64,000 nt of DNA, from contig NZ_MCHY01000008.1 in NCBI RefSeq assembly GCF_003609605.1, positions 248,001 to 312,000 of the forward strand, read 5' to 3'. Every line of letters begins with the position of its first letter. Positions within the stretch are counted from its first letter, which is position 1. The DNA is from Ammoniphilus oxalaticus (GTDB taxonomy: Bacteria; Bacillota; Bacilli; Aneurinibacillales; RAOX-1). Both the position numbers and the translations under genes were made by a program. The notes beneath the pieces were generated by a model. That model ran no database searches. It was given only the letters and a program-made list of their open reading frames with translations, and had not been told where the DNA came from. Of the stretch, positions 1-64,000 are shown one piece after another.

Positions 1-166
1 TAGCAGCAAGCTTGTACGCCCCTTGAGCTGCCGCAAGGTCATTTGTGGCAACCGCTAATTCTACGCTTTTAAGCGCTGTGCGAAGAGCAGATTTTTGAGC
101 GGCGCGGCGCTCGCGTCTCTTCTCATTCTTTCTTGCGCTTTTGATTTGAGATCTAATATTTGGCAT
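1..166 (-). CDS. rpsT: 30S ribosomal protein S20 (partial, C-terminus off window)
   Basis: Primary 16S rRNA-binding protein of the small ribosomal subunit. The reverse strand reads MPNIRSQIKSARKNEKRR from the ATG at 166, followed by the Ala/Lys/Arg-rich helical hairpin typical of S20. About 55 of the usual 85-90 residues are present before the window edge. An AGGAGGTGAATCTG ribosome binding site precedes the start. The gene is divergent from gpr, as in Bacillus. Identification rests on sequence resemblance and synteny. Confidence 0.95.
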   Translation of the reverse strand, partial: MPNIRSQIKSARKNEKRRERRAAQKSALRTALKSVELAVATNDLAAAQGAYKLAA

Positions 167-225
167 CAGATTCACCTCCTTGAACTCGTTGAGGTAAGAT
201 TTCTTAGTTTAAGACAACAAAAAAT

Positions 226-254
226 ATATTATCATGTTTTTGACCAAATTGCAA
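226..254 (-). promoter_or_regulatory. SigA-type promoter of rpsT
   Basis: On the minus strand, TTGCAA (249-254) and TAATAT (226-231) are separated by 17 bp, about 60 bp upstream of the rpsT start. Spacing and boxes fit a vegetative sigma-A promoter. Confidence 0.6.
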
Positions 255-329
255 TGATGATTAGTATAAAAGAGTCGGTTTTATTGCATGATAGTTAATG
301 TAAAAATATGTAAGGGTGAGGTGTGTGTG

Positions 330-1469
330 ATGCGTTCAGATCATGATGAGTTGAAGTCGGATGAACTTGATTTAAGTTATTATTCGATTCGAACAGATTT
401 AGCTTTGGAAGCGCATCAGTTGGCTACGGAACGAACAGGCATAGTCCAATTTACCGGTGTGGAAATGAATTCCGAAGAAGCCGACGGAATTCGGTTAACG
501 AGAGTCAATGTGAAAAACGTAGAAGGGGCTCAACAGATTGGCAAATTACCAGGGCGTTATCTTACGTTAGAAGTTCCGGGGCTAAGAAATAAAGATACGG
601 AGTTACAAAATAGTGTGGCGACAAAATTTGCGCAAGCTTTCCATCAATTTTTGGTGGATGTCGGAATTGGACCCGATCATAAAGCGCTAGTTGTTGGACT
701 GGGAAACTGGAATGTGACACCCGACGCCTTAGGTCCGATCGTCGTTGATCATTTGCTTGTTACCCGCCATTTATATGAATTAATGCCGGAACATGTAGAA
801 GATGGCTATCGCCAAGTGAGCGCGATCTCGCCTGGTGTGTTGGGGATTACGGGAATCGAGACAAGCGAGATTGTGTACGGCATTGTTGAAAAAACAAGGC
901 CTGACTTTGTAATTGCAATTGACGCGTTGGCTTCGCGCGCGTTAGAGCGGGTGAATACGACGATTCAAGTTTCAGATACAGGCATCAATCCCGGTTCGGG
1001 GGTTGGAAATAAAAGAAAACCGCTAACGAAACAGGCGTTAGGTATTCCTGTCATTGCGATTGGTGTTCCAACGGTAGTTGATGCGGCTTCCATCGCGAGT
1101 GATACGATTGATTACGTTTTAGCCCATTTAGGAAGACAGATAAATGAGAGCGCTAATCCGCCAGCCGCTAGCCGGTTGACGCCCGATGGAGTGAATTTGC
1201 CGATTGGAAACACCAAGCCGCTTACAGCGCAAGACCTCCCGACGGAAGAAGGGAAAAAAGTGATCATGGGTCTTGTTGGCTCCTTGTCTGAACAAGATAA
1301 ACGTCAATTAATCCGAGAAACGTTGCAGCCGTTAGGTCATAACTTAATCGTTACGCCGAAAGAAGTGGATGAATTCGTTGAGGACATGGCCAATATCATT
1401 GCAAACGGCTTAAACGCCGCGTTACACGAAAAAGTCGATAGAACAAATGTTGCAGCTTATACGCATTAA
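330..1469 (+). CDS. gpr: GPR endopeptidase (spore germination protease)
   Basis: Gpr degrades small acid-soluble spore proteins (SASP) early in spore outgrowth, releasing amino acids and freeing DNA. It is made as a zymogen in the forespore and loses a short N-terminal propeptide. Family marks seen are [11 protein letters not shown] near the N-terminus, [10 protein letters not shown], and the [14 protein letters not shown] stretch, with a central IAIDALASR segment. The length of 379 residues is normal. The reading frame opens at 288, but ATG 330 is preferred because it gives the usual short leader before the YxxRTDLA segment and follows TAAGGGTGAGG. Its presence, next to rpsT, implies an endospore former. 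A gamma-SASP-like protein that could be a substrate lies at 56973. Confidence 0.95.
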
Positions 1470-1489
1470 AGGATGTTAGGGGGATGCGG

Positions 1490-1834
1490 ATGAAGTGGAG
1501 ACTGCAATTTATGACACTTGTGGCGCTAACGGGATTATTGATGATTACAGGCATTCATTTGGCTGAACAAGGGATTCGACACGTCGAAGGCGTGGCTGAT
1601 GGTCCCTCACAGTCTTTTCAATTGGCTCAACGCGGGGACGGAAAAATGGAGATGACTGTTTTGGGCAGAGATTACGTAATTGAGGAAGAAACTATTTTAC
1701 CGCTTTTTCAAACCTATTCAGCTACGTCAGGGGCAGGAAAGGAACAACCAGTCAGGCAACCAAGGGGAGATCAGATTGGACAATGGTTGACCTCAATTTC
1801 TCAAAAAGCGTTAGAGTGGATGACTCGTTTTTAA
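1490..1834 (+). CDS. yqxA: YqxA-like DUF3679 membrane-anchored protein
   Basis: Small protein of about 114 residues with one N-terminal membrane segment (roughly residues 5-25), then a soluble region with an FQLAQRGDGKMEMTVLGRDY stretch, and no recognisable catalytic motif. Length, topology and position (after gpr, before lepA) match Bacillus YqxA, whose function is not known. ATG 1490 is chosen over ATG 1484 because TTAGGGGG ends only 6 nt before 1490 and would abut 1484. In B. subtilis spoIIP lies between gpr and yqxA; here only about 20 bp separate them. Assignment is by synteny plus length rather than a strong motif. Confidence 0.7.
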   Translation: MKWRLQFMTLVALTGLLMITGIHLAEQGIRHVEGVADGPSQSFQLAQRGDGKMEMTVLGRDYVIEEETILPLFQTYSATSGAGKEQPVRQPRGDQIGQWLTSISQKALEWMTRF

Positions 1835-1904
1835 ACGGATCATCGACTTTTGTCCTATAAATATGGAAGAGCGGTCAGGTTCTCGCCAGTTATTCAAAGT
1901 TATG

Positions 1905-1942
1905 AACGTTCACCTCAATTGGCGGATGGTGGACGTTTTTTT
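1905..1942 (+). terminator. Rho-independent terminator after yqxA
   Basis: AACGTTCACC (1905-1914) pairs with GGTGGACGTT (1928-1937), with one G-U pair, and is followed by a T run to 1942. It ends the gpr-yqxA transcript before the lepA promoter. Confidence 0.7.
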
Positions 1943-1974
1943 ATACCCCTTAACCTGTGGCCCAAAGCAAATTA

Positions 1975-2003
1975 TTGCCTCGTAACAGTTTCCCTGATAT
2001 AAT
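1975..2003 (+). promoter_or_regulatory. SigA-type promoter of lepA
   Basis: TTGCCT (1975-1980), 17-bp spacer, TATAAT (1998-2003), about 40 bp before the lepA start. It separates the vegetative lepA-hemW unit from the sporulation gene gpr. Confidence 0.7.
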
Positions 2004-2042
2004 TATTATTAGCGCATTTTTGCCTCAGGGAGGTTAATAACG

Positions 2043-3857
2043 ATGGATAGACGCGCAAGACAGCAACAGATTCGGAATTTTTCTATTATTGCCCATATCG
2101 ACCATGGAAAATCAACGTTAGCGGATCGGATTCTTGAATTTACAGGCACATTGAGTGACAGGGAAAAGGAAAACCAATTTTTGGACTCAATGGACTTGGA
2201 GAGAGAGCGCGGAATCACGATCAAATTGAATGCAGTACGCCTATTGTATAAGGCAAAGGATGGGCAGGAATATATTTTACATCTAATTGACACACCAGGG
2301 CATGTCGACTTCACATATGAGGTTTCGCGAAGTTTAGCGGCGTGCGAGGGGGCGTTGTTGGTCGTTGACGCGGCCCAAGGGATTGAAGCTCAGACGTTAG
2401 CCAACGTCTATCTTGCCGTAGACAGTGATTTAGAGATCATCCCAGTGATTAATAAAATTGACCTGCCGAACGCGGATCCGGATCGAGTTAAAAAAGAAGT
2501 AGAAGATGTGATCGGGCTCGATGCGAGTGAAGCGGTGCTTGCGTCCGCCAAAGCCGGAATCGGTATTGAAGACATACTTGAACAAGTTGTGCAAAAAGTG
2601 CCGGCTCCATCAGGGGACCCGGATCTTCCACTGCAAGCATTAATTTTCGATTCGTCCTATGATTCTTATCGCGGCGTGATCGCAAATATACGTGTCGTTA
2701 ACGGAACACTACGTAAAGGCATGAGAATTAAGATGATGGCGACCAACACCGTTTACGAAGTCACAGAGGTAGGGACATCTTCTCCTTTTCCAATCGCTGT
2801 TGATGAATTAACGGTTGGAGATGTTGGTTTTATTGCGGCTAGTATCAAGTCGGTTGGCGATACGCGAGTGGGGGATACGATTACATGCGCGGACCATCCA
2901 GCTGAAGAAGCCTTGCCAGGATATCGCAGAATCAATCCAATGGTCTTCTGTGGATTATACCCAGTCGATACTTCAGAGTATAACGATTTGAGGGAAGCGT
3001 TAGAGAAGCTAGAGCTTAATGACGCCTCGTTACAGTATGAACCTGAGACTTCGCAAGCATTAGGATTTGGTTTCCGTTGCGGCTTCTTAGGTCTGCTTCA
3101 TATGGAAATCATACAAGAGCGAATCGAACGTGAATTTGGCATTACGTTAATTACGACGGCGCCGAGTGTTATTTATCATGTCACCAAAACAGACGGCGAA
3201 GAGATCATCATCGATAATCCATCCACGATGCCCGATGCCCAATTGATTGATAAAATTGAAGAACCGTATGTAAAAGCATCCATTATGGTGCCGAAAGATT
3301 TTGTCGGAGCGATTATGGAGTTGTGTCAGGGTAAACGCGGTGATTTTAAAGATATGCAATATCTAGATGAAACTCGTGTGCAAATCGTTTATGATATGCC
3401 GCTCTCTGAAATCATTTACGATTTCTTTGATCAGTTGAAATCGAATACGAGGGGATATGCTTCCTTCGATTATGAAATAATCGGTTATCGTTCTTCTGAT
3501 TTGGTAAAACTAGATATAATGCTGAACGGTGAATTAGTTGATGCGTTATCCGTTATTGTCCATAAAGGCTCATCCTATGAACGCGGACGCGCGCTTTGCG
3601 AGAAGCTGCGAGAATTGATTCCAAGACAAATGTTCGAGGTGCCGATTCAAGCTTCAATCGCCAAGAAGGTAATTGCCAGGGAAACAATTAAAGCGATGCG
3701 TAAAAACGTTTTAGCTAAATGTTACGGCGGTGACGTTTCGCGGAAAAGAAAATTGCTTGAAAAGCAAAAAGAAGGAAAGAAGCGCATGAAACAAGTTGGG
3801 AGCGTAGAGGTTCCCCAAGAAGCTTTCATGGCGGTTCTGCAAATGGACAATAAATAA
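2043..3857 (+). CDS. lepA: Elongation factor 4 (LepA), ribosome back-translocating GTPase
   Basis: Translational GTPase that remodels ribosomes and aids translation under stress. The 604 residues have the normal length and domain order. G1 is AHIDHGKS (residues 17-24), G2 lies in the RGITI region, G3 is DTPGH (about 82), and G4 is NKID (about 138). EF-G-like domains II, III and V follow, then the LepA-specific basic C-terminal domain with [19 protein letters not shown]. It starts at ATG 2043 after CAGGGAGG. It is followed by hemW, the usual Bacillus order. Confidence 0.98.
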
Positions 3858-3871
3858 AGCGTGACGGGATA

Positions 3872-3899
3872 GGCTTTGGCTACGCGGCCAAGGCCTTTT
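3872..3899 (+). terminator. Weak intrinsic terminator or attenuator between lepA and hemW
   Basis: GGCTTTGGC (3872-3880) pairs with GCCAAGGCC (3887-3895), followed by only four T residues. It may give partial termination ahead of hemW, for which I see no separate promoter. Confidence 0.4.
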
Positions 3900-3930
3900 C
3901 CTATCTATCCGCTTATAGGGAGGGTTATAA

Positions 3931-5070
3931 TTGCCTCGTTCAGTATATATTCATATTCCATTTTGCACTAACAAATGTTTTTATTGTGATTTCAACTCCT
4001 ATGTTACAAAAGATTCGGAGCTGATTTGGAATTACCTTTATGCGTTGGAAGAAGAAATGAAACAGACGGTTCGTAGGGTCCCCGCGCAACAAGTGGAAAC
4101 GATTTTTGTCGGTGGAGGCACACCGACATTTTTAGATCATGAACAGATGCGCTACTTTCTTCAATCCGTCCAAAGGGTATTTCCAGACCAAGCGCCAAGC
4201 ATGGAGTTTTCGATGGAAGCCAATCCAGGCACGACAGATTATGAAAAATTGGTTATCATGCGCCAAGGGGGCATTAACCGTTTAAGTTATGGCGCTCAAT
4301 CCTTCAATGATGCGCTGTTGAAAGAGATTGGGCGCATGCATGATTCGGGACAAGTGTTACAAAGCATCGCGGCCGCTAAACGGGCGGGATTTGATAATAT
4401 TTCAATCGACTTAATTTTCGGGTTGCCCAAACAAACCTTGACTACTTTTCACGAAACGCTCGACATCGCCTTTTCGTTAGATTTGCAACATTTTTCAGCA
4501 TATAGTTTACAAGTGGAGGAAAACACGTTATTCCATGTTCTATATGAGAAAAATCAGCTGGCTCTTCCGCCCGAAGATGATGAAGTGGAAATGTATGAAG
4601 TCGTTCGACACAGAATGGCTGAAGAAGGGTATACTCAATATGAAATCAGTAATTTTTCAAAAGAAGGTTTTCAGAGTCGCCACAATAAAACGTATTGGCG
4701 GAACTGTGAATATTATGGAATTGGCGCCGGCGCGCATGGCTATGTCCACGGTGAACGCCATGAGAATGCTGGACCCGTGGATCACTATATTCAGTTAGTG
4801 AAAGAAAAGGGATTACCGCGGATTGAGCAACATTTTGTTGCCCCATCAGAAGCGATGGAAGATTTTATGATTATGGGGTTACGTTTGCTTGAAGGCGTTT
4901 CTAAAAACGTTTTCTACGAGCGATATGGGATTGAACTGGCAACCCAATTTGGACCTGTTTTGGAGGAGTTAAAAAATAAAGGTTTACTTGAAGAACAAGG
5001 AGATCGCATTCGATTGACCAAACGAGGGATTCCTTTTGGAAATGAAGTTTTTGCGCGTTTTTTGGAATAG
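3931..5070 (+). CDS. hemW: Radical SAM heme chaperone HemW
   Basis: HemW (long called HemN-like) is a radical SAM protein that binds and transfers heme rather than oxidising coproporphyrinogen. The N-terminus has the CTNKCFYCDF cluster motif (Cys 12, 16 and 19). The extra cysteine of true HemN (CxxxCxxCxC) is absent, which favours HemW. GGGTPTFL and the LIFGLPKQT segment are further family marks, and the C-terminal HemN domain is present. The length of 379 residues is normal. The TTG start at 3931 follows AGGGAGGGT. It lies between lepA and hrcA as in Bacillus. Confidence 0.95.
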   Translation: MPRSVYIHIPFCTNKCFYCDFNSYVTKDSELIWNYLYALEEEMKQTVRRVPAQQVETIFVGGGTPTFLDHEQMRYFLQSVQRVFPDQAPSMEFSMEANPGTTDYEKLVIMRQGGINRLSYGAQSFNDALLKEIGRMHDSGQVLQSIAAAKRAGFDNISIDLIFGLPKQTLTTFHETLDIAFSLDLQHFSAYSLQVEENTLFHVLYEKNQLALPPEDDEVEMYEVVRHRMAEEGYTQYEISNFSKEGFQSRHNKTYWRNCEYYGIGAGAHGYVHGERHENAGPVDHYIQLVKEKGLPRIEQHFVAPSEAMEDFMIMGLRLLEGVSKNVFYERYGIELATQFGPVLEELKNKGLLEEQGDRIRLTKRGIPFGNEVFARFLE

Positions 5071-5099
5071 TTGACAAGGGAAAGTTGGTTTGGTATTTT
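5071..5099 (+). promoter_or_regulatory. SigA-type promoter of hrcA/heat-shock unit
   Basis: TTGACA (5071-5076), 17-bp spacer, TATTTT (5094-5099), starting immediately after the hemW stop. The CIRCE operator lies just downstream, so bound HrcA would block initiation. Confidence 0.7.
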
Positions 5100-5113
5100 T
5101 AATCTAGAAGGTA

Positions 5114-5140
5114 TTAGCGCTCGTTGTGAGTGAGTGCTAA
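5114..5140 (+). promoter_or_regulatory. CIRCE operator (HrcA binding site)
   Basis: TTAGCGCTC, nine bases, GAGTGCTAA. This matches the CIRCE consensus TTAGCACTC-N9-GAGTGCTAA with a single change. It sits between the promoter and the hrcA start, which is the classical autoregulated arrangement. No second CIRCE was seen before grpE or dnaK. Confidence 0.95.
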
Positions 5141-5155
5141 CAAGGAGTGAAGAAG

Positions 5156-6193
5156 ATGTTAACGACACGTCAGATTCAGATTCTAAATGCTATCGTTGAC
5201 AATTATATCCAAGGAGCGGAGCCGGTCGGTTCTCGCACAATTTCCAAACGTAAAGACATTAAGTTCAGCTCAGCAACGATTCGTAACGAGATGGCGGACT
5301 TAGAGGAAATGGGTTTCTTGGAACAACCGCATACTTCAGCGGGGAGGATACCTTCTCAAAAAGGCTATCGATTTTATGTTGATCATCTGCTTAGCCCATT
5401 TCAATTGAAGCCAGCCGATGTTCAACAGGCAAGACAATTATTAGCGGAGCGATATTATGCCGCTGAACAGATTGCCAATCAAACTGCCGCGATACTCTCT
5501 AGTTTAACAAATTATACTTCGATTGTCTTAGGATACGAGGTAAGGGACGCTAAATTAAAACAAATTCAACTGATCCCTTTAAATGAAACAACAGCTGTTG
5601 CAATTATTGTAACGACTACGGGAAGAGTGCAAAATAAAACGATCCGTGTGCCGGAAGGAGTGCCGATCGAAGAAATAGAGAAGCTCGTCAATTTCTTGAA
5701 TATCAAGTTAGCTGGGATCGATCTGCCTGATTTGAAGAAGCATGTGCATCAGGAATTGACGACTGAATTGCAGAGGTTATTGGATGACTACGAATCCGCT
5801 TTGCAATTGATCGAACAAACCTTCCAAACAGAAACAGAGGAACACGTCGTGTTAAAAGGCACGACAAATATTATGATGCAACCCGAATTTCGGGATGTAG
5901 AGAAGGTAAAAGAAATCTTAGAGTTTTTAGAGCAAAGTGATCAGCTGATCAAACATTTCAATACAGCCGTTGAAGGAATTCAAGTAAAGATCGGCACCGA
6001 AAATAGGGAAATCGCGATTAATAACTGCAGTATTATTAGCGCCACCTTTCACCTTGATGGAACCCCAATCGGATCGATTGGGATTTTGGGACCTACACGG
6101 ATGGAGTATGGAAAAGTGATCGGTGTTGTAGACTTTATAGCAAAAGATCTTTCGCAAGCGCTTGACCGATTTTATAAGGGTGGTCAATCATAA
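5156..6193 (+). CDS. hrcA: Heat-inducible transcription repressor HrcA
   Basis: HrcA represses class I heat-shock genes by binding CIRCE, and GroEL modulates its activity. The N-terminal winged helix has MLTTRQIQILNAIV, EPVGSRTIS, SSATIRNEMADLEEMG and TSAGRIPSQKGYR. The GAF-like HrcA domain follows, ending in LGPTRMEYGKVIGVVDF. ATG 5156 (345 residues) is preferred over the in-frame GTG at 5147 because AAGGAG ends about 9 nt upstream and known HrcA proteins begin with MLT. It heads the heat-shock cluster, though an unusually long gap separates it from grpE. Confidence 0.96.
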   Translation: MLTTRQIQILNAIVDNYIQGAEPVGSRTISKRKDIKFSSATIRNEMADLEEMGFLEQPHTSAGRIPSQKGYRFYVDHLLSPFQLKPADVQQARQLLAERYYAAEQIANQTAAILSSLTNYTSIVLGYEVRDAKLKQIQLIPLNETTAVAIIVTTTGRVQNKTIRVPEGVPIEEIEKLVNFLNIKLAGIDLPDLKKHVHQELTTELQRLLDDYESALQLIEQTFQTETEEHVVLKGTTNIMMQPEFRDVEKVKEILEFLEQSDQLIKHFNTAVEGIQVKIGTENREIAINNCSIISATFHLDGTPIGSIGILGPTRMEYGKVIGVVDFIAKDLSQALDRFYKGGQS

Positions 6194-6605
6194 TCGCGCA
6201 AACTTACAGCGTCGAGGTTCGAATCGCCTTCATTGCTGCCCTAAGCGGGAACAATTTTGCCTGCTATCGACGTAAGGGGTGGCAGTGGTAGGCAATCGGT
6301 AATGGGAGAGAGGGTCGGCCTGCCGCTTCCTTGAAATTAGGATGGCCTTTAAATATAATCTTGAAAAGGTAGTTAGGTATGATTGTTTCGTGGATTGAAA
6401 GATGAGGGTATTACATAGAAAAATGAAGCGAAACTGATAAAATGAGACGTTTTCGATTGGCGAGAGTCCGGTGATTTTGATCCGACTCTTGTTAAAGTGT
6501 ATGCTTTAAAAGTTGTCGAAGAGATGGCGAGGAGCATACTTAGAATTCAAACTGGGATTCGGATGAAAGAGTAATCTGAAGATCAGGGACAGGAGTGAAA
6601 GACCA
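6194..6605. other. 412-bp gene-free spacer between hrcA and grpE
   Basis: No supported gene is seen. The region has several inverted repeats, for example CTGCC/GGCAG flanking about 6235-6285, and AGAGTC..GACTCT around 6463-6488 with no T run after it. A short open stretch at about 6448-6574, in frame with a TAA, encodes roughly 40 residues including a GDFDPTLVKVYALKVVEEMA segment. It lacks a credible start and could be a gene remnant. The usual hrcA-grpE spacing in Bacillus is under 100 bp, so this looks like inserted or decayed DNA. Confidence 0.4.
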
Positions 6606-7160
6606 GTGTCTGATGAAAAGAAAGTAGTCGAGGAAGAGAGACCTGAAGGCGAGCTGGACACAGATCAGCAACCGCAACAAGCGGATGCGGAGACTGAAGC
6701 GACTGAAGCAGAGGTCGATTCGCTAACGTTGGCGAAACAGGAGGCTGAAGAAAATTACAATCGTTACCTGCGCGTACAAGCAGATCTTGAAAACCTTCGC
6801 AGGCGCTCCCGCAAAGAGAGGGAGGACTTGCTGAAATATGCTGTTCAATCGCTTGCGGAAGGCTTATTACCTGCTGTAGATAACTTAGAGCGGGCATTAG
6901 CCCCTGAAAATGCGGGGGATGGCGAGTCACTGTTAAAAGGTGTAGAAATGGTTTATCGTCAAATTCTGCAAATATTTGAACAAGAAGGCATTGTTCCGAT
7001 TGAGGCGGAAGGCAATCCGTTTGACCCGCAGTATCATCAAGCGGTGATGAAAGAGGAAAATCCAGCTGCCGAATCAGGCGTGGTGCTTCAAGAACTGCAA
7101 AAAGGATACATGTTAAAAGATCGTGTGATTCGACCGTCAATGGTCAAAGTAAATGGGTAA
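6606..7160 (+). CDS. grpE: Nucleotide exchange factor GrpE
   Basis: GrpE releases ADP from DnaK. The protein has 184 residues: a disordered acidic, Gln/Glu-rich N-terminus, a long coiled coil (about 45-90) with the RVQADLENLRRRSRKER segment, then the C-terminal beta domain with the family signature around VEMVYRQILQIFEQEGIVPI and GYMLKDRVIRPSMVKV. The start is GTG at 6606, with AGGAG 10 nt upstream. It is followed after 33 bp by dnaK. Confidence 0.96.
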   Translation: MSDEKKVVEEERPEGELDTDQQPQQADAETEATEAEVDSLTLAKQEAEENYNRYLRVQADLENLRRRSRKEREDLLKYAVQSLAEGLLPAVDNLERALAPENAGDGESLLKGVEMVYRQILQIFEQEGIVPIEAEGNPFDPQYHQAVMKEENPAAESGVVLQELQKGYMLKDRVIRPSMVKVNG

Positions 7161-7196
7161 ATGTCAGACATATTATAAGCGGAAGGAGTTACGATG

Positions 7197-9029
7197 ATGA
7201 GTAAAGTAATAGGAATCGACTTAGGAACAACCAACTCTTGTGTGGCGGTAATGGAGGGCGGGGAGCCTGTAATTATCCCGAATGCGGAAGGCGATCGCAC
7301 AACGGCATCTGTTGTCGCTTTTAAGGACGGAGAAAGAATCGTAGGAGAAGTTGCGAAACGACAAGCGATTACCAATCCGAACACGGTTCTTTCTATTAAA
7401 CGTTATATGGGTTCAGATCACAAAGAAGACATGGAAGGGCGCGCATATACGCCGCAAGAAATTTCTGCGATTATCCTGCAAAAGCTAAAGGCTGATGCTG
7501 AAGCATATTTAGGAGAAAAGGTGGAAAAAGCGGTAATTACAGTTCCAGCGTATTTTAATGACAGCCAGCGTCAAGCGACAAAGGATGCGGGAACGATCGC
7601 CGGTTTAGAAGTATTGCGAATCGTAAACGAGCCAACAGCGGCTGCTTTAGCGTACGGATTGGAGAAATCGGACGACCAAACAATCCTTGTGTATGACCTT
7701 GGCGGGGGTACGTTTGACGTGTCTATTTTGGAATTGTCCGAGGGTTTCTTTGAAGTAAAAGCGACTTCAGGCGACAATAAATTGGGCGGGGATGATTTTG
7801 ACCAAGTCATTATTGATCATTTAACTGCAGAGTTTAAGAAAGATACAGGGATTGATTTATCCCAAGATAATATGGCGTTGCAACGTTTAAAAGACGCGGC
7901 TGAAAAAGCGAAGAAAGATCTATCCAGTGTGTCCACAACATCGATTTCTCTTCCATTTATCACGGCTGACGCTACGGGACCAAAACATTTAGAATTAAGC
8001 CTATCTAGAGCCAAATTTGAAGAGCTATCATCCCATCTTGTGGAAAGAACGATGGGTCCGACTCGTCAAGCGCTGCAAGACGCTGGATTAGCTCCAAATC
8101 AAATTGATAAAGTCATTCTGGTTGGGGGTTCTACGCGAATTCCAGCGGTGCAGGAAACGATCTCTAAATTTATAGGAAAGGAACCGCACAGAGGCGTTAA
8201 TCCCGATGAAGTAGTCTCTTTAGGGGCTGCGGTTCAAGCGGGTGTTTTGACAGGGGATGTCAAGGATGTCGTGTTATTGGACGTGACTCCGTTATCATTA
8301 GGGATTGAAACGCTTGGAGGCGTTATGACGAAATTGATCGATCGAAATACGACGATTCCGACAAGTAAGTCGCAAGTGTTCTCAACAGCGGCGGATAATC
8401 AAACTTCAGTGGATATTCATGTGTTACAGGGGGAGCGTTCGATGGCTTCGGATAATAAAACATTGGGACGCTTCCAATTGTCGGATATTCCTCCAGCTCC
8501 GCGCGGTATTCCACAAATCGAAGTGAGCTTTGATATTGACGCGAACGGAATTGTGAATGTAAAGGCGAAAGATTTAGGAACAGGCAAAGAACAGGCGATT
8601 ACACTCACAGCCTCATCTGGTCTGAGCGATGAAGAAATCGATCGTATGGTCAAGGATGCTGAAGCAAATGCGGAAGCGGACCAATCCCGTAAAGAAGAAG
8701 TAGAGACGCGCAATGAAGCAGAACAGTTAATTTTCGCTACTGAGAAGACTTTAACTGACTTAGAAGGTAAAGTAGATCAGGCGGAAGTTGATAAAGCGAA
8801 CGAGGCGAAGGAAAAATTAAAGACAGCTTTAGAGGGCGAAGACCTAGAAGGCATCAAGCAAAGTAAGGATCAGTTGTCTGAGATCGTGCAACAACTTTCC
8901 GTAAAGTTGTATGAGCAGGCTCAAGCGGCTGGAGCGGAAGGTCAACCTGGCGCTGAAGAACAGCCATCTGGAAATAAAGAGAATGTAGTGGACGCGGACT
9001 ATACAGTCGTCGATGAAGACAAAAAATAA
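7197..9029 (+). CDS. dnaK: Molecular chaperone DnaK (Hsp70)
   Basis: ATP-dependent chaperone that binds exposed hydrophobic peptides and works with DnaJ and GrpE. The N-terminal ATPase domain has [30 protein letters not shown] and [14 protein letters not shown]. The deletion in the first subdomain, compared with proteobacterial DnaK, fits Gram-positive Hsp70. The peptide-binding domain starts near residue 360 ([14 protein letters not shown]), and the C-terminal helical lid ends in [17 protein letters not shown] 7194 and ATG 7197 are both in frame. 7197 is preferred since AAGGAG ends 8 nt before it and it yields [10 protein letters not shown]. Confidence 0.98.
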
Positions 9030-9041
9030 TGACCGGGCGAG

Positions 9042-9074
9042 AAAAGTCAAGGCCAATTTGGCTTTGACTTTTTT
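9042..9074 (+). terminator. Hairpin with T run between dnaK and dnaJ
   Basis: AAAAGTCAAGGCC (9042-9054) pairs with GGCTTTGACTTTT (9060-9072), with one G-U, and runs into TTTTTT. It is a strong intrinsic terminator inside the heat-shock operon and probably lowers dnaJ expression relative to dnaK. Confidence 0.8.
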
Positions 9075-9136
9075 CCCTTTTCGTAAAATAATAGCGAGAG
9101 CGCAAAAGGTCTTAAAAAGATGCGGGAGTGAATTCA

Positions 9137-10243
9137 ATGAGTAAACGGGATTATTATGATGTCCTTGGCTTGGATCGAAGCTCATCGGAAGATGAGATTA
9201 AAAAAGCGTATCGAAAATTGGCGCGAAAGTATCATCCTGATGTTAATAAGGCGGACGATGCTGAAGATAAATTTAAAGAAGTTAAGGAAGCTTATGATGT
9301 GTTAAGCGACGCCGAAAAGCGAACGATGTACGATCAATATGGACATGCGGCAACGGATCAGCAAGGTGGGTTTGGAGCTCAAGACTTCGGCGGGTTTGGG
9401 GATATCTTTGATATGTTCTTCGGTGGCGGTCGGAGAAATCCGAATGCTCCGCAGCAAGGCTCAGATCTTCAATATACACTTCCCTTAGAGTTTAAAGAAG
9501 CCATTTTTGGACTAGAAAAAGAAATAGAGATACCGAAAGATTTGGAATGCGATTTGTGTCACGGTTCAGGGGCTCAACCGGGCACTGAAGTGGACACGTG
9601 TCAAACTTGTCGCGGCAGCGGACAACAGGAGCAAGTCGCTAATACACCTTTCGGTCGGGTTGTTAACCGTCGAACGTGCTCATCTTGCGGTGGAAAAGGA
9701 ACGCTAATTAAAGTAAAATGCTCAGAGTGCCGCGGAATTGGAACGGTGCGTAAACGTCGAAAGATTCACTTAAGCATTCCTGCGGGCGTCGACGAAGGAG
9801 CTCAATTAAGGGTGCCTGGCGAGGGAGAACCGGGGGTGAATGGAGGTCCTCCGGGAGATCTTTATGTAGTGATGCGCGTTAAACAGGACGACTTCTTTGA
9901 ACGGGATGGAAATCATATTTACTGCGAAATTCCTATTAGTTTTGCTCAAGCGGCATTAGGGGACGAAATTGAAGTTCCGACAGTGGATGAACGAGTGAAA
10001 TTAAAGATTCCAGCCGGTACACAGACCGGAACGTTATTTCGTATTCGCGGAAAAGGAGTGCCTTATTTAAGAAGAAGCGGGCGTGGCGACCAACTTGTTC
10101 GAGTTGCCGTTGTTACACCAACAAAGTTGACAGAGAAACAAAAAGAATTGCTGCGGGAATTTGGTGAAATTTCCGGACTGAAAGCCTCAGAGGAGGAATC
10201 ATCTATTTTTGGGAAAATGAAACGAGCTTTTCGAGGCGACTGA
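9137..10243 (+). CDS. dnaJ: Chaperone protein DnaJ (Hsp40)
   Basis: Co-chaperone that delivers clients to DnaK and stimulates its ATPase. The J domain (residues 1-70) carries YHPDVN, followed by a Gly/Phe-rich region (about 75-105). Four zinc-binding CxxCxGxG repeats are [24 protein letters not shown] and CSECRGIG, then the C-terminal substrate domain. ATG 9137 (368 residues) is preferred over GTG 9128, because GGGAGTG lies 6 nt before the ATG and the product then begins [12 protein letters not shown]. Confidence 0.97.
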
Positions 10244-10276
10244 AAGGTAGTAAATCCTGCGGAGGGGTGACAGGCA

Positions 10277-11212
10277 ATGAAGTGGTCAGAAATTAGTGTG
10301 CATACAACGCAAGAAGCGGTGGAAGCCGTTTCGAATATATTACATGAAACAGGAGCTAGCGGTGTAGTGATTGAGGATCCCGAAATGTTAGCGCGTGAAT
10401 GGGATGTTTCACTGGGCGAGATTTATGAGCTAGCGGCTGAAGATTACCCAACTGAAGGTGTCATCGTCAAAGCTTATCTACCTGTAGATGGTGATCTAAC
10501 AAAGATTATCGAAGATATTCAATTATCGATTGATAACCTTGTCCAATTTGACATTCCGATTGGGAAAGGTGAAATTACACATTCTGAGGTAGACGATGAG
10601 GATTGGGAAACGGCCTGGAAAAAATATTATAAACCCATTCAAATATCCGAACGGATTACGATCCGACCGACCTGGGAACAGTATACACCGAAGGAACAAG
10701 ATGAACTTGTGATTGAACTAGACCCTGGCATGGCCTTCGGCACGGGCACGCATCCAACGACCGCGCTTTGTATTCGTTCGTTGGAAAATCATGTTACCCC
10801 TGGCGCCGGTGTGATCGATGTCGGCAGCGGTTCCGGTATTTTGAGTATTGCCGCCGCAAAGTTGGGAGCAAGTTCAGTTCTGGCCATGGATTTGGATGAA
10901 ATTGCTGTAAAATCCACAAAAATGAATGTTGAACTCAATCAATTATCGGATAAAATTAGCGCTAAACAAAATAATTTATTAGAAGGAATCACGGAGCCAG
11001 TTGACCTGATTATTTCTAATATCCTTGCTGAAATTATCGTTCGCTTTGTCGAAGATGCCTATCGTTTGCTCGTCGTGGGCGGAGCTTTTATCTGTTCAGG
11101 GATTATTGCTGAAAAAGAGGAAGAAGTTAAGTCCGCTTTAAAAGAAGTTGGATTTACCATTGTCGATTGCGCAAGATTGGATGGATGGGTTTCAATTGTC
11201 TCTAAAAAGTAA
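10277..11212 (+). CDS. prmA: Ribosomal protein L11 methyltransferase
   Basis: SAM-dependent enzyme that trimethylates ribosomal protein L11. The 311 residues match the family. An N-terminal L11-recognition domain is followed by the Rossmann methyltransferase fold with [14 protein letters not shown] (about 153), [20 protein letters not shown] (about 178) and the ISNILAEII motif (about 247), which corresponds to the NPPY-like catalytic loop. It starts at ATG 10277 after GGAGGGGTGA. The dnaJ-prmA-rsmE-mtaB order is the Bacillus yqeTUV arrangement. Confidence 0.96.
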
Positions 11213-11232
11213 TCAAATGGGGTCGGTAATAG

Positions 11233-11985
11233 ATGCAAAGATATTTTGTTGATGATAGTTCAATCGACAGCGGTCAGTCAGAAGTTCGAATCACAGGAGA
11301 TGACGTTTCGCATATATCCAAGGTCATGAGATCTTCAGCTGGCGATCATTTGATTTGTTGCAATTCGCAAGGCGCCTGTTTCTTAGTTGAAGTAAAGCAA
11401 ATAGAAAAGGAACAGGTCGTTTGCGAGATTGTTGAGGAGCTAGCGGAAGAGCGAGAACTTCCGATTTCAGTTTGGATCGCCCAAAGTTTGCCTAAGGGAG
11501 ATAAGATGGAATGGGTTATTCAAAAAGGAACAGAATTGGGCGCTGTCCAATTCATTCCCTTTAGCTCCTCTCGAACGATCGTGCAATGGGACCAAAAAAA
11601 AGAACAACGGCGGATTGGGCGGTGGATGAAAATTGCTAAGGAGGCGGCTGAACAGTCCCATCGGAAGCGATTGCCAAAGGTAGAAGCGGCGCATTCTTGG
11701 AAGCAAGCGTTGGGTCTGGCTAAGCAAGTTGATCTTGCTTTACTTGCTTACGAAAATGAACAGACAACTTCACTATATGAAAAAATCTTAACACTCCCCG
11801 CAGGGAAAACCGTGTTGCTTATGATTGGACCCGAAGGCGGCTTTTCGGATCAAGAAGTGGAAGAAGCGATTGCCAACGGCTTTCAAACGATTAGCCTTGG
11901 CAAACGAATTTTGCGAACAGAAACAGCGGCGTTAGTTGGACTTGCCTATTTATCTTTTTATTATGAACAAATGCAAACCAGTTAG
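11233..11985 (+). CDS. rsmE: 16S rRNA (uracil-1498-N3)-methyltransferase RsmE
   Basis: SPOUT-class enzyme that methylates U1498 of 16S rRNA. The product has 250 residues: an N-terminal PUA-like part (MQRYFVDDSSIDSG, TGDDVSHISKVMR) and a C-terminal trefoil-knot domain with IQKGTELGAVQFIPF, MIGPEGGFSDQEVEEA and SLGKRILRTETAALVGLAYL. These are the classic RsmE (YqeU) signatures. It lies 20 bp after prmA, and mtaB begins 25 bp later. Confidence 0.96.
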   Translation: MQRYFVDDSSIDSGQSEVRITGDDVSHISKVMRSSAGDHLICCNSQGACFLVEVKQIEKEQVVCEIVEELAEERELPISVWIAQSLPKGDKMEWVIQKGTELGAVQFIPFSSSRTIVQWDQKKEQRRIGRWMKIAKEAAEQSHRKRLPKVEAAHSWKQALGLAKQVDLALLAYENEQTTSLYEKILTLPAGKTVLLMIGPEGGFSDQEVEEAIANGFQTISLGKRILRTETAALVGLAYLSFYYEQMQTS

Positions 11986-12010
11986 TACAAAGGAAAGGAG
12001 GTTACGCGCA

Positions 12011-13348
12011 ATGTCAACAGTTGCTTTTCACACGTTAGGGTGTAAAGTGAACCAATATGAAACGGAAGCGATCTGGCAAATCTTTAAAACAGCGGGCTAT
12101 GAACAAGTCTCCTTTGAAGGGCCAGCGGATGTTTATGTCATCAATACTTGCACAGTAACGAATACGGGTGATAAAAAAAGCAGGCAAGTGATGCGCAGAG
12201 CGATCCGTAGAAATCCGGATGGAATTGTTGTTGTAACGGGTTGTTATGCTCAAACCGCTCCAGGCGAAGTCGCCAACATTCCAGGCGTCGATATTGTGCT
12301 AGGCACACAGGGACGCGAAGATTTAATGGAGCTCATTGAACAATATAGAAAAACGCGTGAGCCGATAAATGCTGTAAAAAACATTATGAAAACGCGTGTG
12401 TTTGAAGAGTTAGATGTGCCTGATTTTAGTGACCGAACAAGGGCGTCACTGAAGATCCAAGAAGGATGTAACAATTTCTGCACATTCTGTATTATTCCAT
12501 GGGCGCGCGGGCTGATGAGAAGTCGAGAACCAGAAAATGTGATCGAGCAAGCTGAAAAATTGGTGGCGGCGGGCTATCAAGAAATCGTATTGACGGGGAT
12601 TCACACGGGCGGTTATGGTGAAGATCTAGAGGATTACAGTCTAGCTCAGCTGCTTATAGATCTGGGCAAGGTTAAAGGGCTTAGTCGTGTGCGAATTAGT
12701 TCAATCGAAGCGAGTCAGATCACAGACGATGTGCTAGCTGCTCTTAATTCATCGGAAAAAATGTGTCGTCACCTTCATATTCCGTTACAAGCTGGCAGTG
12801 ACCCTGTATTACGTCGGATGAGAAGAAAATATACAACGGATGAATATCGAACAAAACTAGCTCAAATACGAGAAATCATGCCTGGTGTTGCGATTACGAC
12901 CGATGTCATTGTAGGGTTCCCAGGGGAAACGGATGAACTGTTTGAAGAAGGATATCGTTTTATTGAAGAAATGCAATTTTCGGAAATGCATGTATTCCCT
13001 TATTCAAAGCGGACAGGCACACCGGCGGCGAATTTTACGGACCAAGTGGACGAAGCTGTAAAGAACGATCGAGTCCACCGTTTGATTCACCTATCTAACC
13101 AATTTTCCTTGGAGTACGCTCATCAATTTGTCGGACAAATACTGGATGTGATCCCGGAAAGCCCGTTTCAATCAGAGTCAGAACAGACGAATTTAATTTA
13201 CGGGTATTCTGATAATTATCTACGTGTTTTATTTGAAGGTTCTACGGACCTGATCGGAAAGCTATGTCGGATTCGAATCGATGAACCTGGAGTTGAGTAT
13301 TGTAAAGGGACGTTCGTCAGAACATTAGATCCCGCTATCATCGTGTAA
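12011..13348 (+). CDS. mtaB: tRNA t6A37 methylthiotransferase MtaB
   Basis: Radical SAM methylthiotransferase that converts t6A37 to ms2t6A in ANN-decoding tRNAs. The N-terminal UPF0004 domain holds cysteines in TLGCKVNQYE, NTCTVT and VVTGCYAQ. The radical SAM cluster is CNNFCTFCIIPWARG (about residues 155-169), and a C-terminal TRAM domain follows. ATG 12011 (445 residues) is chosen because AAGGAGG is 9 nt upstream; the open frame extends back into rsmE but without such a signal. The product starts MSTVAFHTLGC. Confidence 0.96.
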   Translation: MSTVAFHTLGCKVNQYETEAIWQIFKTAGYEQVSFEGPADVYVINTCTVTNTGDKKSRQVMRRAIRRNPDGIVVVTGCYAQTAPGEVANIPGVDIVLGTQGREDLMELIEQYRKTREPINAVKNIMKTRVFEELDVPDFSDRTRASLKIQEGCNNFCTFCIIPWARGLMRSREPENVIEQAEKLVAAGYQEIVLTGIHTGGYGEDLEDYSLAQLLIDLGKVKGLSRVRISSIEASQITDDVLAALNSSEKMCRHLHIPLQAGSDPVLRRMRRKYTTDEYRTKLAQIREIMPGVAITTDVIVGFPGETDELFEEGYRFIEEMQFSEMHVFPYSKRTGTPAANFTDQVDEAVKNDRVHRLIHLSNQFSLEYAHQFVGQILDVIPESPFQSESEQTNLIYGYSDNYLRVLFEGSTDLIGKLCRIRIDEPGVEYCKGTFVRTLDPAIIV

Positions 13349-13368
13349 TGATTTGCGGCGGGGACATT

Positions 13369-13418
13369 AGTAGGGTATCTTTCTTTGCGTAAAGGAGGGA
13401 GCGCCCTACTTTTATTTT
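13369..13418 (+). terminator. Possible terminator/attenuator after mtaB
   Basis: AGTAGGG (13369-13375) can pair with CCCTACT (13404-13410), followed by TTTATTTT. The loop is long, so this is tentative. Confidence 0.35.
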
Positions 13419-13437
13419 AAAAAGGAGGACCCTGAAT

Positions 13438-14523
13438 ATGAAGGAGATTGCAGCGGGAGGAGTCGTTTACCGCAAGGTGTCGGGCGGGATCGAGGTGTTA
13501 ATGATTGAAGACCGTTATGGGAACATATCCTTGCCTAAAGGAAAGCGCGAACCGGGAGAAATGTTGCAACAAACCGCATTGAGAGAGATCCGAGAGGAAA
13601 CGGGAATCAACGGAAAAATTGTACAACCGCTTGATGTCATTTATTATCAATACGATCATTCTGAGCATGGAAAAATCGAGAAAGAGGCGCATTATTATTT
13701 AGTGGAGGCTCTGTCAGGAACGCTTGCCGCTCAGTTGGAGGAAATTAGGCAAGTTAACTGGATGTCGGCGGCAGACGCCTGGTCGCAACAGTTAGAGCGT
13801 GGTTATGACAATAATCGGCGCGTATTAGAAAAGGCATTTACTTTCCTACAAGTCGCTCAGCTTCATCATTACATAGACCATACGTTGTTGAAGGCGGATG
13901 CGACACAGTCGGATATTAAACTATTGTGCGATGAAGCGAGGAAATATCGTTTTGCGGCTGTCTGTGTTCACCCCTATTGGGTCGCATTTTGCGCGGAGCA
14001 ATTATCCGACACAAACATCAACGTGGCGACAGTGATTGGTTTCCCGCTAGGAGCGACAACGATGGAAGTAAAGGCGTTTGAAACGAAGCAAGCCATTGAG
14101 CGGGGTGCGGCAGAAATTGATATGGTCATTAATCTGGGCGCTTTGAAATCAGGCGATTATGATCAAGTAAAAAAGGATATTCAAGCCGTCGTTGAGGCTG
14201 CGGAACAAAAAGCAATCGTCAAGGTTATCTTAGAAACAGGGTTGTTGTCGGAAACGGAATTAAAGCAAGCGTGTCAATTGGCCGCGCGAGCGGGAGCGGA
14301 TCTTGTAAAAACATCGACGGGTTTTGGGACCGGGGGCGCGACATTGAGCGCTGTTCGTCTGATGAAAGAGACCGTTGGCGCGAAGATCGGCGTAAAAGCA
14401 TCAGGCGGAATCCGCGACTATGAAACAGCAGCGGCGATGATAGCGGCGGGAGCGACGAGGATTGGAACAAGCGCGGGAGTTACAATCGTGACAGGCGGAC
14501 AAGGTAATCAATCCGACTATTAA
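13438..14523 (+). CDS. Fused Nudix hydrolase - deoxyribose-phosphate aldolase
   Basis: A single 361-residue frame joins two enzymes. Residues 1-135 are a Nudix domain with the full box G35-x5-E41-x7-REIREETGI (ending at 57). Residues from about 141 ([14 protein letters not shown]) to the end form a DeoC/DERA aldolase. It has the expected Schiff-base lysine in [12 protein letters not shown] and the second catalytic lysine in [12 protein letters not shown] splits deoxyribose 5-phosphate to acetaldehyde and glyceraldehyde 3-phosphate in deoxynucleoside salvage. The Nudix part probably hydrolyses a nucleoside diphosphate derivative; its substrate cannot be told. There is no stop or internal start with a ribosome site at the joint. 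It starts at ATG 13438 after AAGGAGGA. Confidence 0.88.
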
Positions 14524-14532
14524 ACGGGCAAC

Positions 14533-14561
14533 AGCTGAAGGGAGACCCTTCAGCTTTTTTT
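14533..14561 (+). terminator. Rho-independent terminator after the Nudix-DeoC gene
   Basis: AGCTGAAGGG (14533-14542) pairs perfectly with CCCTTCAGCT (14546-14555), followed by seven T residues. It overlaps the 3' end of the convergent transporter gene. Confidence 0.9.
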
Positions 14562-15482
14562 GTGTGGAATGAGGAACTCAATCAGGCGTCCAAAATGGGT
14601 AGCAAACGGTAAGGCCAAGAGGGAACAAGCGACATTGAAAATTGTTTGAGCATGAGCGACTTGGGCTGGCGGATGACTAGACAAGGTGGTGATAAGCAAA
14701 GCCAGCGCCCCAATTAAGGGGATAAATAGAACGACGCCTAGCGTATTTAAAATAACGTGACACCAGGCAACGCGAATGGATGCCGTATTACCGCCAATCG
14801 AAGCGAGTAGCGCGGTTACACAAGTGCCGATATTACTCCCTAAAATAATAGCAATCGCCATTGACAATGGAATTAAATGATCACCGATAAAGTTCATGGT
14901 AATCGCTGTTGTCGCAGTGCTGCTTTGGATGAGAGCCGTGATGACCGTCCCCACTATGATGCCAATTACACTGTTCTCCGATCCCATTAGAACCAGGTCT
15001 TCAAGTATGCCCATTTTTCTAATCGGTTCCGCGATCATTTGCATTGTGTCCATGCCTAGGAAGATACAACCAAAACCGGCTAGGGCAAGCCCGCTGCAAC
15101 GAAGGATATGCGATGGGAAAAACCATAACAGGGCACCAATTAAGAAGGTTGGTAAGGCGTAATCTGAAATATTTAATGCGATCAATTGCGGGGTGACTGT
15201 TGTCCCGATGTTACTTCCCAAAATAATCCCGATCGTTTGCGGAAAGGTTAATAAACGAGCATTCGTTAGTCCAATCGTGATCACCGTGACTGCGCTGCTG
15301 CTTTGCATCAACATGGTAACGATCGTTCCAGTGAAAAACCCGTGAGTGGGCGTTTTGGTAAAACGGGTTAAAACATTTTTTAATTTATCTCCCGCTAAAT
15401 GATTTAAACCGATTCGCATAAGTTGTAAACCAAATAAAAAAATCGTAAGTCCAACAGCGGCAGGGATGACAATTTCTTTCAT
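14550..15482 (-). CDS. Na/Pi-cotransporter family membrane protein (YqeW-like)
   Basis: Polytopic membrane protein of 310 residues with about eight hydrophobic segments and the two inverted repeats of the Na/Pi cotransporter II family: GxxVTMLMQSSSAVTVITIG, with GSNIGTTVTPQ after it, and TALIQSSTATTAITM, with GSNIGTCVTALLASIG after it. The QSSS/QSST motifs are the substrate/Na site signature. B. subtilis yqeW follows yqeV (mtaB) on its chromosome, so the position also fits. There is no PhoU-like C-terminal domain. Transport of phosphate is inferred from the family only. Confidence 0.85.
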   Translation of the reverse strand: MKEIVIPAAVGLTIFLFGLQLMRIGLNHLAGDKLKNVLTRFTKTPTHGFFTGTIVTMLMQSSSAVTVITIGLTNARLLTFPQTIGIILGSNIGTTVTPQLIALNISDYALPTFLIGALLWFFPSHILRCSGLALAGFGCIFLGMDTMQMIAEPIRKMGILEDLVLMGSENSVIGIIVGTVITALIQSSTATTAITMNFIGDHLIPLSMAIAIILGSNIGTCVTALLASIGGNTASIRVAWCHVILNTLGVVLFIPLIGALALLITTLSSHPPAQVAHAQTIFNVACSLLALPFATHFGRLIEFLIPHKKS

Positions 15483-15556
15483 AGTTCAGCTCCTAAGGGT
15501 CATTCGTTTCGTGAAAAAAGCGCGTTTGTAATAGTTATGTAAAAAGTGAGACAGGC

Positions 15557-16087
15557 ATGACAAGCAAATCAAAATTCGTATGGGGATTAAGCGGTGAGGG
15601 AAACTTAAGCAGTGAGGTGAGCAAATTGAATAAAGGCTTCTTAACGGCGATGTCTACAATCGGTCTCACACAGTTTTTGAAACTTCCGTTTGAATACATG
15701 GAAAACGGAAAATGGGATTTACAATCGGCTTTTAAAATGGGGGGAATGCCAAGCTCTCATTCCGCCGGGGTGACATCTTTAGCGACGTACATCGGTTTAA
15801 AGAAGGGACTTAGCTCTCACGAATTTGCGATTGCTGCGTTGCTTGGATTGGTTGTGATGTATGATGCCGCGGGCGTCCGCTATCATGCGGGGGAAACGGC
15901 GATTGCTGTCAACAAATTAGAGGAAAAGGTGGCCGAGTTATCAGAAAGACATCCTGAAATTTCTTTGAAGCAACAACGAAGAAAGCTGTTAAAAGAAAGA
16001 CTAGGTCATTTACCGTCTGAAGTAGTCGCTGGCGCGATCCTCGGCATGTTGGCAGGAGGGATAAGCTATTTATTAAGCAAAGATTAA
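15557..16087 (+). CDS. Divergent PAP2 family membrane protein (YuiD-like)
   Basis: Small membrane protein of the DUF212/divergent PAP2 family, related to acid phosphatase/vanadium haloperoxidase proteins. It shows GGMPSSHSAGVTSLATYIG, the YDAAGVRYHAGE motif and the LGHLPSEVVAGAILG C-terminal stretch, all family marks. The substrate is unknown. The frame opens at ATG 15557 (176 residues), but the in-frame TTG at 15626, preceded by GTGAGGTGAG, gives a product starting LNKGFLTAMSTIG that matches the usual family length of about 155 residues. I keep the longer form and flag the doubt. Confidence 0.8.
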   Translation: MTSKSKFVWGLSGEGNLSSEVSKLNKGFLTAMSTIGLTQFLKLPFEYMENGKWDLQSAFKMGGMPSSHSAGVTSLATYIGLKKGLSSHEFAIAALLGLVVMYDAAGVRYHAGETAIAVNKLEEKVAELSERHPEISLKQQRRKLLKERLGHLPSEVVAGAILGMLAGGISYLLSKD

Positions 16088-16200
16088 GCGATTAAGCGAG
16101 AATGTCAAAACATGTTCTTTTCCGACAACGCAAACTGACAAAATGTTCCGAATGATTGTGATACGCTGGATTGGCCAAGCAATCATGAGGAGATGAAAGG

Positions 16201-16347
16201 ATGTTAAGTCAAGAGGAACTGAAGGTAAGCCAGATGAAAATGGGGAAGCAGAAGGAAACCTTAACAGAAATTCATCATTGGAAAGCAAAAGTTCAAAGTA
16301 AAAAACCCCCAATTATCCATTTTTTAAGCTGGATTTTTGGAAATTAA
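16201..16347 (+). CDS. Small hypothetical protein, 48 residues
   Basis: A short frame beginning ATG at 16201, 1-4 nt after GAAAGG and about 10 nt after GAGGAG. It encodes a charged N-terminal half (MLSQEELKVSQMKMGKQKE) and a hydrophobic aromatic tail (IIHFLSWIFGN). A perfect terminator follows 10 bp after the stop, which supports a real transcript. I do not recognise the family. The tail could be a membrane anchor or an amphipathic segment. Confidence 0.45.
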   Translation: MLSQEELKVSQMKMGKQKETLTEIHHWKAKVQSKKPPIIHFLSWIFGN

Positions 16348-16357
16348 ATTACTTAAT

Positions 16358-16393
16358 AAAAAGAAGTTGTCCAATTAAGGACAACTTCTTTTT
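16358..16393. terminator. Bidirectional terminator
   Basis: AAAAAGAAGTTGTCC (16358-16372) and GGACAACTTCTTTTT (16379-16393) form a perfect 15-bp stem with a 6-base loop. A runs on the left and T runs on the right let it serve both the small ORF on plus and the DUF378 gene on minus. Confidence 0.92.
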
Positions 16394-16598
16394 ATGTTTG
16401 GACCGCTTTTTCTCTGAAAAGAAGACTAATGCAGTAAAGCCCAGCTAAACCTACCAGTGTATAAACGATTCGGCTTAGCCAACTACTGTCACCTCCGAAT
16501 AGCGCAGCAACTAAATCCCATTGAAAAATCCCAACAAGAAGCCAGTTTAATGCGCCGATAATAACTAAAATAAGAGCCAATCTATCCATATTATTCAC
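16392..16598 (-). CDS. DUF378 family membrane protein
   Basis: 68-residue protein with two membrane segments (about 8-28 and 42-62) and the DUF378 pattern: DRLALILVIIGALNWLLVG, an LFGG turn, then SRIVYTLVGLAGLY. B. subtilis YuzA belongs to this family. The function is unknown. The start follows AGGAGGTGAAT. It overlaps the bidirectional terminator at its stop codon. Confidence 0.85.
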   Translation of the reverse strand: MNNMDRLALILVIIGALNWLLVGIFQWDLVAALFGGDSSWLSRIVYTLVGLAGLYCISLLFREKAVQT

Positions 16599-16653
16599 CT
16601 CCTATGTTTAGAATCTCCTTTTAGCGCTGAAATCATGCCTGTCTTTCAGAAAT

Positions 16654-17019
16654 TTAAGGAAGACGGAGGGGTTGTCCAGATCGAATAGAGTCGGTTGTTA
16701 GTTTATTTAGCTTCTTTATTTCTAGAATGACTTCCTGTGAATTACGCGCGGGGTATTGTTTAAAGGCGATATCCCAAAGTGTGTCGCCTTCTTGAACCGA
16801 ATAAATTTTATTGTTTGCCGTTGCCCATTTTTTCGGAATAAACTTGGTAAGGACAGTAGCGGGTTTGCTTTGAACCTGATGAATGATGATCCAGTGGAAA
16901 ACGCTAAATGTAACGAAGAGAATCGCTAAGACTTTTAAAAGGTTTAAAAAGTGTCCCCATTCTGCTTGATTAAGTTCGTTTCCTCTTCTGTTGCTATTTC
17001 TTGCTCTTGCCATCATCAT
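16654..17019 (-). CDS. LysM-domain membrane-anchored protein
   Basis: 121 residues. The N-terminus is basic, followed by one membrane segment (about 29-48), which places the rest outside. The C-terminal LysM domain (about 71-120) begins KIYSVQEGDTLWDIAFKQYP and ends IRSGQPLRLP; LysM binds peptidoglycan. The topology resembles the division inhibitor YneA, but YneA normally neighbours lexA, which is not here, so I do not assign that role. Three consecutive ATG codons follow AAAGGAGATGA. The first is listed, and the second or third may be used. Confidence 0.75.
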   Translation of the reverse strand: MMMARARNSNRRGNELNQAEWGHFLNLLKVLAILFVTFSVFHWIIIHQVQSKPATVLTKFIPKKWATANNKIYSVQEGDTLWDIAFKQYPARNSQEVILEIKKLNKLTTDSIRSGQPLRLP

Positions 17020-17190
17020 TCATCTCCTTTAGTACAGCCTATGCGCGTCAAAGCAAAACTTGTCCTTTGTTTGTTTTTAATGTGTATAAAACGGCAATAA
17101 AGCGATTCTGGCTTCGACGGCAAAGATCAGTTATAGTGAATGAATAAAGCATCTCCATACCGTTTGGTGGGATGGAAAAGAGGTTGCTCA

Positions 17191-17982
17191 ATGTTATTGA
17201 CGTTCGTGTTGTTTTTAATTGGTTTAACAGGATCTTTTCTGTCGGGAATGCTCGGAATGGGCGGGGCAATTATTAACTTTCCGATGCTGTTATTCATTCC
17301 TCCCTTGATTGGACTTACTTCTTTCACACCGCATGAGGTGTCAGGGATTAGTATGATACAAGTTTTATTCACAACGCTAGCTGGTGTTCTTTCTTATCGC
17401 AACACGACCCTAAGTTCTAGGCGTCTCGTCTTATCGATGGGGATTCCCTGCCTTATTGGAAGTCTGCTGGGGGGGGTGGGGGCGAATATATTTTCTGGTG
17501 AAGGAATTAATCTCGTGTACTTACTACTAGCGATCACCGCCTCGATCCTCATGTTTGTTCCAACTAAAGTGGGGTTAGATGAGGAAGAACTTTCTTTTTC
17601 TTTCTCTAAATGGTTAGCGATCATTCTGTCATTTTTGGTCGGAATTTTTTCTGGTATTGTAGGCGCGGGCGGGGCATTTATTTTAATTCCAATCATGTTG
17701 ACGATCCTTAAAATACCGACAAGAGTTACAATTGCAAGTTCTCTTGCGATCGTTTTTCTGTCCTCGATTGGAGGGGCTATTGGAAAAATAGTTTCGGGGG
17801 ATGTTCTGTTTTGGCCGACATTGACGGTTGTCGTTGCCAGCGTCATTGGAGCTCCGCTTGGAGCCTTCATAAGCAGAAAAATTCCGACTAGACGTTTACG
17901 TTATATGCTCGCTATTCTTATTTTGATCTCTAGCTTTAAGATGGCGATTGATTTTTTTGAGCATTTTTTACGCTTTGGGTAA
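17191..17982 (+). CDS. TauE/SafE family sulfite/anion exporter
   Basis: Polytopic protein of about 263 residues with roughly eight membrane helices and the duplicated TauE/SafE motif: SGMLGMGGAIINFPMLLF in the first half and SGIVGAGGAFILIPIMLTIL in the second. The family exports sulfite or organosulfonates, but the substrate here cannot be inferred. The frame is open from 17140, but ATG 17191 with AAGAGG 7 nt upstream removes a non-hydrophobic extension and starts just before the first helix. Confidence 0.82.
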   Translation: MLLTFVLFLIGLTGSFLSGMLGMGGAIINFPMLLFIPPLIGLTSFTPHEVSGISMIQVLFTTLAGVLSYRNTTLSSRRLVLSMGIPCLIGSLLGGVGANIFSGEGINLVYLLLAITASILMFVPTKVGLDEEELSFSFSKWLAIILSFLVGIFSGIVGAGGAFILIPIMLTILKIPTRVTIASSLAIVFLSSIGGAIGKIVSGDVLFWPTLTVVVASVIGAPLGAFISRKIPTRRLRYMLAILILISSFKMAIDFFEHFLRFG

Positions 17983-18077
17983 TAATGCGCTCGATTTCCT
18001 GATAAAATTGAGTTGAATAAGGAAATATCGGAAATAAGCGCATTTGCAGTAGCTAAAGAGAGAGGAGAAACATCCGT

Positions 18078-19148
18078 ATGTCGAAAACAAGGCTCGGTAT
18101 AATTTATGGGGGGAAGTCCAGCGAACATGAGGTGTCACTGAATACCGCGCTTGCGATTATGAACGCGGTAGATTTTGAAAATTATGAAGTAATACCGATT
18201 TATATTAGTCTAGATGGGGTTTGGGCTCAAGGGGTACAAATCAGTCAGAAAGTTCAATCCGTCGATGAATTGCGTTTTTCCGCAATCACTGGGCAACAGC
18301 CTAATGTATTTCACTTGAAAGGTCAGATCGATATTGCGTTTCCTGTCATCCATGGTCCGTTTGGGGAAGACGGCACGATTCAAGGTTTGTTGGAAATGGT
18401 TGACATCCCTTATGTCGGGACAGGTGTGCTCGGCTCTGCCCTCGGTATGGATAAAGTAGCGATGAAAAATGTGTTTGGGGAAGTCGGGCTACCGCAATGC
18501 AATTATTTGTCTTACGTGAGAACGCAACTTCAAGAAGAGAAGCAGACGCTGCTTAACGAGATTGAACAACAGATTGGTTATCCATGCTTTGTAAAACCAG
18601 CTAATATGGGTTCGAGTGTTGGGATCTCTAAAGCAAAAGATCGTCAATCTCTTGAGGAGGCGCTGCGCTTAGCGTCGCAGTTTGATCGAAAGATCATTGT
18701 TGAGGAAAATATCGAGGGGCGAGAGGTCGAAATTGGCGTGTTAGGCAATGAAACCTTGCGCGTTTCTGTTGTCGGAGAAATTGTGTCGAGCAATGAATTT
18801 TACGACTATGAAGCGAAATATAAAAATGCGGGAACCGAGTTGATCATTCCTGCCCAGCTGCCTGAAGGGGTGATAGCTGAGGTTGCTCGTTTGGCTAAAA
18901 AAGCGTTCAGGGCATTGGATGCATCGGGGCTAAGTCGGATTGATTTCTTTTGGGATGAACAAAACGATCGCGTGTTGATCAATGAAATTAATACGATGCC
19001 CGGTTTTACTCCATTTAGTATGTACCCGATGTTGTTTCAAGAAACGGGTGTGTCCTATCGACAGTTAATTGATGAGTTGATTAAACTTGGTTTTGAACGA
19101 TACCGTGATCGGAATAGCAATACCATCGTGGCAGAAAAATTTGAATAA
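18078..19148 (+). CDS. ddl: D-alanine--D-alanine ligase
   Basis: ATP-grasp enzyme that makes the D-Ala-D-Ala dipeptide for peptidoglycan. The 356 residues match the DdlA type. Motifs seen are IIYGGKSSEHEVSL, the HGPFGEDGTIQGLLE segment, the YVGTGVLGSALGMDK region, CFVKPANMGSSVGISKA, and the NEINTMPGFTPFSMYP metal site near the C-terminus. It starts at ATG 18078 after AGAGGAGAAAC. Its product is the substrate of MurF, encoded by the facing gene at 19217-20590. Confidence 0.97.
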   Translation: MSKTRLGIIYGGKSSEHEVSLNTALAIMNAVDFENYEVIPIYISLDGVWAQGVQISQKVQSVDELRFSAITGQQPNVFHLKGQIDIAFPVIHGPFGEDGTIQGLLEMVDIPYVGTGVLGSALGMDKVAMKNVFGEVGLPQCNYLSYVRTQLQEEKQTLLNEIEQQIGYPCFVKPANMGSSVGISKAKDRQSLEEALRLASQFDRKIIVEENIEGREVEIGVLGNETLRVSVVGEIVSSNEFYDYEAKYKNAGTELIIPAQLPEGVIAEVARLAKKAFRALDASGLSRIDFFWDEQNDRVLINEINTMPGFTPFSMYPMLFQETGVSYRQLIDELIKLGFERYRDRNSNTIVAEKFE

Positions 19149-19163
19149 GAGAAGGCAAGAAGA

Positions 19164-19196
19164 GCTTCTTGCGCCGAATTCGTTCGGTGAAGAAGC
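19164..19196. terminator. Possible shared terminator between ddl and murF
   Basis: GCTTCTT (19164-19170) and AAGAAGC (19190-19196) bracket a second imperfect arm (CCGAA/TTCGG). It lies in the 68-bp gap between convergent genes, but the T run is weak. Confidence 0.4.
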
Positions 19197-19216
19197 CCTT
19201 TGTGTCTCCGCTATGA

Positions 19217-20590
19217 TCATTTTTTGAGCAAGTCCGTCATTTCCTGAATCAATTCCTCTAGTCTCATACCTCGAGAGGCTTTAAACAAAAATGCGTAATC
19301 GTGATTCGCAATGGAAGCTAGGAAATGAGCGGCCTCCGACCTGTTTGTAAAGTGACGCGACTTAAGCGCGCGCGCGTCTGAGATTGCCTGGGCTTCGTTG
19401 CCAACGGTAACGAGCAACTCAAACCGCTCTTTGAGCGAATCAATTAATAAACCTACCTCTTGATGGTATTTCTCGCTGTCAGCGCCAAGTTCATACATAT
19501 CCCCTAATACAAGAATTTTTTTCTGTTTCGGCAGAATCTCGCTAAAGGTTCGAATTGAATTTTTCATTGAAGTGGGGCTTGCGTTATAGGCATCGTTAAT
19601 CACAGTCGTTTCGGTGATATAGCGGACAAGTTCGAATCGCATCGGCGAAATTGACAGTGTTTGTAAAGATGCGTTGATCTCTTCAAGGTTGTAATCAAAT
19701 TGCAAAGCGATCCAGATTGCCGCTAACGTATTGGAAACATTGTGTTCGCCGAACATGGGGATCGTGAATGGGTAAGATACTCCTTGCGCAGTCACAAGGA
19801 AGGAGGTGCCATGATCGTTTGTTTCCAGTTCGCTCGCAAAAATGTCGGCAGCTCCGTTCAAGCGATAAAAGTAAGCTTTTCCCGGATAAAAATCTCGAAT
19901 TGCGACGACATAAGGATTATCTCCATTCAGGATCGCAAATCCATCTTTCGAGGCGCGCAGGAGTAGTTCAGCCTTTGCTTTGGCAATGTTCTCTTTGCTG
20001 CCCAGATGTTCAATGTGGGCATCTGTAACATTCGTAATCACACTGATGTTCGGCTTTGCGATTGAAGCGAGGAAATCAATTTCACCTGCGTGATTCATTC
20101 CCATTTCTAATACAGCTAATTCATCGTCTTCCTTGATTTGTAAGATGGATAAGGGAACACCGAGGTGGTTGTTGAGATTTTTGAACGTTTTGAATACCTT
20201 CTTTTTATAACCAAGCACATGGGCAATGATATCTTTGGTTGTTGTTTTTCCATTACTTCCTGTCACGGCGATAACGGGAATCGTAAGTTTTTTTCGATAA
20301 TATTCGGCAAGTTGGGCGAAAGCCTGTTCTGTATCCTGTACGTGAACGTAAGCGAGTTCTTTGTTTTGACGAGCAATTTCTAGATTAGAGATTAACGCGG
20401 CAATCGCTCCTTGTTGATGCGCCTCGTCCAGAAACTCATGCCCATCTCTCGTTCCGCCTGTTAAGGCGATGAACATCGCTCCTGACGTTAGCAGCCGCGT
20501 ATCAAAATGAAAGGAACTTACCTCGTTTTGTATCGGATTTCCAAGTAGTTGGCCGCCTGTCGCTTCGCAAATTTCATGGATGGTTAACAT
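19217..20590 (-). CDS. murF: UDP-N-acetylmuramoyl-tripeptide--D-alanyl-D-alanine ligase
   Basis: Mur ligase that adds D-Ala-D-Ala to the UDP-MurNAc tripeptide. The protein has 457 residues: an N-terminal substrate domain with SSFHFDTRLLTSGAMFIAL, the ATP loop VTGSNGKTTTKDII (about 109), LEMGMNHAGEIDFLA (about 161), NVTDAHIEHLGS, and the C-terminal domain with INDAYNASPTSMKNSI and LGDMYELG. It starts at 20590 after GGAGGTGG. In B. subtilis ddl and murF are co-oriented; here they converge. Confidence 0.96.
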   Translation of the reverse strand: MLTIHEICEATGGQLLGNPIQNEVSSFHFDTRLLTSGAMFIALTGGTRDGHEFLDEAHQQGAIAALISNLEIARQNKELAYVHVQDTEQAFAQLAEYYRKKLTIPVIAVTGSNGKTTTKDIIAHVLGYKKKVFKTFKNLNNHLGVPLSILQIKEDDELAVLEMGMNHAGEIDFLASIAKPNISVITNVTDAHIEHLGSKENIAKAKAELLLRASKDGFAILNGDNPYVVAIRDFYPGKAYFYRLNGAADIFASELETNDHGTSFLVTAQGVSYPFTIPMFGEHNVSNTLAAIWIALQFDYNLEEINASLQTLSISPMRFELVRYITETTVINDAYNASPTSMKNSIRTFSEILPKQKKILVLGDMYELGADSEKYHQEVGLLIDSLKERFELLVTVGNEAQAISDARALKSRHFTNRSEAAHFLASIANHDYAFLFKASRGMRLEELIQEMTDLLKK

Positions 20591-20704
20591 CGTTTTCCGT
20601 CCACCTCCGCTTTAGTTTGCTGTAATGCTATCATTAACTGTACGACTCGGGCAACAAAAATATGAAGGATTGTTTGTGTGACCGCTTCGCTTTCCTTGCT
20701 CTGC

Positions 20705-20734
20705 TTGACACCATTCGTCACGAAACGGTACAGT
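20705..20734 (+). promoter_or_regulatory. Probable promoter of the HIT gene
   Basis: TTGACA (20705-20710) and TACAGT (20729-20734) with an 18-bp spacer, about 37 bp before the start. The -10 box is poor. Confidence 0.45.
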
Positions 20735-20770
20735 AATAAAAATAGAAGAAACATATGGAGGTAGCTGGAT

Positions 20771-21094
20771 ATGGACTCGAATTGCTTATTTTGCAAAATT
20801 GTCGATAAACAAGTTCCCGCAAAGATTGAGTATGAAGATGATGATGTCGTTGTCTTCCATGATATTAATCCCCGCGCCCCGGTGCACCTTTTAATTATTC
20901 CAAAGAAACATATTGCGACGATGATGGATGTGAAAGCGGAAGATCTTCCATTAATGTCGAAAATCCATGAAGTGGCGCAAGAGATGTACCATAAACAAGA
21001 GCTTAAGGGAATGAGATTGATCAATAATTGTAATAAAGAAGGTGGACAAGAAGTCTTTCATCTACACTATCACCTGTGGGGTTGGAAGGAATAA
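20771..21094 (+). CDS. HIT-family histidine-triad nucleotide-binding protein
   Basis: Hint-like purine nucleoside phosphoramidase family member. The N-terminus has CLFCKIVDKQVPA with two cysteines, the middle has HDINPRAPVHLLIIPKKHI, and the C-terminus has the histidine triad HLHYHLWGW (HxHxHxx). The 107 residues are slightly shorter than usual, and the typical LGG after the triad reads WGW. The start is supported by GGAGG. In Bacillus relatives a HIT gene commonly precedes rpsU-yqeY. Confidence 0.9.
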   Translation: MDSNCLFCKIVDKQVPAKIEYEDDDVVVFHDINPRAPVHLLIIPKKHIATMMDVKAEDLPLMSKIHEVAQEMYHKQELKGMRLINNCNKEGGQEVFHLHYHLWGWKE

Positions 21095-21107
21095 CAATTG
21101 GAAAGTG

Positions 21108-21137
21108 TTGACCCAAGCGGGTTATCTATTATATAAT
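21108..21137 (+). promoter_or_regulatory. SigA-type promoter of rpsU
   Basis: TTGACC (21108-21113), 18-bp spacer, TATAAT (21132-21137), about 60 bp before rpsU. Confidence 0.7.
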
Positions 21138-21199
21138 CAAGTCTGACAGTCTTGTGAAAGGATTGTCTTTCAATGGCTAATGCGGAGGGAGGGATAGCA

Positions 21200-21373
21200 A
21201 TGTCTGAAATTCGCGTACGTAAGAACGAATCTCTTGATGCCGCTCTTCGTCGTTTTAAGCGTGAGACTGGTAAAGCTGGTATTTTGGCCGAGGTTAGAAA
21301 GCGCAGACACTATGAGAAGCCAAGCATTAAGCGTAAGAAGAAGTCTGAGGCAGCGCGTAAACGCAAGTTTTAG
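21200..21373 (+). CDS. rpsU: 30S ribosomal protein S21
   Basis: Small, very basic ribosomal protein of 57 residues starting [20 protein letters not shown] and ending in a Lys/Arg-rich tail, the normal form in Bacillus. ATG 21200 is chosen over the upstream in-frame ATG at 21173, because GGAGGGAGGG lies 8 nt before it and the product length is then exact. The gene that usually follows, yqeY, survives only as a pseudogene. Confidence 0.96.
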
Positions 21374-21382
21374 AGGGAATGG

Positions 21383-21760
21383 ACATCGTGTATCTAGCGA
21401 TTAAACATAAAACGATCAGTGAAGTAAGCAATGAGGGATAAGGAATGCTCGTACTCTCCGTCATCCGCATGGTGAATCTCCCGTTATTTTAATGAGGAAG
21501 TCAACCAAGGTTAAGAGCTACCTGAAAACCGTGAGCTTGCTTTAATGCTTCGCGAGTTGAATCGCGGATCCGAAAAGTCCCTTTTGTTTTTAACAAACAG
21601 ATCGGGAGATCTGATCGAACAAGCCGTGCTGAACTTGCCCTGATTGTCTAGCGCAATGTTGCGGCTGGACGTTTAATAAAGCAGTATGAAAGTTTTGTAA
21701 CAGACGCCAGCAGTAAACACGCGAGGAAGGTCATTGCAAAACAGACGGAACCTAAGTTAT
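21383..21760 (+). pseudogene. yqeY: Decayed yqeY (GatB/YqeY-domain) pseudogene
   Basis: No intact frame exists between rpsU and the terminator at 21798, but fragments of YqeY can be read in order by changing frame. Near 21448 LVLSVIRMVN corresponds to the KLTVVRMVK region. Near 21545 LRELNRGSEKSL corresponds to SRELKQRKDSL. Near 21603 SGDLIEQA followed, after a one-base shift, by RAELALIV corresponds to the DLVxKxxxEL region. Near 21659 VAAGRLIKQ corresponds to the KxxGRxDGxLINQ end. Several frameshifts and stops (for example TAG after RAELALIV) rule out function. Synteny supports this, since yqeY follows rpsU in Bacillus. Confidence 0.75.
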
Positions 21761-21797
21761 CAAGTTTGTTCAGGAATAGCTTCCTTAGAACATAAGC

Positions 21798-21837
21798 AAA
21801 CACCTTATACCTCCTAGGTATAAGGTGTTTTTGTTTT
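21798..21837 (+). terminator. Strong intrinsic terminator before nfeD
   Basis: AAACACCTTATACCT (21798-21812) pairs perfectly with AGGTATAAGGTGTTT (21816-21830), a 15-bp stem with a 3-base loop, then TTGTTTT. Confidence 0.93.
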
Positions 21838-21947
21838 CAGTTACACTGTAACTATGTTTTGTCTGTTTCGTATATAATGGTGAGACTGCTCGAATAGAGT
21901 AGGGGATAGAGGTGGGTATCGTCGCTTGAAAGGAGGTAAAGAATGAG

Positions 21948-23270
21948 ATGAGACAACGTTATTCTCGACTTGGGTCGATTGTAATTAGCGTTTTTATCCT
22001 TGGGTTTGTTATACTGCAGTTGGGAATCGGTCATGCGCAGACGACACAAGTTGTATACAAGATTCCAGTTAAACAAAGTGTTGAGCAAGGCTTACGCGCT
22101 TTTTTAGAACGCGCCTTTGTTGAGGCAAAGGAACATGGGGCAGACCTGATTGTTTTAGAGATTGACACGCCAGGGGGAGAGGTTGGAGCAGCTAGTGACA
22201 TTGGAGGGTTGATTCGTAGTCAACAGACCCCAGTTGTAGCCTATGTCGTAAATGAGGCTTTTTCAGCGGGAACGTATATTGCTTTGAATAGTGATAAGAT
22301 TATTATGTCCCCTGGCAGCGCAATTGGCGCCGCTGCCCCGATTGATTTGGCCGGTAATATGGCTGGGGAAAAACTACTGGCTGCCTGGAGTAAGAAAATG
22401 ACAAGCGCCGCTCAGATCAACAACCGTGATCCCGTTGTAGCAGAGGCTATGGTTAACCCACAAATCGTCATCCCTGGTTTAACAAAGAGAGGTGAGATCC
22501 TCGCTTTAGATGCCGCGCAAGCGGAGCAAGTGGGATATTCTGAAGGAACGGCAAAGACGGTTGCGGAAGCGATCGAGCTCGTTGGTTACGGTCAAGCAAA
22601 AGTTTTTTCCGTTGAACCTACAGCAGGTGAAAAAGTGGCTCGTTTCGTAACGAATCCGTTCATTATTCCTTTGTTGTTAACAATTGGGATTGTTGGGATC
22701 GTCATTGAAATATTGACCCCAGGGTTTGGGGTGCCAGGTATTTTAGGCGCAACATCGCTTACGCTTTATTTCTTCGGGCATTATATCGCGGGTTACGCGG
22801 ATTTACTGCACATTATTTTGTTTGTATTTGGATTGCTCTTGTTAGTGATTGAAATGTTCGTTCCTAGTTTCGGGGTTCTCGGTATTTTAGGAATCATCGC
22901 TGTCATATCTGGCGTTGTGATGGCCGCGTATGATACAACGCTCGGTTTCGTATCGCTCGGAATTGCTTGTATCGTTGCAGTTGTTGTCGGTTTCTTGCTC
23001 ATCAAATTTTTTGGTCATCGCGGGGTGTGGAATAAATTCATTTTAAAAGATCAACAGAAAAATGAAGAAGGTTATGTTTCGCATCACGATTGGTCCAATT
23101 TAGTTGGAGCGGAAGGGGAAGCAATCACGACACTTCGTCCTTCAGGCACAGCTGAAATTAATGAACAACTGATTGACGTCGTTTCAGAAGGCGGTTACAT
23201 CGAACGGGGAAAACGCGTCCGCGTTTTAAAAGTGGAAGGAACCCGTGTTGTTGTAAGGCAAGTAGATTAA
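21948..23270 (+). CDS. NfeD family membrane protein with ClpP-class protease domain (YqeZ-like)
   Basis: Long-form NfeD protein of 440 residues. A signal/anchor segment (about 10-30) precedes a ClpP/SppA-like serine protease domain with IDTPGGEVGAASDIGGLI, the AFSAGTYIAL segment holding the expected nucleophile serine, and MSPGSAIGAAAP. Four hydrophobic helices follow (about 235-355), then a C-terminal OB-fold NfeD domain (LVGAEGEAITTLRPSG). Such proteins act with flotillin-like partners, and here floA follows within 20 bp. It starts at ATG 21948 after AAGGAGG. Confidence 0.93.
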   Translation: MRQRYSRLGSIVISVFILGFVILQLGIGHAQTTQVVYKIPVKQSVEQGLRAFLERAFVEAKEHGADLIVLEIDTPGGEVGAASDIGGLIRSQQTPVVAYVVNEAFSAGTYIALNSDKIIMSPGSAIGAAAPIDLAGNMAGEKLLAAWSKKMTSAAQINNRDPVVAEAMVNPQIVIPGLTKRGEILALDAAQAEQVGYSEGTAKTVAEAIELVGYGQAKVFSVEPTAGEKVARFVTNPFIIPLLLTIGIVGIVIEILTPGFGVPGILGATSLTLYFFGHYIAGYADLLHIILFVFGLLLLVIEMFVPSFGVLGILGIIAVISGVVMAAYDTTLGFVSLGIACIVAVVVGFLLIKFFGHRGVWNKFILKDQQKNEEGYVSHHDWSNLVGAEGEAITTLRPSGTAEINEQLIDVVSEGGYIERGKRVRVLKVEGTRVVVRQVD

Positions 23271-23289
23271 ATAAAAGGAGATGAATGGT

Positions 23290-24288
23290 TTGGATCCAGC
23301 TTTAATTTCATTGTTTTTACTGATTGCTTTAGGGGCGATCGTCTTGTCTGTGTTTTTCACCTTTGTGCCAGTCATGTTGTGGATTTCCGCTCTTGCTTCA
23401 GGTGTATCGATCGGTATCTTTACACTTGTTGGAATGAGATTGCGTCGGGTTGTCCCTTCGAGGATTGTTAATCCTCTAATCAAGGCTCATAAAGCAGGTC
23501 TTGACGTAAACGCAAATCAATTAGAGAGTCACTATTTGGCTGGCGGTAATGTGGATCGTGTGGTCGATGCCTTGATTGCCGCGGAACGGGCAAATATTGA
23601 TCTTAAATTTGAGCGCGCTGCCGCGATTGATTTGGCGGGGCGAGATGTGCTTGAGGCCGTTCAGATGAGTGTTAATCCGAGTGTCATAGAAACACCGTTC
23701 GTTTCGGCAGTAGCGCGAGACGGGATTGAATTGAAAGTTAAAGCTCGAGTGACGGTTAGAGCCAATATTGAACGCCTTGTTGGAGGAGCCGGCGAGGAGA
23801 CAATCATTGCCCGTGTTGGGGAAGGGATCGTTACTTCTGTTGGTTCATCGGATACTCATAAGCAAGTGCTAGAGAATCCGGATCGGATCTCACGCACCGT
23901 GTTAGATAAAGGATTGGACTCCGGAACGGCTTTTGAGATTTTATCAATCGATATTGCCGACGTTGATGTTGGTCGAAATATCGGCGCAAATTTACAGATT
24001 GAACAGGCTGAAGCGGATAAACAGATTTCGCAAGCGCGCGCGGAAGAGCGACGAGCAATGGCTGTTGCCCATGAGCAAGAGATGAAAGCAAAAGTGCAAG
24101 AAATGCATGCAAAAGTGGTTGAAGCTGAGGCTGAAGTTCCTTTAGCGATGTCTGAAGCGTTACGCGGAGGAAATATGGGCGTAATGGATTATTTAAATAT
24201 GAAAAACTTAGAGTCAGACACGGAGATGCGCCAATCGTTTGGTAAACAGGCCGATACGCCTAAAGATCGTGGGCCTGAAAATAAATAG
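23290..24288 (+). CDS. floA: Flotillin-like protein FloA (YqfA)
   Basis: Scaffold protein of functional membrane microdomains. It has an N-terminal membrane hairpin (about 5-50) ending [16 protein letters not shown], then the conserved SPFH-like body with [36 protein letters not shown] and [23 protein letters not shown]-terminal coiled coil rich in Ala/Glu ([20 protein letters not shown]) follows. The start is TTG 23290, preceded by AAAGGAG at 23274-23280. The in-frame ATG at 23281 would abut that site, and the family starts MDP. The product is 332 residues. Nearly the whole protein can be aligned by eye to B. subtilis YqfA. Confidence 0.96.
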
Positions 24289-24303
24289 GGAGGCCCCCTT
24301 ATT

Positions 24304-24756
24304 ATGATATTTGGATGGATACTAGATTTGATATTCTCAAATTTGTGGCTGATTCTAATCTTATATTGGGTTTTTACTTCGATTTCCAAGGCTGGCAAAA
24401 AAACGGGTGAAGCCGCGGAAAGAATGCCTAAGGAAACACCGATGTTCCCGAATAATGACCCATCCGTCTGGGAAGTGGATATTGAAGAACCGCGTTATGC
24501 TGTTCCAGCCGAGCCAATGACGCGATCGACGGTTGTTCCCCAAAAAACAAACAGAACAGCAGCGCCTTCGGCTCGAGAAACAAAGGGCGCGCCGCAAGAT
24601 CGGGCTCATCCCGTCGCTACTGGAAAATCGGCGCGAAGCCAATCAGAAGAGCAAGGTTCGGTACCCTTGGCCGAACCAGCGCAAGGGATGATCTGGAGTC
24701 AAGTATTTGGACCGCCACGCTCAAAACAACCGCATAGACCATTTAGAAGATCATGA
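24304..24756 (+). CDS. Hypothetical single-pass protein in the flotillin operon
   Basis: 150 residues, not recognised. An N-terminal hydrophobic segment (about 4-24, IFSNLWLILILYWVF) is followed by a low-complexity, Pro/Ala/Arg/Ser-rich, probably disordered tail with few aliphatic residues, ending in a basic PPRSKQPHRPFRRS-type stretch. AGGGAGG lies upstream, and the gap after floA is 15 bp, so it is co-transcribed with nfeD-floA. B. subtilis has the short yqfB here, and I see no clear similarity. A membrane-anchored partner of FloA is possible but is inference. Confidence 0.6.
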   Translation: MIFGWILDLIFSNLWLILILYWVFTSISKAGKKTGEAAERMPKETPMFPNNDPSVWEVDIEEPRYAVPAEPMTRSTVVPQKTNRTAAPSARETKGAPQDRAHPVATGKSARSQSEEQGSVPLAEPAQGMIWSQVFGPPRSKQPHRPFRRS

Positions 24757-24788
24757 AGCGAGTCGATAGACTCGCTTTTCTTTTTTAC
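24756..24788 (+). terminator. Terminator of the nfeD-floA operon
   Basis: AAGCGAGTC (24756-24764), GATA loop, GACTCGCTT (24769-24777), then a T-rich tract. It begins on the stop codon of the preceding gene. Confidence 0.85.
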
Positions 24789-24790
24789 TT

Positions 24791-24818
24791 CATAAACGAA
24801 TCCGCGGAAGCATATAAC
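24791..24818 (+). promoter_or_regulatory. SigE-like promoter of yqfC-yqfD
   Basis: CATAAA (24791-24796), 14-bp spacer, CATATAAC (24811-24818). This resembles the mother-cell sigma-E pattern (ATA box, 13-15 bp, CATACAAT). In B. subtilis the yqfC-yqfD genes are in the SigE regulon, which supports the reading. Confidence 0.5.
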
Positions 24819-24881
24819 TTACAGTAGAAAAATGATTAGAGATAGAGGGTTATGGACATTGGAAGGGAGCGCTGAGGCCCA

Positions 24882-25163
24882 ATGAAAAGCTTGTGGGGCA
24901 AACACATAAGAAAGTTTGCAGCTAAAATGTTGGATTTACCAGCAGATGTCACGATGGAAATGCCTCGGATCACAATGATTGGGCAAATCCATATGTACAT
25001 AGAAAATCATCGTGGAGTTCTCGTGTTCAATGATAAGGAGCTCCGCTTGCTTTTGACAAAAGGTCAACTATTAGTCAAAGGGGAAAGGCTAGTCATTCGC
25101 GCGATCCTATCTGAAGAAGTGCTGATTGAGGGGAAGGTAGACGGCGTCCAATTTATAGAGTAG
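24882..25163 (+). CDS. yqfC: Sporulation protein YqfC
   Basis: YabP/YqfC family protein of 93 residues, the normal size. It shows the LDLPADVTMEMPRITMIG start and the IENHRGVLVFNDKELRLL middle that define the family, ending IEGKVDGVQFIE. It acts in the mother cell during sporulation; the molecular role is not established. It sits 15 bp before yqfD and has its own SigE-like promoter. Confidence 0.93.
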   Translation: MKSLWGKHIRKFAAKMLDLPADVTMEMPRITMIGQIHMYIENHRGVLVFNDKELRLLLTKGQLLVKGERLVIRAILSEEVLIEGKVDGVQFIE

Positions 25164-25178
25164 GGGGAGTAGTAGAGC

Positions 25179-26369
25179 ATGCAGCATCAGTGGCTAAAGT
25201 GGTTCCAAGGGTATTTGATTGTGATCTTAAAGGGGAAGCGAATCGAAAGGCTAATCAATCTATCTACGCAACGTCGAATGCAAGTTTGGAATATCTCAAG
25301 ATTTGATAATCAGAGGGGCAGGATTGCCATTCGATTGGCCGACTATTATCAACTCCGGCCTCTTTTAAAAGAGACGGGCTGTCGGGCGAGGATCATTAGT
25401 AAACATGGGCTCCCATTTTATTTTCGAAAAGCCAAAAAGCGGTACGCTTTTTTTATCGGTTTTGTTGGTTTTTTAGTCATGCTGTTTTTATTGTCTAATG
25501 TTATTTGGTCGATCGAAATAGAAGGCGCTGAAAACATTAATCATGTGGAAGTGCTTACCGAGGCTAAAAAGTTGGGGGTTGAACAAGGAAAGTTTAGCTT
25601 TTTGTTGGACGACCCTAATCAAATTCAAGCGCAATTGATGTCTCGCATACCCGAAGCTTCCTGGATTGGCTTTAAAATGGACGGCACGAAAGCGAAAATT
25701 CGAATTGTGGAAAAAGTGATGCCTGAAGTGAAAGAAGATGTGTATGCCAGGCATTTGGTGGCAAGCAAATCGGCGGTTGTTTCCAATATATTTGCTGAAC
25801 GAGGAAAACCGCTCGTAAGCGAGGATGACTTTGTGCGCAAAGGGGATATTCTAGTTTCGGGGTTGATTGGGAAAGAAGAGGAACCGGTTGCTGTGATGGC
25901 TCAAGGGAAGATTGAAGGAGAAGTGTGGTATGAAACAGACGTTGTCATTCCCATCCGTCGAAAGCATGCTGCTTATACAGGTGAAAATCATCGGAATTTC
26001 TATTTCATGGCGGGAGATATGAAGCTAAAATTATGGGGATTCAAAGAGGTCCCTTTTGCGCAGTATGAAGTGAAAGAAAACCCGCGTGTTTGGCAATGGA
26101 AAGAATCCAAATTAAAGGTCGGCTGGCAAACAGAACAGTTGCTGGCGGTCGAGCATACGGAATCTAAAGTAACTGTGGATGAAGCGTTGCAATTAGCGAA
26201 AGAAGCGGCGAAGCAAGATGTCATATCTAAAATGAAGCAAGGCGGTTATATTAAAGAGGAAAAAGTTTTGCTTCAACGAGAAGAGAATGATAAAGTTTAT
26301 ATTAAGTTCCATGTCGTTGCGATAGAGGATATTGCAGTCGAACAACCAATTTTTCTAGAAGGAGAATGA
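25179..26369 (+). CDS. yqfD: Sporulation protein YqfD
   Basis: 396 residues. The cytoplasmic N-terminus (about 1-85) contains GYLIVILKGKRIERLINL, followed by one membrane helix (about 90-112, AFFIGFVGFLVMLFLLSNVI). A large outer domain with SRIPEASWIGFKMDGTKAKI, a family hallmark, follows. YqfD is required for normal sporulation in Bacillus and is predicted to act in the mother-cell membrane. It starts at ATG 25179 after AGGGGGAG and is followed immediately by phoH. Confidence 0.93.
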   Translation: MQHQWLKWFQGYLIVILKGKRIERLINLSTQRRMQVWNISRFDNQRGRIAIRLADYYQLRPLLKETGCRARIISKHGLPFYFRKAKKRYAFFIGFVGFLVMLFLLSNVIWSIEIEGAENINHVEVLTEAKKLGVEQGKFSFLLDDPNQIQAQLMSRIPEASWIGFKMDGTKAKIRIVEKVMPEVKEDVYARHLVASKSAVVSNIFAERGKPLVSEDDFVRKGDILVSGLIGKEEEPVAVMAQGKIEGEVWYETDVVIPIRRKHAAYTGENHRNFYFMAGDMKLKLWGFKEVPFAQYEVKENPRVWQWKESKLKVGWQTEQLLAVEHTESKVTVDEALQLAKEAAKQDVISKMKQGGYIKEEKVLLQREENDKVYIKFHVVAIEDIAVEQPIFLEGE

Positions 26370-26373
26370 GATA

Positions 26374-27369
26374 TTGGCATTGAAAGAGGAATCCACTAAA
26401 GTTCAATTAAAAGATACAAAAACGGGGATTGCCTTGTTCGGTCCCCAGGATAGTTTTTTAAAGTTAATCGAACAATCATTCCCTATTAGGCTAACATCTC
26501 GCGGTGAGGAGATCACGTTATTTGGACCCGAGCCAGATGTAAAAGTCGTTAAAGAACTGCTCAACGCATTGATCGCGCTCGTTGAAAGAGGAATCCAATT
26601 AACGTTGCGGGATATTCATTACGCAATGGATCTAGCTAAAAAAGGAATGGTTGTCGAATTTGTAGAATTATTTGATGAGCAAATTGCGATTACAGCGAAG
26701 GGGAAACCGATTCGGGCAAAGACGATCGGCCAGAGACAATATATAACGGCTATTAAAAAGAATGACATCGTATTTGGAATTGGACCTGCTGGAACAGGAA
26801 AAACATATTTAGCTGTCGTCTTGGCGGTGTCCGCCTTAAAAAATGGTTTTGTGAAAAAAGTAGCGCTAACGCGACCGGCAGTTGAAGCCGGGGAAAATTT
26901 GGGCTTTTTGCCCGGTGACCTGCAGGAAAAAGTTGATCCTTACCTTCGCCCGCTTTATGATGCTTTACATGATGTTTTAGGCTTAGAGACCGTTGGCAGG
27001 ATGATGGAAAGAGGAATCATTGAAATCGCGCCGCTCGCTTATATGCGTGGAAGAACGTTAGAGGACTCTTTTGTGATTCTCGATGAAGCGCAAAATACGA
27101 CGCCAGAACAAATGAAGATGTTTTTGACGCGTCTTGGCTTTGGGTCAAAGATGGTCATTACTGGTGATGTGACTCAAATTGACCTTCCGCGCGGGAAGCG
27201 TTCAGGGTTAAAAGAAGCGGAACGCATTTTAAATGGAGTGGAAGGCATTTATATGATGCATATGAGTGAAGCAGATGTCGTCAGGCATCCACTTGTGCAT
27301 CGGGTGATACAAGCCTATGCGAAACATGAAGAGGAAAGGCGAGAAGAGGAGCCGATCAGGAAATCGTAA
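26374..27369 (+). CDS. phoH: PhoH family ATPase
   Basis: PhoH-like P-loop protein of 331 residues, related to the helicase core and linked to RNA metabolism. The N-terminal KH-like region is followed by the ATPase core with Walker A GPAGTGKTYLAV (about 147), ALTRPAVEAGENLGFLPGD, Walker B VILDEAQNTTPEQMKMFLTR, and the MVITGDVTQIDLP motif. The TTG start at 26374 is preceded by AGAAGGAG. It lies between yqfD and pgpH as in Bacillus. Confidence 0.95.
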   Translation: MALKEESTKVQLKDTKTGIALFGPQDSFLKLIEQSFPIRLTSRGEEITLFGPEPDVKVVKELLNALIALVERGIQLTLRDIHYAMDLAKKGMVVEFVELFDEQIAITAKGKPIRAKTIGQRQYITAIKKNDIVFGIGPAGTGKTYLAVVLAVSALKNGFVKKVALTRPAVEAGENLGFLPGDLQEKVDPYLRPLYDALHDVLGLETVGRMMERGIIEIAPLAYMRGRTLEDSFVILDEAQNTTPEQMKMFLTRLGFGSKMVITGDVTQIDLPRGKRSGLKEAERILNGVEGIYMMHMSEADVVRHPLVHRVIQAYAKHEEERREEEPIRKS

Positions 27370-27399
27370 CGATTCCCTATCTAGAAGGAGTTGCAGGCG

Positions 27400-29529
27400 A
27401 TGAAGAAAAGATTGCTCCAATCCGTTCAGCGCATACCTAATAATTGGAAAACGAGTAGGGCGATGCGAGCCCTGTTGTTTGTTTTATTAGCGATTGCTAT
27501 TTATTTTTTATTACTGGAACATGTTATCCCTAAGACGTACGATTTACAAAGAAATATGATTAGTGATGTGTTAGTAACGGCTCCAATGGAAGTTGAAGAC
27601 ACAGAATCGACCAAAAAACTTCAAGGTGATGCCATCAAAGCGGTTAGTCCGATTTATACGATGGATGAACGGATCATTGCTAATCAGTTGAAAGTGCTGG
27701 ATCAAATTTTCCGTGATGTGACAGATGTGAAATTAAAGCGGGAAGAAGAGTCTGCGCTAACAAACTCAAGTGAACAACAGCAGGATAAGGAGAAATTAAA
27801 AGAGCTTGTTCCTTATAATTTTTCAGACGAAACGTACCAAACGTTGTTAAAGCAAACACCCGAATCGTTAGCGACGATGAAGGCGATTTCCAGAAATATT
27901 GTTTCGTCGATTATGTTGGAGGGCTTTAGATCAGGTGAAGAAGTAAAGGTAAAGGATCGAGTGACTGAACAGTTGACGACGAGCGAACTTGAAAGCCGGA
28001 TGGTTCAAGCGATTCGAGAGGTTGCGCTTGCAACTGTAGTGCCAAATATTGTGTTTGATGAACAGGCGACTGAGCAAGCGAAGGACCGAGTCGCTCGTTC
28101 TGTAAAACCCGTTATTATCCACAAGGGCGAAATTCTTGTTGGCGAAGGCGAATATATTACAGATGAAATTTATAGAAAACTTGGCGTTGCGGGGCTATTA
28201 ACCCACAATCCAAATTATTATCCTTATATTGGACTTGCTTTATTTGTTTCGTTAGCCGTTGTTTTCTTTCACCTTTACATCTCTAAAGGCGCCCTTGAGA
28301 TCCGCGTGAACAATACGCAACTGCTTATGTTTATTGTCATCATTTTACTTAATTTGGTCGTTTTAAAAACAGTCAGCTTGGGTAAGGACTTAGAATATTC
28401 TTTCATTGGATTTTTGGCTCCTGTTGCGTTCGGCAGTATGCTGATTGTATTATTTATTGATTATCATCTCGCGTTGTTTGCGGGTGGACTGTTCTCTATT
28501 TGCGCCAGTCTGATGTTTAATTCTTCTAGTGAGTATTTGTTTAATTATGGATACGGTTTTGTCGCCTTAGCTGCTTGCGTAACAGGCGCATATTGCCTTC
28601 ATAATCGAACAAAGAGAAGAAATATTTTGTTAGCGGGATTGTTCGTTGTATTTACAAATATAATTTCAGTTACTTCAATTTATATGTTGTTTTATTCGGT
28701 GAAGTGGGCTGAATTATTTCAGTTGTATGGATTTGCGATCACGAGCGGGTTACTGGCCTCTATTTTGACAATCGGTTTTGTTCCATTTTTGGAATCATCT
28801 TTTGGCATTTTATCTTCCATGAAATTAATCGAATTGTCGAGTCCAAACCAGCCTTTGCTGCGTAGGCTGTTGATGGAGACGCCCGGCACGTATCACCATA
28901 GCATCATGGTTGCTAATCTTTCGGAAGCAGCCGCTGAGGCGATCGGAGCTAATGGTTTACTGGCTCGAGTCGGGGCTTATTATCATGATGTTGGGAAAAT
29001 GAAAAGACCACAATTTTTCATTGAAAATCAAATGGGCGGAGAAAATCCCCATGACAAGCAAGCGCCAACGCTGAGTCGAACCATTATATTGAGTCATACG
29101 GAAGATGGTGTGAAGTTATTGCAAGAATATAACCTCCCAAAACCGATTCAAGATATCGCTGCGCAACATCATGGGACAAGCTTGCTTCGTTTCTTTTATC
29201 ATAAGGCTACACAAGAGGCGACGCGCCCTATTTCGGAAGAAGAATTTCGTTATCCAGGACCGAAACCGCAATTTAAGGAAGCGGCAATCGTTGGGATTTG
29301 CGATAGCGTAGAAGCGGCCGTCCGCTCTTTAGCAAAACCATCACCTGAACAGATCGAAAATTTAGTTCGAAAGATCGTCAAGGATCGGTTAGATGATCGT
29401 CAATTAAGCGAGTGCGACCTTACATTTCTGGAATTGGAGCAAATCACCCAAAGCATTTGCGAAACGTTGAAAGGGATCTTCCATACCCGAATTGAATATC
29501 CTGCTGAAGCTGAGGTGAAACATGCGTGA
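27400..29529 (+). CDS. pgpH: 7TMR-HD cyclic-di-AMP phosphodiesterase PgpH
   Basis: Membrane receptor-type phosphodiesterase that degrades the second messenger c-di-AMP. The 709 residues comprise an N-terminal helix, an extracellular 7TMR-HDED domain (about 45-275), seven membrane helices (about 275-480), and a cytoplasmic HD domain with [37 protein letters not shown] and [13 protein letters not shown] 27400 is preferred over TTG 27391 because AAGGAG ends 9 nt before the ATG. Its stop overlaps ybeY by 4 nt, suggesting coupled translation. Confidence 0.95.
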
Positions 29530-29957
29530 GCTTGCGTATTGAGATTCTAAATGAACAAGAAGAAGAAATTACGGATAAGTTACAAGATCTATTGGTCAAG
29601 CTGTTAAATCAAGCTGCAGAAATAGAAGGAGTCGCGGATCAAGAGGTTGCGATTACATTTGTTGGTAATGACCATATTCAACAGATTAACCAACAATTTC
29701 GTCAGATTGATCAACCTACAGATGTTTTGTCTTTTCCTTTAGAGGAAGATGATGCGCTTGGAGATATTATTATTTCTGTAAAGAAAGCAAAGGAACAAGC
29801 GCAGGCTTATCAGCACTCTTTTGAGCGAGAGATTGGATTTTTGGCTGTGCATGGATTTCTTCATCTGTTAGGATATGATCATGAAACAGAGCAAGAGGAG
29901 CAGGTTATGTTCGCCCGTCAAGAAGAAATTTTACAAAAAGCTCGGTTAATTCGTTAA
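29526..29957 (+). CDS. ybeY: Endoribonuclease YbeY
   Basis: Zinc-dependent RNase for 16S rRNA 3'-end maturation and ribosome quality control. The signature [16 protein letters not shown] carries the H-x3-H-x5-H metal site (about 110-120), and [11 protein letters not shown] is the other conserved block. The 143 residues are typical. The GTG start at 29526 overlaps the pgpH stop. Confidence 0.95.
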
Positions 29958-29970
29958 GGGTGTGAATCAA

Positions 29971-31665
<1,695 letters not shown>

Positions 31666-31824
31666 GGCGGATGGGAATTATTCCTAGGGATACGATTTGA
31701 AAATAGGGCCAATCTAATCTTAATAGGGTAACCTAGCTACATTAATCCTAGGTAGGTTATTCTTTTACGCTCTGTGATTTGGATCAGTCCATTTCAATTC
31801 TCTCCCGAAAGGATGATACGGAAA

Positions 31825-31965
31825 ATGCAACATATTTCTTGGAATTTATTTAGCGCGACAGGGAACGTTGACGCCTATCTTCTTTACAAGGATTATCAAC
31901 GAGCAGATATTGAGCGGGACGATGAGTCGGAATTATCCATGCATCCGGAGGGGCAAGAAAGTTAG
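31825..31965 (+). CDS. yqzL: YqzL-like small protein
   Basis: Small protein of 46 residues beginning MQHISWNLFSATGNVDAYLL, with the W-x-LF-x-x-TGNxDxYLL pattern of the YqzL family that sits between era and recO in Bacillus. The C-terminus is acidic. The frame opens earlier (GTG 31774, ATG 31813), but ATG 31825 gives the family length. The ribosome site is modest (AAAGG 12 nt upstream). Function is unknown. Confidence 0.8.
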   Translation: MQHISWNLFSATGNVDAYLLYKDYQRADIERDDESELSMHPEGQES

Positions 31966-31995
31966 GATTAGAGGCCCTGAAAGCGAGGGGCAGAC

Positions 31996-32811
31996 TTGTT
32001 AGGTAGAGCGGAAGGAATTGTTTTACGAACGCAAGATTATGGAGAGGGCAATAAGATAATTACTGTTTTCACATTAGAATTGGGCAAAATAGGAGTGATG
32101 GCTAGAGGGGCTCGTAAAACGAAAAGTCGATTTGGCGCCATTACACAACCTTTTATTCATGCCCTTTTCTTTTTTCATATGGGGACAACCGGATTAGCCT
32201 CTTTGAATCAAGCTGATTTAATTCAATCATTTACATCGATTAGAGGGGATTTATATAAAACTTCATATGCGGGTTATATGACAGAATTGACAGATCGTTT
32301 TTGTGAAGATCGCCAAAGTAACCCAGTTTTATTTCGATTGCTTCTGGAATCTTTAAAGCAAATCGAGCAAGGGAAAGACGAAGAAATTATAACGCGAATT
32401 TTTGAAATTAAAATTTTGTCAATGTATGGTTTTAAACCGATTTTAAACAATTGCGTAATCTGCCAAAATGGCCGTGAGCCGTGGTTTTTTAGTGTTCAAG
32501 AAGGGGGAATCGTTTGTGACTCCTGCCGTCGCAGGGATCCTTACGCTTTTTTATTACCCGAAAATATTGCGAGGTTATTGTATACCTTTCAAACGATGGA
32601 TATAGCTCAATTGGGCGAAATTAAAATTAGAGAAACGACCCGATCACTGTTGAAACGAGTGACCTATGAATTTATTGACGCGCACACAGGCGTCCGCCTT
32701 AAGACGAGAAGATTTTTGGAACAACTGGACGCATTAGAACAGTATATCCCGAGAAAGGAGCGTCAGCATGGAGATGCAACAGATGCAAGTGGATCCGGAA
32801 GCGATTGTTGA
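31996..32811 (+). CDS. recO: DNA repair protein RecO
   Basis: RecO acts with RecF and RecR to load RecA on SSB-coated gaps. The protein has 271 residues: an N-terminal OB fold (AEGIVLRTQDYGEGNKIITV, GKIGVMARGARKTKSRFG), a central helical part, and a zinc-finger-like CVICQNG ... CDSC motif (about 153-182). The TTG start at 31996 follows GAGGGGCAG. The last 44 bp overlap the next gene. Confidence 0.95.
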   Translation: MLGRAEGIVLRTQDYGEGNKIITVFTLELGKIGVMARGARKTKSRFGAITQPFIHALFFFHMGTTGLASLNQADLIQSFTSIRGDLYKTSYAGYMTELTDRFCEDRQSNPVLFRLLLESLKQIEQGKDEEIITRIFEIKILSMYGFKPILNNCVICQNGREPWFFSVQEGGIVCDSCRRRDPYAFLLPENIARLLYTFQTMDIAQLGEIKIRETTRSLLKRVTYEFIDAHTGVRLKTRRFLEQLDALEQYIPRKERQHGDATDASGSGSDC

Positions 32812-33079
32812 AAAATTATCGCCTGATCGTGGCGATCGAGCTGGAACAAGGCAAAAAGTATTTAATGCAAGCGGAAAAGACGTTTTTCGGCTCGTAAAAG
32901 AACTAACGCAATTGTCCAATGTGATTCGGATATCTATCTGGCATAAGCAACGCAACCTTGCTAAAATCCCTGTTGTTTACGGAGGGCTGGCGGCCATTTT
33001 TTTTCCGTTTATTTCTTTATTCTCGATGATTTCTTTGTTAGCGTTAGATTGTAGAATTATCGTAGAGAAAAGAAGCTAG
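32768..33079 (+). CDS. DUF4342-like small membrane protein
   Basis: 103 residues. The first half is soluble with RLVKELTQLSNVIRISIW. A hydrophobic stretch (about 65-93, IPVVYGGLAAIFFPFISLFSMISLLALD) resembles the DUF4342 pattern of a short RNA/ligand-like region plus membrane hairpin. AAAGGAG lies 7 nt before ATG 32768, so the 44-bp overlap with recO looks real and points to coupled translation. Bacillus has glyQ-glyS at this place; here this gene occupies it. Function is unknown. Confidence 0.6.
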   Translation: MEMQQMQVDPEAIVEKLSPDRGDRAGTRQKVFNASGKDVFRLVKELTQLSNVIRISIWHKQRNLAKIPVVYGGLAAIFFPFISLFSMISLLALDCRIIVEKRS

Positions 33080-33108
33080 CTATTATCTCATGATCTTCCG
33101 CCGTTTGT

Positions 33109-33152
33109 AAAAGGACATTCACTGTAAAGCAGAGGGATGTCCTTCTTTGTTT
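33109..33152 (+). terminator. Terminator of the recO transcript
   Basis: AAAGGACAT (33110-33118) pairs with ATGTCCTT (33137-33144), followed by CTTTGTTTT. It marks the end of the long era-recO unit before the ccpN promoter. Confidence 0.7.
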
Positions 33153-33160
33153 TCCACTGA

Positions 33161-33189
33161 TTGACAATCAATAACTCATTCGCTATTGT
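33161..33189 (+). promoter_or_regulatory. SigA-type promoter of ccpN
   Basis: TTGACA (33161-33166), 17-bp spacer, TATTGT (33184-33189), about 80 bp upstream of the ccpN start. Confidence 0.65.
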
Positions 33190-33269
33190 TTGATAGTGAA
33201 TATAGGTCGCTTTGAACGTACATATAATTGAAATTATCAAATCGGTTTTTTTATTTTATGGTAAGGGTG

Positions 33270-33926
33270 GTGAGCATTATCGAGCTGACAAAGCGGCAGG
33301 ATTTAATTATAGAGATTGTAAAGGATGAGGGTCCGATTACAGGAGAAAAAATTGCCGAGAAGTTAAATCTAACTCGAGCTACTTTGCGCCCCGATCTAGC
33401 CATCCTAACAATGGCCGGTTTTTTAGAAGCCAGGCCTCGAGTCGGATATTTTTATTCCGGAAAAAGTGGCCCACAGCTATTAAGCAATTTGGCGAGAAAA
33501 AAAGTGGTGAAAGACTATAAGGTGCTGCCTGTTATCATAAAAGAGGCATCTTCCGTATATGATGCCGTTTGCGCGTTGTTTTTAGAAGACGTTGGAACGT
33601 TGTATGTGGTCAATAACAAAGGATACTTAGCGGGTGTTGTTTCGAGAAAAGATCTTTTGCGGGCAATGCTTGGCAAACAGAAGATTGAGGATGTGCCTGT
33701 CAATATTATTATGACAAGAATGCCGAATATCGTGACCTGTTCCCCCGAAGATAGCATTTTCGATGTAGCTAAAAAATTAATCGATTATCAGATCGATTCG
33801 ATCCCTGTTGTGAAGGAAGCGCTAGATGATGATAAGTCGGTATTTGAAGTTGTTGGAAGAGTGACGAAAACGACAATTACAAAAGCTTATGTAGAGTTAG
33901 CGAGTGGACAATCGGAGAGGAGTTAA
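33270..33926 (+). CDS. ccpN: CcpN-like transcriptional repressor with CBS domains
   Basis: Regulator of gluconeogenic genes (gapB, pckA) in Bacillus. The N-terminal winged helix ([40 protein letters not shown]) is followed by two CBS domains (about 75-205), which sense adenine nucleotides. The start is GTG 33270, after TAAGGGTG. The open frame extends back to 33228, but the longer leader is absent from the family. The product is 218 residues. The PPDK regulator follows 2 bp downstream, the same pairing as B. subtilis ccpN-yqfL. Confidence 0.93.
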
Positions 33927-33928
33927 GA

Positions 33929-34780
33929 ATGTGGAAAAAGGAGGGGAATCCTATTTTTAGCGATGAGGTTATGGTGTTCATTGTATCAGATTCTGTCGGT
34001 GAAACTGCGGAAGCTGTCGTCAAGGCAGTTGCAAGTCAATTTGAGGGACGAACAGTCGAAATTAGAAAGTTCCCCTATATTGAAGATGAAGAAACGATCA
34101 AAGATGTTGTCCTTGCCGCGAAAGAATCGCGGGCCATCATCGCTCTCACACTCGTTGTTCCTAAGTTAAGAGATTTTTTATACAAATTGGCAAAAGAGCG
34201 AGGTGTGACGGTAATTGACATTATGTCACCGATGATTGCGGCGATGGAACAGTTAGTTGGGAAAAGGTCGCTTAACCAACCTGGTCTTGTTCGCCAACTA
34301 GATGAAGAATATTTTAAAAAGGTGGAGGCGATTGAGTTTGCGGTTAAGTATGATGATGGACGAGATCCGCGCGGATTGCTTCGAGCTGATGTCGTATTAG
34401 TAGGCGTATCCCGAACTTCGAAGACCCCGCTTTCTATGTATTTAGCTAATCGTCGCTATAAAGTCGCTAATGTGCCGCTTGTGCCGGAAGTTGATCCGCC
34501 AGAGGAGCTGTATCAAATACCTAAAAAGAAGGTAATCGGATTAACGATTAGTCCGGATCAATTGAATATGATTCGCAGGGAAAGACTGAAAGCATTGGGG
34601 TTAACATCCCAAGCAAACTATGCAAGCCTGGAGCGGATCATGCAGGAACTTGAGTTTGCTGAAAAAGTGATGAAGAAAGTGGGCTGTCCGACGATTAATG
34701 TGACGAATAAAGCAGTGGAGGAGATCGCAAGTCTGATTCTTGATCTTACAGGCGGGAAAGAGCAAACAGAAGCGCAATAA
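33929..34780 (+). CDS. Pyruvate, phosphate dikinase regulatory protein (YqfL/PpsR-like)
   Basis: Bifunctional serine/threonine kinase and Pi-dependent phosphorylase (DUF299) that switches PPDK or PEP synthase off and on with ADP. It has [20 protein letters not shown] at the N-terminus and the P-loop [16 protein letters not shown] at about 153-168. [10 protein letters not shown] and a GLTISPDQL segment follow. The 283 residues are typical. Joint position with ccpN links both to control of the pyruvate/PEP node. Confidence 0.92.
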
Positions 34781-34783
34781 TAA

Positions 34784-34818
34784 AAAAAGTTCTCGTTACG
34801 GAGAACTTTTTGCTTTTT
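34784..34818 (+). terminator. Rho-independent terminator after the PPDK regulator
   Basis: AAAAAGTTCTC (34784-34794), 6-base loop, GAGAACTTTTT (34801-34811), then GCTTTTTT. Confidence 0.9.
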
Positions 34819-35063
34819 TAAGCAGGAAAAACGAAAGAAATCTCGTATATATATAAGTAGGAGGAATAAAAACTATTATAGCATATTTTTTAATTGGTGG
34901 GTTGATAATGAAACAAATACCTATGAAATCATTTCGACAAAAAACGAGATTCATTTGTAGTTACTAAATCTAATATCAGTCACCTCTGAATTACGTTAAG
35001 GCGTAATGGAATGACTAAATATTTCAAGGGTTAAATGGCACTCTATGAAATGGGTTGAGCGGG

Positions 35064-35516
35064 ATGAAAATTTATATTGACGCAGATGCGTGCCCAGTGA
35101 AGTCCATCTGCGCGGATGTAGCTTCTAATTACGGAATTAGATCCGTTTTTATTTGTTCGGTCGCTAGCCATTTCGCCTTAAAAGGAAGATGGATTGAAAC
35201 CATTACAGTGGATCAAGGATTTCAATCTGCTGACCTTTATATTGCTAATCGAGTGAAAGCAGGCGACATTGTCATAACCGATGATTACGGTCTTGCTTGT
35301 ATGGCGCTCAGTCGAGGCTGTTTAGCGTTAAGTTTTAGAGGTAAGGAATATACTAAGCATAATATTGAACTGTTGTTAATGAATCGTCACGTGAACTACA
35401 AGGCGCGGCGAGCCGGTAAGCGGCCAAAAGGCCCTAAACCGCTATCAGCTGAAGAAAGAGCGCGCTTTCAAAAAACGTTAGAGAAAATCATTGAAAAAAA
35501 AGAAGGAGATTGTTGA
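35064..35516 (+). CDS. yqxD: UPF0178/DUF188 family protein YqxD
   Basis: YaiI/YqxD family, a PIN-like fold with no established activity. The N-terminal MKIYIDADACPVKSI, central DIVITDDYGLACMALSRG and basic HVNYKARRAGKRPKGPKPL tail define the family. ATG 35064 (150 residues) is chosen over TTG 35055 from family starts; the ribosome site (GAGCGGG) is weak. The 245-bp region before it shows no gene. It precedes dnaG, as in Bacillus. Confidence 0.9.
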   Translation: MKIYIDADACPVKSICADVASNYGIRSVFICSVASHFALKGRWIETITVDQGFQSADLYIANRVKAGDIVITDDYGLACMALSRGCLALSFRGKEYTKHNIELLLMNRHVNYKARRAGKRPKGPKPLSAEERARFQKTLEKIIEKKEGDC

Positions 35517-35655
35517 AATTTGACGAATCATCTTTACAGAACAACTTTACATTGTTTTTCGGTTATCGTCATTTATCATACAATCAACATTCTCAGCTCT
35601 GTGACAAAAATGCATCCCCAATTGATTTTGGGGGAGACGGGTAGGGGAATAATAT

Positions 35656-37491
35656 ATGACTGCCGCAAGGTTCCCTGAAGAATGGCTAGACCAAGTCAGA
35701 AATTCATTTAATATTGTTGATTTTATTGGTCAATATGTCCAACTTCGGAAAAGCGGTCGAAGCTTTATGGGTCTTTGTCCGTTTCACTCGGAGAAAACGC
35801 CATCCTTTTCTGTCCTAGAAGAAAAGCAAATATTTCATTGTTTTGGTTGCAGTGAGGGCGGGAATTTATTTACATTTCTAATGAAGCTGGAAGAACTGAC
35901 GTTTCCGGAGGCAGTTATCCATTTAGCGGACAGCGCGGGAATTCGTTTGCCCGAGGGCTATCTCCAAAATCGCATGGAGACGGAACAGCAGCAATCGAAA
36001 CAGCGTATGTTTAGCGCCTATGAGTTAGTTGTAAAGCTGTATCACTATCTTTTGTTTAAGACGGACTATGGCAAAGCAGCGAGGCGGTATTTAAGCGAGC
36101 GCGGCATTGATCAAGAGACGGCAGAACAATTTCAAATTGGCTATGCTCCAGATAGTTGGGAGTTTGTCACTGATTTTTTTGAAAAGCGGGATTACGATCA
36201 TTCACTTTTGCAACAAGCAGGCTTACTTGGAAAAAGAGAATACGATCAAAAACCGTTTGATCTGTTTCGAAATCGATTGATGTTTCCGATTGCTGATACG
36301 CAAGGAAGAGTCATTGCGTTCGGCGGACGAATTCTCGGAGATGAGCAGCCGAAATATATAAATAGCCCTGAACATCAACTTTTTAATAAAAGCCACATCT
36401 TGTTTAATTTTTACCGTTCCCGTCGGGAAATTAGAAAGAAGCGTCAAGCGGTTCTATTTGAAGGTTATATGGATGCGATCGCTGCTTGGCAGGCAGGCGT
36501 CCACAATGGCGTTGCTTCGCTAGGAACCTCCTTAACAGAAACGCAAGCGACGTTGCTGAAGAGAAACGCGGATCAAGTCATTATTTGTTATGACGCTGAT
36601 TCAGCAGGGATTGACGCTGCGATGAAAGCCGCTGAGGTCCTCCTTTCTGTTAACTGTCAAGTGAAAGTGGTATCGCTTGGGGAAGGGCTAGATCCTGACG
36701 ATTATATCCAACGTTATGGCGCGACAAAGTTTCAATTGAAAATAGAAGAAGCCGCCACAGTGACTTCTTTTAAGATGGAATATTTGCGAAAACAGTTCGA
36801 CCTGTCCGATGAAGCTCAAAGAATGAACTATATTCAAGCGGCGCTTGAACAAATCGCATCATTGCCAAACGCCGTCGAACGCGATCACTATTTGCGTTTT
36901 TTGTCTGAGGAATTCAACTATTCGTTGGATGCCTTAAAGCAAGAGCAAAGAAAAATTTATTTTCAGCAAAAAAAGGCCGGTAACAGGGATAAAGTGGCAG
37001 GGAAATGGAATAATAGTATAAATAATGGAACTCATGTGCCTGTCAGGTCGTTATTACCCGCTTATCATAATGCGGAAAAAAAACTTATTTCTTTAATGCT
37101 TCATGATGAAAAATGGGCAGAAGATATTATGCAAAGGGTTGGCGGAAATTTTAACGTGGATGAATTTGCTGCTTTAGCAGCCCACTTGTATAGCTTTTAT
37201 TCGGTGGGAAATACATCCAATCCTAGCAAATTTATATCTGAATTAGAAGATGAAAAACTAATTCAGCTTGCTTCACAACTTGCTTTGGAAGGATCGGACG
37301 ATATTACTACGTCTAAGGAGGAGATCTCCGATTATATACATCAAGTCTTAAGTTATCCTGTTTGGAGACAGATTGACAGTCTGAAAGATGAACAAAGGAG
37401 ACTTGAAAAATTGGGTGATAACCTAAAAGCGGCGCAGGTTGGCATCGAAATACACCATTTAATCAAATCGCTGAAGCCGTTATCCACATAA
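35656..37491 (+). CDS. dnaG: DNA primase
   Basis: Synthesises RNA primers at the replication fork. The N-terminal CHC2 zinc motif is CPFHSEKTPSF ... FHCFGCSEGG (about 41-70). The catalytic core with TOPRIM has LFEGYMDAIAAWQAGV and CYDADSAGIDAAM (about 268-325), and the C-terminal helicase-binding domain (about 440-611) contacts DnaC/DnaB. The 611 residues are normal. It starts at ATG 35656. It precedes sigA by 21 bp, the conserved macromolecular synthesis operon. Confidence 0.97.
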   Translation: MTAARFPEEWLDQVRNSFNIVDFIGQYVQLRKSGRSFMGLCPFHSEKTPSFSVLEEKQIFHCFGCSEGGNLFTFLMKLEELTFPEAVIHLADSAGIRLPEGYLQNRMETEQQQSKQRMFSAYELVVKLYHYLLFKTDYGKAARRYLSERGIDQETAEQFQIGYAPDSWEFVTDFFEKRDYDHSLLQQAGLLGKREYDQKPFDLFRNRLMFPIADTQGRVIAFGGRILGDEQPKYINSPEHQLFNKSHILFNFYRSRREIRKKRQAVLFEGYMDAIAAWQAGVHNGVASLGTSLTETQATLLKRNADQVIICYDADSAGIDAAMKAAEVLLSVNCQVKVVSLGEGLDPDDYIQRYGATKFQLKIEEAATVTSFKMEYLRKQFDLSDEAQRMNYIQAALEQIASLPNAVERDHYLRFLSEEFNYSLDALKQEQRKIYFQQKKAGNRDKVAGKWNNSINNGTHVPVRSLLPAYHNAEKKLISLMLHDEKWAEDIMQRVGGNFNVDEFAALAAHLYSFYSVGNTSNPSKFISELEDEKLIQLASQLALEGSDDITTSKEEISDYIHQVLSYPVWRQIDSLKDEQRRLEKLGDNLKAAQVGIEIHHLIKSLKPLST

Positions 37492-37512
37492 AATGAGGAA
37501 GGAGGGAATGCC

Positions 37513-38658
37513 ATGGCAAAGAAAGTAGAAAAGCCAGGTGTTATCACAAAAGAAGCAGAGTCAACTGATTTAACCCTTGAAGAAGTGAAGGAACAGTTAG
37601 TTGAGATAGGAAAAAAACGTGGGGTCCTCACCTACAAAGAGATCATGGAGAAGATGTCTTCATTTGATCAAGATTCCGATCAGATGGACGAATTTTATGA
37701 ATTTCTTGCGGAGCAATCTATTGAACTCATCAACGATTCAGAAGATGATGAGGAAGAGACATCCTCAAAGAAGGAAGAGGAAGAAGAGGAGGAAGTTGAT
37801 CTCACAGATTTATCAGTGCCGCCAGGTGTGAAAATTAATGACCCCGTAAGAATGTATTTAAAAGAAATCGGACGCGTTCCTTTGTTAACAGCGGAAGAAG
37901 AAGTTTCCCTTGCTCAGAAAATCGAGGGTGGGGAAGAAGAAGCAAAAAGACGATTAGCCGAGGCAAACCTTCGCCTAGTTGTAAGTATCGCAAAGCGTTA
38001 TGTTGGAAGAGGAATGTTGTTTTTAGATTTAATTCAAGAAGGAAATATGGGTTTAATTAAAGCCGTCGAAAAGTTCGACTATACAAAAGGTTATAAGTTC
38101 AGCACGTACGCGACTTGGTGGATTCGTCAAGCGATTACGAGAGCGATTGCGGACCAAGCTCGAACCATTCGCATTCCTGTGCACATGGTTGAGACAATTA
38201 ACAAGTTAATACGTGTTTCCCGTCAGTTGTTGCAGGAGTTAGGACGCGAACCAAGTCCTGAGGAAATTGCGGAAAAAATGGATTTAACACCTGAAAGGGT
38301 TAGAGAGATCCTTAAGATTGCCCAGGAACCTGTTTCCCTAGAAACGCCGATTGGCGAAGAAGATGATTCACATTTAGGCGATTTTATCGAGGACCAAGAA
38401 GCGTTGGCACCCTCCGACGCGGCTGCTTATGAGTTGTTGAAGGAGCAATTGGAGGATGTGCTTGATACATTAACCGACAGAGAAGAAAATGTGCTTCGCT
38501 TGCGTTTTGGGTTAGATGATGGCAGAACCCGCACTCTTGAAGAAGTAGGTAAAGTGTTCGGTGTTACGCGTGAAAGAATCCGACAGATTGAAGCGAAGGC
38601 ATTAAGAAAGTTGCGGCACCCTAGCCGAAGTAAAAGACTTAAAGATTTCTTAGAGTAA
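37513..38658 (+). CDS. sigA: RNA polymerase primary sigma factor SigA (RpoD)
   Basis: Housekeeping sigma factor. The 381 residues include an acidic region 1.1 (Glu-rich at about 75-98), region 1.2 ([20 protein letters not shown]), region 2 with [38 protein letters not shown] and [20 protein letters not shown], region 3, and region 4.2 with [23 protein letters not shown] 37513 follows GGAAGGAGGGA. The TTGACA/TATAAT promoters across the window match its specificity. Confidence 0.98.
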
Positions 38659-38670
38659 ACTATAAACCAA

Positions 38671-38718
38671 GAAAGCCTGTTGTTGCGTGAAAATGTGACG
38701 CGGGTTTTCTTTTTTTTA
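38671..38718 (+). terminator. Terminator after sigA
   Basis: GAAAGCCTG (38671-38679) pairs with CGGGTTTTC (38701-38709) through G-U pairs, with a run of nine T residues after it. Confidence 0.75.
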
Positions 38719-38858
38719 TTGTTTAAAAGTAATTTCTCAGTAAAGGGCCTGTTAATCTTTATCTTTTTTATTATTTTATCGGTTTTGAAATGACAATGCA
38801 AATAAACTCTGGAAAATAAATTAATAGAGCGCGAGTCATAGTTCCCTCTTTCAATTTG

Positions 38859-38916
38859 TATAAATAGCATATGAGTGAATGTTCAGAAAAATGCGCCCCT
38901 TCTGAGCAAACGCTCA
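38859..38916 (+). promoter_or_regulatory. Promoter -10 and two operator-like palindromes before the acyl-CoA dehydrogenase gene
   Basis: A TATAAA box (38859-38864) is followed by TGAGTGAATGTTCA (38872-38885) and by a perfect inverted repeat TGAGCAAACGCTCA (38903-38916). Both are 14-bp dyads with TGA..TCA ends, 31 bp apart, located at and after the presumed transcription start. This looks like a TetR/FadR-type fatty-acid repressor target, but the regulator is not identified. Confidence 0.5.
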
Positions 38917-38939
38917 ATCGAAGTTAAGGGGGAAACAGT

Positions 38940-40079
38940 ATGTTTTTTGATCTGACAGACGAGCAAAAAATGATTAAAAAAATGCTGCGCGATTTCTCTG
39001 ATGCGGAAGTTGCCCCTGGCGCGATCGCAAGAGATCGCTCGGGAAAGTTTCCAACCGATGTTTTTGCTAAACTTGCTTCATTGAATGTAATGGGTTTGCC
39101 TTTTCCAGAAAAATACGAGGGCGGCGGCGCCGACACGATCAGCTTTGCGATTGTTGTTGAAGAACTCAGTCGTGGCTGTGGGGCGACAGGAATCACGTAT
39201 TCTGCTCATGTTTCGTTGGGCGGGGCGCCAATCCATCTATTCGGAACAGAGGAACAGAAGTTGACCTACTTAAAACCGTTGTGTCGTGGAGACTATCTAG
39301 GCGCGTTTGGATTAACAGAACCAAATGCGGGTTCTGACGCGGGAGGAACGCAAACGACTGCGGTGTTGGATGGGGATGAGTGGCTCATCAACGGTTCAAA
39401 ATGCTTTATAACAAATGCTTCTTTTGCAAAAAATTTAGCGATAACGGCAGTGACAGATCGTTCTAAAGGTACGAATGGGATCAGCGCATTTATCGTTCCG
39501 ACGGATACGCCTGGTTTCACGCTTGTAAACAATTATGAGAAAATGGGTTTGCACGCATCGGATACAACCGAATTATTTTTTGATAATGTCCGAATTTCGC
39601 GGGAAAATTTGTTAGGCAAAGAAGGAGAAGGCTTTAAACAATTTTTAATTACGTTAGATGGGGGAAGGATTGGGATTGCCGCAATGGCGGTCGGTTTAGC
39701 GCAAGCAGCTTTTGATAAAGCGTTGCAATACGCAAAGGAACGGAAGCAATTTGGGAGTAGTATTTCTAAGTTTCAAGCGATTCAGTTTAAATTAGCGGAC
39801 ATGGCGACGCAGATTGAAGTGGCAAGAAATATGGTATATAAAGCTGCATGGTTAAAAGATCAGGGCAGAAAATTTACAAAAGAAGCGGCGATCGCCAAGC
39901 TGTTTGCTACCGAGATGAGTGTTAAGGTTTGTGATGAAGCGATTCAAATCCATGGCGGTTACGGATATATGAGAGAGTATGAGGTTGAACGTTTTTATCG
40001 GGACGCGAAACTGCTTGAGATTGGAGAAGGAACTTCAGAAGTGCAACGAATGGTAATCGCGCGGCAAATCGGTTGTTAA
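38940..40079 (+). CDS. Acyl-CoA dehydrogenase
   Basis: FAD enzyme of fatty-acid or branched-chain acyl-CoA oxidation. The 379 residues match the butyryl/short-chain class: N-terminal helical domain, the middle LGAFGLTEPNAGSDAGG flavin segment, then the C-terminal domain with KQFGSSISKFQAIQFKLADM and IHGGYGYMREYEVERFYRD. The catalytic glutamate is expected in EIGEGTSEVQRMVIAR. Chain-length preference cannot be read from sequence alone. It is transcribed alone between a sigA terminator and its own terminator, downstream of operator-like palindromes. Confidence 0.92.
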   Translation: MFFDLTDEQKMIKKMLRDFSDAEVAPGAIARDRSGKFPTDVFAKLASLNVMGLPFPEKYEGGGADTISFAIVVEELSRGCGATGITYSAHVSLGGAPIHLFGTEEQKLTYLKPLCRGDYLGAFGLTEPNAGSDAGGTQTTAVLDGDEWLINGSKCFITNASFAKNLAITAVTDRSKGTNGISAFIVPTDTPGFTLVNNYEKMGLHASDTTELFFDNVRISRENLLGKEGEGFKQFLITLDGGRIGIAAMAVGLAQAAFDKALQYAKERKQFGSSISKFQAIQFKLADMATQIEVARNMVYKAAWLKDQGRKFTKEAAIAKLFATEMSVKVCDEAIQIHGGYGYMREYEVERFYRDAKLLEIGEGTSEVQRMVIARQIGC

Positions 40080-40090
40080 TTGAAATCCTC

Positions 40091-40129
40091 AAAAACACAC
40101 GATGGAGCATTCTTTCGTTGTGTTTTTTT
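40091..40129 (+). terminator. Terminator after the acyl-CoA dehydrogenase gene
   Basis: AAAAACACA-CGA (from 40091) pairs with TCG-TTGTGTTTTT (to 40129) with one bulge, followed by T residues. Confidence 0.65.
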
Positions 40130-40199
40130 GTTTGTAACAACCATTTACGTTAAAATAGGGGATAGCATAATCTTCTTTTTTATGAAAGGTGCGACGACA

Positions 40200-40925
40200 A
40201 TGGAATTATCTCAACGATTAACAGCCGTGGCTCGTTATGTTAAACCTGGCAGTAAAGTAGCCGATATCGGATCAGACCATGCCTTTTTACCGATTCACTT
40301 GATTCAAAGCGGAAAATCAGCCTCTGTTATTGCGGGGGAAGTCAATCGTGGTCCGCTTGAAATGGCCCGAAAAAATGTGGACCAAACGGGGTTTTCCAAG
40401 CAGATTGAGCTCCGTTTAGGAGATGGCTTGTCTGTCATTGAGGACGGTGAAGTCGATACCGTTTGTATTTCAGGTATGGGCGGCACATTGATTACTTCCA
40501 TTTTGGATGCGGGTATTGAACGCTTGTCGTCTGTTCAACAGTTAGTTTTACAGCCCAACGTAGCAGAAAAACAAGCGCGAAAATGGCTTTATGATCATGG
40601 CTGGGAATTAGTTGGAGAGACCATCTTAAAAGAAGAGGGAATCATTTATGAAGTGTTTTCGGCCGTTCGGGGCAACGCTAAAGCGCCATATCAATCACAA
40701 CAGTGGCCCCTGGAGCAATGGTTTGAACTTGGTCCCTTCTTGTGGTCGGAGAAATCGCCGATTTATAAAGAGAAGTGGGAACGCGAATGGGGAAATACAA
40801 AGCGGGTGTTGAGCGATTTAAAACGAGCCAAATCAACGGAAATAGAGACAAAGAGAATGGAGTTAGAAGATCGTTTAAAGTGGATAGAGGAGGTTCTAAC
40901 ATGTATGCAAACGGTCAGACCATAA
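40200..40925 (+). CDS. trmK: tRNA (adenine(22)-N1)-methyltransferase TrmK
   Basis: SAM-dependent enzyme that makes m1A22 in tRNA. It starts MELSQRLTAVARYV and has the SAM motif VADIGSDHAFLPIHLI (about 20), AGEVNRGPLEMARKN, and the VCISGMGGTLITSIL motif (about 88-102) typical of TrmK/YqfN. A coiled-coil C-terminus ends in LEDRLKWIEEVL. ATG 40200 is chosen over the open extension to 40080 because AAAGGTG precedes it and the family starts there. It overlaps the following gene by 25 bp. Confidence 0.94.
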   Translation: MELSQRLTAVARYVKPGSKVADIGSDHAFLPIHLIQSGKSASVIAGEVNRGPLEMARKNVDQTGFSKQIELRLGDGLSVIEDGEVDTVCISGMGGTLITSILDAGIERLSSVQQLVLQPNVAEKQARKWLYDHGWELVGETILKEEGIIYEVFSAVRGNAKAPYQSQQWPLEQWFELGPFLWSEKSPIYKEKWEREWGNTKRVLSDLKRAKSTEIETKRMELEDRLKWIEEVLTCMQTVRP

Positions 40926-42016
40926 TTCAGATGTTAGAGGCGTTTGCCCCGAAGCATTTAGCTGTGGAAGGGGACCGAATCGGTTTACAAGTAGGGACTT
41001 TAAATAAAGATGTAAAAAAAGTGATGATTGCATTAGATGTGTTGGAGGAAGTGGTGGATGAGGCGATTGAACAAGGTGTTGATCTTATTATCGCCCACCA
41101 TGCTGTCATCTTTCGACCACTTACCCAGCTTCGAACCGATCTGCCGGCCGGAAAGTTATATGAAAAATTAATTAAACATGATATTGCAGTGTATATTACT
41201 CATACGAATCTCGATGTGGCGGTTGGCGGGATTAATGACTTAATGGCAGATGCCTTAGGTTTAACGCAAACCGAACCGCTTGATAACGTGTACACTGAAC
41301 AGTTGAAGAAGGTCGTTGTGTTCGTCCCTAAAACACATAAACAACAAGTTTTGGACGCAATGGGAGCAGCAGGCGCGGGTTGGATTGGAAATTACAGTCA
41401 TTGTTCTTTTCAACTTGAAGGGGTTGGCGCATTTATGCCGCGCGCAGGTTCGCAACCTTATTCGGGTACGCAAGGTAAACTTGAGCAAGTTGAGGAAGTC
41501 CGAATTGAAACGGTCATTACAGCGCGCATTCAAAATCGAGTCATTAATAGTATGGTTAAAGCGCATCCATATGAGGAAGTGGCCTATGATATTTATCCGC
41601 TGGAACAACCGGGTCAAAGTTTTGGTCTAGGACGGATTGGTTATCTTGAGCAGGAGATGAATCTTGCTGAATTTACCGAACGTGTTAAGCGGGTGTTCGA
41701 TGTAAACGGAGCGCGTGTCGTTGGGGACTTGAATAAACGAATTAAAAAGGTGGCCGTGTTAGGCGGGGATGGAAATCGTTACGTTTCTAAAGCGATTTTT
41801 AAAGGGGCGGATGTTCTTGTAACAGGGGACGTCTATTATCACACCGCGCATGATGCGATGGCTGCTGGTTTGTCGCTTGTTGATCCAGGACACAATGTTG
41901 AAAAAATTATGAAAGAAAAAATCCAACAACTATTGCAACTAAATATAAAAGAGCAAAGTAAACGAACGGAAGTTGTCGTTTCGCGTGTCAATACGGATCC
42001 ATTTACGTTTTTATAG
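40901..42016 (+). CDS. Nif3-like dinuclear metal-centre protein (YqfO)
   Basis: DUF34/Nif3 family, annotated in databases as GTP cyclohydrolase I type 2, although the cellular role is unsettled. Metal-binding motifs are DLIIAHHAVIF (two His, about 62-72), YITHTNLDVAVGG (about 97-109) and near the end TGDVYYHTAHDAMAAG. A central PII-like insert (about 130-240) marks the long Bacillus form. ATG 40901 with AGAGGAGG upstream gives 371 residues; the longer frame from 40775 lies within trmK. trmK-yqfO pairing follows sigA in Bacillus too. Confidence 0.93.
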   Translation: MYANGQTIIQMLEAFAPKHLAVEGDRIGLQVGTLNKDVKKVMIALDVLEEVVDEAIEQGVDLIIAHHAVIFRPLTQLRTDLPAGKLYEKLIKHDIAVYITHTNLDVAVGGINDLMADALGLTQTEPLDNVYTEQLKKVVVFVPKTHKQQVLDAMGAAGAGWIGNYSHCSFQLEGVGAFMPRAGSQPYSGTQGKLEQVEEVRIETVITARIQNRVINSMVKAHPYEEVAYDIYPLEQPGQSFGLGRIGYLEQEMNLAEFTERVKRVFDVNGARVVGDLNKRIKKVAVLGGDGNRYVSKAIFKGADVLVTGDVYYHTAHDAMAAGLSLVDPGHNVEKIMKEKIQQLLQLNIKEQSKRTEVVVSRVNTDPFTFL

Positions 42017-42028
42017 GGGGATATAGAG

Positions 42029-42853
42029 ATGGATAGAGAGAAGTGTAGTCAGCTAATCCAGCAGTCCCTTCGAGAAAAGTTGGATTTGAAGGTTTGGGAG
42101 ATTAGCGTGGAAGAAGATCATGTCGTCGTAAAAAATGTGGACAACCCTTCGCTTGGATTTAGTCTATCGTTGACAGCTATTTTATCCAAAATGGAAAAAG
42201 GCCAGGAACAGGAGAAAATTGAACAGTCGGTTGCAAATATTGTGGAGATGACCAAAGCAAGTTTGCAAACAAAGTCGCTGCTCGGCAATGAACAATCCAT
42301 TTTTCCAGTGTTAAGAAGCAACGGCCATCCAACGGAACAGCAAGGGAAACGATTTTTGAAGCGGGCGCATACAGCTGAATCATCGATTTTTTATGCGTTT
42401 GATTTAGGTAAAACATACGCGTTAATTGATGAGCAGATGTGTATAGATGCGGGTTACGATAAACAACAAATTCATACTTTTGCGATCCAAAATGTGAAAA
42501 AATTAGATACAACATACAATAAAGATGAAGTTGCTGGAAATACATTTTATTTTTTCAGTCAACCAGATGGTTATGCGGCGAGTCGCGTACTGAACGATGA
42601 GTTGCTCGCATTTATGCGACGAATGATGACGAAAGATATGGGAATCGCGATACCTCATCAAGACGCGCTTGTTATCGCGGATATACAAAATGACGCAGGC
42701 TATAACATCTTAAGTCGTCTCAATATAGATTTTTGCATGAGAGGCGATATCCCGATTTCACCTCTCCCTTTTATATGGACGGAGGATGAAAAGTTGGAAC
42801 CGATCATGGTGCTCGCTAATCCTGGAGCTACTCCAAACGTTAGAAAAGAATAA
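42029..42853 (+). CDS. DUF1444 family protein (YtpQ-like)
   Basis: 274 residues resembling Bacillus YtpQ, a conserved protein of unknown function. The recognisable parts are the central IFPVLRSNGHP stretch, YAFDLGKTYALIDEQM, and SRLNIDFCMRGDIPISPLPF near the end with a hydrophobic core. No membrane segment or catalytic motif was identified. It lies 12 bp after the Nif3-like gene and 9 bp before the hydrolase, so the three probably form one operon. Confidence 0.8.
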   Translation: MDREKCSQLIQQSLREKLDLKVWEISVEEDHVVVKNVDNPSLGFSLSLTAILSKMEKGQEQEKIEQSVANIVEMTKASLQTKSLLGNEQSIFPVLRSNGHPTEQQGKRFLKRAHTAESSIFYAFDLGKTYALIDEQMCIDAGYDKQQIHTFAIQNVKKLDTTYNKDEVAGNTFYFFSQPDGYAASRVLNDELLAFMRRMMTKDMGIAIPHQDALVIADIQNDAGYNILSRLNIDFCMRGDIPISPLPFIWTEDEKLEPIMVLANPGATPNVRKE

Positions 42854-42862
42854 GGAGTCAAT

Positions 42863-43699
42863 ATGGATCGTTCTTCCCGAATCAAGTTGTTAGATTGTGA
42901 CGTTTATTTCGAGCATTTGAAACCAGAAGAAACGGATGCTTCGTTTTCATTTCTGCTTGTTCACGGGTTTCTCGGATCTTGTTTTTCATTTAGAAAGCTG
43001 GCTCCGCTGTTAGCCCAACGATACGATGTCTATTCGATTGATTTAGTTGGTTTTGGCGCGAGTGAAAAGTCTCAAACATTCCGTTATTCGTACTTCCAGT
43101 ACGCATCGTTGCTCGTTGAGTTTATGAGAAAGAAAGGTTTAAGCAAAGTGATCCTAATCGGACATTCGATGGGAGGACAAATTGCCCTCTATACAGCAAA
43201 ATTCTTTCCAAGATCGGTGGCAGGGCTAATTTTAATTGGGAGTTCGGGGTATGTGTTAAGAGCTCCCCGCTTGGCTGTTTCCTTATCATACTTACCGTTT
43301 AGTTCTTGGTGGATGAAATTTTGGATGCGACGTTATAAAATAGAAGAAGTGTTAAAAAACACACTTTTCGATGATTCGTTAATTACGCGTGAAATGGTTG
43401 ATGCCTATCAAGCCCCAATGAAAGATCGGGATTTTACTTATACTTTGCTTGGATTATTGAGACATCGAGAGGGCGATTTAACGAGAGAAGAGATTCAGAC
43501 GATTAAACAAGAAACATTGTTAATTTGGGGAGAACAGGATGAAATTGTTCCAATTCGGATCGGATTAGGACTAAGCCAGGATCTACCTCACGCCCAGTTT
43601 GCTTGTATTCCCGACACCGGTCATCAAAGTATTGAAGAAAAACCGCTAGAAGTCTTTAACGAGATTGAAAAATGGCTGCGTAAACTAAATTTACACTAA
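42863..43699 (+). CDS. Alpha/beta-hydrolase fold protein
   Basis: 278 residues. The oxyanion region LLVHGFLGSCFSFRKL (about 33), the nucleophile elbow GHSMGGQIAL (serine at about 102), the acid LIWGEQDEIVP (about 220) and the catalytic histidine in PDTGHQSIEEKP (about 252) form the complete triad. The substrate cannot be inferred; lipases, esterases and C-C hydrolases share this pattern. ATG 42863 follows AAGGAG. Confidence 0.85.
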   Translation: MDRSSRIKLLDCDVYFEHLKPEETDASFSFLLVHGFLGSCFSFRKLAPLLAQRYDVYSIDLVGFGASEKSQTFRYSYFQYASLLVEFMRKKGLSKVILIGHSMGGQIALYTAKFFPRSVAGLILIGSSGYVLRAPRLAVSLSYLPFSSWWMKFWMRRYKIEEVLKNTLFDDSLITREMVDAYQAPMKDRDFTYTLLGLLRHREGDLTREEIQTIKQETLLIWGEQDEIVPIRIGLGLSQDLPHAQFACIPDTGHQSIEEKPLEVFNEIEKWLRKLNLH

Positions 43700-43717
43700 A
43701 TGTGGGAGGTCATTATT

Positions 43718-44062
43718 TTGTCTATTATATTTTCTACGTATCCATCTTGAACAAGCTGCCGTAAGGCCAAGTCTTGGCTTGAGGAAAATGAGATTGAGTT
43801 TGAAGAACGTCGCTATATGAAGGATCATTATACTGTTGAGGAATTAAACGAGTTGACCTCTAAAATTTCCGTTGATGAAATTTTGAATAAGAGAGGCGTC
43901 GTTTATAGAGAAAGAAAAGAACAATTAACGGGGCTAAGTGATGAACAGTTGATTGAGGAAATGGCGACAGAGCCGCGGTTGATTCGAAGGCCTATTATCA
44001 TCGCGGGTGACCAAGTGATTGTTGGATTTAGCGAGGAAAAAATGGAAAGCGTGTTAAAATAA
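43718..44062 (+). CDS. Selenocysteine-containing Spx/ArsC-family protein (in-frame TGA at 43748)
   Basis: Reading TTG 43718 through TGA 43748-43750 gives one 114-residue protein, MSIIFSTYPS-U11-TSC14-RKAKSWLEE. The TGA falls exactly where Spx/ArsC proteins have the first cysteine of CxxC (Spx has CTSCRKA). The rest matches the thioredoxin-like family, with EEMATEPRLIRRPII (R90-R91-P92) and a C-terminal VGFSEEKMESVL. GGGAGGT lies upstream, and the next in-frame ATG (43817) would lose the fold's first strand and active site. A SECIS-like hairpin follows the TGA. The family either binds RNA polymerase (Spx, MgsR) or acts as a reductase. The gap relative to Spx near its Gly52 region makes a reductase role equally likely. 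Confidence 0.82.
43763..43780 (+). promoter_or_regulatory. SECIS-like hairpin for the Spx/ArsC-family gene
   Basis: AAG-(bulged G)-CCAA (43763-43770), loop GTC, TTGGCTT (43774-43780). The loop G lies 23 nt after the T of the TGA, inside the 16-37 nt range used for bacterial SECIS elements. A bulge in the upper stem and a loop starting GU also recall the E. coli fdhF element. Confidence 0.6.
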
Positions 44063-44084
44063 ACAATGGTTTGTTTTTTTAAAA

Positions 44085-44112
44085 AAAGGGACTTCTTAAG
44101 GAAGTCTCTTTA
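44085..44112 (+). terminator. Terminator after the Spx/ArsC-family gene
   Basis: GGGACTTC (44088-44095), TTAAG loop, GAAGTCTC (44101-44108) with a G-U pair and a short TTT tail. Confidence 0.6.
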
Positions 44113-44116
44113 ATCC

Positions 44117-44145
44117 TTGCTAATTATGGAAGGCTATGATATAGT
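44117..44145 (+). promoter_or_regulatory. SigA-type promoter of tRNA-fMet
   Basis: TTGCTA (44117-44122), 17-bp spacer, TATAGT (44140-44145), 24 bp before the mature tRNA. Confidence 0.6.
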
Positions 44146-44168
44146 TAGTAACAGATTCAACTAACTGG

Positions 44169-44244
44169 CGCGGGGTGGAGCAGTTGGCAGCTCGTCGGGC
44201 TCATAATCCGAAGGTCACAGGTTCAAATCCTGTCCCCGCAACCA
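44169..44244 (+). tRNA. tRNA-fMet (CAT), initiator
   Basis: 76-nt cloverleaf with encoded CCA. The anticodon loop CTCATAA has CAT with GGG/CCG-type stem pairs. Position 1 is C against A72, the unpaired end that marks an initiator tRNA. The T arm is ACAGG-TTCAAAT-CCTGT. Confidence 0.93.
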
Positions 44245-44322
44245 TAATTCTTTGTCCTCGAAGTGGGCAACCAACTAAAATGATTTTACATATTCACTTT
44301 TTATAAAAGGGATATTGGGGAT

Positions 44323-44399
44323 CGGGACGTAGCGCAGCTCGGTAGCGCGCACCCTTGGGGTGGGTGAGGTCGCAGGTTCAAATCCTGTCGTTCCGACCA
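44323..44399 (+). tRNA. tRNA-Pro (TGG)
   Basis: 77-nt cloverleaf with acceptor CGGGACG/CGTTCCG, anticodon loop CTTGGGG (TGG), T arm GCAGG-TTCAAAT-CCTGT and encoded CCA. Confidence 0.93.
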
Positions 44400-44426
44400 T
44401 TTAAAAAATATACCGTTTAAAATGTA

Positions 44427-44451
44427 AAACCACTAAATTAGTGGTTTTTTT
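44427..44451 (+). terminator. Terminator of the fMet-Pro tRNA unit
   Basis: AACCACTA (44428-44435) pairs with TAGTGGTT (44439-44446), followed by a T run. Confidence 0.85.
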
Positions 44452-44566
44452 GCTGTTCAATACGATTTTTTACAAGTAAATGAGTATTGAGGTATGCCTT
44501 TTGAAAAATGAAAGATACTAAAAGAGATAAGTTAATTATCATTCATTTTAGAGAGGGTGGGTTTGC

Positions 44567-46156
44567 TTGGACATTAATCTGGATAGACCGATCGTTGGAA
44601 CGAAAAGTATGATTGTAAGTCCGCACTATTTAGCCTCCATGGCGGGAAATTCAATTTTGGAGAAAGGAGGAAATGCGTTTGACGCGGCTGTCGCTGTTGC
44701 TGCATGTTTGGGGGTCGTTTATCCGGCAATGACAGGACCGGGCGGTGATTCCTTTTGGTTAACTTACTCGCCAAAAGAGGGAAAAGTCAACGCCTACAAT
44801 GGAGCGGGAAGATCTGGTTCAAAAGTTACGAGGGAGTTATATGAAGGAGAAGAATCGATTCCTTTTCGCGGCATTCGGGCCGCCATTACCGTGCCAGGGC
44901 AAGTCGATGCATGGGATGCAATCATATCTAAATATGGAAAGCTTACATTGAAAGAAGCGCTGCAACCAGCGATTGACTATGCGTTAAACGGCTTCCCCTA
45001 TACGCGTGATCAATACGTGAACACGAAGAAAAATCTAGACGTTTTATCGAAGATTCCAATTACGAAAGATACTTACACGCCGAACGGACAAGTTCCCCGA
45101 GTTGGTTCCCGTTTCGTTCAAGAAAATTTAGGTAAGAGCTTGCAATTGATTGCTGAACAAGGTCGGGACGTGTTTTACAAAGGAGAACTCGGCGATCGAA
45201 TTATTAATTACATCCAAGAAAATGGCGGGTACTTAGTAAAAGAAGATTTTGAGAAGCATAAAGGATTTTGGACGGAACCCATTTCGACTACATACCGCGG
45301 GTATGATATGTATCAATTTGGACCACCTACACAAGGTTTGGCATCGTTAATGACATTAAATATATTAGAGAATTTCGATTTTAGTAAAATTGAACACGGT
45401 TCATTCGAATATTACCATCTACTTGTCGAAGCATTAAAGCTAAGTTTTGAGGAACGTAATGCTGAATTAACCGATCCAGAATTCCACAAGATTCCGTTGG
45501 ATCGCATCTTAAGCAAAGAATATGCGCGACAGAAAGCTGAACAGATTCGTTCAAAAGCAAGTTCATTAGACAGCGCTTTTATGGGCGCGGATACAGCTTA
45601 TGCGGCGGTTGTGGATGAGGAGGGAAATGCTGTTTCCTTTATCCTAAGTATTTATCATGAGTATGGATCGGGGATTGTCGCGGGGGACACGGGGATCCTG
45701 ATGCAGAATCGAGGTTCTTTTTTCTCGCTTGATCCAAATCATGTTAATACGCTGGAGCCAAACAAATTTACGTTTACGACAATTATTCCAGCGATGGCGT
45801 GTAAAGATGGCAAGCCGTATATCCTATATGGTACGCAAGGAGGAGAAGGGCAACCTCAAACGCAAACCGCGATGATAACAAGGATGCTTGAATATGGCAT
45901 GGATCCGCAAGAAGCGGTTAGCCAACCACGTTGGTTATGGGGACGAACGTGGGGGGTCGCGCGTCTAGATCTGAAAATTGAATCGCGTTGTTGTCCGAAT
46001 ACAATTCAAGCGTTACGTGATGCAGGACATGATGTGAATGTAGTAAAAGACTATGATGATTTTATGGGTCATGCTTCCGCCATAAAAGTCGATGATGACG
46101 GCTTCTTGCAGGGCGGTGTCGATCCACGTAGTGACGGAGCTGCAATCGGAAGATAA
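44567..46156 (+). CDS. Gamma-glutamyltransferase family protein
   Basis: N-terminal nucleophile hydrolase family that cleaves gamma-glutamyl bonds (glutathione, polyglutamate or related). The large-subunit part has SPHYLASMAGNSILEKGGNA and GPGGDSFWL. The self-cleavage/nucleophile Thr is expected at MGADTAYAAVVDEEG (about residue 345), followed by GSGIVAGDTGILMQNRG and YGTQGGEGQPQTQ. The 529 residues resemble YwrD-type cytosolic members; no signal peptide is seen. Because the family consensus around the nucleophile is DTTH/SxF, activity is likely but the substrate is not known. The TTG start at 44567 follows GAGAGGGTGGG. Confidence 0.88.
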   Translation: MDINLDRPIVGTKSMIVSPHYLASMAGNSILEKGGNAFDAAVAVAACLGVVYPAMTGPGGDSFWLTYSPKEGKVNAYNGAGRSGSKVTRELYEGEESIPFRGIRAAITVPGQVDAWDAIISKYGKLTLKEALQPAIDYALNGFPYTRDQYVNTKKNLDVLSKIPITKDTYTPNGQVPRVGSRFVQENLGKSLQLIAEQGRDVFYKGELGDRIINYIQENGGYLVKEDFEKHKGFWTEPISTTYRGYDMYQFGPPTQGLASLMTLNILENFDFSKIEHGSFEYYHLLVEALKLSFEERNAELTDPEFHKIPLDRILSKEYARQKAEQIRSKASSLDSAFMGADTAYAAVVDEEGNAVSFILSIYHEYGSGIVAGDTGILMQNRGSFFSLDPNHVNTLEPNKFTFTTIIPAMACKDGKPYILYGTQGGEGQPQTQTAMITRMLEYGMDPQEAVSQPRWLWGRTWGVARLDLKIESRCCPNTIQALRDAGHDVNVVKDYDDFMGHASAIKVDDDGFLQGGVDPRSDGAAIGR

Positions 46157-46171
46157 ACCGATGGAATAGCG

Positions 46172-46214
46172 AACCACTTCAGTTAGCGCGCTTACTAACT
46201 GAAGTGGTTTTTTT
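46172..46214 (+). terminator. Terminator after the gamma-glutamyltransferase gene
   Basis: AACCACTTCAGTTAG (46172-46186) pairs perfectly with CTAACTGAAGTGGTT (46195-46209), followed by T residues. Confidence 0.93.
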
Positions 46215-46312
46215 GGTCATTATCATAGGCGCGCGGATAACCTTGACCTTATATATTTTATATGTATTAATATTCATATGATATTATAGTCCATAGAATA
46301 CGGGGTTATTCG

Positions 46313-46410
46313 ATGAAAATTTCAGTAATTATTCCGACCTTGAATGAGGAACAGACCATTTCGCAGACGGTTAAATCCCTTCAATCACAGCAAACAAATT
46401 ATCCAATCGA
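46313..46410 (+). pseudogene. Glycosyltransferase family 2 N-terminal remnant
   Basis: ATG 46313 starts MKISVIIPTLNEEQTISQTV, the typical first strand and helix of a GT-A glycosyltransferase. The frame loses similarity after NYPIE at about 46408, where the sequence switches to mtnK, and stops at 46421. Only about 32 of several hundred codons remain. It is a deletion remnant. Confidence 0.75.
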
Positions 46411-47379
46411 ATGGAAGCGCTGATCGTTCAACATACAGTCTGCCCGTCTCTCGTTCCGCAAGTGTTTCACTATAATGCTGAGTTAGCTTTAATCGTCATG
46501 GAGGACCTCCCCTCTTTTCAAATTTTACGGCAAGGTTTGATTGAGCTTAACCGATATTCGGCGCTACCGAAACATCTAGGTCAGTTTTTGGCTAAAATGT
46601 TATTCTACACTTCTCGTTTCGGGTTGGAAGAAGAGGAGCGAACAGCGAAAAGGGTTCAATTTATCAATCCCGAATTATCCCATATGACAGGAGGGGTAGT
46701 CTTTACTGATCCTTTTCAAGACGCGGAAATGAATCAATTTAACCCATTGATTCGTGAACAGGTTACTGAAATCTGGGAAAAAAGAGCTTTACAGCTAGAG
46801 GTCGCCAAATTAAAGGATCATTTTTTCACACATGCGCAAGCTTTAGTTCATGGTGATCTACATACAGGAAGTATTATGGTGAGAGAGGGAGAGACGAAGA
46901 TCGTTGACCCCGAATTTGCCTTTTATGGACCAATCGGTTTCGATATAGGGGCGATTATCGGAAATATTTTATTAAATTACGCCTCGCATGAGGGGTATAC
47001 GGATCAATCGCAAGCCCGCGCCGAGTATCAACAATATCTATTAGAAACAATCAGACAATTATGGATAGAATTTGAGCGGGAATTTGCGACGCTCTGTCGC
47101 GAAGAATCGAAAGAAGCCAGTGTATTGAACCTTGATTACTTAAACAATATACTTGTTCGTGTCCTGCAAGATACGCTAGGATTTGCGGGATGTAAAATGT
47201 TGCGTCGGGTGATTGGTATCTCGCGCGTGGCCGATTTAGAAGGAATTGAGGATGAACGTCGTCGGGCTAAAGCGGAAGTTCTTGTTCTAGAGCTGGGCGC
47301 GCGATTAATTGTACAGCGCCAAGCGGTAACGAGCGTGGATGGACTCGTAAACATCATTGTAAGCAGTAAAAAAATGTAA
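46411..47379 (+). pseudogene. mtnK: S-methyl-5-thioribose kinase, N-terminally deleted
   Basis: 322 codons align with MtnK of the methionine salvage pathway from about residue 103 to the end. VFHYNAELALIVMEDLPSF, HGDLHTGSIMV (catalytic loop), VDPEFAFYGPIGFDIGAI and GFAGCKMLRRVIGI are all present. The first roughly 100 residues, with the ATP-binding N-lobe, are missing. The apparent ATG 46411 has no ribosome site and lies at the joint with the glycosyltransferase fragment. A kinase lacking its N-lobe should be inactive. Confidence 0.8.
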
Positions 47380-47384
47380 GAGAC

Positions 47385-47413
47385 TTGACTGAATTCAGAT
47401 TGGGTTATATAAT
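47385..47413 (+). promoter_or_regulatory. SigA-type promoter of the tRNA-His/Cys/Arg cluster
   Basis: TTGACT (47385-47390), 17-bp spacer, TATAAT (47408-47413), 27 bp before tRNA-His. It begins right after the mtnK remnant. Confidence 0.8.
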
Positions 47414-47439
47414 GACACTACAAACAAGCGCGGGAACGT

Positions 47440-47516
47440 GGCGGTCGTGGCGAAGTGGTTAACGCATCGGATTGTGGCTCCGACACTCGTGGGTTCGATT
47501 CCCATCGGCCGCCCCA
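47440..47516 (+). tRNA. tRNA-His (GTG)
   Basis: Acceptor GCGGTCG/CGGCCGC, with an extra G at 47440 facing discriminator C, as in all tRNA-His. Anticodon loop ATTGTGGC (GTG), T arm GTGGG-TTCGATT-CCCAT, CCA encoded. Confidence 0.94.
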
Positions 47517-47520
47517 ACAA

Positions 47521-47595
47521 GGGAGCATAGCCAAGTGGTAAGGCGCGGGTCTGCAAAACCTTCATTCCCCGGTTCAAGTCCGGGTGCTCCCTCCA
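47521..47595 (+). tRNA. tRNA-Cys (GCA)
   Basis: Acceptor GGGAGCA/TGCTCCC, anticodon loop TCTGCAAA (GCA), T arm CCCGG-TTCAAGT-CCGGG, encoded CCA. It starts 5 nt after tRNA-His. The acceptor and D arm are ordinary, so it is not a tRNA-Sec. Confidence 0.94.
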
Positions 47596-47665
47596 ACTCA
47601 GTACGTCTTGGCGTAATTGGGATTCCCGTTCAGCTTTGTTTATGTGTAGCGCGAAGTATTAAAAT

Positions 47666-47742
47666 GTCCCAGTAGCTCAGTTGGATAGAGCAACGGCCTT
47701 CTAAGCCGTGAGTCGGGAGTTCGAATCTCTTCTGGGACGCCA
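47666..47742 (+). tRNA. tRNA-Arg (TCT)
   Basis: Acceptor GTCCCAG/CTGGGAC, D arm GCTCAGTTGGATAGAGC, anticodon loop CTTCTAA (TCT), T arm with GGGAG-TTCGAAT-CTCTT, encoded CCA. Confidence 0.93.
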
Positions 47743-47757
47743 CTCTTATGAATAATG

Positions 47758-47936
47758 ATTCCTGCGATGTTCGTAGCATTTTTATGTTTCGAACCTTAAA
47801 TTTTGTTTCGGGATTCCGATATTTGATTTGTGGACGTTATGCCCGCGCTGCGGGAAAGCGGAAATGAACGTGAGGAGACCCACCTGTCGAGCGCAGGTTA
47901 TGAAACAAACTAATGTTACGGCATACGCGGGATTTT
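47758..47936 (+). ncRNA. ssrS: 6S RNA
   Basis: 6S RNA mimics an open promoter and sequesters sigma-A RNA polymerase in stationary phase. Ends are complementary: TCCTGCG (47760-47766) with CGCGGGA (47926-47932). The 5' part TGCGATGTTCGTAGC matches the conserved GAUGUUCGyarGC, the middle CCGATATTTGATTTGTGG matches CCGAUAUUU, and the 3' part GTTACGGCATACGCGGG matches the conserved GCGGCAUCUCGG-type end. The length of about 178 nt is normal. A terminator follows 15 nt later, and a TATGAA box at 47747 or read-through from tRNA-Arg could supply the transcript. The call was made by eye from conserved blocks. Confidence 0.82.
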
Positions 47937-47950
47937 ACTATGTATTTAAA

Positions 47951-47983
47951 ACTCATCGTTATTAATAACGATGAGTTTTTTTA
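47951..47983 (+). terminator. Terminator after 6S RNA
   Basis: ACTCATCGTTA (47951-47961), TTAA loop, TAACGATGAGT (47966-47976), then seven T residues. Confidence 0.93.
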
Positions 47984-48109
47984 TTTGGCTTTAATCAGCT
48001 CTAAAAAGCCTCTTTCTAAAGTATGCGTAATTGACAAGCGTAACTCGCACATATAATAAGATTAACAGCGGGTTGTAATCAGATTGTCGATGAAAAGAGG
48101 AGAGGCAAA

Positions 48110-49732
48110 ATGATAAAGAGCATAGGGGAGTTAATGAGCGACGATATCCAGGCGCAACGGGACCAAAATTTCCTCATTTATTATGATCGGCATGGCAAGC
48201 GAACCGAGACAAGTTATGCCGATTTTATTGAACGTGTTGGCTGTGTTGTTCAATTCTTAGATAAACAAGGCATTCGACGGGGGGATCGAATCATTACGCT
48301 CATGCAGAATAAAGTTGAACAAGTCACCATCTATTTCGCTGCATGGGCAATGGGTGTTTGCGTTGCGCCTGTCAATCTTGCTGAATCAGACGACCGTATT
48401 CGATTTATCGTTGAGCAGAGCATGGCGAGAGCTATTTTTGTTCAATCAGAAGCAAGCAACAAAGTGAAAAAATTGTTGATGCGAAATCAAGTTGAAACGA
48501 GTGTGTTTTCAGTTGAAGCAGATGACTCACGCCCTTTATTTGCGCAAGCAGGTCGAGAATGGAAGGCGCTGCTGAATAGTTCGATAGATGATGAGGCTTT
48601 AATTGTTTATACATCGGGTACGACAGGGAAGCCAAAGGGCGTTATCCTTAAACAAAAAAACTTATTGTATGACGCGGAAGCGATCGCCGAATGGCATCAG
48701 TTGCAGCAAGGAATTCGAATGATGTGTGTGTTGCCTATCCACCATGTAAATGGCATTGTCGTTACCCTTGTGACGCCATTTTTCTGTCGGGGGACGGTTA
48801 TTCTTAACGAACGGTTCAGCGTAAGTTATTTTTGGGAAAGAATTGATCGGGAGCAGGTTCAGATTGTTAGTGTTGTGCCAACATTATTGGAATTTTTATT
48901 AGAAGTTGATAAAGAATTACAAAGGGTTTCGTTTACGTCATTGCGTCATATTATTTGTGGGGCGGGGCCATTGCTTGTTGAAACAGCGCTATCGTTTGAA
49001 AAGAAGTTTAATGTTCCGATTATTCACGGCTACGGTCTATCTGAAACAACATGCTACTCTAGTTTTCTTCCAATCGATTTATCGGATGAGGAGCGAAGGG
49101 TATGGTTGTCAAAGTATGGATTTCCATCGATCGGAACCCCGATTAAACACAATCAGATGGCGATTTTAGATGAGCATGGAACGAAGCAAGCAGAGGGCAA
49201 GCGCGGTGAAATTGCGATACGGGGTGAAACGGTTATGGAAGCCTATGATAAAAGAGCGGATGCGAATGCAGAGGCGTTTCGACATGGAGGTGGATGGTTT
49301 ATGACTGGTGATGAGGGCTTTTACAAAAATGATCAACACGGCAGGCCTTTTTTCTTTATTACGGGCCGGATCAAGGAACTGATCATTCGTGGCGGTATAA
49401 ATCTATCTCCTTTAGAAATCGATGAAGTATTAAAGAAGCATCCAAAAGTTCAGCATGCTTTAGCTGTCCCATTCGAAAATCGTTTCTACGGTGAAGAAAT
49501 TGCCGCCTATATCGTTCCCAAAGAAGGCATGACGGTAACAGAATCAGAGCTTATCCAACATTGCGCGCAGCGCCTGCCATTCATCAAGCAACCAAAGGTG
49601 TTTATTTTTGGCGATGAATTACCTTACACAGCGACAGGTAAACCGAAGAGATTGCAACTAAAGGAACAGTTAAAAAAACAATTAAGCGTTCATCGCAATA
49701 TCCAGTTTAGAGCAGAAAATGCGGATCGTTAA
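48110..49732 (+). CDS. AMP-dependent acyl-CoA synthetase/ligase
   Basis: ANL-superfamily enzyme that activates a carboxylic acid as acyl-AMP and then a thioester. The 540 residues carry A3 YTSGTTGKPKGVIL (about 165), A5 HGYGLSETT (about 307), the TGD motif MTGDEGF (about 400), the hinge ITGRIKELIIRGGINLSP and the A10 lysine in PYTATGKPKRLQL. The acyl substrate is unknown. ATG 48110 has AGAGGAG upstream. It is transcribed alone and ends in a shared terminator with the small gene on the other strand. Confidence 0.88.
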   Translation: MIKSIGELMSDDIQAQRDQNFLIYYDRHGKRTETSYADFIERVGCVVQFLDKQGIRRGDRIITLMQNKVEQVTIYFAAWAMGVCVAPVNLAESDDRIRFIVEQSMARAIFVQSEASNKVKKLLMRNQVETSVFSVEADDSRPLFAQAGREWKALLNSSIDDEALIVYTSGTTGKPKGVILKQKNLLYDAEAIAEWHQLQQGIRMMCVLPIHHVNGIVVTLVTPFFCRGTVILNERFSVSYFWERIDREQVQIVSVVPTLLEFLLEVDKELQRVSFTSLRHIICGAGPLLVETALSFEKKFNVPIIHGYGLSETTCYSSFLPIDLSDEERRVWLSKYGFPSIGTPIKHNQMAILDEHGTKQAEGKRGEIAIRGETVMEAYDKRADANAEAFRHGGGWFMTGDEGFYKNDQHGRPFFFITGRIKELIIRGGINLSPLEIDEVLKKHPKVQHALAVPFENRFYGEEIAAYIVPKEGMTVTESELIQHCAQRLPFIKQPKVFIFGDELPYTATGKPKRLQLKEQLKKQLSVHRNIQFRAENADR

Positions 49733-49792
49733 TCGATTACAAGAGAGTAGAATGTTATGTAAGTTACAAGCTTGCCTGTTTTTGTCGCAAAA

Positions 49793-49826
49793 TAAAAACG
49801 AGATTGCGGTAAGCAATCTCGTTTAT
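49793..49826. terminator. Bidirectional terminator between the acyl-CoA ligase and YqzM-like genes
   Basis: AAACGAGATTGC (49796-49807) pairs with GCAATCTCGTTT (49813-49824). The A-rich left flank gives a T run on the minus strand, so it serves mainly the small minus-strand gene. Confidence 0.85.
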
Positions 49827-49838
49827 GTGTGAAGTTAA

Positions 49839-49967
49839 CTACGCGGCGTGCATCAGACTTGCAATTGTAAAAATAATGGCGATCAGAATAAAGAATCCAA
49901 ATGATACGCCGAAACCGATAATATTGTCGACCATATCATGTTGCGTTGCGTCACGTTTATATTCCAT
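49839..49967 (-). CDS. YqzM-like single-pass peptide, 42 residues
   Basis: The minus strand from ATG 49967 reads MEYKRDATQHDMVDNIIGFG, then VSFGFFILIAIIFTIASLMH and ends in AA. The polar N-terminus, the GFGVSFGFF block and one helix resemble the tiny Bacillus membrane protein YqzM, whose role is unknown. GGGAGGTGACGA gives a strong ribosome site, and a terminator follows its stop, so it is likely a real gene. Confidence 0.7.
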   Translation of the reverse strand: MEYKRDATQHDMVDNIIGFGVSFGFFILIAIIFTIASLMHAA

Positions 49968-50069
49968 GAGTCGTCACCTCCCATTACATCTCTCATATTT
50001 TAACATATCCACAATACTAATATAGTATCATATCGACAGGGCTTGGTAAATCCATTTATCGTTGCCTTG

Positions 50070-50600
50070 TTAAGGGATTTCAATTAACTGTTGAATCCAC
50101 TGCTCCATTTGTTCTTTTGTATGCAACCCCGGCGCTGCTTTCATAATCGTTTGATGGCGGTCTATAAAGAAAGTTGAAGGGATTGCTGTGACACGGTATT
50201 GTCTGGAAACTTGTCCGTTTGTGTCAAGTAAGATTGGAAATTGGAATTGGTAATCATTTACGAAGGCCTCAACTTTTTCTAGCTTGTCGTTGTGTGTTAA
50301 GTTTACGGCGTAAAATTGGACTTGATCACCGTATTTTTCGTGTAACTGCAAAAGAACGGGGGCTTCAATTTTACAAGGCCCGCACCATGATGCCCAAAAA
50401 TTAACAACCACGGGCTTATTCAGATTTTTTAATTTATACTTTTTACCGTCCAGTCCCTCCAAATCGAAGCTGGGCGAGCGATAGCCGACTTCTGGTTGCT
50501 CCGGCATCGCATTATTTTGTTCACGATTACTTAGATTGCCGTATAAGGCTCCGATGACTAAAAGCAGGACAATAGCGCCGATTAATAGGTTCCGCTTCAA
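50070..50600 (-). CDS. ResA/TlpA-like membrane-anchored thiol-disulfide oxidoreductase
   Basis: Extracytoplasmic thioredoxin-fold protein of 176 residues. An N-terminal anchor (about 5-22) precedes a TlpA/ResA-type domain: SPSFDLEGLDGKKY, VVNFWASWCGPCKIEAPVL with active-site CGPC at about 72-75, and the cis-Pro in VTAIPSTFFID. ResA reduces heme-binding cysteines of apocytochrome c. CcdA, encoded 19 bp upstream on the same strand, would supply electrons. Other extracytoplasmic reductant roles, such as in spore cortex (StoA), are possible. Confidence 0.87.
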   Translation of the reverse strand: MKRNLLIGAIVLLLVIGALYGNLSNREQNNAMPEQPEVGYRSPSFDLEGLDGKKYKLKNLNKPVVVNFWASWCGPCKIEAPVLLQLHEKYGDQVQFYAVNLTHNDKLEKVEAFVNDYQFQFPILLDTNGQVSRQYRVTAIPSTFFIDRHQTIMKAAPGLHTKEQMEQWIQQLIEIP

Positions 50601-50619
50601 GCTCCACTTCCCTCCTCAT

Positions 50620-51336
50620 TTAAAATCCAGTAAAACCACCGTAAATGGAAATTAACCAGATGGTGATATCCGTCATTTTGTTTGTGTATAAAAGAACGCC
50701 TAATAAAATCATCATGATTCCGCCGAACTTCATCATCTTCTGTGAATGTCGCTGGATCCATTGTGTTCGGCCAATAAAAAAGGCCATGATGATAAAAGGG
50801 AGGGCAAATCCGAGTGTATAGGCTACAATCAACGGAATGCCTTGGTTTGGGTCACTGGCGCCGATTGTTAGAACAGCGGTAAGGATTGGACCGATGCAAG
50901 GGGTCCATCCAGCGGCAAAGGAAACGCCGACAAGAACCGAACCGAAGTAACCCGCGGGTTTCTTGGCTAGATCAAACCGTTTTTCCCTCATAAACAAGGA
51001 TGGTTTAAACAAACCGACCATAAATAGTCCCATCACTAAAATTAAAATTCCGCCTAATTGACGAATCAGATTTTGGTACTGCGCAAACAGAGAACCGAGC
51101 AATGTAGCGGTTAAGCCGAGTGAGATAAAAATAATCGAAAAGCCTAGCACAAAAAATAACGTATGGATCATGGCTTGTCTAAAAATAATCGATCGATCTT
51201 CTTTCAATTTTGCTACTGAAATACCTGTTATGTAAGAGATATACGACGGATAGAGGGGGAGCGTGCAAGGGGAAATGAAAGATAAAAATCCCGCTCCAAA
51301 AGCAAGCCAAATTGTCGGGTTCATCGCTACATTCAA
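50620..51336 (-). CDS. ccdA: Cytochrome c biogenesis protein CcdA
   Basis: Six-helix membrane protein of 238 residues that passes reducing equivalents from thioredoxin to the outer face. The two conserved cysteines appear in FLSFISPCTLPLYPSY (about 24) and AAGWTPCIGPILTAVL (about 145). It precedes the ResA-like gene in one operon, and the pair forms a complete electron relay. It starts at 51336; the ribosome site AAGGAGTG lies a little upstream. Confidence 0.93.
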   Translation of the reverse strand: MNVAMNPTIWLAFGAGFLSFISPCTLPLYPSYISYITGISVAKLKEDRSIIFRQAMIHTLFFVLGFSIIFISLGLTATLLGSLFAQYQNLIRQLGGILILVMGLFMVGLFKPSLFMREKRFDLAKKPAGYFGSVLVGVSFAAGWTPCIGPILTAVLTIGASDPNQGIPLIVAYTLGFALPFIIMAFFIGRTQWIQRHSQKMMKFGGIMMILLGVLLYTNKMTDITIWLISIYGGFTGF

Positions 51337-51489
51337 GGTTGTTTGTCACTCCTTCTATTATGTCTAGCATAAGGCCTTTTTAAGCGTACCTTATTTAAAG
51401 ACTCTATTTTTATCATTCTATCATTGATTATGAAATTGAAGCAATGAAACAGTGGTTGAATGTTTCACGAGTAGCAATAATATTCTACT

Positions 51490-52218
51490 TTATTCTACAA
51501 ATTTTCTGACTCTTTCAGGGTGCTGCGTAATCAAGCCGTCTACGCGACAATCGAGGGCGAGGTTGATTTGACGCCAATGATTAACGTGATATGGGCAGAC
51601 AAGCAGGCCGTGTTCATGGCTTTGGGTAACGAAATCACGGCTGATTGCATTGATAGGAGGATGGATCACTCGCGCTCCAAGCTCCGACGCCATCCTCCAA
51701 GGTTCGTCAAGTTTTCCGAAATATAAAAAACCGCCAATAATTTGGTCGTCCAACGAAGCGATCTTTTTAATGCTCTTTGGATTAAATGAGGACAAAATAA
51801 CTTGTTGCTGCAGTTGGTACTTTTGAATTAATTTGATAATCGTCTGCTCGATTCCATCGTAACGAATCAGCGTATTTTTCATTTCGATATTGAGTAACGT
51901 TGGAAAATGAACGACCTTCTTAAGGATATCTTCTAATGTTGGAATCTTAATATGAGAATAACGAGGGTGAAACCAAGCTCCCGCGCTAAGTTGTTGGAGT
52001 TCTTTTAATGTAAACCTTTTTACTAAACCTCTTCCATTTGTTGTTCGATTTACCTTTTCATCGTGGATAACGACGGGGTGACCGTCTTTCGTAAGATGGA
52101 CATCAAATTCTAGCCCATTGGCTCCAAGCTGAATCGCTCTTCGAAAAGCGGGAAGCGTATTTTCAGGCAGAAGATGCGCGGCTCCTCGATGGGCAAAAAT
52201 CATTAAATTGGACTGCAT
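51490..52218 (-). CDS. Glycerophosphodiester phosphodiesterase family protein
   Basis: GDPD family, hydrolysing glycerophosphodiesters to glycerol 3-phosphate and an alcohol. The 242 residues form one TIM-barrel domain without a signal peptide. The motif FAHRGAAHLLPENTLPAF carries the HRG catalytic His and the Glu ligands, GLEFDVHLTKDGHPVVIHDE gives the ExD-x..HD pair, and NIEMKN is the next conserved strand. A UgpQ-like cytosolic enzyme is most likely. It starts at 52218 on the minus strand. Confidence 0.9.
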   Translation of the reverse strand: MQSNLMIFAHRGAAHLLPENTLPAFRRAIQLGANGLEFDVHLTKDGHPVVIHDEKVNRTTNGRGLVKRFTLKELQQLSAGAWFHPRYSHIKIPTLEDILKKVVHFPTLLNIEMKNTLIRYDGIEQTIIKLIQKYQLQQQVILSSFNPKSIKKIASLDDQIIGGFLYFGKLDEPWRMASELGARVIHPPINAISRDFVTQSHEHGLLVCPYHVNHWRQINLALDCRVDGLITQHPERVRKFVE

Positions 52219-52404
52219 ATGATCCCCACCTATTTTAAATCTCGTGTTCAGTCTATGCTCATTTTAAGCGGGTATGTCTTGGGATGAGAGGAGGAATTCG
52301 CTTTAGGCAGTAAGGACTGATTTGCAAAAATGGGCATTCCTTCGCCAATCTTGCGCTATAATATTACACTCAAATAAACAAAAAATTAGGGGGCGTTCAA
52401 AGGA

Positions 52405-53244
52405 ATGGATGATTGGATACGAAATCACGACGTTATTATTGATCCTACCAACAAAAGAATAAGAATATTGAACCCGCAATCCAATGAATTAAATGCGATG
52501 TTTATGAATCATTTACATTTAGCTGAAACAGAGACTGGCTTTACAAAGACGATCGTCTACGCCAAAAAACAAGATGTAGATTTTTTCCTTCAGCAAGGAT
52601 TTCGTCAGGAGGCAAAGATCGACGGCTATTTTAATGGGCAAAATGTATATTTACTATCTAAATTTCTTTCAGAAGATCGCGGTATAAATAAGTTTGAAAA
52701 AGAAGAAGATGAGATTGTTCAACTAGCGAACGGAAAGAACAGCCAAGCGGTTAGAAGACCCTTGCCAGAAGGGATGATCCTTCGGCAAGGGGCGCTAGAC
52801 GATGCTGAACAGATGGCTGCGCTGCTTCGGGTTGTGTTTAAAACTTATCCTACCCCTGTTCATGAACCAGATTATCTTAAAAAAGTAATGCAAGAAGATA
52901 CGTATTTTATGGTGATTGAGCATGAGGGGCGGATTATTGGACTCGCTTCGGCGGAAATGGTTCCTGAGCTAAACAATGTTGAGATATCAGATGCCGCAAC
53001 ACACCCGGATTATCGGGGACAAGGACTTTTAAGTCACCTCTTTTTTGCTCTAGAGGATGAAATGAAAAAAAGAAAAATTCCGTATCTGTACACACTGGCA
53101 AGGTCGCAATCAGCCGCGATGAATGTCACTGTTTCCAGACACGGGTTTCAATATACAGGTAGAATGGTGAACAATTGCGATATCTTTTCTGGGTTTGAAA
53201 ATATGAATGTTTGGGTTAAACCATTGCATTCAACGAAGGATTAA
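52405..53244 (+). CDS. ablB: Putative beta-lysine N-acetyltransferase (AblB/YodP)
   Basis: GNAT acetyltransferase of 279 residues. The N-terminal part (NHDVIIDPTNKRIRI) is typical of AblB, and the C-terminal GNAT domain has VEISDAATHPDYRGQGLLSH (acetyl-CoA loop) and RHGFQYTGRMVNNC. AblB acetylates beta-lysine, made by lysine 2,3-aminomutase (AblA/KamA), to the osmolyte N-epsilon-acetyl-beta-lysine. No aminomutase gene lies in the window. A TATAAT box at 52357-52362 and GGGGG before the ATG support a promoter and start. The next genes are yodT, yodS and yodR relatives, the B. subtilis kamA-cluster companions. Confidence 0.87.
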   Translation: MDDWIRNHDVIIDPTNKRIRILNPQSNELNAMFMNHLHLAETETGFTKTIVYAKKQDVDFFLQQGFRQEAKIDGYFNGQNVYLLSKFLSEDRGINKFEKEEDEIVQLANGKNSQAVRRPLPEGMILRQGALDDAEQMAALLRVVFKTYPTPVHEPDYLKKVMQEDTYFMVIEHEGRIIGLASAEMVPELNNVEISDAATHPDYRGQGLLSHLFFALEDEMKKRKIPYLYTLARSQSAAMNVTVSRHGFQYTGRMVNNCDIFSGFENMNVWVKPLHSTKD

Positions 53245-53263
53245 AAAGAAAGATTTTATATAT

Positions 53264-53330
53264 AGCAGCTAGGATCCGAGGCAGCCCATAAAGCGGCGCT
53301 GTTATTCGTTGCCTAGCTGCTGTGTTTTTT
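53264..53330 (+). terminator. Long-loop hairpin with T run between ablB and the aminotransferase
   Basis: AGCAGCTAGG (53264-53273) pairs perfectly with CCTAGCTGCT (53312-53321), with a 38-base loop, followed by GTGTTTTTT. It is a terminator, or an attenuator that could restrict read-through into the yodT gene. Confidence 0.6.
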
Positions 53331-53387
53331 CTCCACTGATCTTCATACAATGAATATAACTAGGATGATGTGAGGGGGAGAATCGGT

Positions 53388-54749
53388 ATGGATCAAAGAA
53401 GCCGTGTTATTAAACCCCATTTACAAAGTGAGCTGCCTATCATCTCTCATGGTAATGGCATTTATTTATATGATAAGCAAGGTAATCAGTATATTGATGG
53501 TAGTTCTGGCGCGGTAACAGCTAGCATTGGTCACGGTGTTGAAGAGATTATTCGAGCGGCTGTTCAACAGGCCGAGAATGTGTCTTTTGTTTATCGCTCT
53601 CAATTTACGAATCAACCTGCGGAAGACTTGGCTTTAAAATTAAGTGAATGGGCTCCTGGAGATCTAAATTGGAGTTTTTTTGTTAATAGCGGTTCAGAAG
53701 CGACGGAAACGGCAATGAAAATAGCGATTCAGTATTGGCAAGAAAAAGGCATGTCAGGAAAAAACAAAGTTCTATCTAGGTGGATGAGTTACCACGGTAT
53801 TACATTAGGGGCCTTATCCATGTCAGGCCACATTCTCAGAAGAAAGCGTTTTAATGCGTTGTTAGATCAACTCCCCTCAGTGTCGGCTCCTCATTGTTAC
53901 AACTGTCCATTAAATCAAACTTACCCATCTTGTCAATTAGCTTGTGTCCATGAATTAGAAGTTGCAATCCAGCGGATCGGCCCTGAAAATATAGCGGGTT
54001 TTATCGCGGAACCGATTATTGGAGCCTCAGGCGGCGCCGTTGTCCCACCGCCTGGTTATTATCAGGCTGTTCGACAAATTTGTGATCGCTATGAGATTCT
54101 GTTTATCGCAGATGAAGTTATGACGGGAATGGGTCGAACAGGGGCGAAATTCGCAATTGATCACTGGGGTGTCCAGCCTGATATTATGGCCCTGGGTAAA
54201 GGTTTAAGCGCTGGCTATACCCCAATTGCGGCAACGCTAGTTAGCGATCGAATTATCGAAACGATCGCGGCGGGTAGCGCCTCAATCATGGCAGGTCACA
54301 CGTTCAGCGCTAACCCTCAATCGGCTGCCGTTGCTTTAGCGGTTATTCATTATCTTGAAAGGAATAATTTAGTACAACAAGCGCAAATAAAAGGTGATTA
54401 TTTAAAAGACGGCTTAAATCGATTGAAGAAAAAGTTGCCGATTATTGGTGATGTAAGAGGGATGGGTTTGTTGCAAGGAGTAGAGTTAATGGCTGATCAC
54501 CAATCGCGTAAAACATTTCCGCTCAAAGCGGCTGTTACCCAGCGAGTTGTCCAACTGGCGATGGAGAAAGGACTAATCATTTATCCAGCTTTCGGAGGCT
54601 TGAATGGCATAGCCGGCGACGCGTTTTTAGTAGCCCCTCCCTTAACAATTAAGCAAGATGAACTTGATTTGATCATAGAGATAATAGAAGACGTCTTACT
54701 TGAAGTTCAGCAGGTATGCGTAAAAGAGGGCTTAATAGAAAACGATTAG
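53388..54749 (+). CDS. Class III aminotransferase (YodT-like)
   Basis: PLP-dependent omega-aminotransferase family protein of about 453 residues. It shows YIDGSSGAVTASIGHGV, the NSGSEATETAMKIA cofactor segment, FIADEVMTGMGRTG (conserved Asp), and the PLP lysine in MALGKGLSAGYTP (about 275). The set yodT-yodS-yodR matches the B. subtilis lysine-associated cluster and suggests transamination of a lysine-derived amino acid before CoA transfer. ATG 53388 is preferred over GTG 53370 because GAGGGGGAG then lies about 8 nt upstream. Confidence 0.87.
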   Translation: MDQRSRVIKPHLQSELPIISHGNGIYLYDKQGNQYIDGSSGAVTASIGHGVEEIIRAAVQQAENVSFVYRSQFTNQPAEDLALKLSEWAPGDLNWSFFVNSGSEATETAMKIAIQYWQEKGMSGKNKVLSRWMSYHGITLGALSMSGHILRRKRFNALLDQLPSVSAPHCYNCPLNQTYPSCQLACVHELEVAIQRIGPENIAGFIAEPIIGASGGAVVPPPGYYQAVRQICDRYEILFIADEVMTGMGRTGAKFAIDHWGVQPDIMALGKGLSAGYTPIAATLVSDRIIETIAAGSASIMAGHTFSANPQSAAVALAVIHYLERNNLVQQAQIKGDYLKDGLNRLKKKLPIIGDVRGMGLLQGVELMADHQSRKTFPLKAAVTQRVVQLAMEKGLIIYPAFGGLNGIAGDAFLVAPPLTIKQDELDLIIEIIEDVLLEVQQVCVKEGLIEND

Positions 54750-54765
54750 GCGAGGGGGAATGAAC

Positions 54766-55446
54766 GTGAAGATCACGACCCTGGAAAAAATCATGACCTA
54801 TTTTCAAGATGGGATGACGTTAATGATCGGCGGATTTGGCGGGGTCGGCAACCCGCCAACATTGATTGACGCAATCTTGCAGGCTGGCATTAGTGACATC
54901 ACCTTAATTAGCAATGATACAGCGTTTCCAGAAGTTGGCGTAGGGCAGCTAATTACTCAGCGAAGAATCAAAAAGGCGATTGTCTCGCATATCGGTTCAA
55001 ATCCGAATGCTGGAACGCAGATGACGGCAGGGGACCTTGAGGTCGAATTTTCTCCGCAAGGCACGTTAGCGGAACGGGTTCGGGCAGGAGGGGTTGGTCT
55101 CGGCGGCATTTTACTTGATATTGGGTTAAATACAATTGCTGAAGAAGGTAAAGAAAAAGTGTGGGTTGATGGCCGACCCTATTTGTTAGAAAAACCGTTA
55201 ACGGCTGAGGTGGCCATTATTCACGCGAAACAGGCAGATCCATTTGGAAATCTTATTTATGATACGAGCGCGAGAAATTTTAGTCCGTTAGTAGCAATGG
55301 CTGGTGAGATTACGATAGCTGAGGTGGATGAGATCGTTGAAGTCGGCGAGCTTGATCCAGAGGCGGTGGTGACTCCGGGCGTATTTGTCGATTGGATCGT
55401 GCCTAGTAAAGGAGTGAATTGGAAATGGGCATGGGAAAAAACATAG
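54766..55446 (+). CDS. 3-oxoacid CoA-transferase subunit A (YodS-like)
   Basis: Alpha subunit of a family I CoA transferase. It has MIGGFGGVGNPPTLIDAI (the GGF-GxxG CoA-binding start), the LISND segment, and FSPQGTLAERVRAGGVGLGG, as in AtoD/ScoA. Residue count is about 226. GTG 54766 is preferred over ATG 54760, since GAGGGGG abuts the ATG. The C-terminus overlaps the start of the B-subunit gene by about 20 bp. The substrate pair (acetoacetate-like acid and an acyl-CoA) is only inferred. Confidence 0.88.
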   Translation: MKITTLEKIMTYFQDGMTLMIGGFGGVGNPPTLIDAILQAGISDITLISNDTAFPEVGVGQLITQRRIKKAIVSHIGSNPNAGTQMTAGDLEVEFSPQGTLAERVRAGGVGLGGILLDIGLNTIAEEGKEKVWVDGRPYLLEKPLTAEVAIIHAKQADPFGNLIYDTSARNFSPLVAMAGEITIAEVDEIVEVGELDPEAVVTPGVFVDWIVPSKGVNWKWAWEKT

Positions 55447-56096
55447 CGATTAGACACTTGATTGCCAAACGGGCCGCTCAGGAAATTAAAGAGGGGATGG
55501 TTATTAATTTAGGGATTGGGATCCCTACACTAGTGGCTGATTATATCCCAGAAGATCAACATGTGTTGCTTCATGCTGAAAACGGTATTTTGGGAACGGG
55601 TCCGACTCCTGCGGAAGGGGAGGAAAACCCGATGCTTTGTAATGCGGGCGGGTTCCCCGTGTCGGTGAAGGCGGGAGCGTCCTACTTTGACTCAGCGATC
55701 GCTTTTGCGATTACGCGTAGAGGCAAACTGGATATGACGATCCTTGGGGCGCTTGAAGTAAGTCAAACAGGAGACTTAGCTAATTGGATTGTTCCAGGGA
55801 AACGAGTGCCCGGTATGGGAGGGGCAATTGATTTAGCCCAAAAAGCAAAGAGAGTCGTCATCGTCACAAACCATTGCAATAGGCAAGGGAAAAGTAAGAT
55901 TGTAAAAGAATGCGTGTTGCCGTTGACAGCTAAAGCTTGTGTCGACCTGATTATTACAGAGCGCGCAGTAATGGAAGTGACGGGATCAGGACTTATTTTA
56001 ACCGAAGTAATGGAGCCGTATACAATTGAGGAAGTGATTGAATCGACAGAAGCAGATTTGCTTATTTCTAATCAGATCAAATGGGTAAAAGGATAG
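55425..56096 (+). CDS. 3-oxoacid CoA-transferase subunit B (YodR-like)
   Basis: Beta subunit of the same heteromeric CoA transferase, about 223 residues. The catalytic glutamate is expected in LLHAENGILGTGP (E-N-G). INLGIGIPTLVADYI and the GAFPVSVKAG-type stretch (GGFPVSVKAGASYFDS) are further marks. ATG 55425 is chosen because AAAGGAG is 10 nt upstream; TTG 55419 is the other option. It overlaps the A-subunit gene, giving tight stoichiometric coupling. Confidence 0.9.
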   Translation: MGMGKNIAIRHLIAKRAAQEIKEGMVINLGIGIPTLVADYIPEDQHVLLHAENGILGTGPTPAEGEENPMLCNAGGFPVSVKAGASYFDSAIAFAITRRGKLDMTILGALEVSQTGDLANWIVPGKRVPGMGGAIDLAQKAKRVVIVTNHCNRQGKSKIVKECVLPLTAKACVDLIITERAVMEVTGSGLILTEVMEPYTIEEVIESTEADLLISNQIKWVKG

Positions 56097-56124
56097 GCCG
56101 AGGCCTCGGTCTTATCCTTTTTTT
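56088..56124 (+). terminator. Terminator of the CoA-transferase operon
   Basis: AAAGGATAGGCCGA (from 56088) pairs with TCGGTC-T-TATCCTTT (to 56120) with one bulge and a GGCC loop, followed by T residues. It includes the yodR stop codon. Confidence 0.85.
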
Positions 56125-56201
56125 CGTGGTAACAAGCTCGTTATAAGTAAAAATTATGTTACTTATAATATAAATTTTACTTATTGAATGTGCTGCTTTC
56201 C

Positions 56202-56230
56202 TTGGTAAAAAGGGATCGAATTGGTATACT
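56202..56230 (+). promoter_or_regulatory. SigA-type promoter of the selenocysteine peroxiredoxin gene
   Basis: TTGGTA (56202-56207), 17-bp spacer, TATACT (56225-56230), 34 bp before the ATG. Confidence 0.65.
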
Positions 56231-56264
56231 ATGTATGATTAAAATAATCGAAGGAGGGATTTTT

Positions 56265-56771
56265 ATGCCAAAAGGTGCAACTGAAACACCTACTTTAAAA
56301 GTCGGCGACAAAGCGCCAGACTTTACGGCTCCTGCTCATGGGAATCGCACAGTAACACTAAGCGATTATCAGGGCAAAAAGAATGTATTTATCGCTTTTT
56401 ATCCTCTAGATTGGACACCTGTGTGAGGCGCTCAAATGCCTTCATACGAGGATGATTTAGCTCGTTTTGAAGAGTTTGATACCCAGGTTCTGGGTATTAG
56501 TGTTGACTCCATTCCAAGTCACGAAGCTTGGCAACGTTCAATAGGTGGAATTTCCTATCCACTTGTTTCTGATTTCTATCCACATGGGGAGATCTCCGAG
56601 AAATTCGGCGTACTTCGTAAAACTGCAGATGAGCCTGCTTATGGAGCATCTGAACGCGCCCTTTTCATTATCGATAAAGAAGGAATTGTTCAATTTATCG
56701 ATGTCCATCCAATCGGGGAACAACCGGATAACGCAGAGTTGTTCGAAGTACTTAAAAATTTAAACCAATAA
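56265..56771 (+). CDS. Selenocysteine-containing peroxiredoxin (in-frame TGA at 56424)
   Basis: Reading ATG 56265 through TGA 56424-56426 gives a 168-residue AhpC/TSA-type peroxiredoxin. The peroxidatic motif reads PLDWTPV-U54-GAQMPS, where family members have PxxxT/SxxC. The conserved catalytic Arg is present (R131 in ASERALFIID), as are GDKAPDFTAP and the thioredoxin fold. There is no cysteine anywhere in the protein, so Sec54 is the only redox centre, and reduction must come from an external thiol. AAGGAGGGA lies 8 nt before the ATG. A SECIS-like hairpin follows the TGA. A Sec peroxiredoxin is known in Eubacterium acidaminophilum; the family is therefore not new. Confidence 0.9.
56440..56472 (+). 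promoter_or_regulatory. SECIS-like hairpin of the peroxiredoxin gene
   Basis: CTTCA-T-ACGAG (56440-56450) pairs with CTCGT-TT-TGAAG (56461-56472) around the loop GATGATTTAG. The loop begins with G 27 nt after the T of the TGA, inside the range for bacterial SECIS elements. Confidence 0.65.
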
Positions 56772-56845
56772 TATCCAAAGATTAGTTGTTTTGGACAAGC
56801 TGTTAACTTTCTGAAACAGACTAGTTTGGGAACCAAGTAATGAAC

Positions 56846-56889
56846 AAAAAGATCCTTTATAGTTATTGAACTATAAAGGATCTTTTTTT
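56846..56889 (+). terminator. Terminator after the selenoperoxiredoxin gene
   Basis: A 19-bp perfect stem, AAAAAGATCCTTTATAGTT (56846-56864) with AACTATAAAGGATCTTTTT (56869-56887), and a 4-base loop. The A- and T-rich ends make it usable in both directions. Confidence 0.93.
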
Positions 56890-56899
56890 ATTTTTATGC

Positions 56900-56929
56900 T
56901 TGAAAAAAGTTTTGCTTACTCCGTATATA
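56900..56929 (+). promoter_or_regulatory. Possible promoter of the tandem-repeat protein gene
   Basis: TTGAAA (56900-56905), 18-bp spacer, TATATA (56924-56929). A forespore sigma-G promoter was also looked for; CATAAAAA at 56933 resembles part of the -10, but no matching -35 was found. Confidence 0.35.
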
Positions 56930-56972
56930 TTCCATAAAAATGCAAATCATAACAACAGGAGGTGCATCAAAG

Positions 56973-58028
56973 ATGATGAATAATTTCTATCAGGGTACAA
57001 ATCCAGAGAAAGTACGTCAGGATATTCAACAAGATTTATACGGAACGCAAAACAGAAATATGACAAATACTCCGCAAACGATGTTTCAATCAGGTTTTGC
57101 GGGCACGAACGTTCAGCAAGTTCGTCAAGATATTGGCCAAGAAGGCGGCTTTAATTATGGCGCCCAGCAACAACGCTACACACCGAACCAAGGGATGATG
57201 AACCAGGGTGGTTCTCAGTCTATGTTCCAACCCGGTTTTGCGGGCACGAACGTTCAGCAAGTTCGTCAAGACATCGCCCAAGAAGGCGGTTTTAACTACG
57301 GCGCCCAGCAACAACGCTATACGCCGAACCAAGGGATGATGAATCAAGGCGGTTCTCAGTCTATGTTCCAACCCGGTTTTGCGGGCACGAACGTTCAACA
57401 AGTTCGTCAAGACATCGCCCAAGAAGGCGGTTTTAACTACGGCGCCCAGCAACAACGCTACACTTCGAATCAAGGGATGATGAATCAAGGCAGTTCTCAG
57501 TCTATGTTCCAACCCGGTTTTGCGGGCACGAACGTTCAACAAGTTCGACAAGACATCGCCCAAGAAGGCGGCTTTAATTATGGCGCCCAGCAACAACGCT
57601 ACACTCCGAATCAAGGGATGATGAACCAGGGTGGTTCTCAATCTATGTTTCAACCAGGTTTTGCGGGCACGAACGTTCAGCAAGTTCGCCAAGACATCGC
57701 CCAAGAAGGCGGCTTTAATTATGGCGCCCAGCAACAACGCTACACTCCGAATCAAGGGATGATGAACCAGGGTGGTTCTCAATCTATGTTCCAACCCGGT
57801 TTTGCGGACACGAACGTTCAGCAAGTTCGTCAAGACATCGCCCAAGAAGGCGGCTTTAATTATGGCGCCCAGCAACAACGCTACACACCGAACCAAGGGA
57901 TGATGAACCAGGGTGGTTCTCAGTCGATGTTCCAACCCGGTTTTGCGGGTACGAATGCGCGCCAGGTTCGTCAAGATATCGCTCAAGAAGGCGGTTTTAA
58001 TCAACAATCTGGTCAATACTTAGTCTAA
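56973..58028 (+). CDS. Tandem-repeat gamma-type SASP-like protein
   Basis: Gln/Gly/Asn-rich protein of about 351 residues with no Cys and no signal peptide. A degenerate N-terminal copy (YQGTNPEKVRQDIQQD) is followed by six full 47-residue units and one partial. Each unit contains FAGTNVQQVRQDIAQEGGF and a YGAQQQRYTPNQGMMNQGG linker. The TN-x-QQVR core resembles gamma-type small acid-soluble spore proteins (SspE has FASETNAQQVRKQNQQS), which store amino acids in the spore core and are cut by Gpr. The usual EFASE cleavage site is replaced by GFAGT. The size is several times that of SspE (about 84 residues). ATG 56973 follows AGGAGGTG. It is certainly a gene; the SASP assignment is by motif likeness. 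Confidence 0.72.
   Translation: MMNNFYQGTNPEKVRQDIQQDLYGTQNRNMTNTPQTMFQSGFAGTNVQQVRQDIGQEGGFNYGAQQQRYTPNQGMMNQGGSQSMFQPGFAGTNVQQVRQDIAQEGGFNYGAQQQRYTPNQGMMNQGGSQSMFQPGFAGTNVQQVRQDIAQEGGFNYGAQQQRYTSNQGMMNQGSSQSMFQPGFAGTNVQQVRQDIAQEGGFNYGAQQQRYTPNQGMMNQGGSQSMFQPGFAGTNVQQVRQDIAQEGGFNYGAQQQRYTPNQGMMNQGGSQSMFQPGFADTNVQQVRQDIAQEGGFNYGAQQQRYTPNQGMMNQGGSQSMFQPGFAGTNARQVRQDIAQEGGFNQQSGQYLV
57081..58001 (+). repeat. 141-bp coding tandem repeat, 6.5 units
   Basis: Units start at 57081, 57222, 57363, 57504, 57645, 57786 and 57927 (partial, 75 bp), each at an ATG-TTC/TTT-CAA codon. Units are nearly identical at DNA level, with mostly synonymous changes and a few substitutions (S for P at 57477, A-D change in unit 6). 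This points to recent expansion by slippage or unequal recombination. Confidence 0.95.
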
Positions 58029-58040
58029 AAGGTTTGGTAA

Positions 58041-58077
58041 ACTGGCTGTCATACATTGACAGCCAGTTTTTGTTTTT
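58041..58077 (+). terminator. Terminator after the tandem-repeat gene
   Basis: ACTGGCTGTCA (58041-58051) pairs with TGACAGCCAGT (58057-58067), followed by TTTTGTTTTT. Confidence 0.92.
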
Positions 58078-58083
58078 AAGTTG

Positions 58084-59355
58084 TTATTTTGCGGGGATTT
58101 TTTTAAATAAACTGATGGATTGATCTTGTTGGGAGGGAGGGGCTCCTCCCTTCCCTTTGTTTCCAGGTTTAATAAAAAATAAGGTTAGCAGTAAAGCGAT
58201 GCCTGCAAGACCAGCGACGGAGAAGAAAAGGGTTCGGTGTGAGATTCCCATTAACCATCCGAAGACAGGTGGACCAATTGCGACACCTAAGAAACGCAAG
58301 CTATTGTATAATGAAGTAATCATGCCCCGTTCCGATTGCGGCACAGCGCCAGTTATTAATGTATTAAGACAAGGGAGCAATAGACCGGTGCCAATACTGC
58401 CTAGTGTTAATAACCCGATCAAGATGTAAATTTGTTTAAAGAACGCGACAACTACCATGCTAATTAAAAGAAACAAGAGACCTGTTAGCATCACTTTGCG
58501 CATTAGGAGTTTATCTTGTCCAATTTTGGCGCCTGTGACATAAGAAGTCGTGACCATACCCATCAAGGGGATTGCTAAAATAAGTCCCTTTTTAATACCG
58601 TCAACTTTAAATTTAGCTTCCAAAATGTCAGACAGATAAAATAGCACACCGAACAGAATGAACAATCCGGTCGATCCAACTAAGAAAGCGGGAACAAGCC
58701 AGGAACCCTGTTTTTTGAAAATCTGTTTTAAATCAGCCGCGTATTGTCTAAACGGCTTCGGTTCGCTTGTTTTTTTTTCTTTAATAGCGAACCAAACAGC
58801 CACGGCAGTAATAAAGCATAATATAGGGAAGGCGAAGAAAACAGCATACCAAATGAGTAAAGCAATTAGGGAGCCAATCACGGGAGAAAGCACTTTTCCT
58901 AGTCCGTTCGTTGCCTCGATTGCTCCTAAAGCCTTCGATTCTTCTGCCCCCGAATATAAGTCACCAATTAAAGCCATCGCAATCGGAGCGGTGCCTGCGG
59001 CGCCAATCCCTTGAATAATTCTTGCGATTAGGATGATAAGATAAGGTTGTTTCATCAGCCAAGCGGCTAATCCGGCGGCAATTCCGCCCAAACCGTATAA
59101 GATAAGAGCGGGAACGATAATTTTTTTTCTTCCATATCGGTCAGATAGATACCCGACAAAAGGAATGATCAGGGCAGCCGCCAATGAGAAGGCGGTAATC
59201 ATAAGACTTACTTGAAATTGAGTCAATTTTAATTCTTTTTCCATTGTTGGGAGTATCGGCACAATCATTGAATTTCCAAGCACCATCACTAAAGGGATCG
59301 AGGCAAGTGTAACTAATTCCATCGGGGATCCAGATTTCGGCATTTCTATTTTCAA
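58084..59355 (-). CDS. MFS transporter (multidrug-resistance type)
   Basis: Major facilitator protein of 423 residues with about 12 membrane helices. The loop after helix 2 has GYLSDRYGRKKIIVPAL (family motif A). Helix 4-5 has IIQGIGAAGTAPIAMALIGD and motif C-like GKVLSPVIGSLI, which place it among 12-helix drug/H+ antiporters. The basic, Pro/Gln-rich C-terminal tail is cytoplasmic. The substrate is unknown. The start at 59355 follows AGGGAG. It faces the repeat gene, with the terminator between them. Confidence 0.85.
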   Translation of the reverse strand: MKIEMPKSGSPMELVTLASIPLVMVLGNSMIVPILPTMEKELKLTQFQVSLMITAFSLAAALIIPFVGYLSDRYGRKKIIVPALILYGLGGIAAGLAAWLMKQPYLIILIARIIQGIGAAGTAPIAMALIGDLYSGAEESKALGAIEATNGLGKVLSPVIGSLIALLIWYAVFFAFPILCFITAVAVWFAIKEKKTSEPKPFRQYAADLKQIFKKQGSWLVPAFLVGSTGLFILFGVLFYLSDILEAKFKVDGIKKGLILAIPLMGMVTTSYVTGAKIGQDKLLMRKVMLTGLLFLLISMVVVAFFKQIYILIGLLTLGSIGTGLLLPCLNTLITGAVPQSERGMITSLYNSLRFLGVAIGPPVFGWLMGISHRTLFFSVAGLAGIALLLTLFFIKPGNKGKGGAPPSQQDQSISLFKKIPAK

Positions 59356-59450
59356 CTCCCTAGTATGTTAATTCGATGTTAGTTTGCCAATATTCAAAAA
59401 TTCGTATCAGTTAACTTTTAGTAATTGTGGGAAAGGGAGGTAATATCGAA

Positions 59451-59942
59451 ATGACGCGCTCCATGATTAAAATTATTTTAATACTTTCATTGTTACTTAC
59501 AGCATGTGGAAAGGATCAGACTGTTTTGAAGACGGGATCACAGGAAAGTGAACCGGTGATAACGAAGGAAGAGAAAACGAAATCTATATTTATTGAAAAA
59601 TTGAAGTTAGGAATGGATGAAAATGAAGTGAGAAGCCTATTTGGCGCTGATTTTGCGCTTGTGCAAAACTTAATGGAAAGAAATGAAGCTTGGCGCTACG
59701 ACATAGGAATTGAGGCAGGTTATCAATTTGATGATTTAGGGATTGACACGGTCGATGTGGAGGGTTTAAAGCAAGGAAAAATCCAACAACAGATTTTTAT
59801 TGACTGGTCGTTCGACGGTCGGTTACTTTCTGCTTCGCTCTATATGCGAAATGAAGAAAGAAATGGATATATTGTGTATGAATTGCTCGATGACAATAGC
59901 AGGGAAGAAACATTCAATCCATTTGAGGAAGGGGAGGATTAA
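59451..59942 (+). CDS. Hypothetical lipoprotein
   Basis: 163-residue protein beginning with a basic residue and hydrophobic segment and a lipobox LLLTAC (Cys at about 19), so it is probably lipid-anchored on the outer face. A segment EKLKLGMDENEVRSLFG resembles the short BamE/SmpA-like repeats found in many lipoproteins. The C-terminal half is acidic, ending in EEGED. ATG 59451 is chosen because GGGAGG lies 7-12 nt upstream; the open frame starts at 59427. The role is unknown. Confidence 0.7.
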   Translation: MTRSMIKIILILSLLLTACGKDQTVLKTGSQESEPVITKEEKTKSIFIEKLKLGMDENEVRSLFGADFALVQNLMERNEAWRYDIGIEAGYQFDDLGIDTVDVEGLKQGKIQQQIFIDWSFDGRLLSASLYMRNEERNGYIVYELLDDNSREETFNPFEEGED

Positions 59943-59950
59943 AAAAGGCA

Positions 59951-60029
59951 AAAAAAATCCATCAAACCGATGTGTTTGATGGCAAGAAGATAGGAGTGGA
60001 GAGAAACCATAACTGCTAGTTAAGGTGTT
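59951..60029 (-). ncRNA. Candidate trans-acting small RNA, about 80 nt
   Basis: On the minus strand a strong promoter (60064-60036) is followed by about 80 nt without a credible frame, ending in a terminator. The terminator is CCATCAAAC (59974-59982 complement) pairing with GTTTGATGG (59959-59967 complement), then ATTTTTTT. Between them lies a CU-rich single-stranded stretch, TCTCTCCACTCCTATCTTCT, which is complementary to Shine-Dalgarno-like GGAGUGGAGAG. This is the layout of Gram-positive regulatory sRNAs such as RsaE/FsrA. It is a prediction from sequence only. Confidence 0.55.
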
Positions 60030-60035
60030 AAATTC

Positions 60036-60064
60036 ATTATATAACACAAAGTAAGCGGTTTCAA
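60036..60064 (-). promoter_or_regulatory. SigA-type promoter of the candidate small RNA
   Basis: On the minus strand TTGAAA (60059-60064), exactly 17 bp, TATAAT (60036-60041). No annotated protein gene lies downstream on that strand before the terminator at 59959-59982. Confidence 0.7.
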
Positions 60065-60138
60065 TACTTATTTTAACATTTTTTATAAAAAATTATCTTT
60101 CTTTTATTACATACAAAAAAGGAGTTTTTAAAACCGAC

Positions 60139-60408
60139 GTGTTTTACACATATATGCTGCGTTGCAGTGACCAAAGTTTATATACGGGAATTACAAACGA
60201 CCTTGAGCGGAGACTTAAACTACATAATCAGGGAAAGGCCTCACGCTACACTAGGGCCAGATTACCTGTTTGTTATGTTTATATTGAAGAGAGCGGGAGT
60301 AAATCAGAGGCGCTAAAAAGGGAGCATCAAATCAAGAGATTAGCAAAATTAACTAAAGAGAAGCTGGTTCAACAATATAAAAGCGTGGAACAAAGGGGCC
60401 CCGAATGA
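60139..60408 (+). CDS. GIY-YIG nuclease-domain protein (YazA/UPF0213)
   Basis: 89 residues. The GIY-YIG core is YTYMLRCSDQSLYTGIT, with R in LERRLKLHNQGKASRYT and the E in HIxxE-like SKSEALKREHQIKRL. The Bacillus homologue YazA lies in a different neighbourhood. It may process nucleic acid, but the biological role is unknown. GTG 60139 is the start; AAGGAG lies unusually far (about 14 nt) upstream, so the start is uncertain. Its last bases overlap the terminator. Confidence 0.85.
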   Translation: MFYTYMLRCSDQSLYTGITNDLERRLKLHNQGKASRYTRARLPVCYVYIEESGSKSEALKREHQIKRLAKLTKEKLVQQYKSVEQRGPE

Positions 60409-60424
60409 TAAGGGCCCCTTTTGT
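60391..60424 (+). terminator. Terminator after the GIY-YIG gene
   Basis: AAAGGGGCCC (60392-60401) pairs with GGGCCCCTTT (60412-60421), then TTG. It overlaps the end of the gene. Confidence 0.8.
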
Positions 60425-60449
60425 TGCGCTGTATATCATTTTTATAAGA

Positions 60450-60653
60450 TTATTCCTTAAACACAATTTCTTCAATTTCCTCATAGGAGATCACTTCAAA
60501 ATGGTATTCGCCGCCATGAACAAGCAAGACGACCTGGGAAGAAGATGTATTGTAAAGATCTCCAGTTACGGTTCGATCCTTTAACTTTAGCGTAATCGTT
60601 GGGTGGTTTTTTACTAGGGGATCAAGGAAAGATTTATAAGCTAACAAGAACAT
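60450..60653 (-). CDS. Hypothetical small protein, 67 residues
   Basis: From ATG 60653 (AGAGGGAGC ribosome site on the minus strand) the protein reads MFLLAYKSFLDPLVKNHPTI, then an alternating-strand stretch LKLKDRTVTGDLYNTSSSQV and YEEIEEIVF at the end. The strand pattern suggests a small beta-barrel (Sm-like), but I do not recognise a family. The open frame continues to 60716 without a ribosome site. It lies alone between a terminator and the amidase promoter region. Confidence 0.55.
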   Translation of the reverse strand: MFLLAYKSFLDPLVKNHPTITLKLKDRTVTGDLYNTSSSQVVLLVHGGEYHFEVISYEEIEEIVFKE

Positions 60654-60879
60654 GCAGCTCCCTCTGAATGAATATGCATTCATTTTATCGTGATTAAATA
60701 CGAAAGTAAATAACAATTTTCTTGATCATTGTTGTCAGTCGACACAATTCGTGCTACCTTCAGTAAAAGGGGAAAAAATGTTGGAAAAACAAAACATTTT
60801 TGTCCTTTATACGTCTAAATAATAGAGGAGAAGGAATAAAGATGTCGTTTATTGGAATTGGGAAGGAGAGAGATTGACA

Positions 60880-62562
60880 ATGAGTAAATACCGCCTTGGG
60901 ATCAGCCTTCTACTGTTTTGGATGGCGCTGTTCCCGATGGCATTCAAACAAGTAGACGCAGCTACCTCAAATATTCAATTGGTCATTGAAGGGAAAACGT
61001 ATCAGCCAGATACGCCGCCAAAAATCGTTAATGGAAGAACGCTCGTTCCGATCGCCGTTGTCGCTGAAGCGTTAGGCGCTAAAGTGACATGGGACGGAAA
61101 ACAAAGGAAGGTAGAGATTAGTGGGAAATCAGTTGAGTTATCGATGTGGATTGGACAGGCTAAAGCGATCTTGAATGGTCAAGAAATTAGCATGGACGCG
61201 CCCCCCCGAATCGTCCAGGATCGGACGTTAGTTCCACTTCGTTTTATCGGTCAAGCGTTGGGAGCGAACGTTGGATGGGATGACGCGACACGAACGGTTG
61301 TTGTCAACCATGTATACATACTAACTGCAAATGGAAATACAGTTAATGGAAAAGTATTTAACTTTAAAAATGAACTACACCTCCCTTTGAAAGAAGTGGT
61401 TACAAACTTAGGGGGAAACTGGCAAGCGGAACGGTTCACGTTGAATCAACAAACGTTTACTCTCGATCGCAATGGCCAACAGCGTTTGAAGTTAAAAAAG
61501 ATGGATACCGGTTGGGTGATCCCGAAAAGCGCGGTTGAAAGTGAGCTACAGGCGTCAGTAACGTTGCAAGGTAATCGAATCGATGTTGAAAGGTTGAGTC
61601 GTTTACAGTCGGTTCGAGAACAGCAAGGGAAGATTTTCATTGACTTTACGACCCCTGTCCAGCCAAATCATTTTCGCATGTCTGGACCAGAACGAATTGT
61701 GATTGATCTGCCGAACACGGTGTTAAGCGAGGAATTAAGAACATCATCGGGAAACGTTCGAAGAGATACGACTGGTCTGAACAATGAAATTGAGCGCGCT
61801 CTGATCAAGGACATTCGTTTTAGTCAATTTTCCAAGAATCCGCAAACTGTGCGCGTCGTAGTTGAATTAGCGGGTAAGGCAGAATATCAGCTCAATCGGA
61901 CTGCAACAGGTTATGAAATTTCCCTAAAACCAGATCCGACGTTTGTTCATAATCCAACACCTGCGCCAACTCCTATACCGACACCGAACCCAGTCGTCCC
62001 GGTCCCCGTTCCTAATAAGGATGGATTTTTAATCGTGTTAGACGCGGGTCACGGCGGATCACAACCTGGGGCAACTGGAGTGAGCGGGAACCCTGAGAAG
62101 GATCTTACACTGTCTGTAACAAATTATTTAGCTGAAGAGTTGAAAGCATACAGTGAGTTTCAAGTGATTTTAACTAGACCTGGCGATACGACAGTGCAGC
62201 TTGCAGAACGCGTTCAAATTGCGAATAATGCCCAAGCGGATGTCTTCGTATCTATTCATGGGAACTCTATAAAGGATAAGCCACAAGTGCAAGGGACCGA
62301 AACGTATTACTATACTGCCCAAAGTAAAGCGTTTGCTAATGTTCTACACAAGCATCTAGTGAAGGCAACAGAGTTTCGGGATCGAGGCGTGAAGGTAGCT
62401 GGGTTTGTCGTTATCAAACAAACGAAAATGCCGTCAGTCTTGTTAGAGTTAGGTTTTATGAGCAATGCGGCTGAAAACGCGCAAATGCAAGATCCAATTT
62501 TCCAACAGCGGGTTGCAAAAGCGTTAGCTGAAGCTATTTACGAATACTATTCATCATTATAA
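60880..62562 (+). CDS. N-acetylmuramoyl-L-alanine amidase with CuAO-N and AMIN domains
   Basis: Secreted cell-wall hydrolase of 560 residues. A signal peptide (cleavage likely after KQVDA) precedes two copper-amine-oxidase-N repeats (about 28-150), each with RTLVPxxxxxxALGAxVxWD. An AMIN-like domain follows (about 240-345), then a Pro-rich linker (about 350-375), and a C-terminal Amidase_3 with zinc ligands in VLDAGHGGSQPGATG, PEKDLTLSV, SIHGNS and the catalytic LLELGFMSNAAEN. ATG 60880 is preferred over TTG 60874. A sporulation or division role is plausible, as the GerMN lipoprotein follows by 16 bp. Confidence 0.9.
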   Translation: MSKYRLGISLLLFWMALFPMAFKQVDAATSNIQLVIEGKTYQPDTPPKIVNGRTLVPIAVVAEALGAKVTWDGKQRKVEISGKSVELSMWIGQAKAILNGQEISMDAPPRIVQDRTLVPLRFIGQALGANVGWDDATRTVVVNHVYILTANGNTVNGKVFNFKNELHLPLKEVVTNLGGNWQAERFTLNQQTFTLDRNGQQRLKLKKMDTGWVIPKSAVESELQASVTLQGNRIDVERLSRLQSVREQQGKIFIDFTTPVQPNHFRMSGPERIVIDLPNTVLSEELRTSSGNVRRDTTGLNNEIERALIKDIRFSQFSKNPQTVRVVVELAGKAEYQLNRTATGYEISLKPDPTFVHNPTPAPTPIPTPNPVVPVPVPNKDGFLIVLDAGHGGSQPGATGVSGNPEKDLTLSVTNYLAEELKAYSEFQVILTRPGDTTVQLAERVQIANNAQADVFVSIHGNSIKDKPQVQGTETYYYTAQSKAFANVLHKHLVKATEFRDRGVKVAGFVVIKQTKMPSVLLELGFMSNAAENAQMQDPIFQQRVAKALAEAIYEYYSSL

Positions 62563-62578
62563 TTGAGGTGATTGAGCA

Positions 62579-63109
62579 ATGTCCCGTCGCTACCTAGCGC
62601 TAGTTTGTAGCTTACTCCTGTTGCTTGCGAGCGGATGCTCTCAACAATCGAGTGCGCCGTTGCCGAACGATGAGGAGCATGTAAATAAGGGAGCTGAAGT
62701 TGAAACTGAGCAGCAACAGATGGATATTCAGCTATTTTACGCGGATGATCAAATCTTAGGGTTACAAGAAACAACGGCGGAGATCAAGTTTGAAGATGAT
62801 GTAGATAAATATAAACAAGCATTTTTGGGTTTGACAACATCATCTGATGATACATTGATTCCAATTTGGGAAAAAGAAGCGTTAGAAAAAGTAAGTTTTG
62901 AGGCTGGAACACTAAACTTCCAATTTAAAGAACCAAGCGAACAGCATGGAAGCAGCGTTGAAAGTTTACAGATCGAATCACTGTTAAAAACGATGTTTCA
63001 ATTTCCAGAAGTAGAGGAAATTTCAATTAACAATCTTGATCAAGAAACATACAGTGGACAGATTGATATATCTGAGCCCTTTACGCGTGAAACATTAGCA
63101 GACCAATAG
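62579..63109 (+). CDS. GerMN-domain lipoprotein
   Basis: Lipoprotein of 176 residues. The signal with lipobox LLASGC (Cys at about 20) precedes an acidic linker and a GerMN domain (about 50-170): DIQLFYADDQILGLQ, the FKEPSEQHGSS segment, and SLLKTMFQFPEVEEISI. GerMN domains occur in GerM, which links sporulation septum and engulfment, and in other envelope proteins. It sits in tandem with the amidase, so the two probably act together on peptidoglycan. A terminator overlaps its stop. Confidence 0.85.
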   Translation: MSRRYLALVCSLLLLLASGCSQQSSAPLPNDEEHVNKGAEVETEQQQMDIQLFYADDQILGLQETTAEIKFEDDVDKYKQAFLGLTTSSDDTLIPIWEKEALEKVSFEAGTLNFQFKEPSEQHGSSVESLQIESLLKTMFQFPEVEEISINNLDQETYSGQIDISEPFTRETLADQ

Positions 63110-63124
63110 GTCTGCTTTTTTTTC
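63097..63124 (+). terminator. Terminator of the amidase-GerMN unit
   Basis: AGCAGACC (63097-63104), AATA loop, GGTCTGCT (63109-63116), then T residues; the TAG stop codon lies in the loop. Confidence 0.9.
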
Positions 63125-63152
63125 GCCCTTTTTCTACAAAAGAATTCACTTA

Positions 63153-63180
63153 TTGACATTTAAATTAAATCTTATATGAT
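63153..63180 (+). promoter_or_regulatory. SigA-type promoter of the PhnD-like gene
   Basis: TTGACA (63153-63158), 16-bp spacer, TATGAT (63175-63180), 38 bp before the start. Confidence 0.65.
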
Positions 63181-63218
63181 AAATGAGAAAATTCAATAGG
63201 TTAAGGAGTGGCTATGGT

Positions 63219-64000
63219 ATGAAGAAGCACCGTAAAGTAGCAGTCTTTATCGCGCTAATTATGTCATTGTTGTTGGTAGCGTGTGGGAACAACGATGACC
63301 AAGGTAAAGCGGAAGGGAGAACGGAATCGTTGACAATAGGCATAATTCCAACAATGAGCGAAGGCAATATGAAAGTCGCTATGGATAAATTGGAAAAGCA
63401 TCTGCAAGACGAGGTTGGTATTCCTGTAGAATTAGATACTTATTCAGATTATAACGGTGTCGTGGAAGCAATGAATTTTGGAGATGTGAATTTGGCTTAT
63501 CTTGGACCGTTAACCTATGTTATTGCGCATCATGAAAGTGGAGCGGAAGCGATTATGACTCAGTTGATTAAAGGTGAGCCGTATTATTACGCTTATTTTA
63601 TCGCTCACAAGGATTCGCCTTACGATACATTAGATGATTTGCTGGAAAATAAAGAAGAAGTTACGATCGCTTTTGGAGATCCAAGTTCTACTTCTGGATC
63701 ACTTATTCCTGGTATGGAATTGAAAGAACGCGGTGTATACCGAAGCGAGCATGATTATGATTTTAAGAACGTGACCTTTACGGGTGGACATGATGCGACC
63801 TCCCTAGCAGTCCAAAATAAAGGAGTCGATGCTGGTGGGGTTGACAGCGCCATTTTCGACATGTTGGTTGAAACTGGAAAAATAGATGGAGACCAACTAA
63901 AAGTGATCTGGCAATCGGAAAAGCTATTTCAATATCCATGGGCTGTAAAGGATGTAGATCAAGAGACAATTACAAAGATTCAAGATGCGTTTTTAAAGAT
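63219..64000 (+). CDS. PhnD-like phosphate/phosphonate ABC transporter binding lipoprotein (partial)
   Basis: The frame runs off the window after about 260 residues. The lipobox LLLVAC (Cys at about 21) follows a signal segment, and the mature part begins with a TIGIIPTMSEGNMK pattern. The family blocks seen are LDTYSDYNGVVEAMNFGDVN, AYLGPLTYVIAH, FGDPSSTSGSLIPGMELKER and VTFTGGHDATSLAVQNKGVD. These match the phosphonate/phosphite binding protein family (PhnD/PtxB). Ligand, whether phosphonate, phosphite or another oxyanion, is unknown. Permease and ATPase genes would lie beyond the window. ATG 63219 has AAGGAG 10 nt upstream. Confidence 0.85.
   Translation, partial: MKKHRKVAVFIALIMSLLLVACGNNDDQGKAEGRTESLTIGIIPTMSEGNMKVAMDKLEKHLQDEVGIPVELDTYSDYNGVVEAMNFGDVNLAYLGPLTYVIAHHESGAEAIMTQLIKGEPYYYAYFIAHKDSPYDTLDDLLENKEEVTIAFGDPSSTSGSLIPGMELKERGVYRSEHDYDFKNVTFTGGHDATSLAVQNKGVDAGGVDSAIFDMLVETGKIDGDQLKVIWQSEKLFQYPWAVKDVDQETITKIQDAFLK

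Follow-up and report, generated by a model that had tools for sequence, protein, structure and literature searches.

The frame at positions 43718 to 44062 of the window, by which we mean the whole analysed stretch of 64,000 nucleotides from Ammoniphilus oxalaticus, is very probably a genuine selenoprotein gene. It is predicted to encode a protein of the ArsC/Spx fold with selenocysteine (Sec) at the first position of the CxxC active site. This reading is based on the conservation of an in-frame TGA, on purifying selection, on the conserved codons of a SECIS-like hairpin, on the sel genes of the genome and on two of its formate dehydrogenase (FdhA) genes, which likewise carry a TGA and a hairpin. 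The joint claim that the product is a selenoprotein, that it is a UxxC redox protein and that it is not a canonical Spx has in our estimate a probability of roughly 0.9. Most likely, the protein acts as a redox-responsive switch or as an oxidoreductase. A well-supported Sec form of a Spx-related protein hereby stands beside a Cys-containing Spx/MgsR-like paralogue in the same genome, so that the two can be compared within one cell. If the Sec protein is a sensor, it would be a gene regulator triggered by a selenenylsulfide. Moreover, a conserved protein motif which possibly doubles as SECIS stem bears on the origins of selenoproteins.

Statements on published work refer to excerpts of the papers cited. 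Selenoproteins of related type have been predicted in sequence surveys. An 'Arsenate reductase 2' group of UxxC selenoproteins, assigned to cd03032 and comprising 42 sequences, was reported in 2008 from the GOS marine metagenome reads (PMC2398784); cd03032 is named ArsC_Spx elsewhere (PMC8755942). This group resembles the window protein in the Sec at the first CxxC position and in the Spx-subfamily ArsC fold, a likeness drawn from its published description. The ArsC selenoproteins of the Sargasso Sea are of UxxS type (PMC1088965), and reviews list both ArsC-like UxxC and UxxS families (PMC9312934, PMC13188914). The sequence-only reading had mentioned ArsC-like selenoproteins as survey predictions, which agrees with the literature found, where the cd03032 UxxC group, for example, is a prediction only. 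In the excerpts of the open-licence PMC literature, we found no description of a Sec-containing Spx. UxxC selenoproteins of the Spx subfamily are thus already known from surveys; the gene described here belongs to a separate lineage for which no specific NCBIfam model exceeds its cut-off.

Gene, active site and neighbourhood

The list of open reading frames, which obeys stop codons, gives a gene at 43817-44062, so that the active site is missing from the listed gene. When the TGA at 43748 is read through, no other stop occurs in the frame (Table 1) and the N-terminus becomes LSIIFSTYPS-U-TSC-RKAKSWL..., with the active site U-T-S-C in place of the C-T-S-C of relatives. The sequence-only reading had placed the TGA at the first cysteine of the CTSC motif and had expected read-through to restore a family protein of full length; both proposals hold, and the same codon is TGA in all four genomes of the family. 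It had also asked what homologues carry at position 11. Cysteine is found there in the Cys homologues and TGA in the 19 TGA-bearing homologues examined, and a UGA at a position which is Cys in homologues is what is expected of a selenoprotein. Pfam assigns the Sec protein to ArsC (PF03960, 1.1e-21), with a further match to glutaredoxin (1.1e-7).

Concerning the start codon, three orthologues have ATG where the window gene has TTG, preceded by a similar purine run. Initiation at the in-frame ATG at 43700 instead of the TTG is less likely. The alpha/beta hydrolase gene upstream is a possible operon partner; a similar hydrolase was recognised by eye upstream of the Sec gene in all three orthologous loci. 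Downstream, the stretches compared contain tRNA-Met in four of four genomes and tRNA-Pro in three.

Table 1. Predicted features of the Sec gene and its surroundings (positions in the window).
Feature	Position	Strand	Remarks
alpha/beta hydrolase gene	42863..43699	+	Pfam PF00561, 2.5e-34; ends 18 nt before the Sec gene
GGGAGG, probable ribosome-binding site for initiation at TTG	43704..43709	+	from reading of the sequence
Gene of Sec-containing ArsC/Spx-fold protein (predicted)	43718..44062	+	TTG start; product of 114 residues when TGA is decoded as Sec
In-frame TGA, predicted selenocysteine Sec11	43748..43750	+	first Cys position of CxxC
TGC, Cys14, predicted resolving Cys partner of Sec11	43757..43759	+	Cys in 4/4 orthologous proteins
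SECIS-like hairpin AGGCCAA-GUC-UUGGCUU	43764..43780	+	stem 43764-43770 / 43774-43780, loop GUC 43771-43773
tRNA-Met	44169-44244	+	downstream of the Sec gene
tRNA-Pro	44323-44399	+	downstream of the Sec gene

Conservation of the TGA within family and order

Fifteen genomes of the order were compared, four from the family of the window genome and 11 from another family. An orthologue with a single TGA at the same codon is present in all four genomes of the own family, which represent three genera. The three orthologues share 62-64% identity with the window protein. The sequence-only reading had proposed a search for the TGA in other genomes and had regarded a decayed frame behind it as grounds for rejection; in each of the three orthologues, the frame is intact after the TGA. 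In the other family (11 genomes), no match bears a TGA. selA exceeds its cut-off in eight of the 15 genomes (4/4 in the own family, 4/11 in the other), and the TGA form occurs in four of these eight and in none of the seven others. In this order, therefore, only genomes with selA carry the TGA form.

A search of 398 genomes of the class (E up to 1e-20) matched at least 110 of them, and among the matches listed only the four genomes of the own family carry the TGA. In some genomes of this search and of the phylum search described below, scoring covered a part of the first-pass candidates. Among the best matches of this search, no Cys orthologue of the Sec lineage was recognised; the best match without TGA (L136, 50%) possesses Gly52, a residue discussed below.

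The pattern of substitution between the four genomes shows that purifying selection acts on both sides of the TGA. In the nine codons 5' of it, pN is 0.05-0.13 and pS 0.37-0.95; in the codons 3' of it, the hairpin codons excluded, pN is 0.18-0.25 and pS 0.72-1.0. pN/pS thus stays far below 1 before as well as after the TGA, which neither a decayed tail nor an ordinary stop codon explains. Synonymous sites outside the hairpin are near saturation between the four genomes.

All 11 genomes of the other family encode a second Cys protein, YusI-like, with an NKCGTC and (F/M)FNTSG pattern (incomplete in one), and no such protein was recognised in the four genomes of the own family. In these four, the Sec protein might substitute for it. 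A weak match of 28% (L199) was noted in one of the four genomes (G014).

SECIS-like hairpin

The GU-loop hairpin which the sequence-only reading had placed 23 nt downstream is present. Its loop is GUC, its 7-bp stem includes one G-U pair, and the distance of 23 nt is counted from the U of the UGA, corresponding to 20 nt after the codon. Published limits for bacterial SECIS elements are a loop of 3-9 nt, a stem of 4-16 bp, a spacing of 16-37 nt, a G within the first two loop positions and an energy of at most -7.5 kcal/mol (PMC13188914). The window hairpin lies inside these limits for loop (3 nt), stem (7 bp), loop G and spacing (20 nt). Its energy varies with the stretch folded, from -10.0 kcal/mol (51 nt from +9) to -7.1 kcal/mol (33 nt). 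When 53 nt starting at the UGA are folded, the z-score is -0.24 and the fold of minimum free energy differs from the hairpin, so that folding energy alone is unremarkable. In a comparison with Rfam, no family exceeds its cut-off. As the energy-based tests gave little, the case for the element rests on its conservation and on the comparison of Sec with Cys homologues.

The codons +6 to +10 (43766-43780; GCC AAG TCT TGG CTT), which make up the hairpin except its first two bases, do not differ between the four genomes; over 330 bases, by comparison, pairs of these genomes are 65-72% identical. Among degenerate codons whose amino acid is the same in the four genomes, 4/4 within the hairpin versus 6/46 elsewhere are identical (p 0.0009).

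The comparison was extended to 19 TGA homologues and 109 Cys homologues. The latter derive from 141 matches, which gave 131 distinct sequence sections, of which the 109 with an A[KR]xW[LM] motif were used and 22 dropped. At two registers, picked after the TGA genes had been seen, a stem of at least 6 bp with a loop starting with G is found in 14/19 TGA homologues versus 1/109 Cys homologues; five of the 19 lack it at these registers. When any register and a G in either of the first two loop positions are allowed, the numbers are 15/19 and 6/109. The sequences in both sets are not independent, and p-values for this comparison are therefore a guide only. In shuffles of synonymous codons, the mean z-score is -0.90 for the 19 TGA homologues versus -0.11 for 125 Cys homologues, and a rank under 0.05 is reached by 3/19 and 11/125, respectively; codon use was estimated from these very sequences, and this makes a signal harder to detect. 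Among 14 aligned TGA genes (the remaining five of the 19, whose pairing is at a different register, were excluded), 89.8% of the pair cells are standard. Covariation in this alignment is slight, with two pairs changed on both sides, in one cell each.

Selenocysteine machinery and further selenoprotein genes

The sequence-only reading had named the absence of all sel genes as a finding that would speak against it. The genome possesses the complete machinery: selA (588.7 bits), selB (391.1 bits), selD (428.7 bits; selD itself carries one TGA) and selC, whose tRNA-Sec (64.6 bits) adjoins selB and is also called by ARAGORN as tRNA-SeC. A second match to RF01852 over the cut-off (47.5 bits, contig C5) stands among several weaker ones; we take it to be an ordinary tRNA. 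Two FdhA genes (G000:C11:121322-123331 and G000:C9:617821-619827) contain an in-frame TGA, each followed by a 7-bp hairpin with a GUC loop as in the window gene, one base nearer to the TGA. Two further formate dehydrogenase alpha genes of the genome are without TGA. The related genome G014 encodes two full-length selA genes (C33 and C23; 592.5 and 589.1 bits).

Family assignment

The sequence-only reading had called the protein Spx-type. This assignment stands as far as the broad family is concerned and fails for Spx proper. TIGR01617, the model of Spx/MgsR RNA polymerase-binding proteins, is passed with 100.1 bits by the window protein and with 98.7-102.9 bits across the four orthologous proteins (cut-off 75.05). 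It is the sole NCBIfam model passed among those matched, in the three orthologues as well. The Spx model NF002459 is missed (window protein 88.5, the four orthologous proteins 84.7-88.6, cut-off 123). The same holds for NF041106 (ArsC_rel_Se_1, 'ArsC family (seleno)protein', UxxC; PMC13188914), which shares fold and motif with the window protein; the latter scores 40.7 bits and the three orthologues 35.3-36.9, versus a cut-off of 85.

In Bacillus subtilis Spx, Gly52 contacts the C-terminal domain of the RNA polymerase alpha subunit (PMC2801614). This glycine is present in 36/36 rows of Spx/MgsR type versus 0/4 Sec orthologues, which have S, P, P and P, and a deletion of two residues adjoins the lost site in the Sec protein. 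Compared with Spx and MgsR of Bacillus, the Sec protein has the fold, the CTSC-like motif, TIGR01617 and the RRP region in common, R91, R92 and P93 being kept in all four Sec orthologues. It differs from them by the absence of Gly52, by being two residues shorter there, by its score below the Spx cut-off and by its place outside their clade; the C-terminal extension of canonical Spx is absent as well. Each of the four genomes also encodes a Cys-containing Spx/MgsR-like paralogue, and the two paralogues scored both exceed the Spx cut-off. In the window genome, this paralogue (G000:C8:347095) lies 55 kb away, passes the Spx model with 139.3 bits (cut-off 123) and is, judged from its sequence, the genome's Spx-like regulator. 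Given that the Gly52 contact is absent and that a separate Cys Spx/MgsR-like protein is encoded in the genome, the Sec protein appears to be neither canonical Spx nor MgsR.

A likeness also exists to the YusI subfamily, including OseR of Clostridioides difficile. Shared features are the ArsC/Spx fold, the CxxC position, the RP motif and the absence of Gly52, and the Sec protein agrees with 11/11 Cys rows of YusI type in having Asn at Spx position 58 and Gly at position 61, these rows being labelled by sequence pattern in an alignment without any named YusI or OseR sequence. The Sec protein differs by Sec in place of Cys and by Arg91, as in most Spx rows, in place of Lys91.

A protein tree was built from 66 rows (19 TGA rows, 10 Cys loci from the search of the phylum and 37 chosen Cys rows). 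The four Sec proteins group together (100/99) and fall outside a group of 36 Cys rows of Spx/MgsR type (99/91). After removal of L175, a long branch, the rebuilt tree tentatively joins the Sec lineage with the YusI type (93/75), and the alternative placement with Spx/MgsR is not rejected (p-AU 0.49). By this tree, the Sec proteins are a lineage of their own, near Spx/MgsR and the YusI/OseR type. A single clade of all 19 TGA rows was rejected (p-AU 7.7e-55).

Among solved structures, sequence comparison finds Spx as best match of the Cys paralogue (113.7 bits), and 3gkx (76.1 bits) followed by Spx (67.5 bits) for the Sec protein. An AlphaFold model of the Sec protein from a four-row alignment has a pLDDT of 88.5. 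With this model, Foldseek returns Spx (9.6e-11) and the ArsC-related 3gkx (1.2e-10), and VIA-align places YffB best (Z 18.2), tied with 3gkx and Spx. Because of these ties, the fold cannot separate a regulator from a reductase.

Proposed mechanism and alternative explanations

Judged by conservation and machinery, SelB and Sec-tRNA would insert selenocysteine at UGA 43748, with the hairpin at 43764-43780 as the guiding element. The UxxC motif suggests that Sec11 would then attack an oxidant or a disulfide and close a selenenylsulfide with Cys14, which thioredoxin or low-molecular thiols might reset.

It is highly improbable that translation truly ends at the TGA and that what follows is a truncated gene starting at the internal ATG 43817 or part of a pseudogene. 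The codon is a stop in table 11, the listed frame begins at that ATG, and the internal Met is kept in all four orthologues. Against this, the codons before the TGA vary synonymously while the residues they encode are conserved, and TGA and hairpin are kept in four of four genomes. No obvious ribosome-binding site was seen by eye before ATG 43817, and a protein initiated there would lack both the first strand and the active site. Arsenate reduction, which the sequence-only reading had offered as one function of the family, is also unlikely. An arsenate reductase of ArsC type would agree with the fold and with the name 'arsenate reductase' which surveys give to Sec homologues (PMC2398784). However, TIGR00014, the glutaredoxin-type ArsC arsenate reductase model, is missed (58.2 versus 106.05 bits), and no ars gene was recognised by eye in the list of open reading frames from 38000 to 50000, four proteins of which were profile-scanned. 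Hardly more probable is a canonical Spx/MgsR regulator which binds the alpha C-terminal domain of RNA polymerase and whose switch is made easier to oxidise by Sec. The TIGR01617 score, the rank of Spx among the best structural matches and the retained R91, R92 and P93 speak in its favour. Replacement of Gly52 by S or P with the deletion beside it, the Spx cut-off missed by all four proteins, the position outside the 36-row clade and the Cys paralogue in each genome speak against it.

The more serious choice lies between the two readings of a redox protein. In the one, the Sec protein is a plain thiol/selenol-disulfide oxidoreductase, glutaredoxin-like and without a role in gene regulation; in the other, it is a switch of the YusI/OseR kind. 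The glutaredoxin match in Pfam, YffB as best VIA-align hit and the lost polymerase contact are consistent with an oxidoreductase, and most Sargasso Sea selenoproteins are redox proteins or candidates for such (PMC1088965). On the other hand, no redox-enzyme gene directly adjoining the Sec gene was seen by eye in the four genomes, and OseR, a member of the YusI subfamily lacking Gly52, behaves as an O2-responsive repressor: in C. difficile it represses O2-reductase genes in anaerobiosis, and repression is gone at 1% O2 (PMC11481553). As OseR regulates without Gly52, the absence of this residue is compatible with control of gene expression. We incline slightly towards a YusI/OseR-like switch, to which we give close to an even chance, over the plain oxidoreductase, which is only a little less probable. 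Rather doubtful is the farther-reaching proposal that the Sec protein, like YusI/OseR, is a sensor controlling gene expression, with selenium-based detection of redox state or O2, combined with repeated interchange of Cys and Sec. In such a sensor, the Sec-Cys pair would close on traces of O2 and thereby impose or release control without the Gly52 contact to the polymerase.

TGA-bearing relatives and evolution

A search of 398 genomes of the phylum with a profile of the four proteins (E up to 1e-18) matched at least 53 genomes. Elsewhere in the Bacillota, TGA homologues occur at no fewer than 15 loci in 14 other genomes. In all 19 TGA-bearing homologues examined, the window gene included, the TGA is found at the aligned active-site position.

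The Cys and Sec forms of the ArsC/Spx fold could have interchanged repeatedly, since the conserved AKxWL motif after the active site already encodes much of the SECIS stem. In post hoc counts, 29/109 Cys homologues already pair the 4-bp core of the stem versus 0-2/109 at nine shifted registers, and 73/109 are within three synonymous changes of a 6-bp stem with a G-first loop.

Some distant TGA relatives adjoin genes for O2-sensitive or O2-related proteins, which is no more than a hint. A 2-oxoacid:ferredoxin oxidoreductase adjoins the TGA relative in L192 and, as far as the frames suggest, in L205, and a hemerythrin does so in L209. In L204 (G457) and L207 (G675), the Sec ArsC-like gene follows the genes of AmmeMemoRadiSam protein A and of the associated radical SAM enzyme. 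L179 (G744) contains a closely spaced pair of Sec YusI/ArsC-like genes (850-1194 and 3516-3860); the first is immediately preceded by a flavorubredoxin-like gene of the ODP family, incomplete because the compared section ends there. In L206 (G533), a gene of the selenium-metabolism protein YedF (3745-4374; 203.6 bits, cut-off 110) lies directly downstream of the Sec ArsC-like gene. No neighbour of these kinds was seen in L201, L202, L203 and L208.

The motif itself varies among relatives. In L168, L180, L181, L184 and L185, Ala, Val or Ser occupies the position of the second Cys (UxxA, UxxV, UxxS), so that these proteins have no resolving Cys at that place. Two genomes (G013 and G014) encode extra MgsR-like paralogues (L197 and L198, respectively) in which the first Cys of CTSC is Asp (DTSC).
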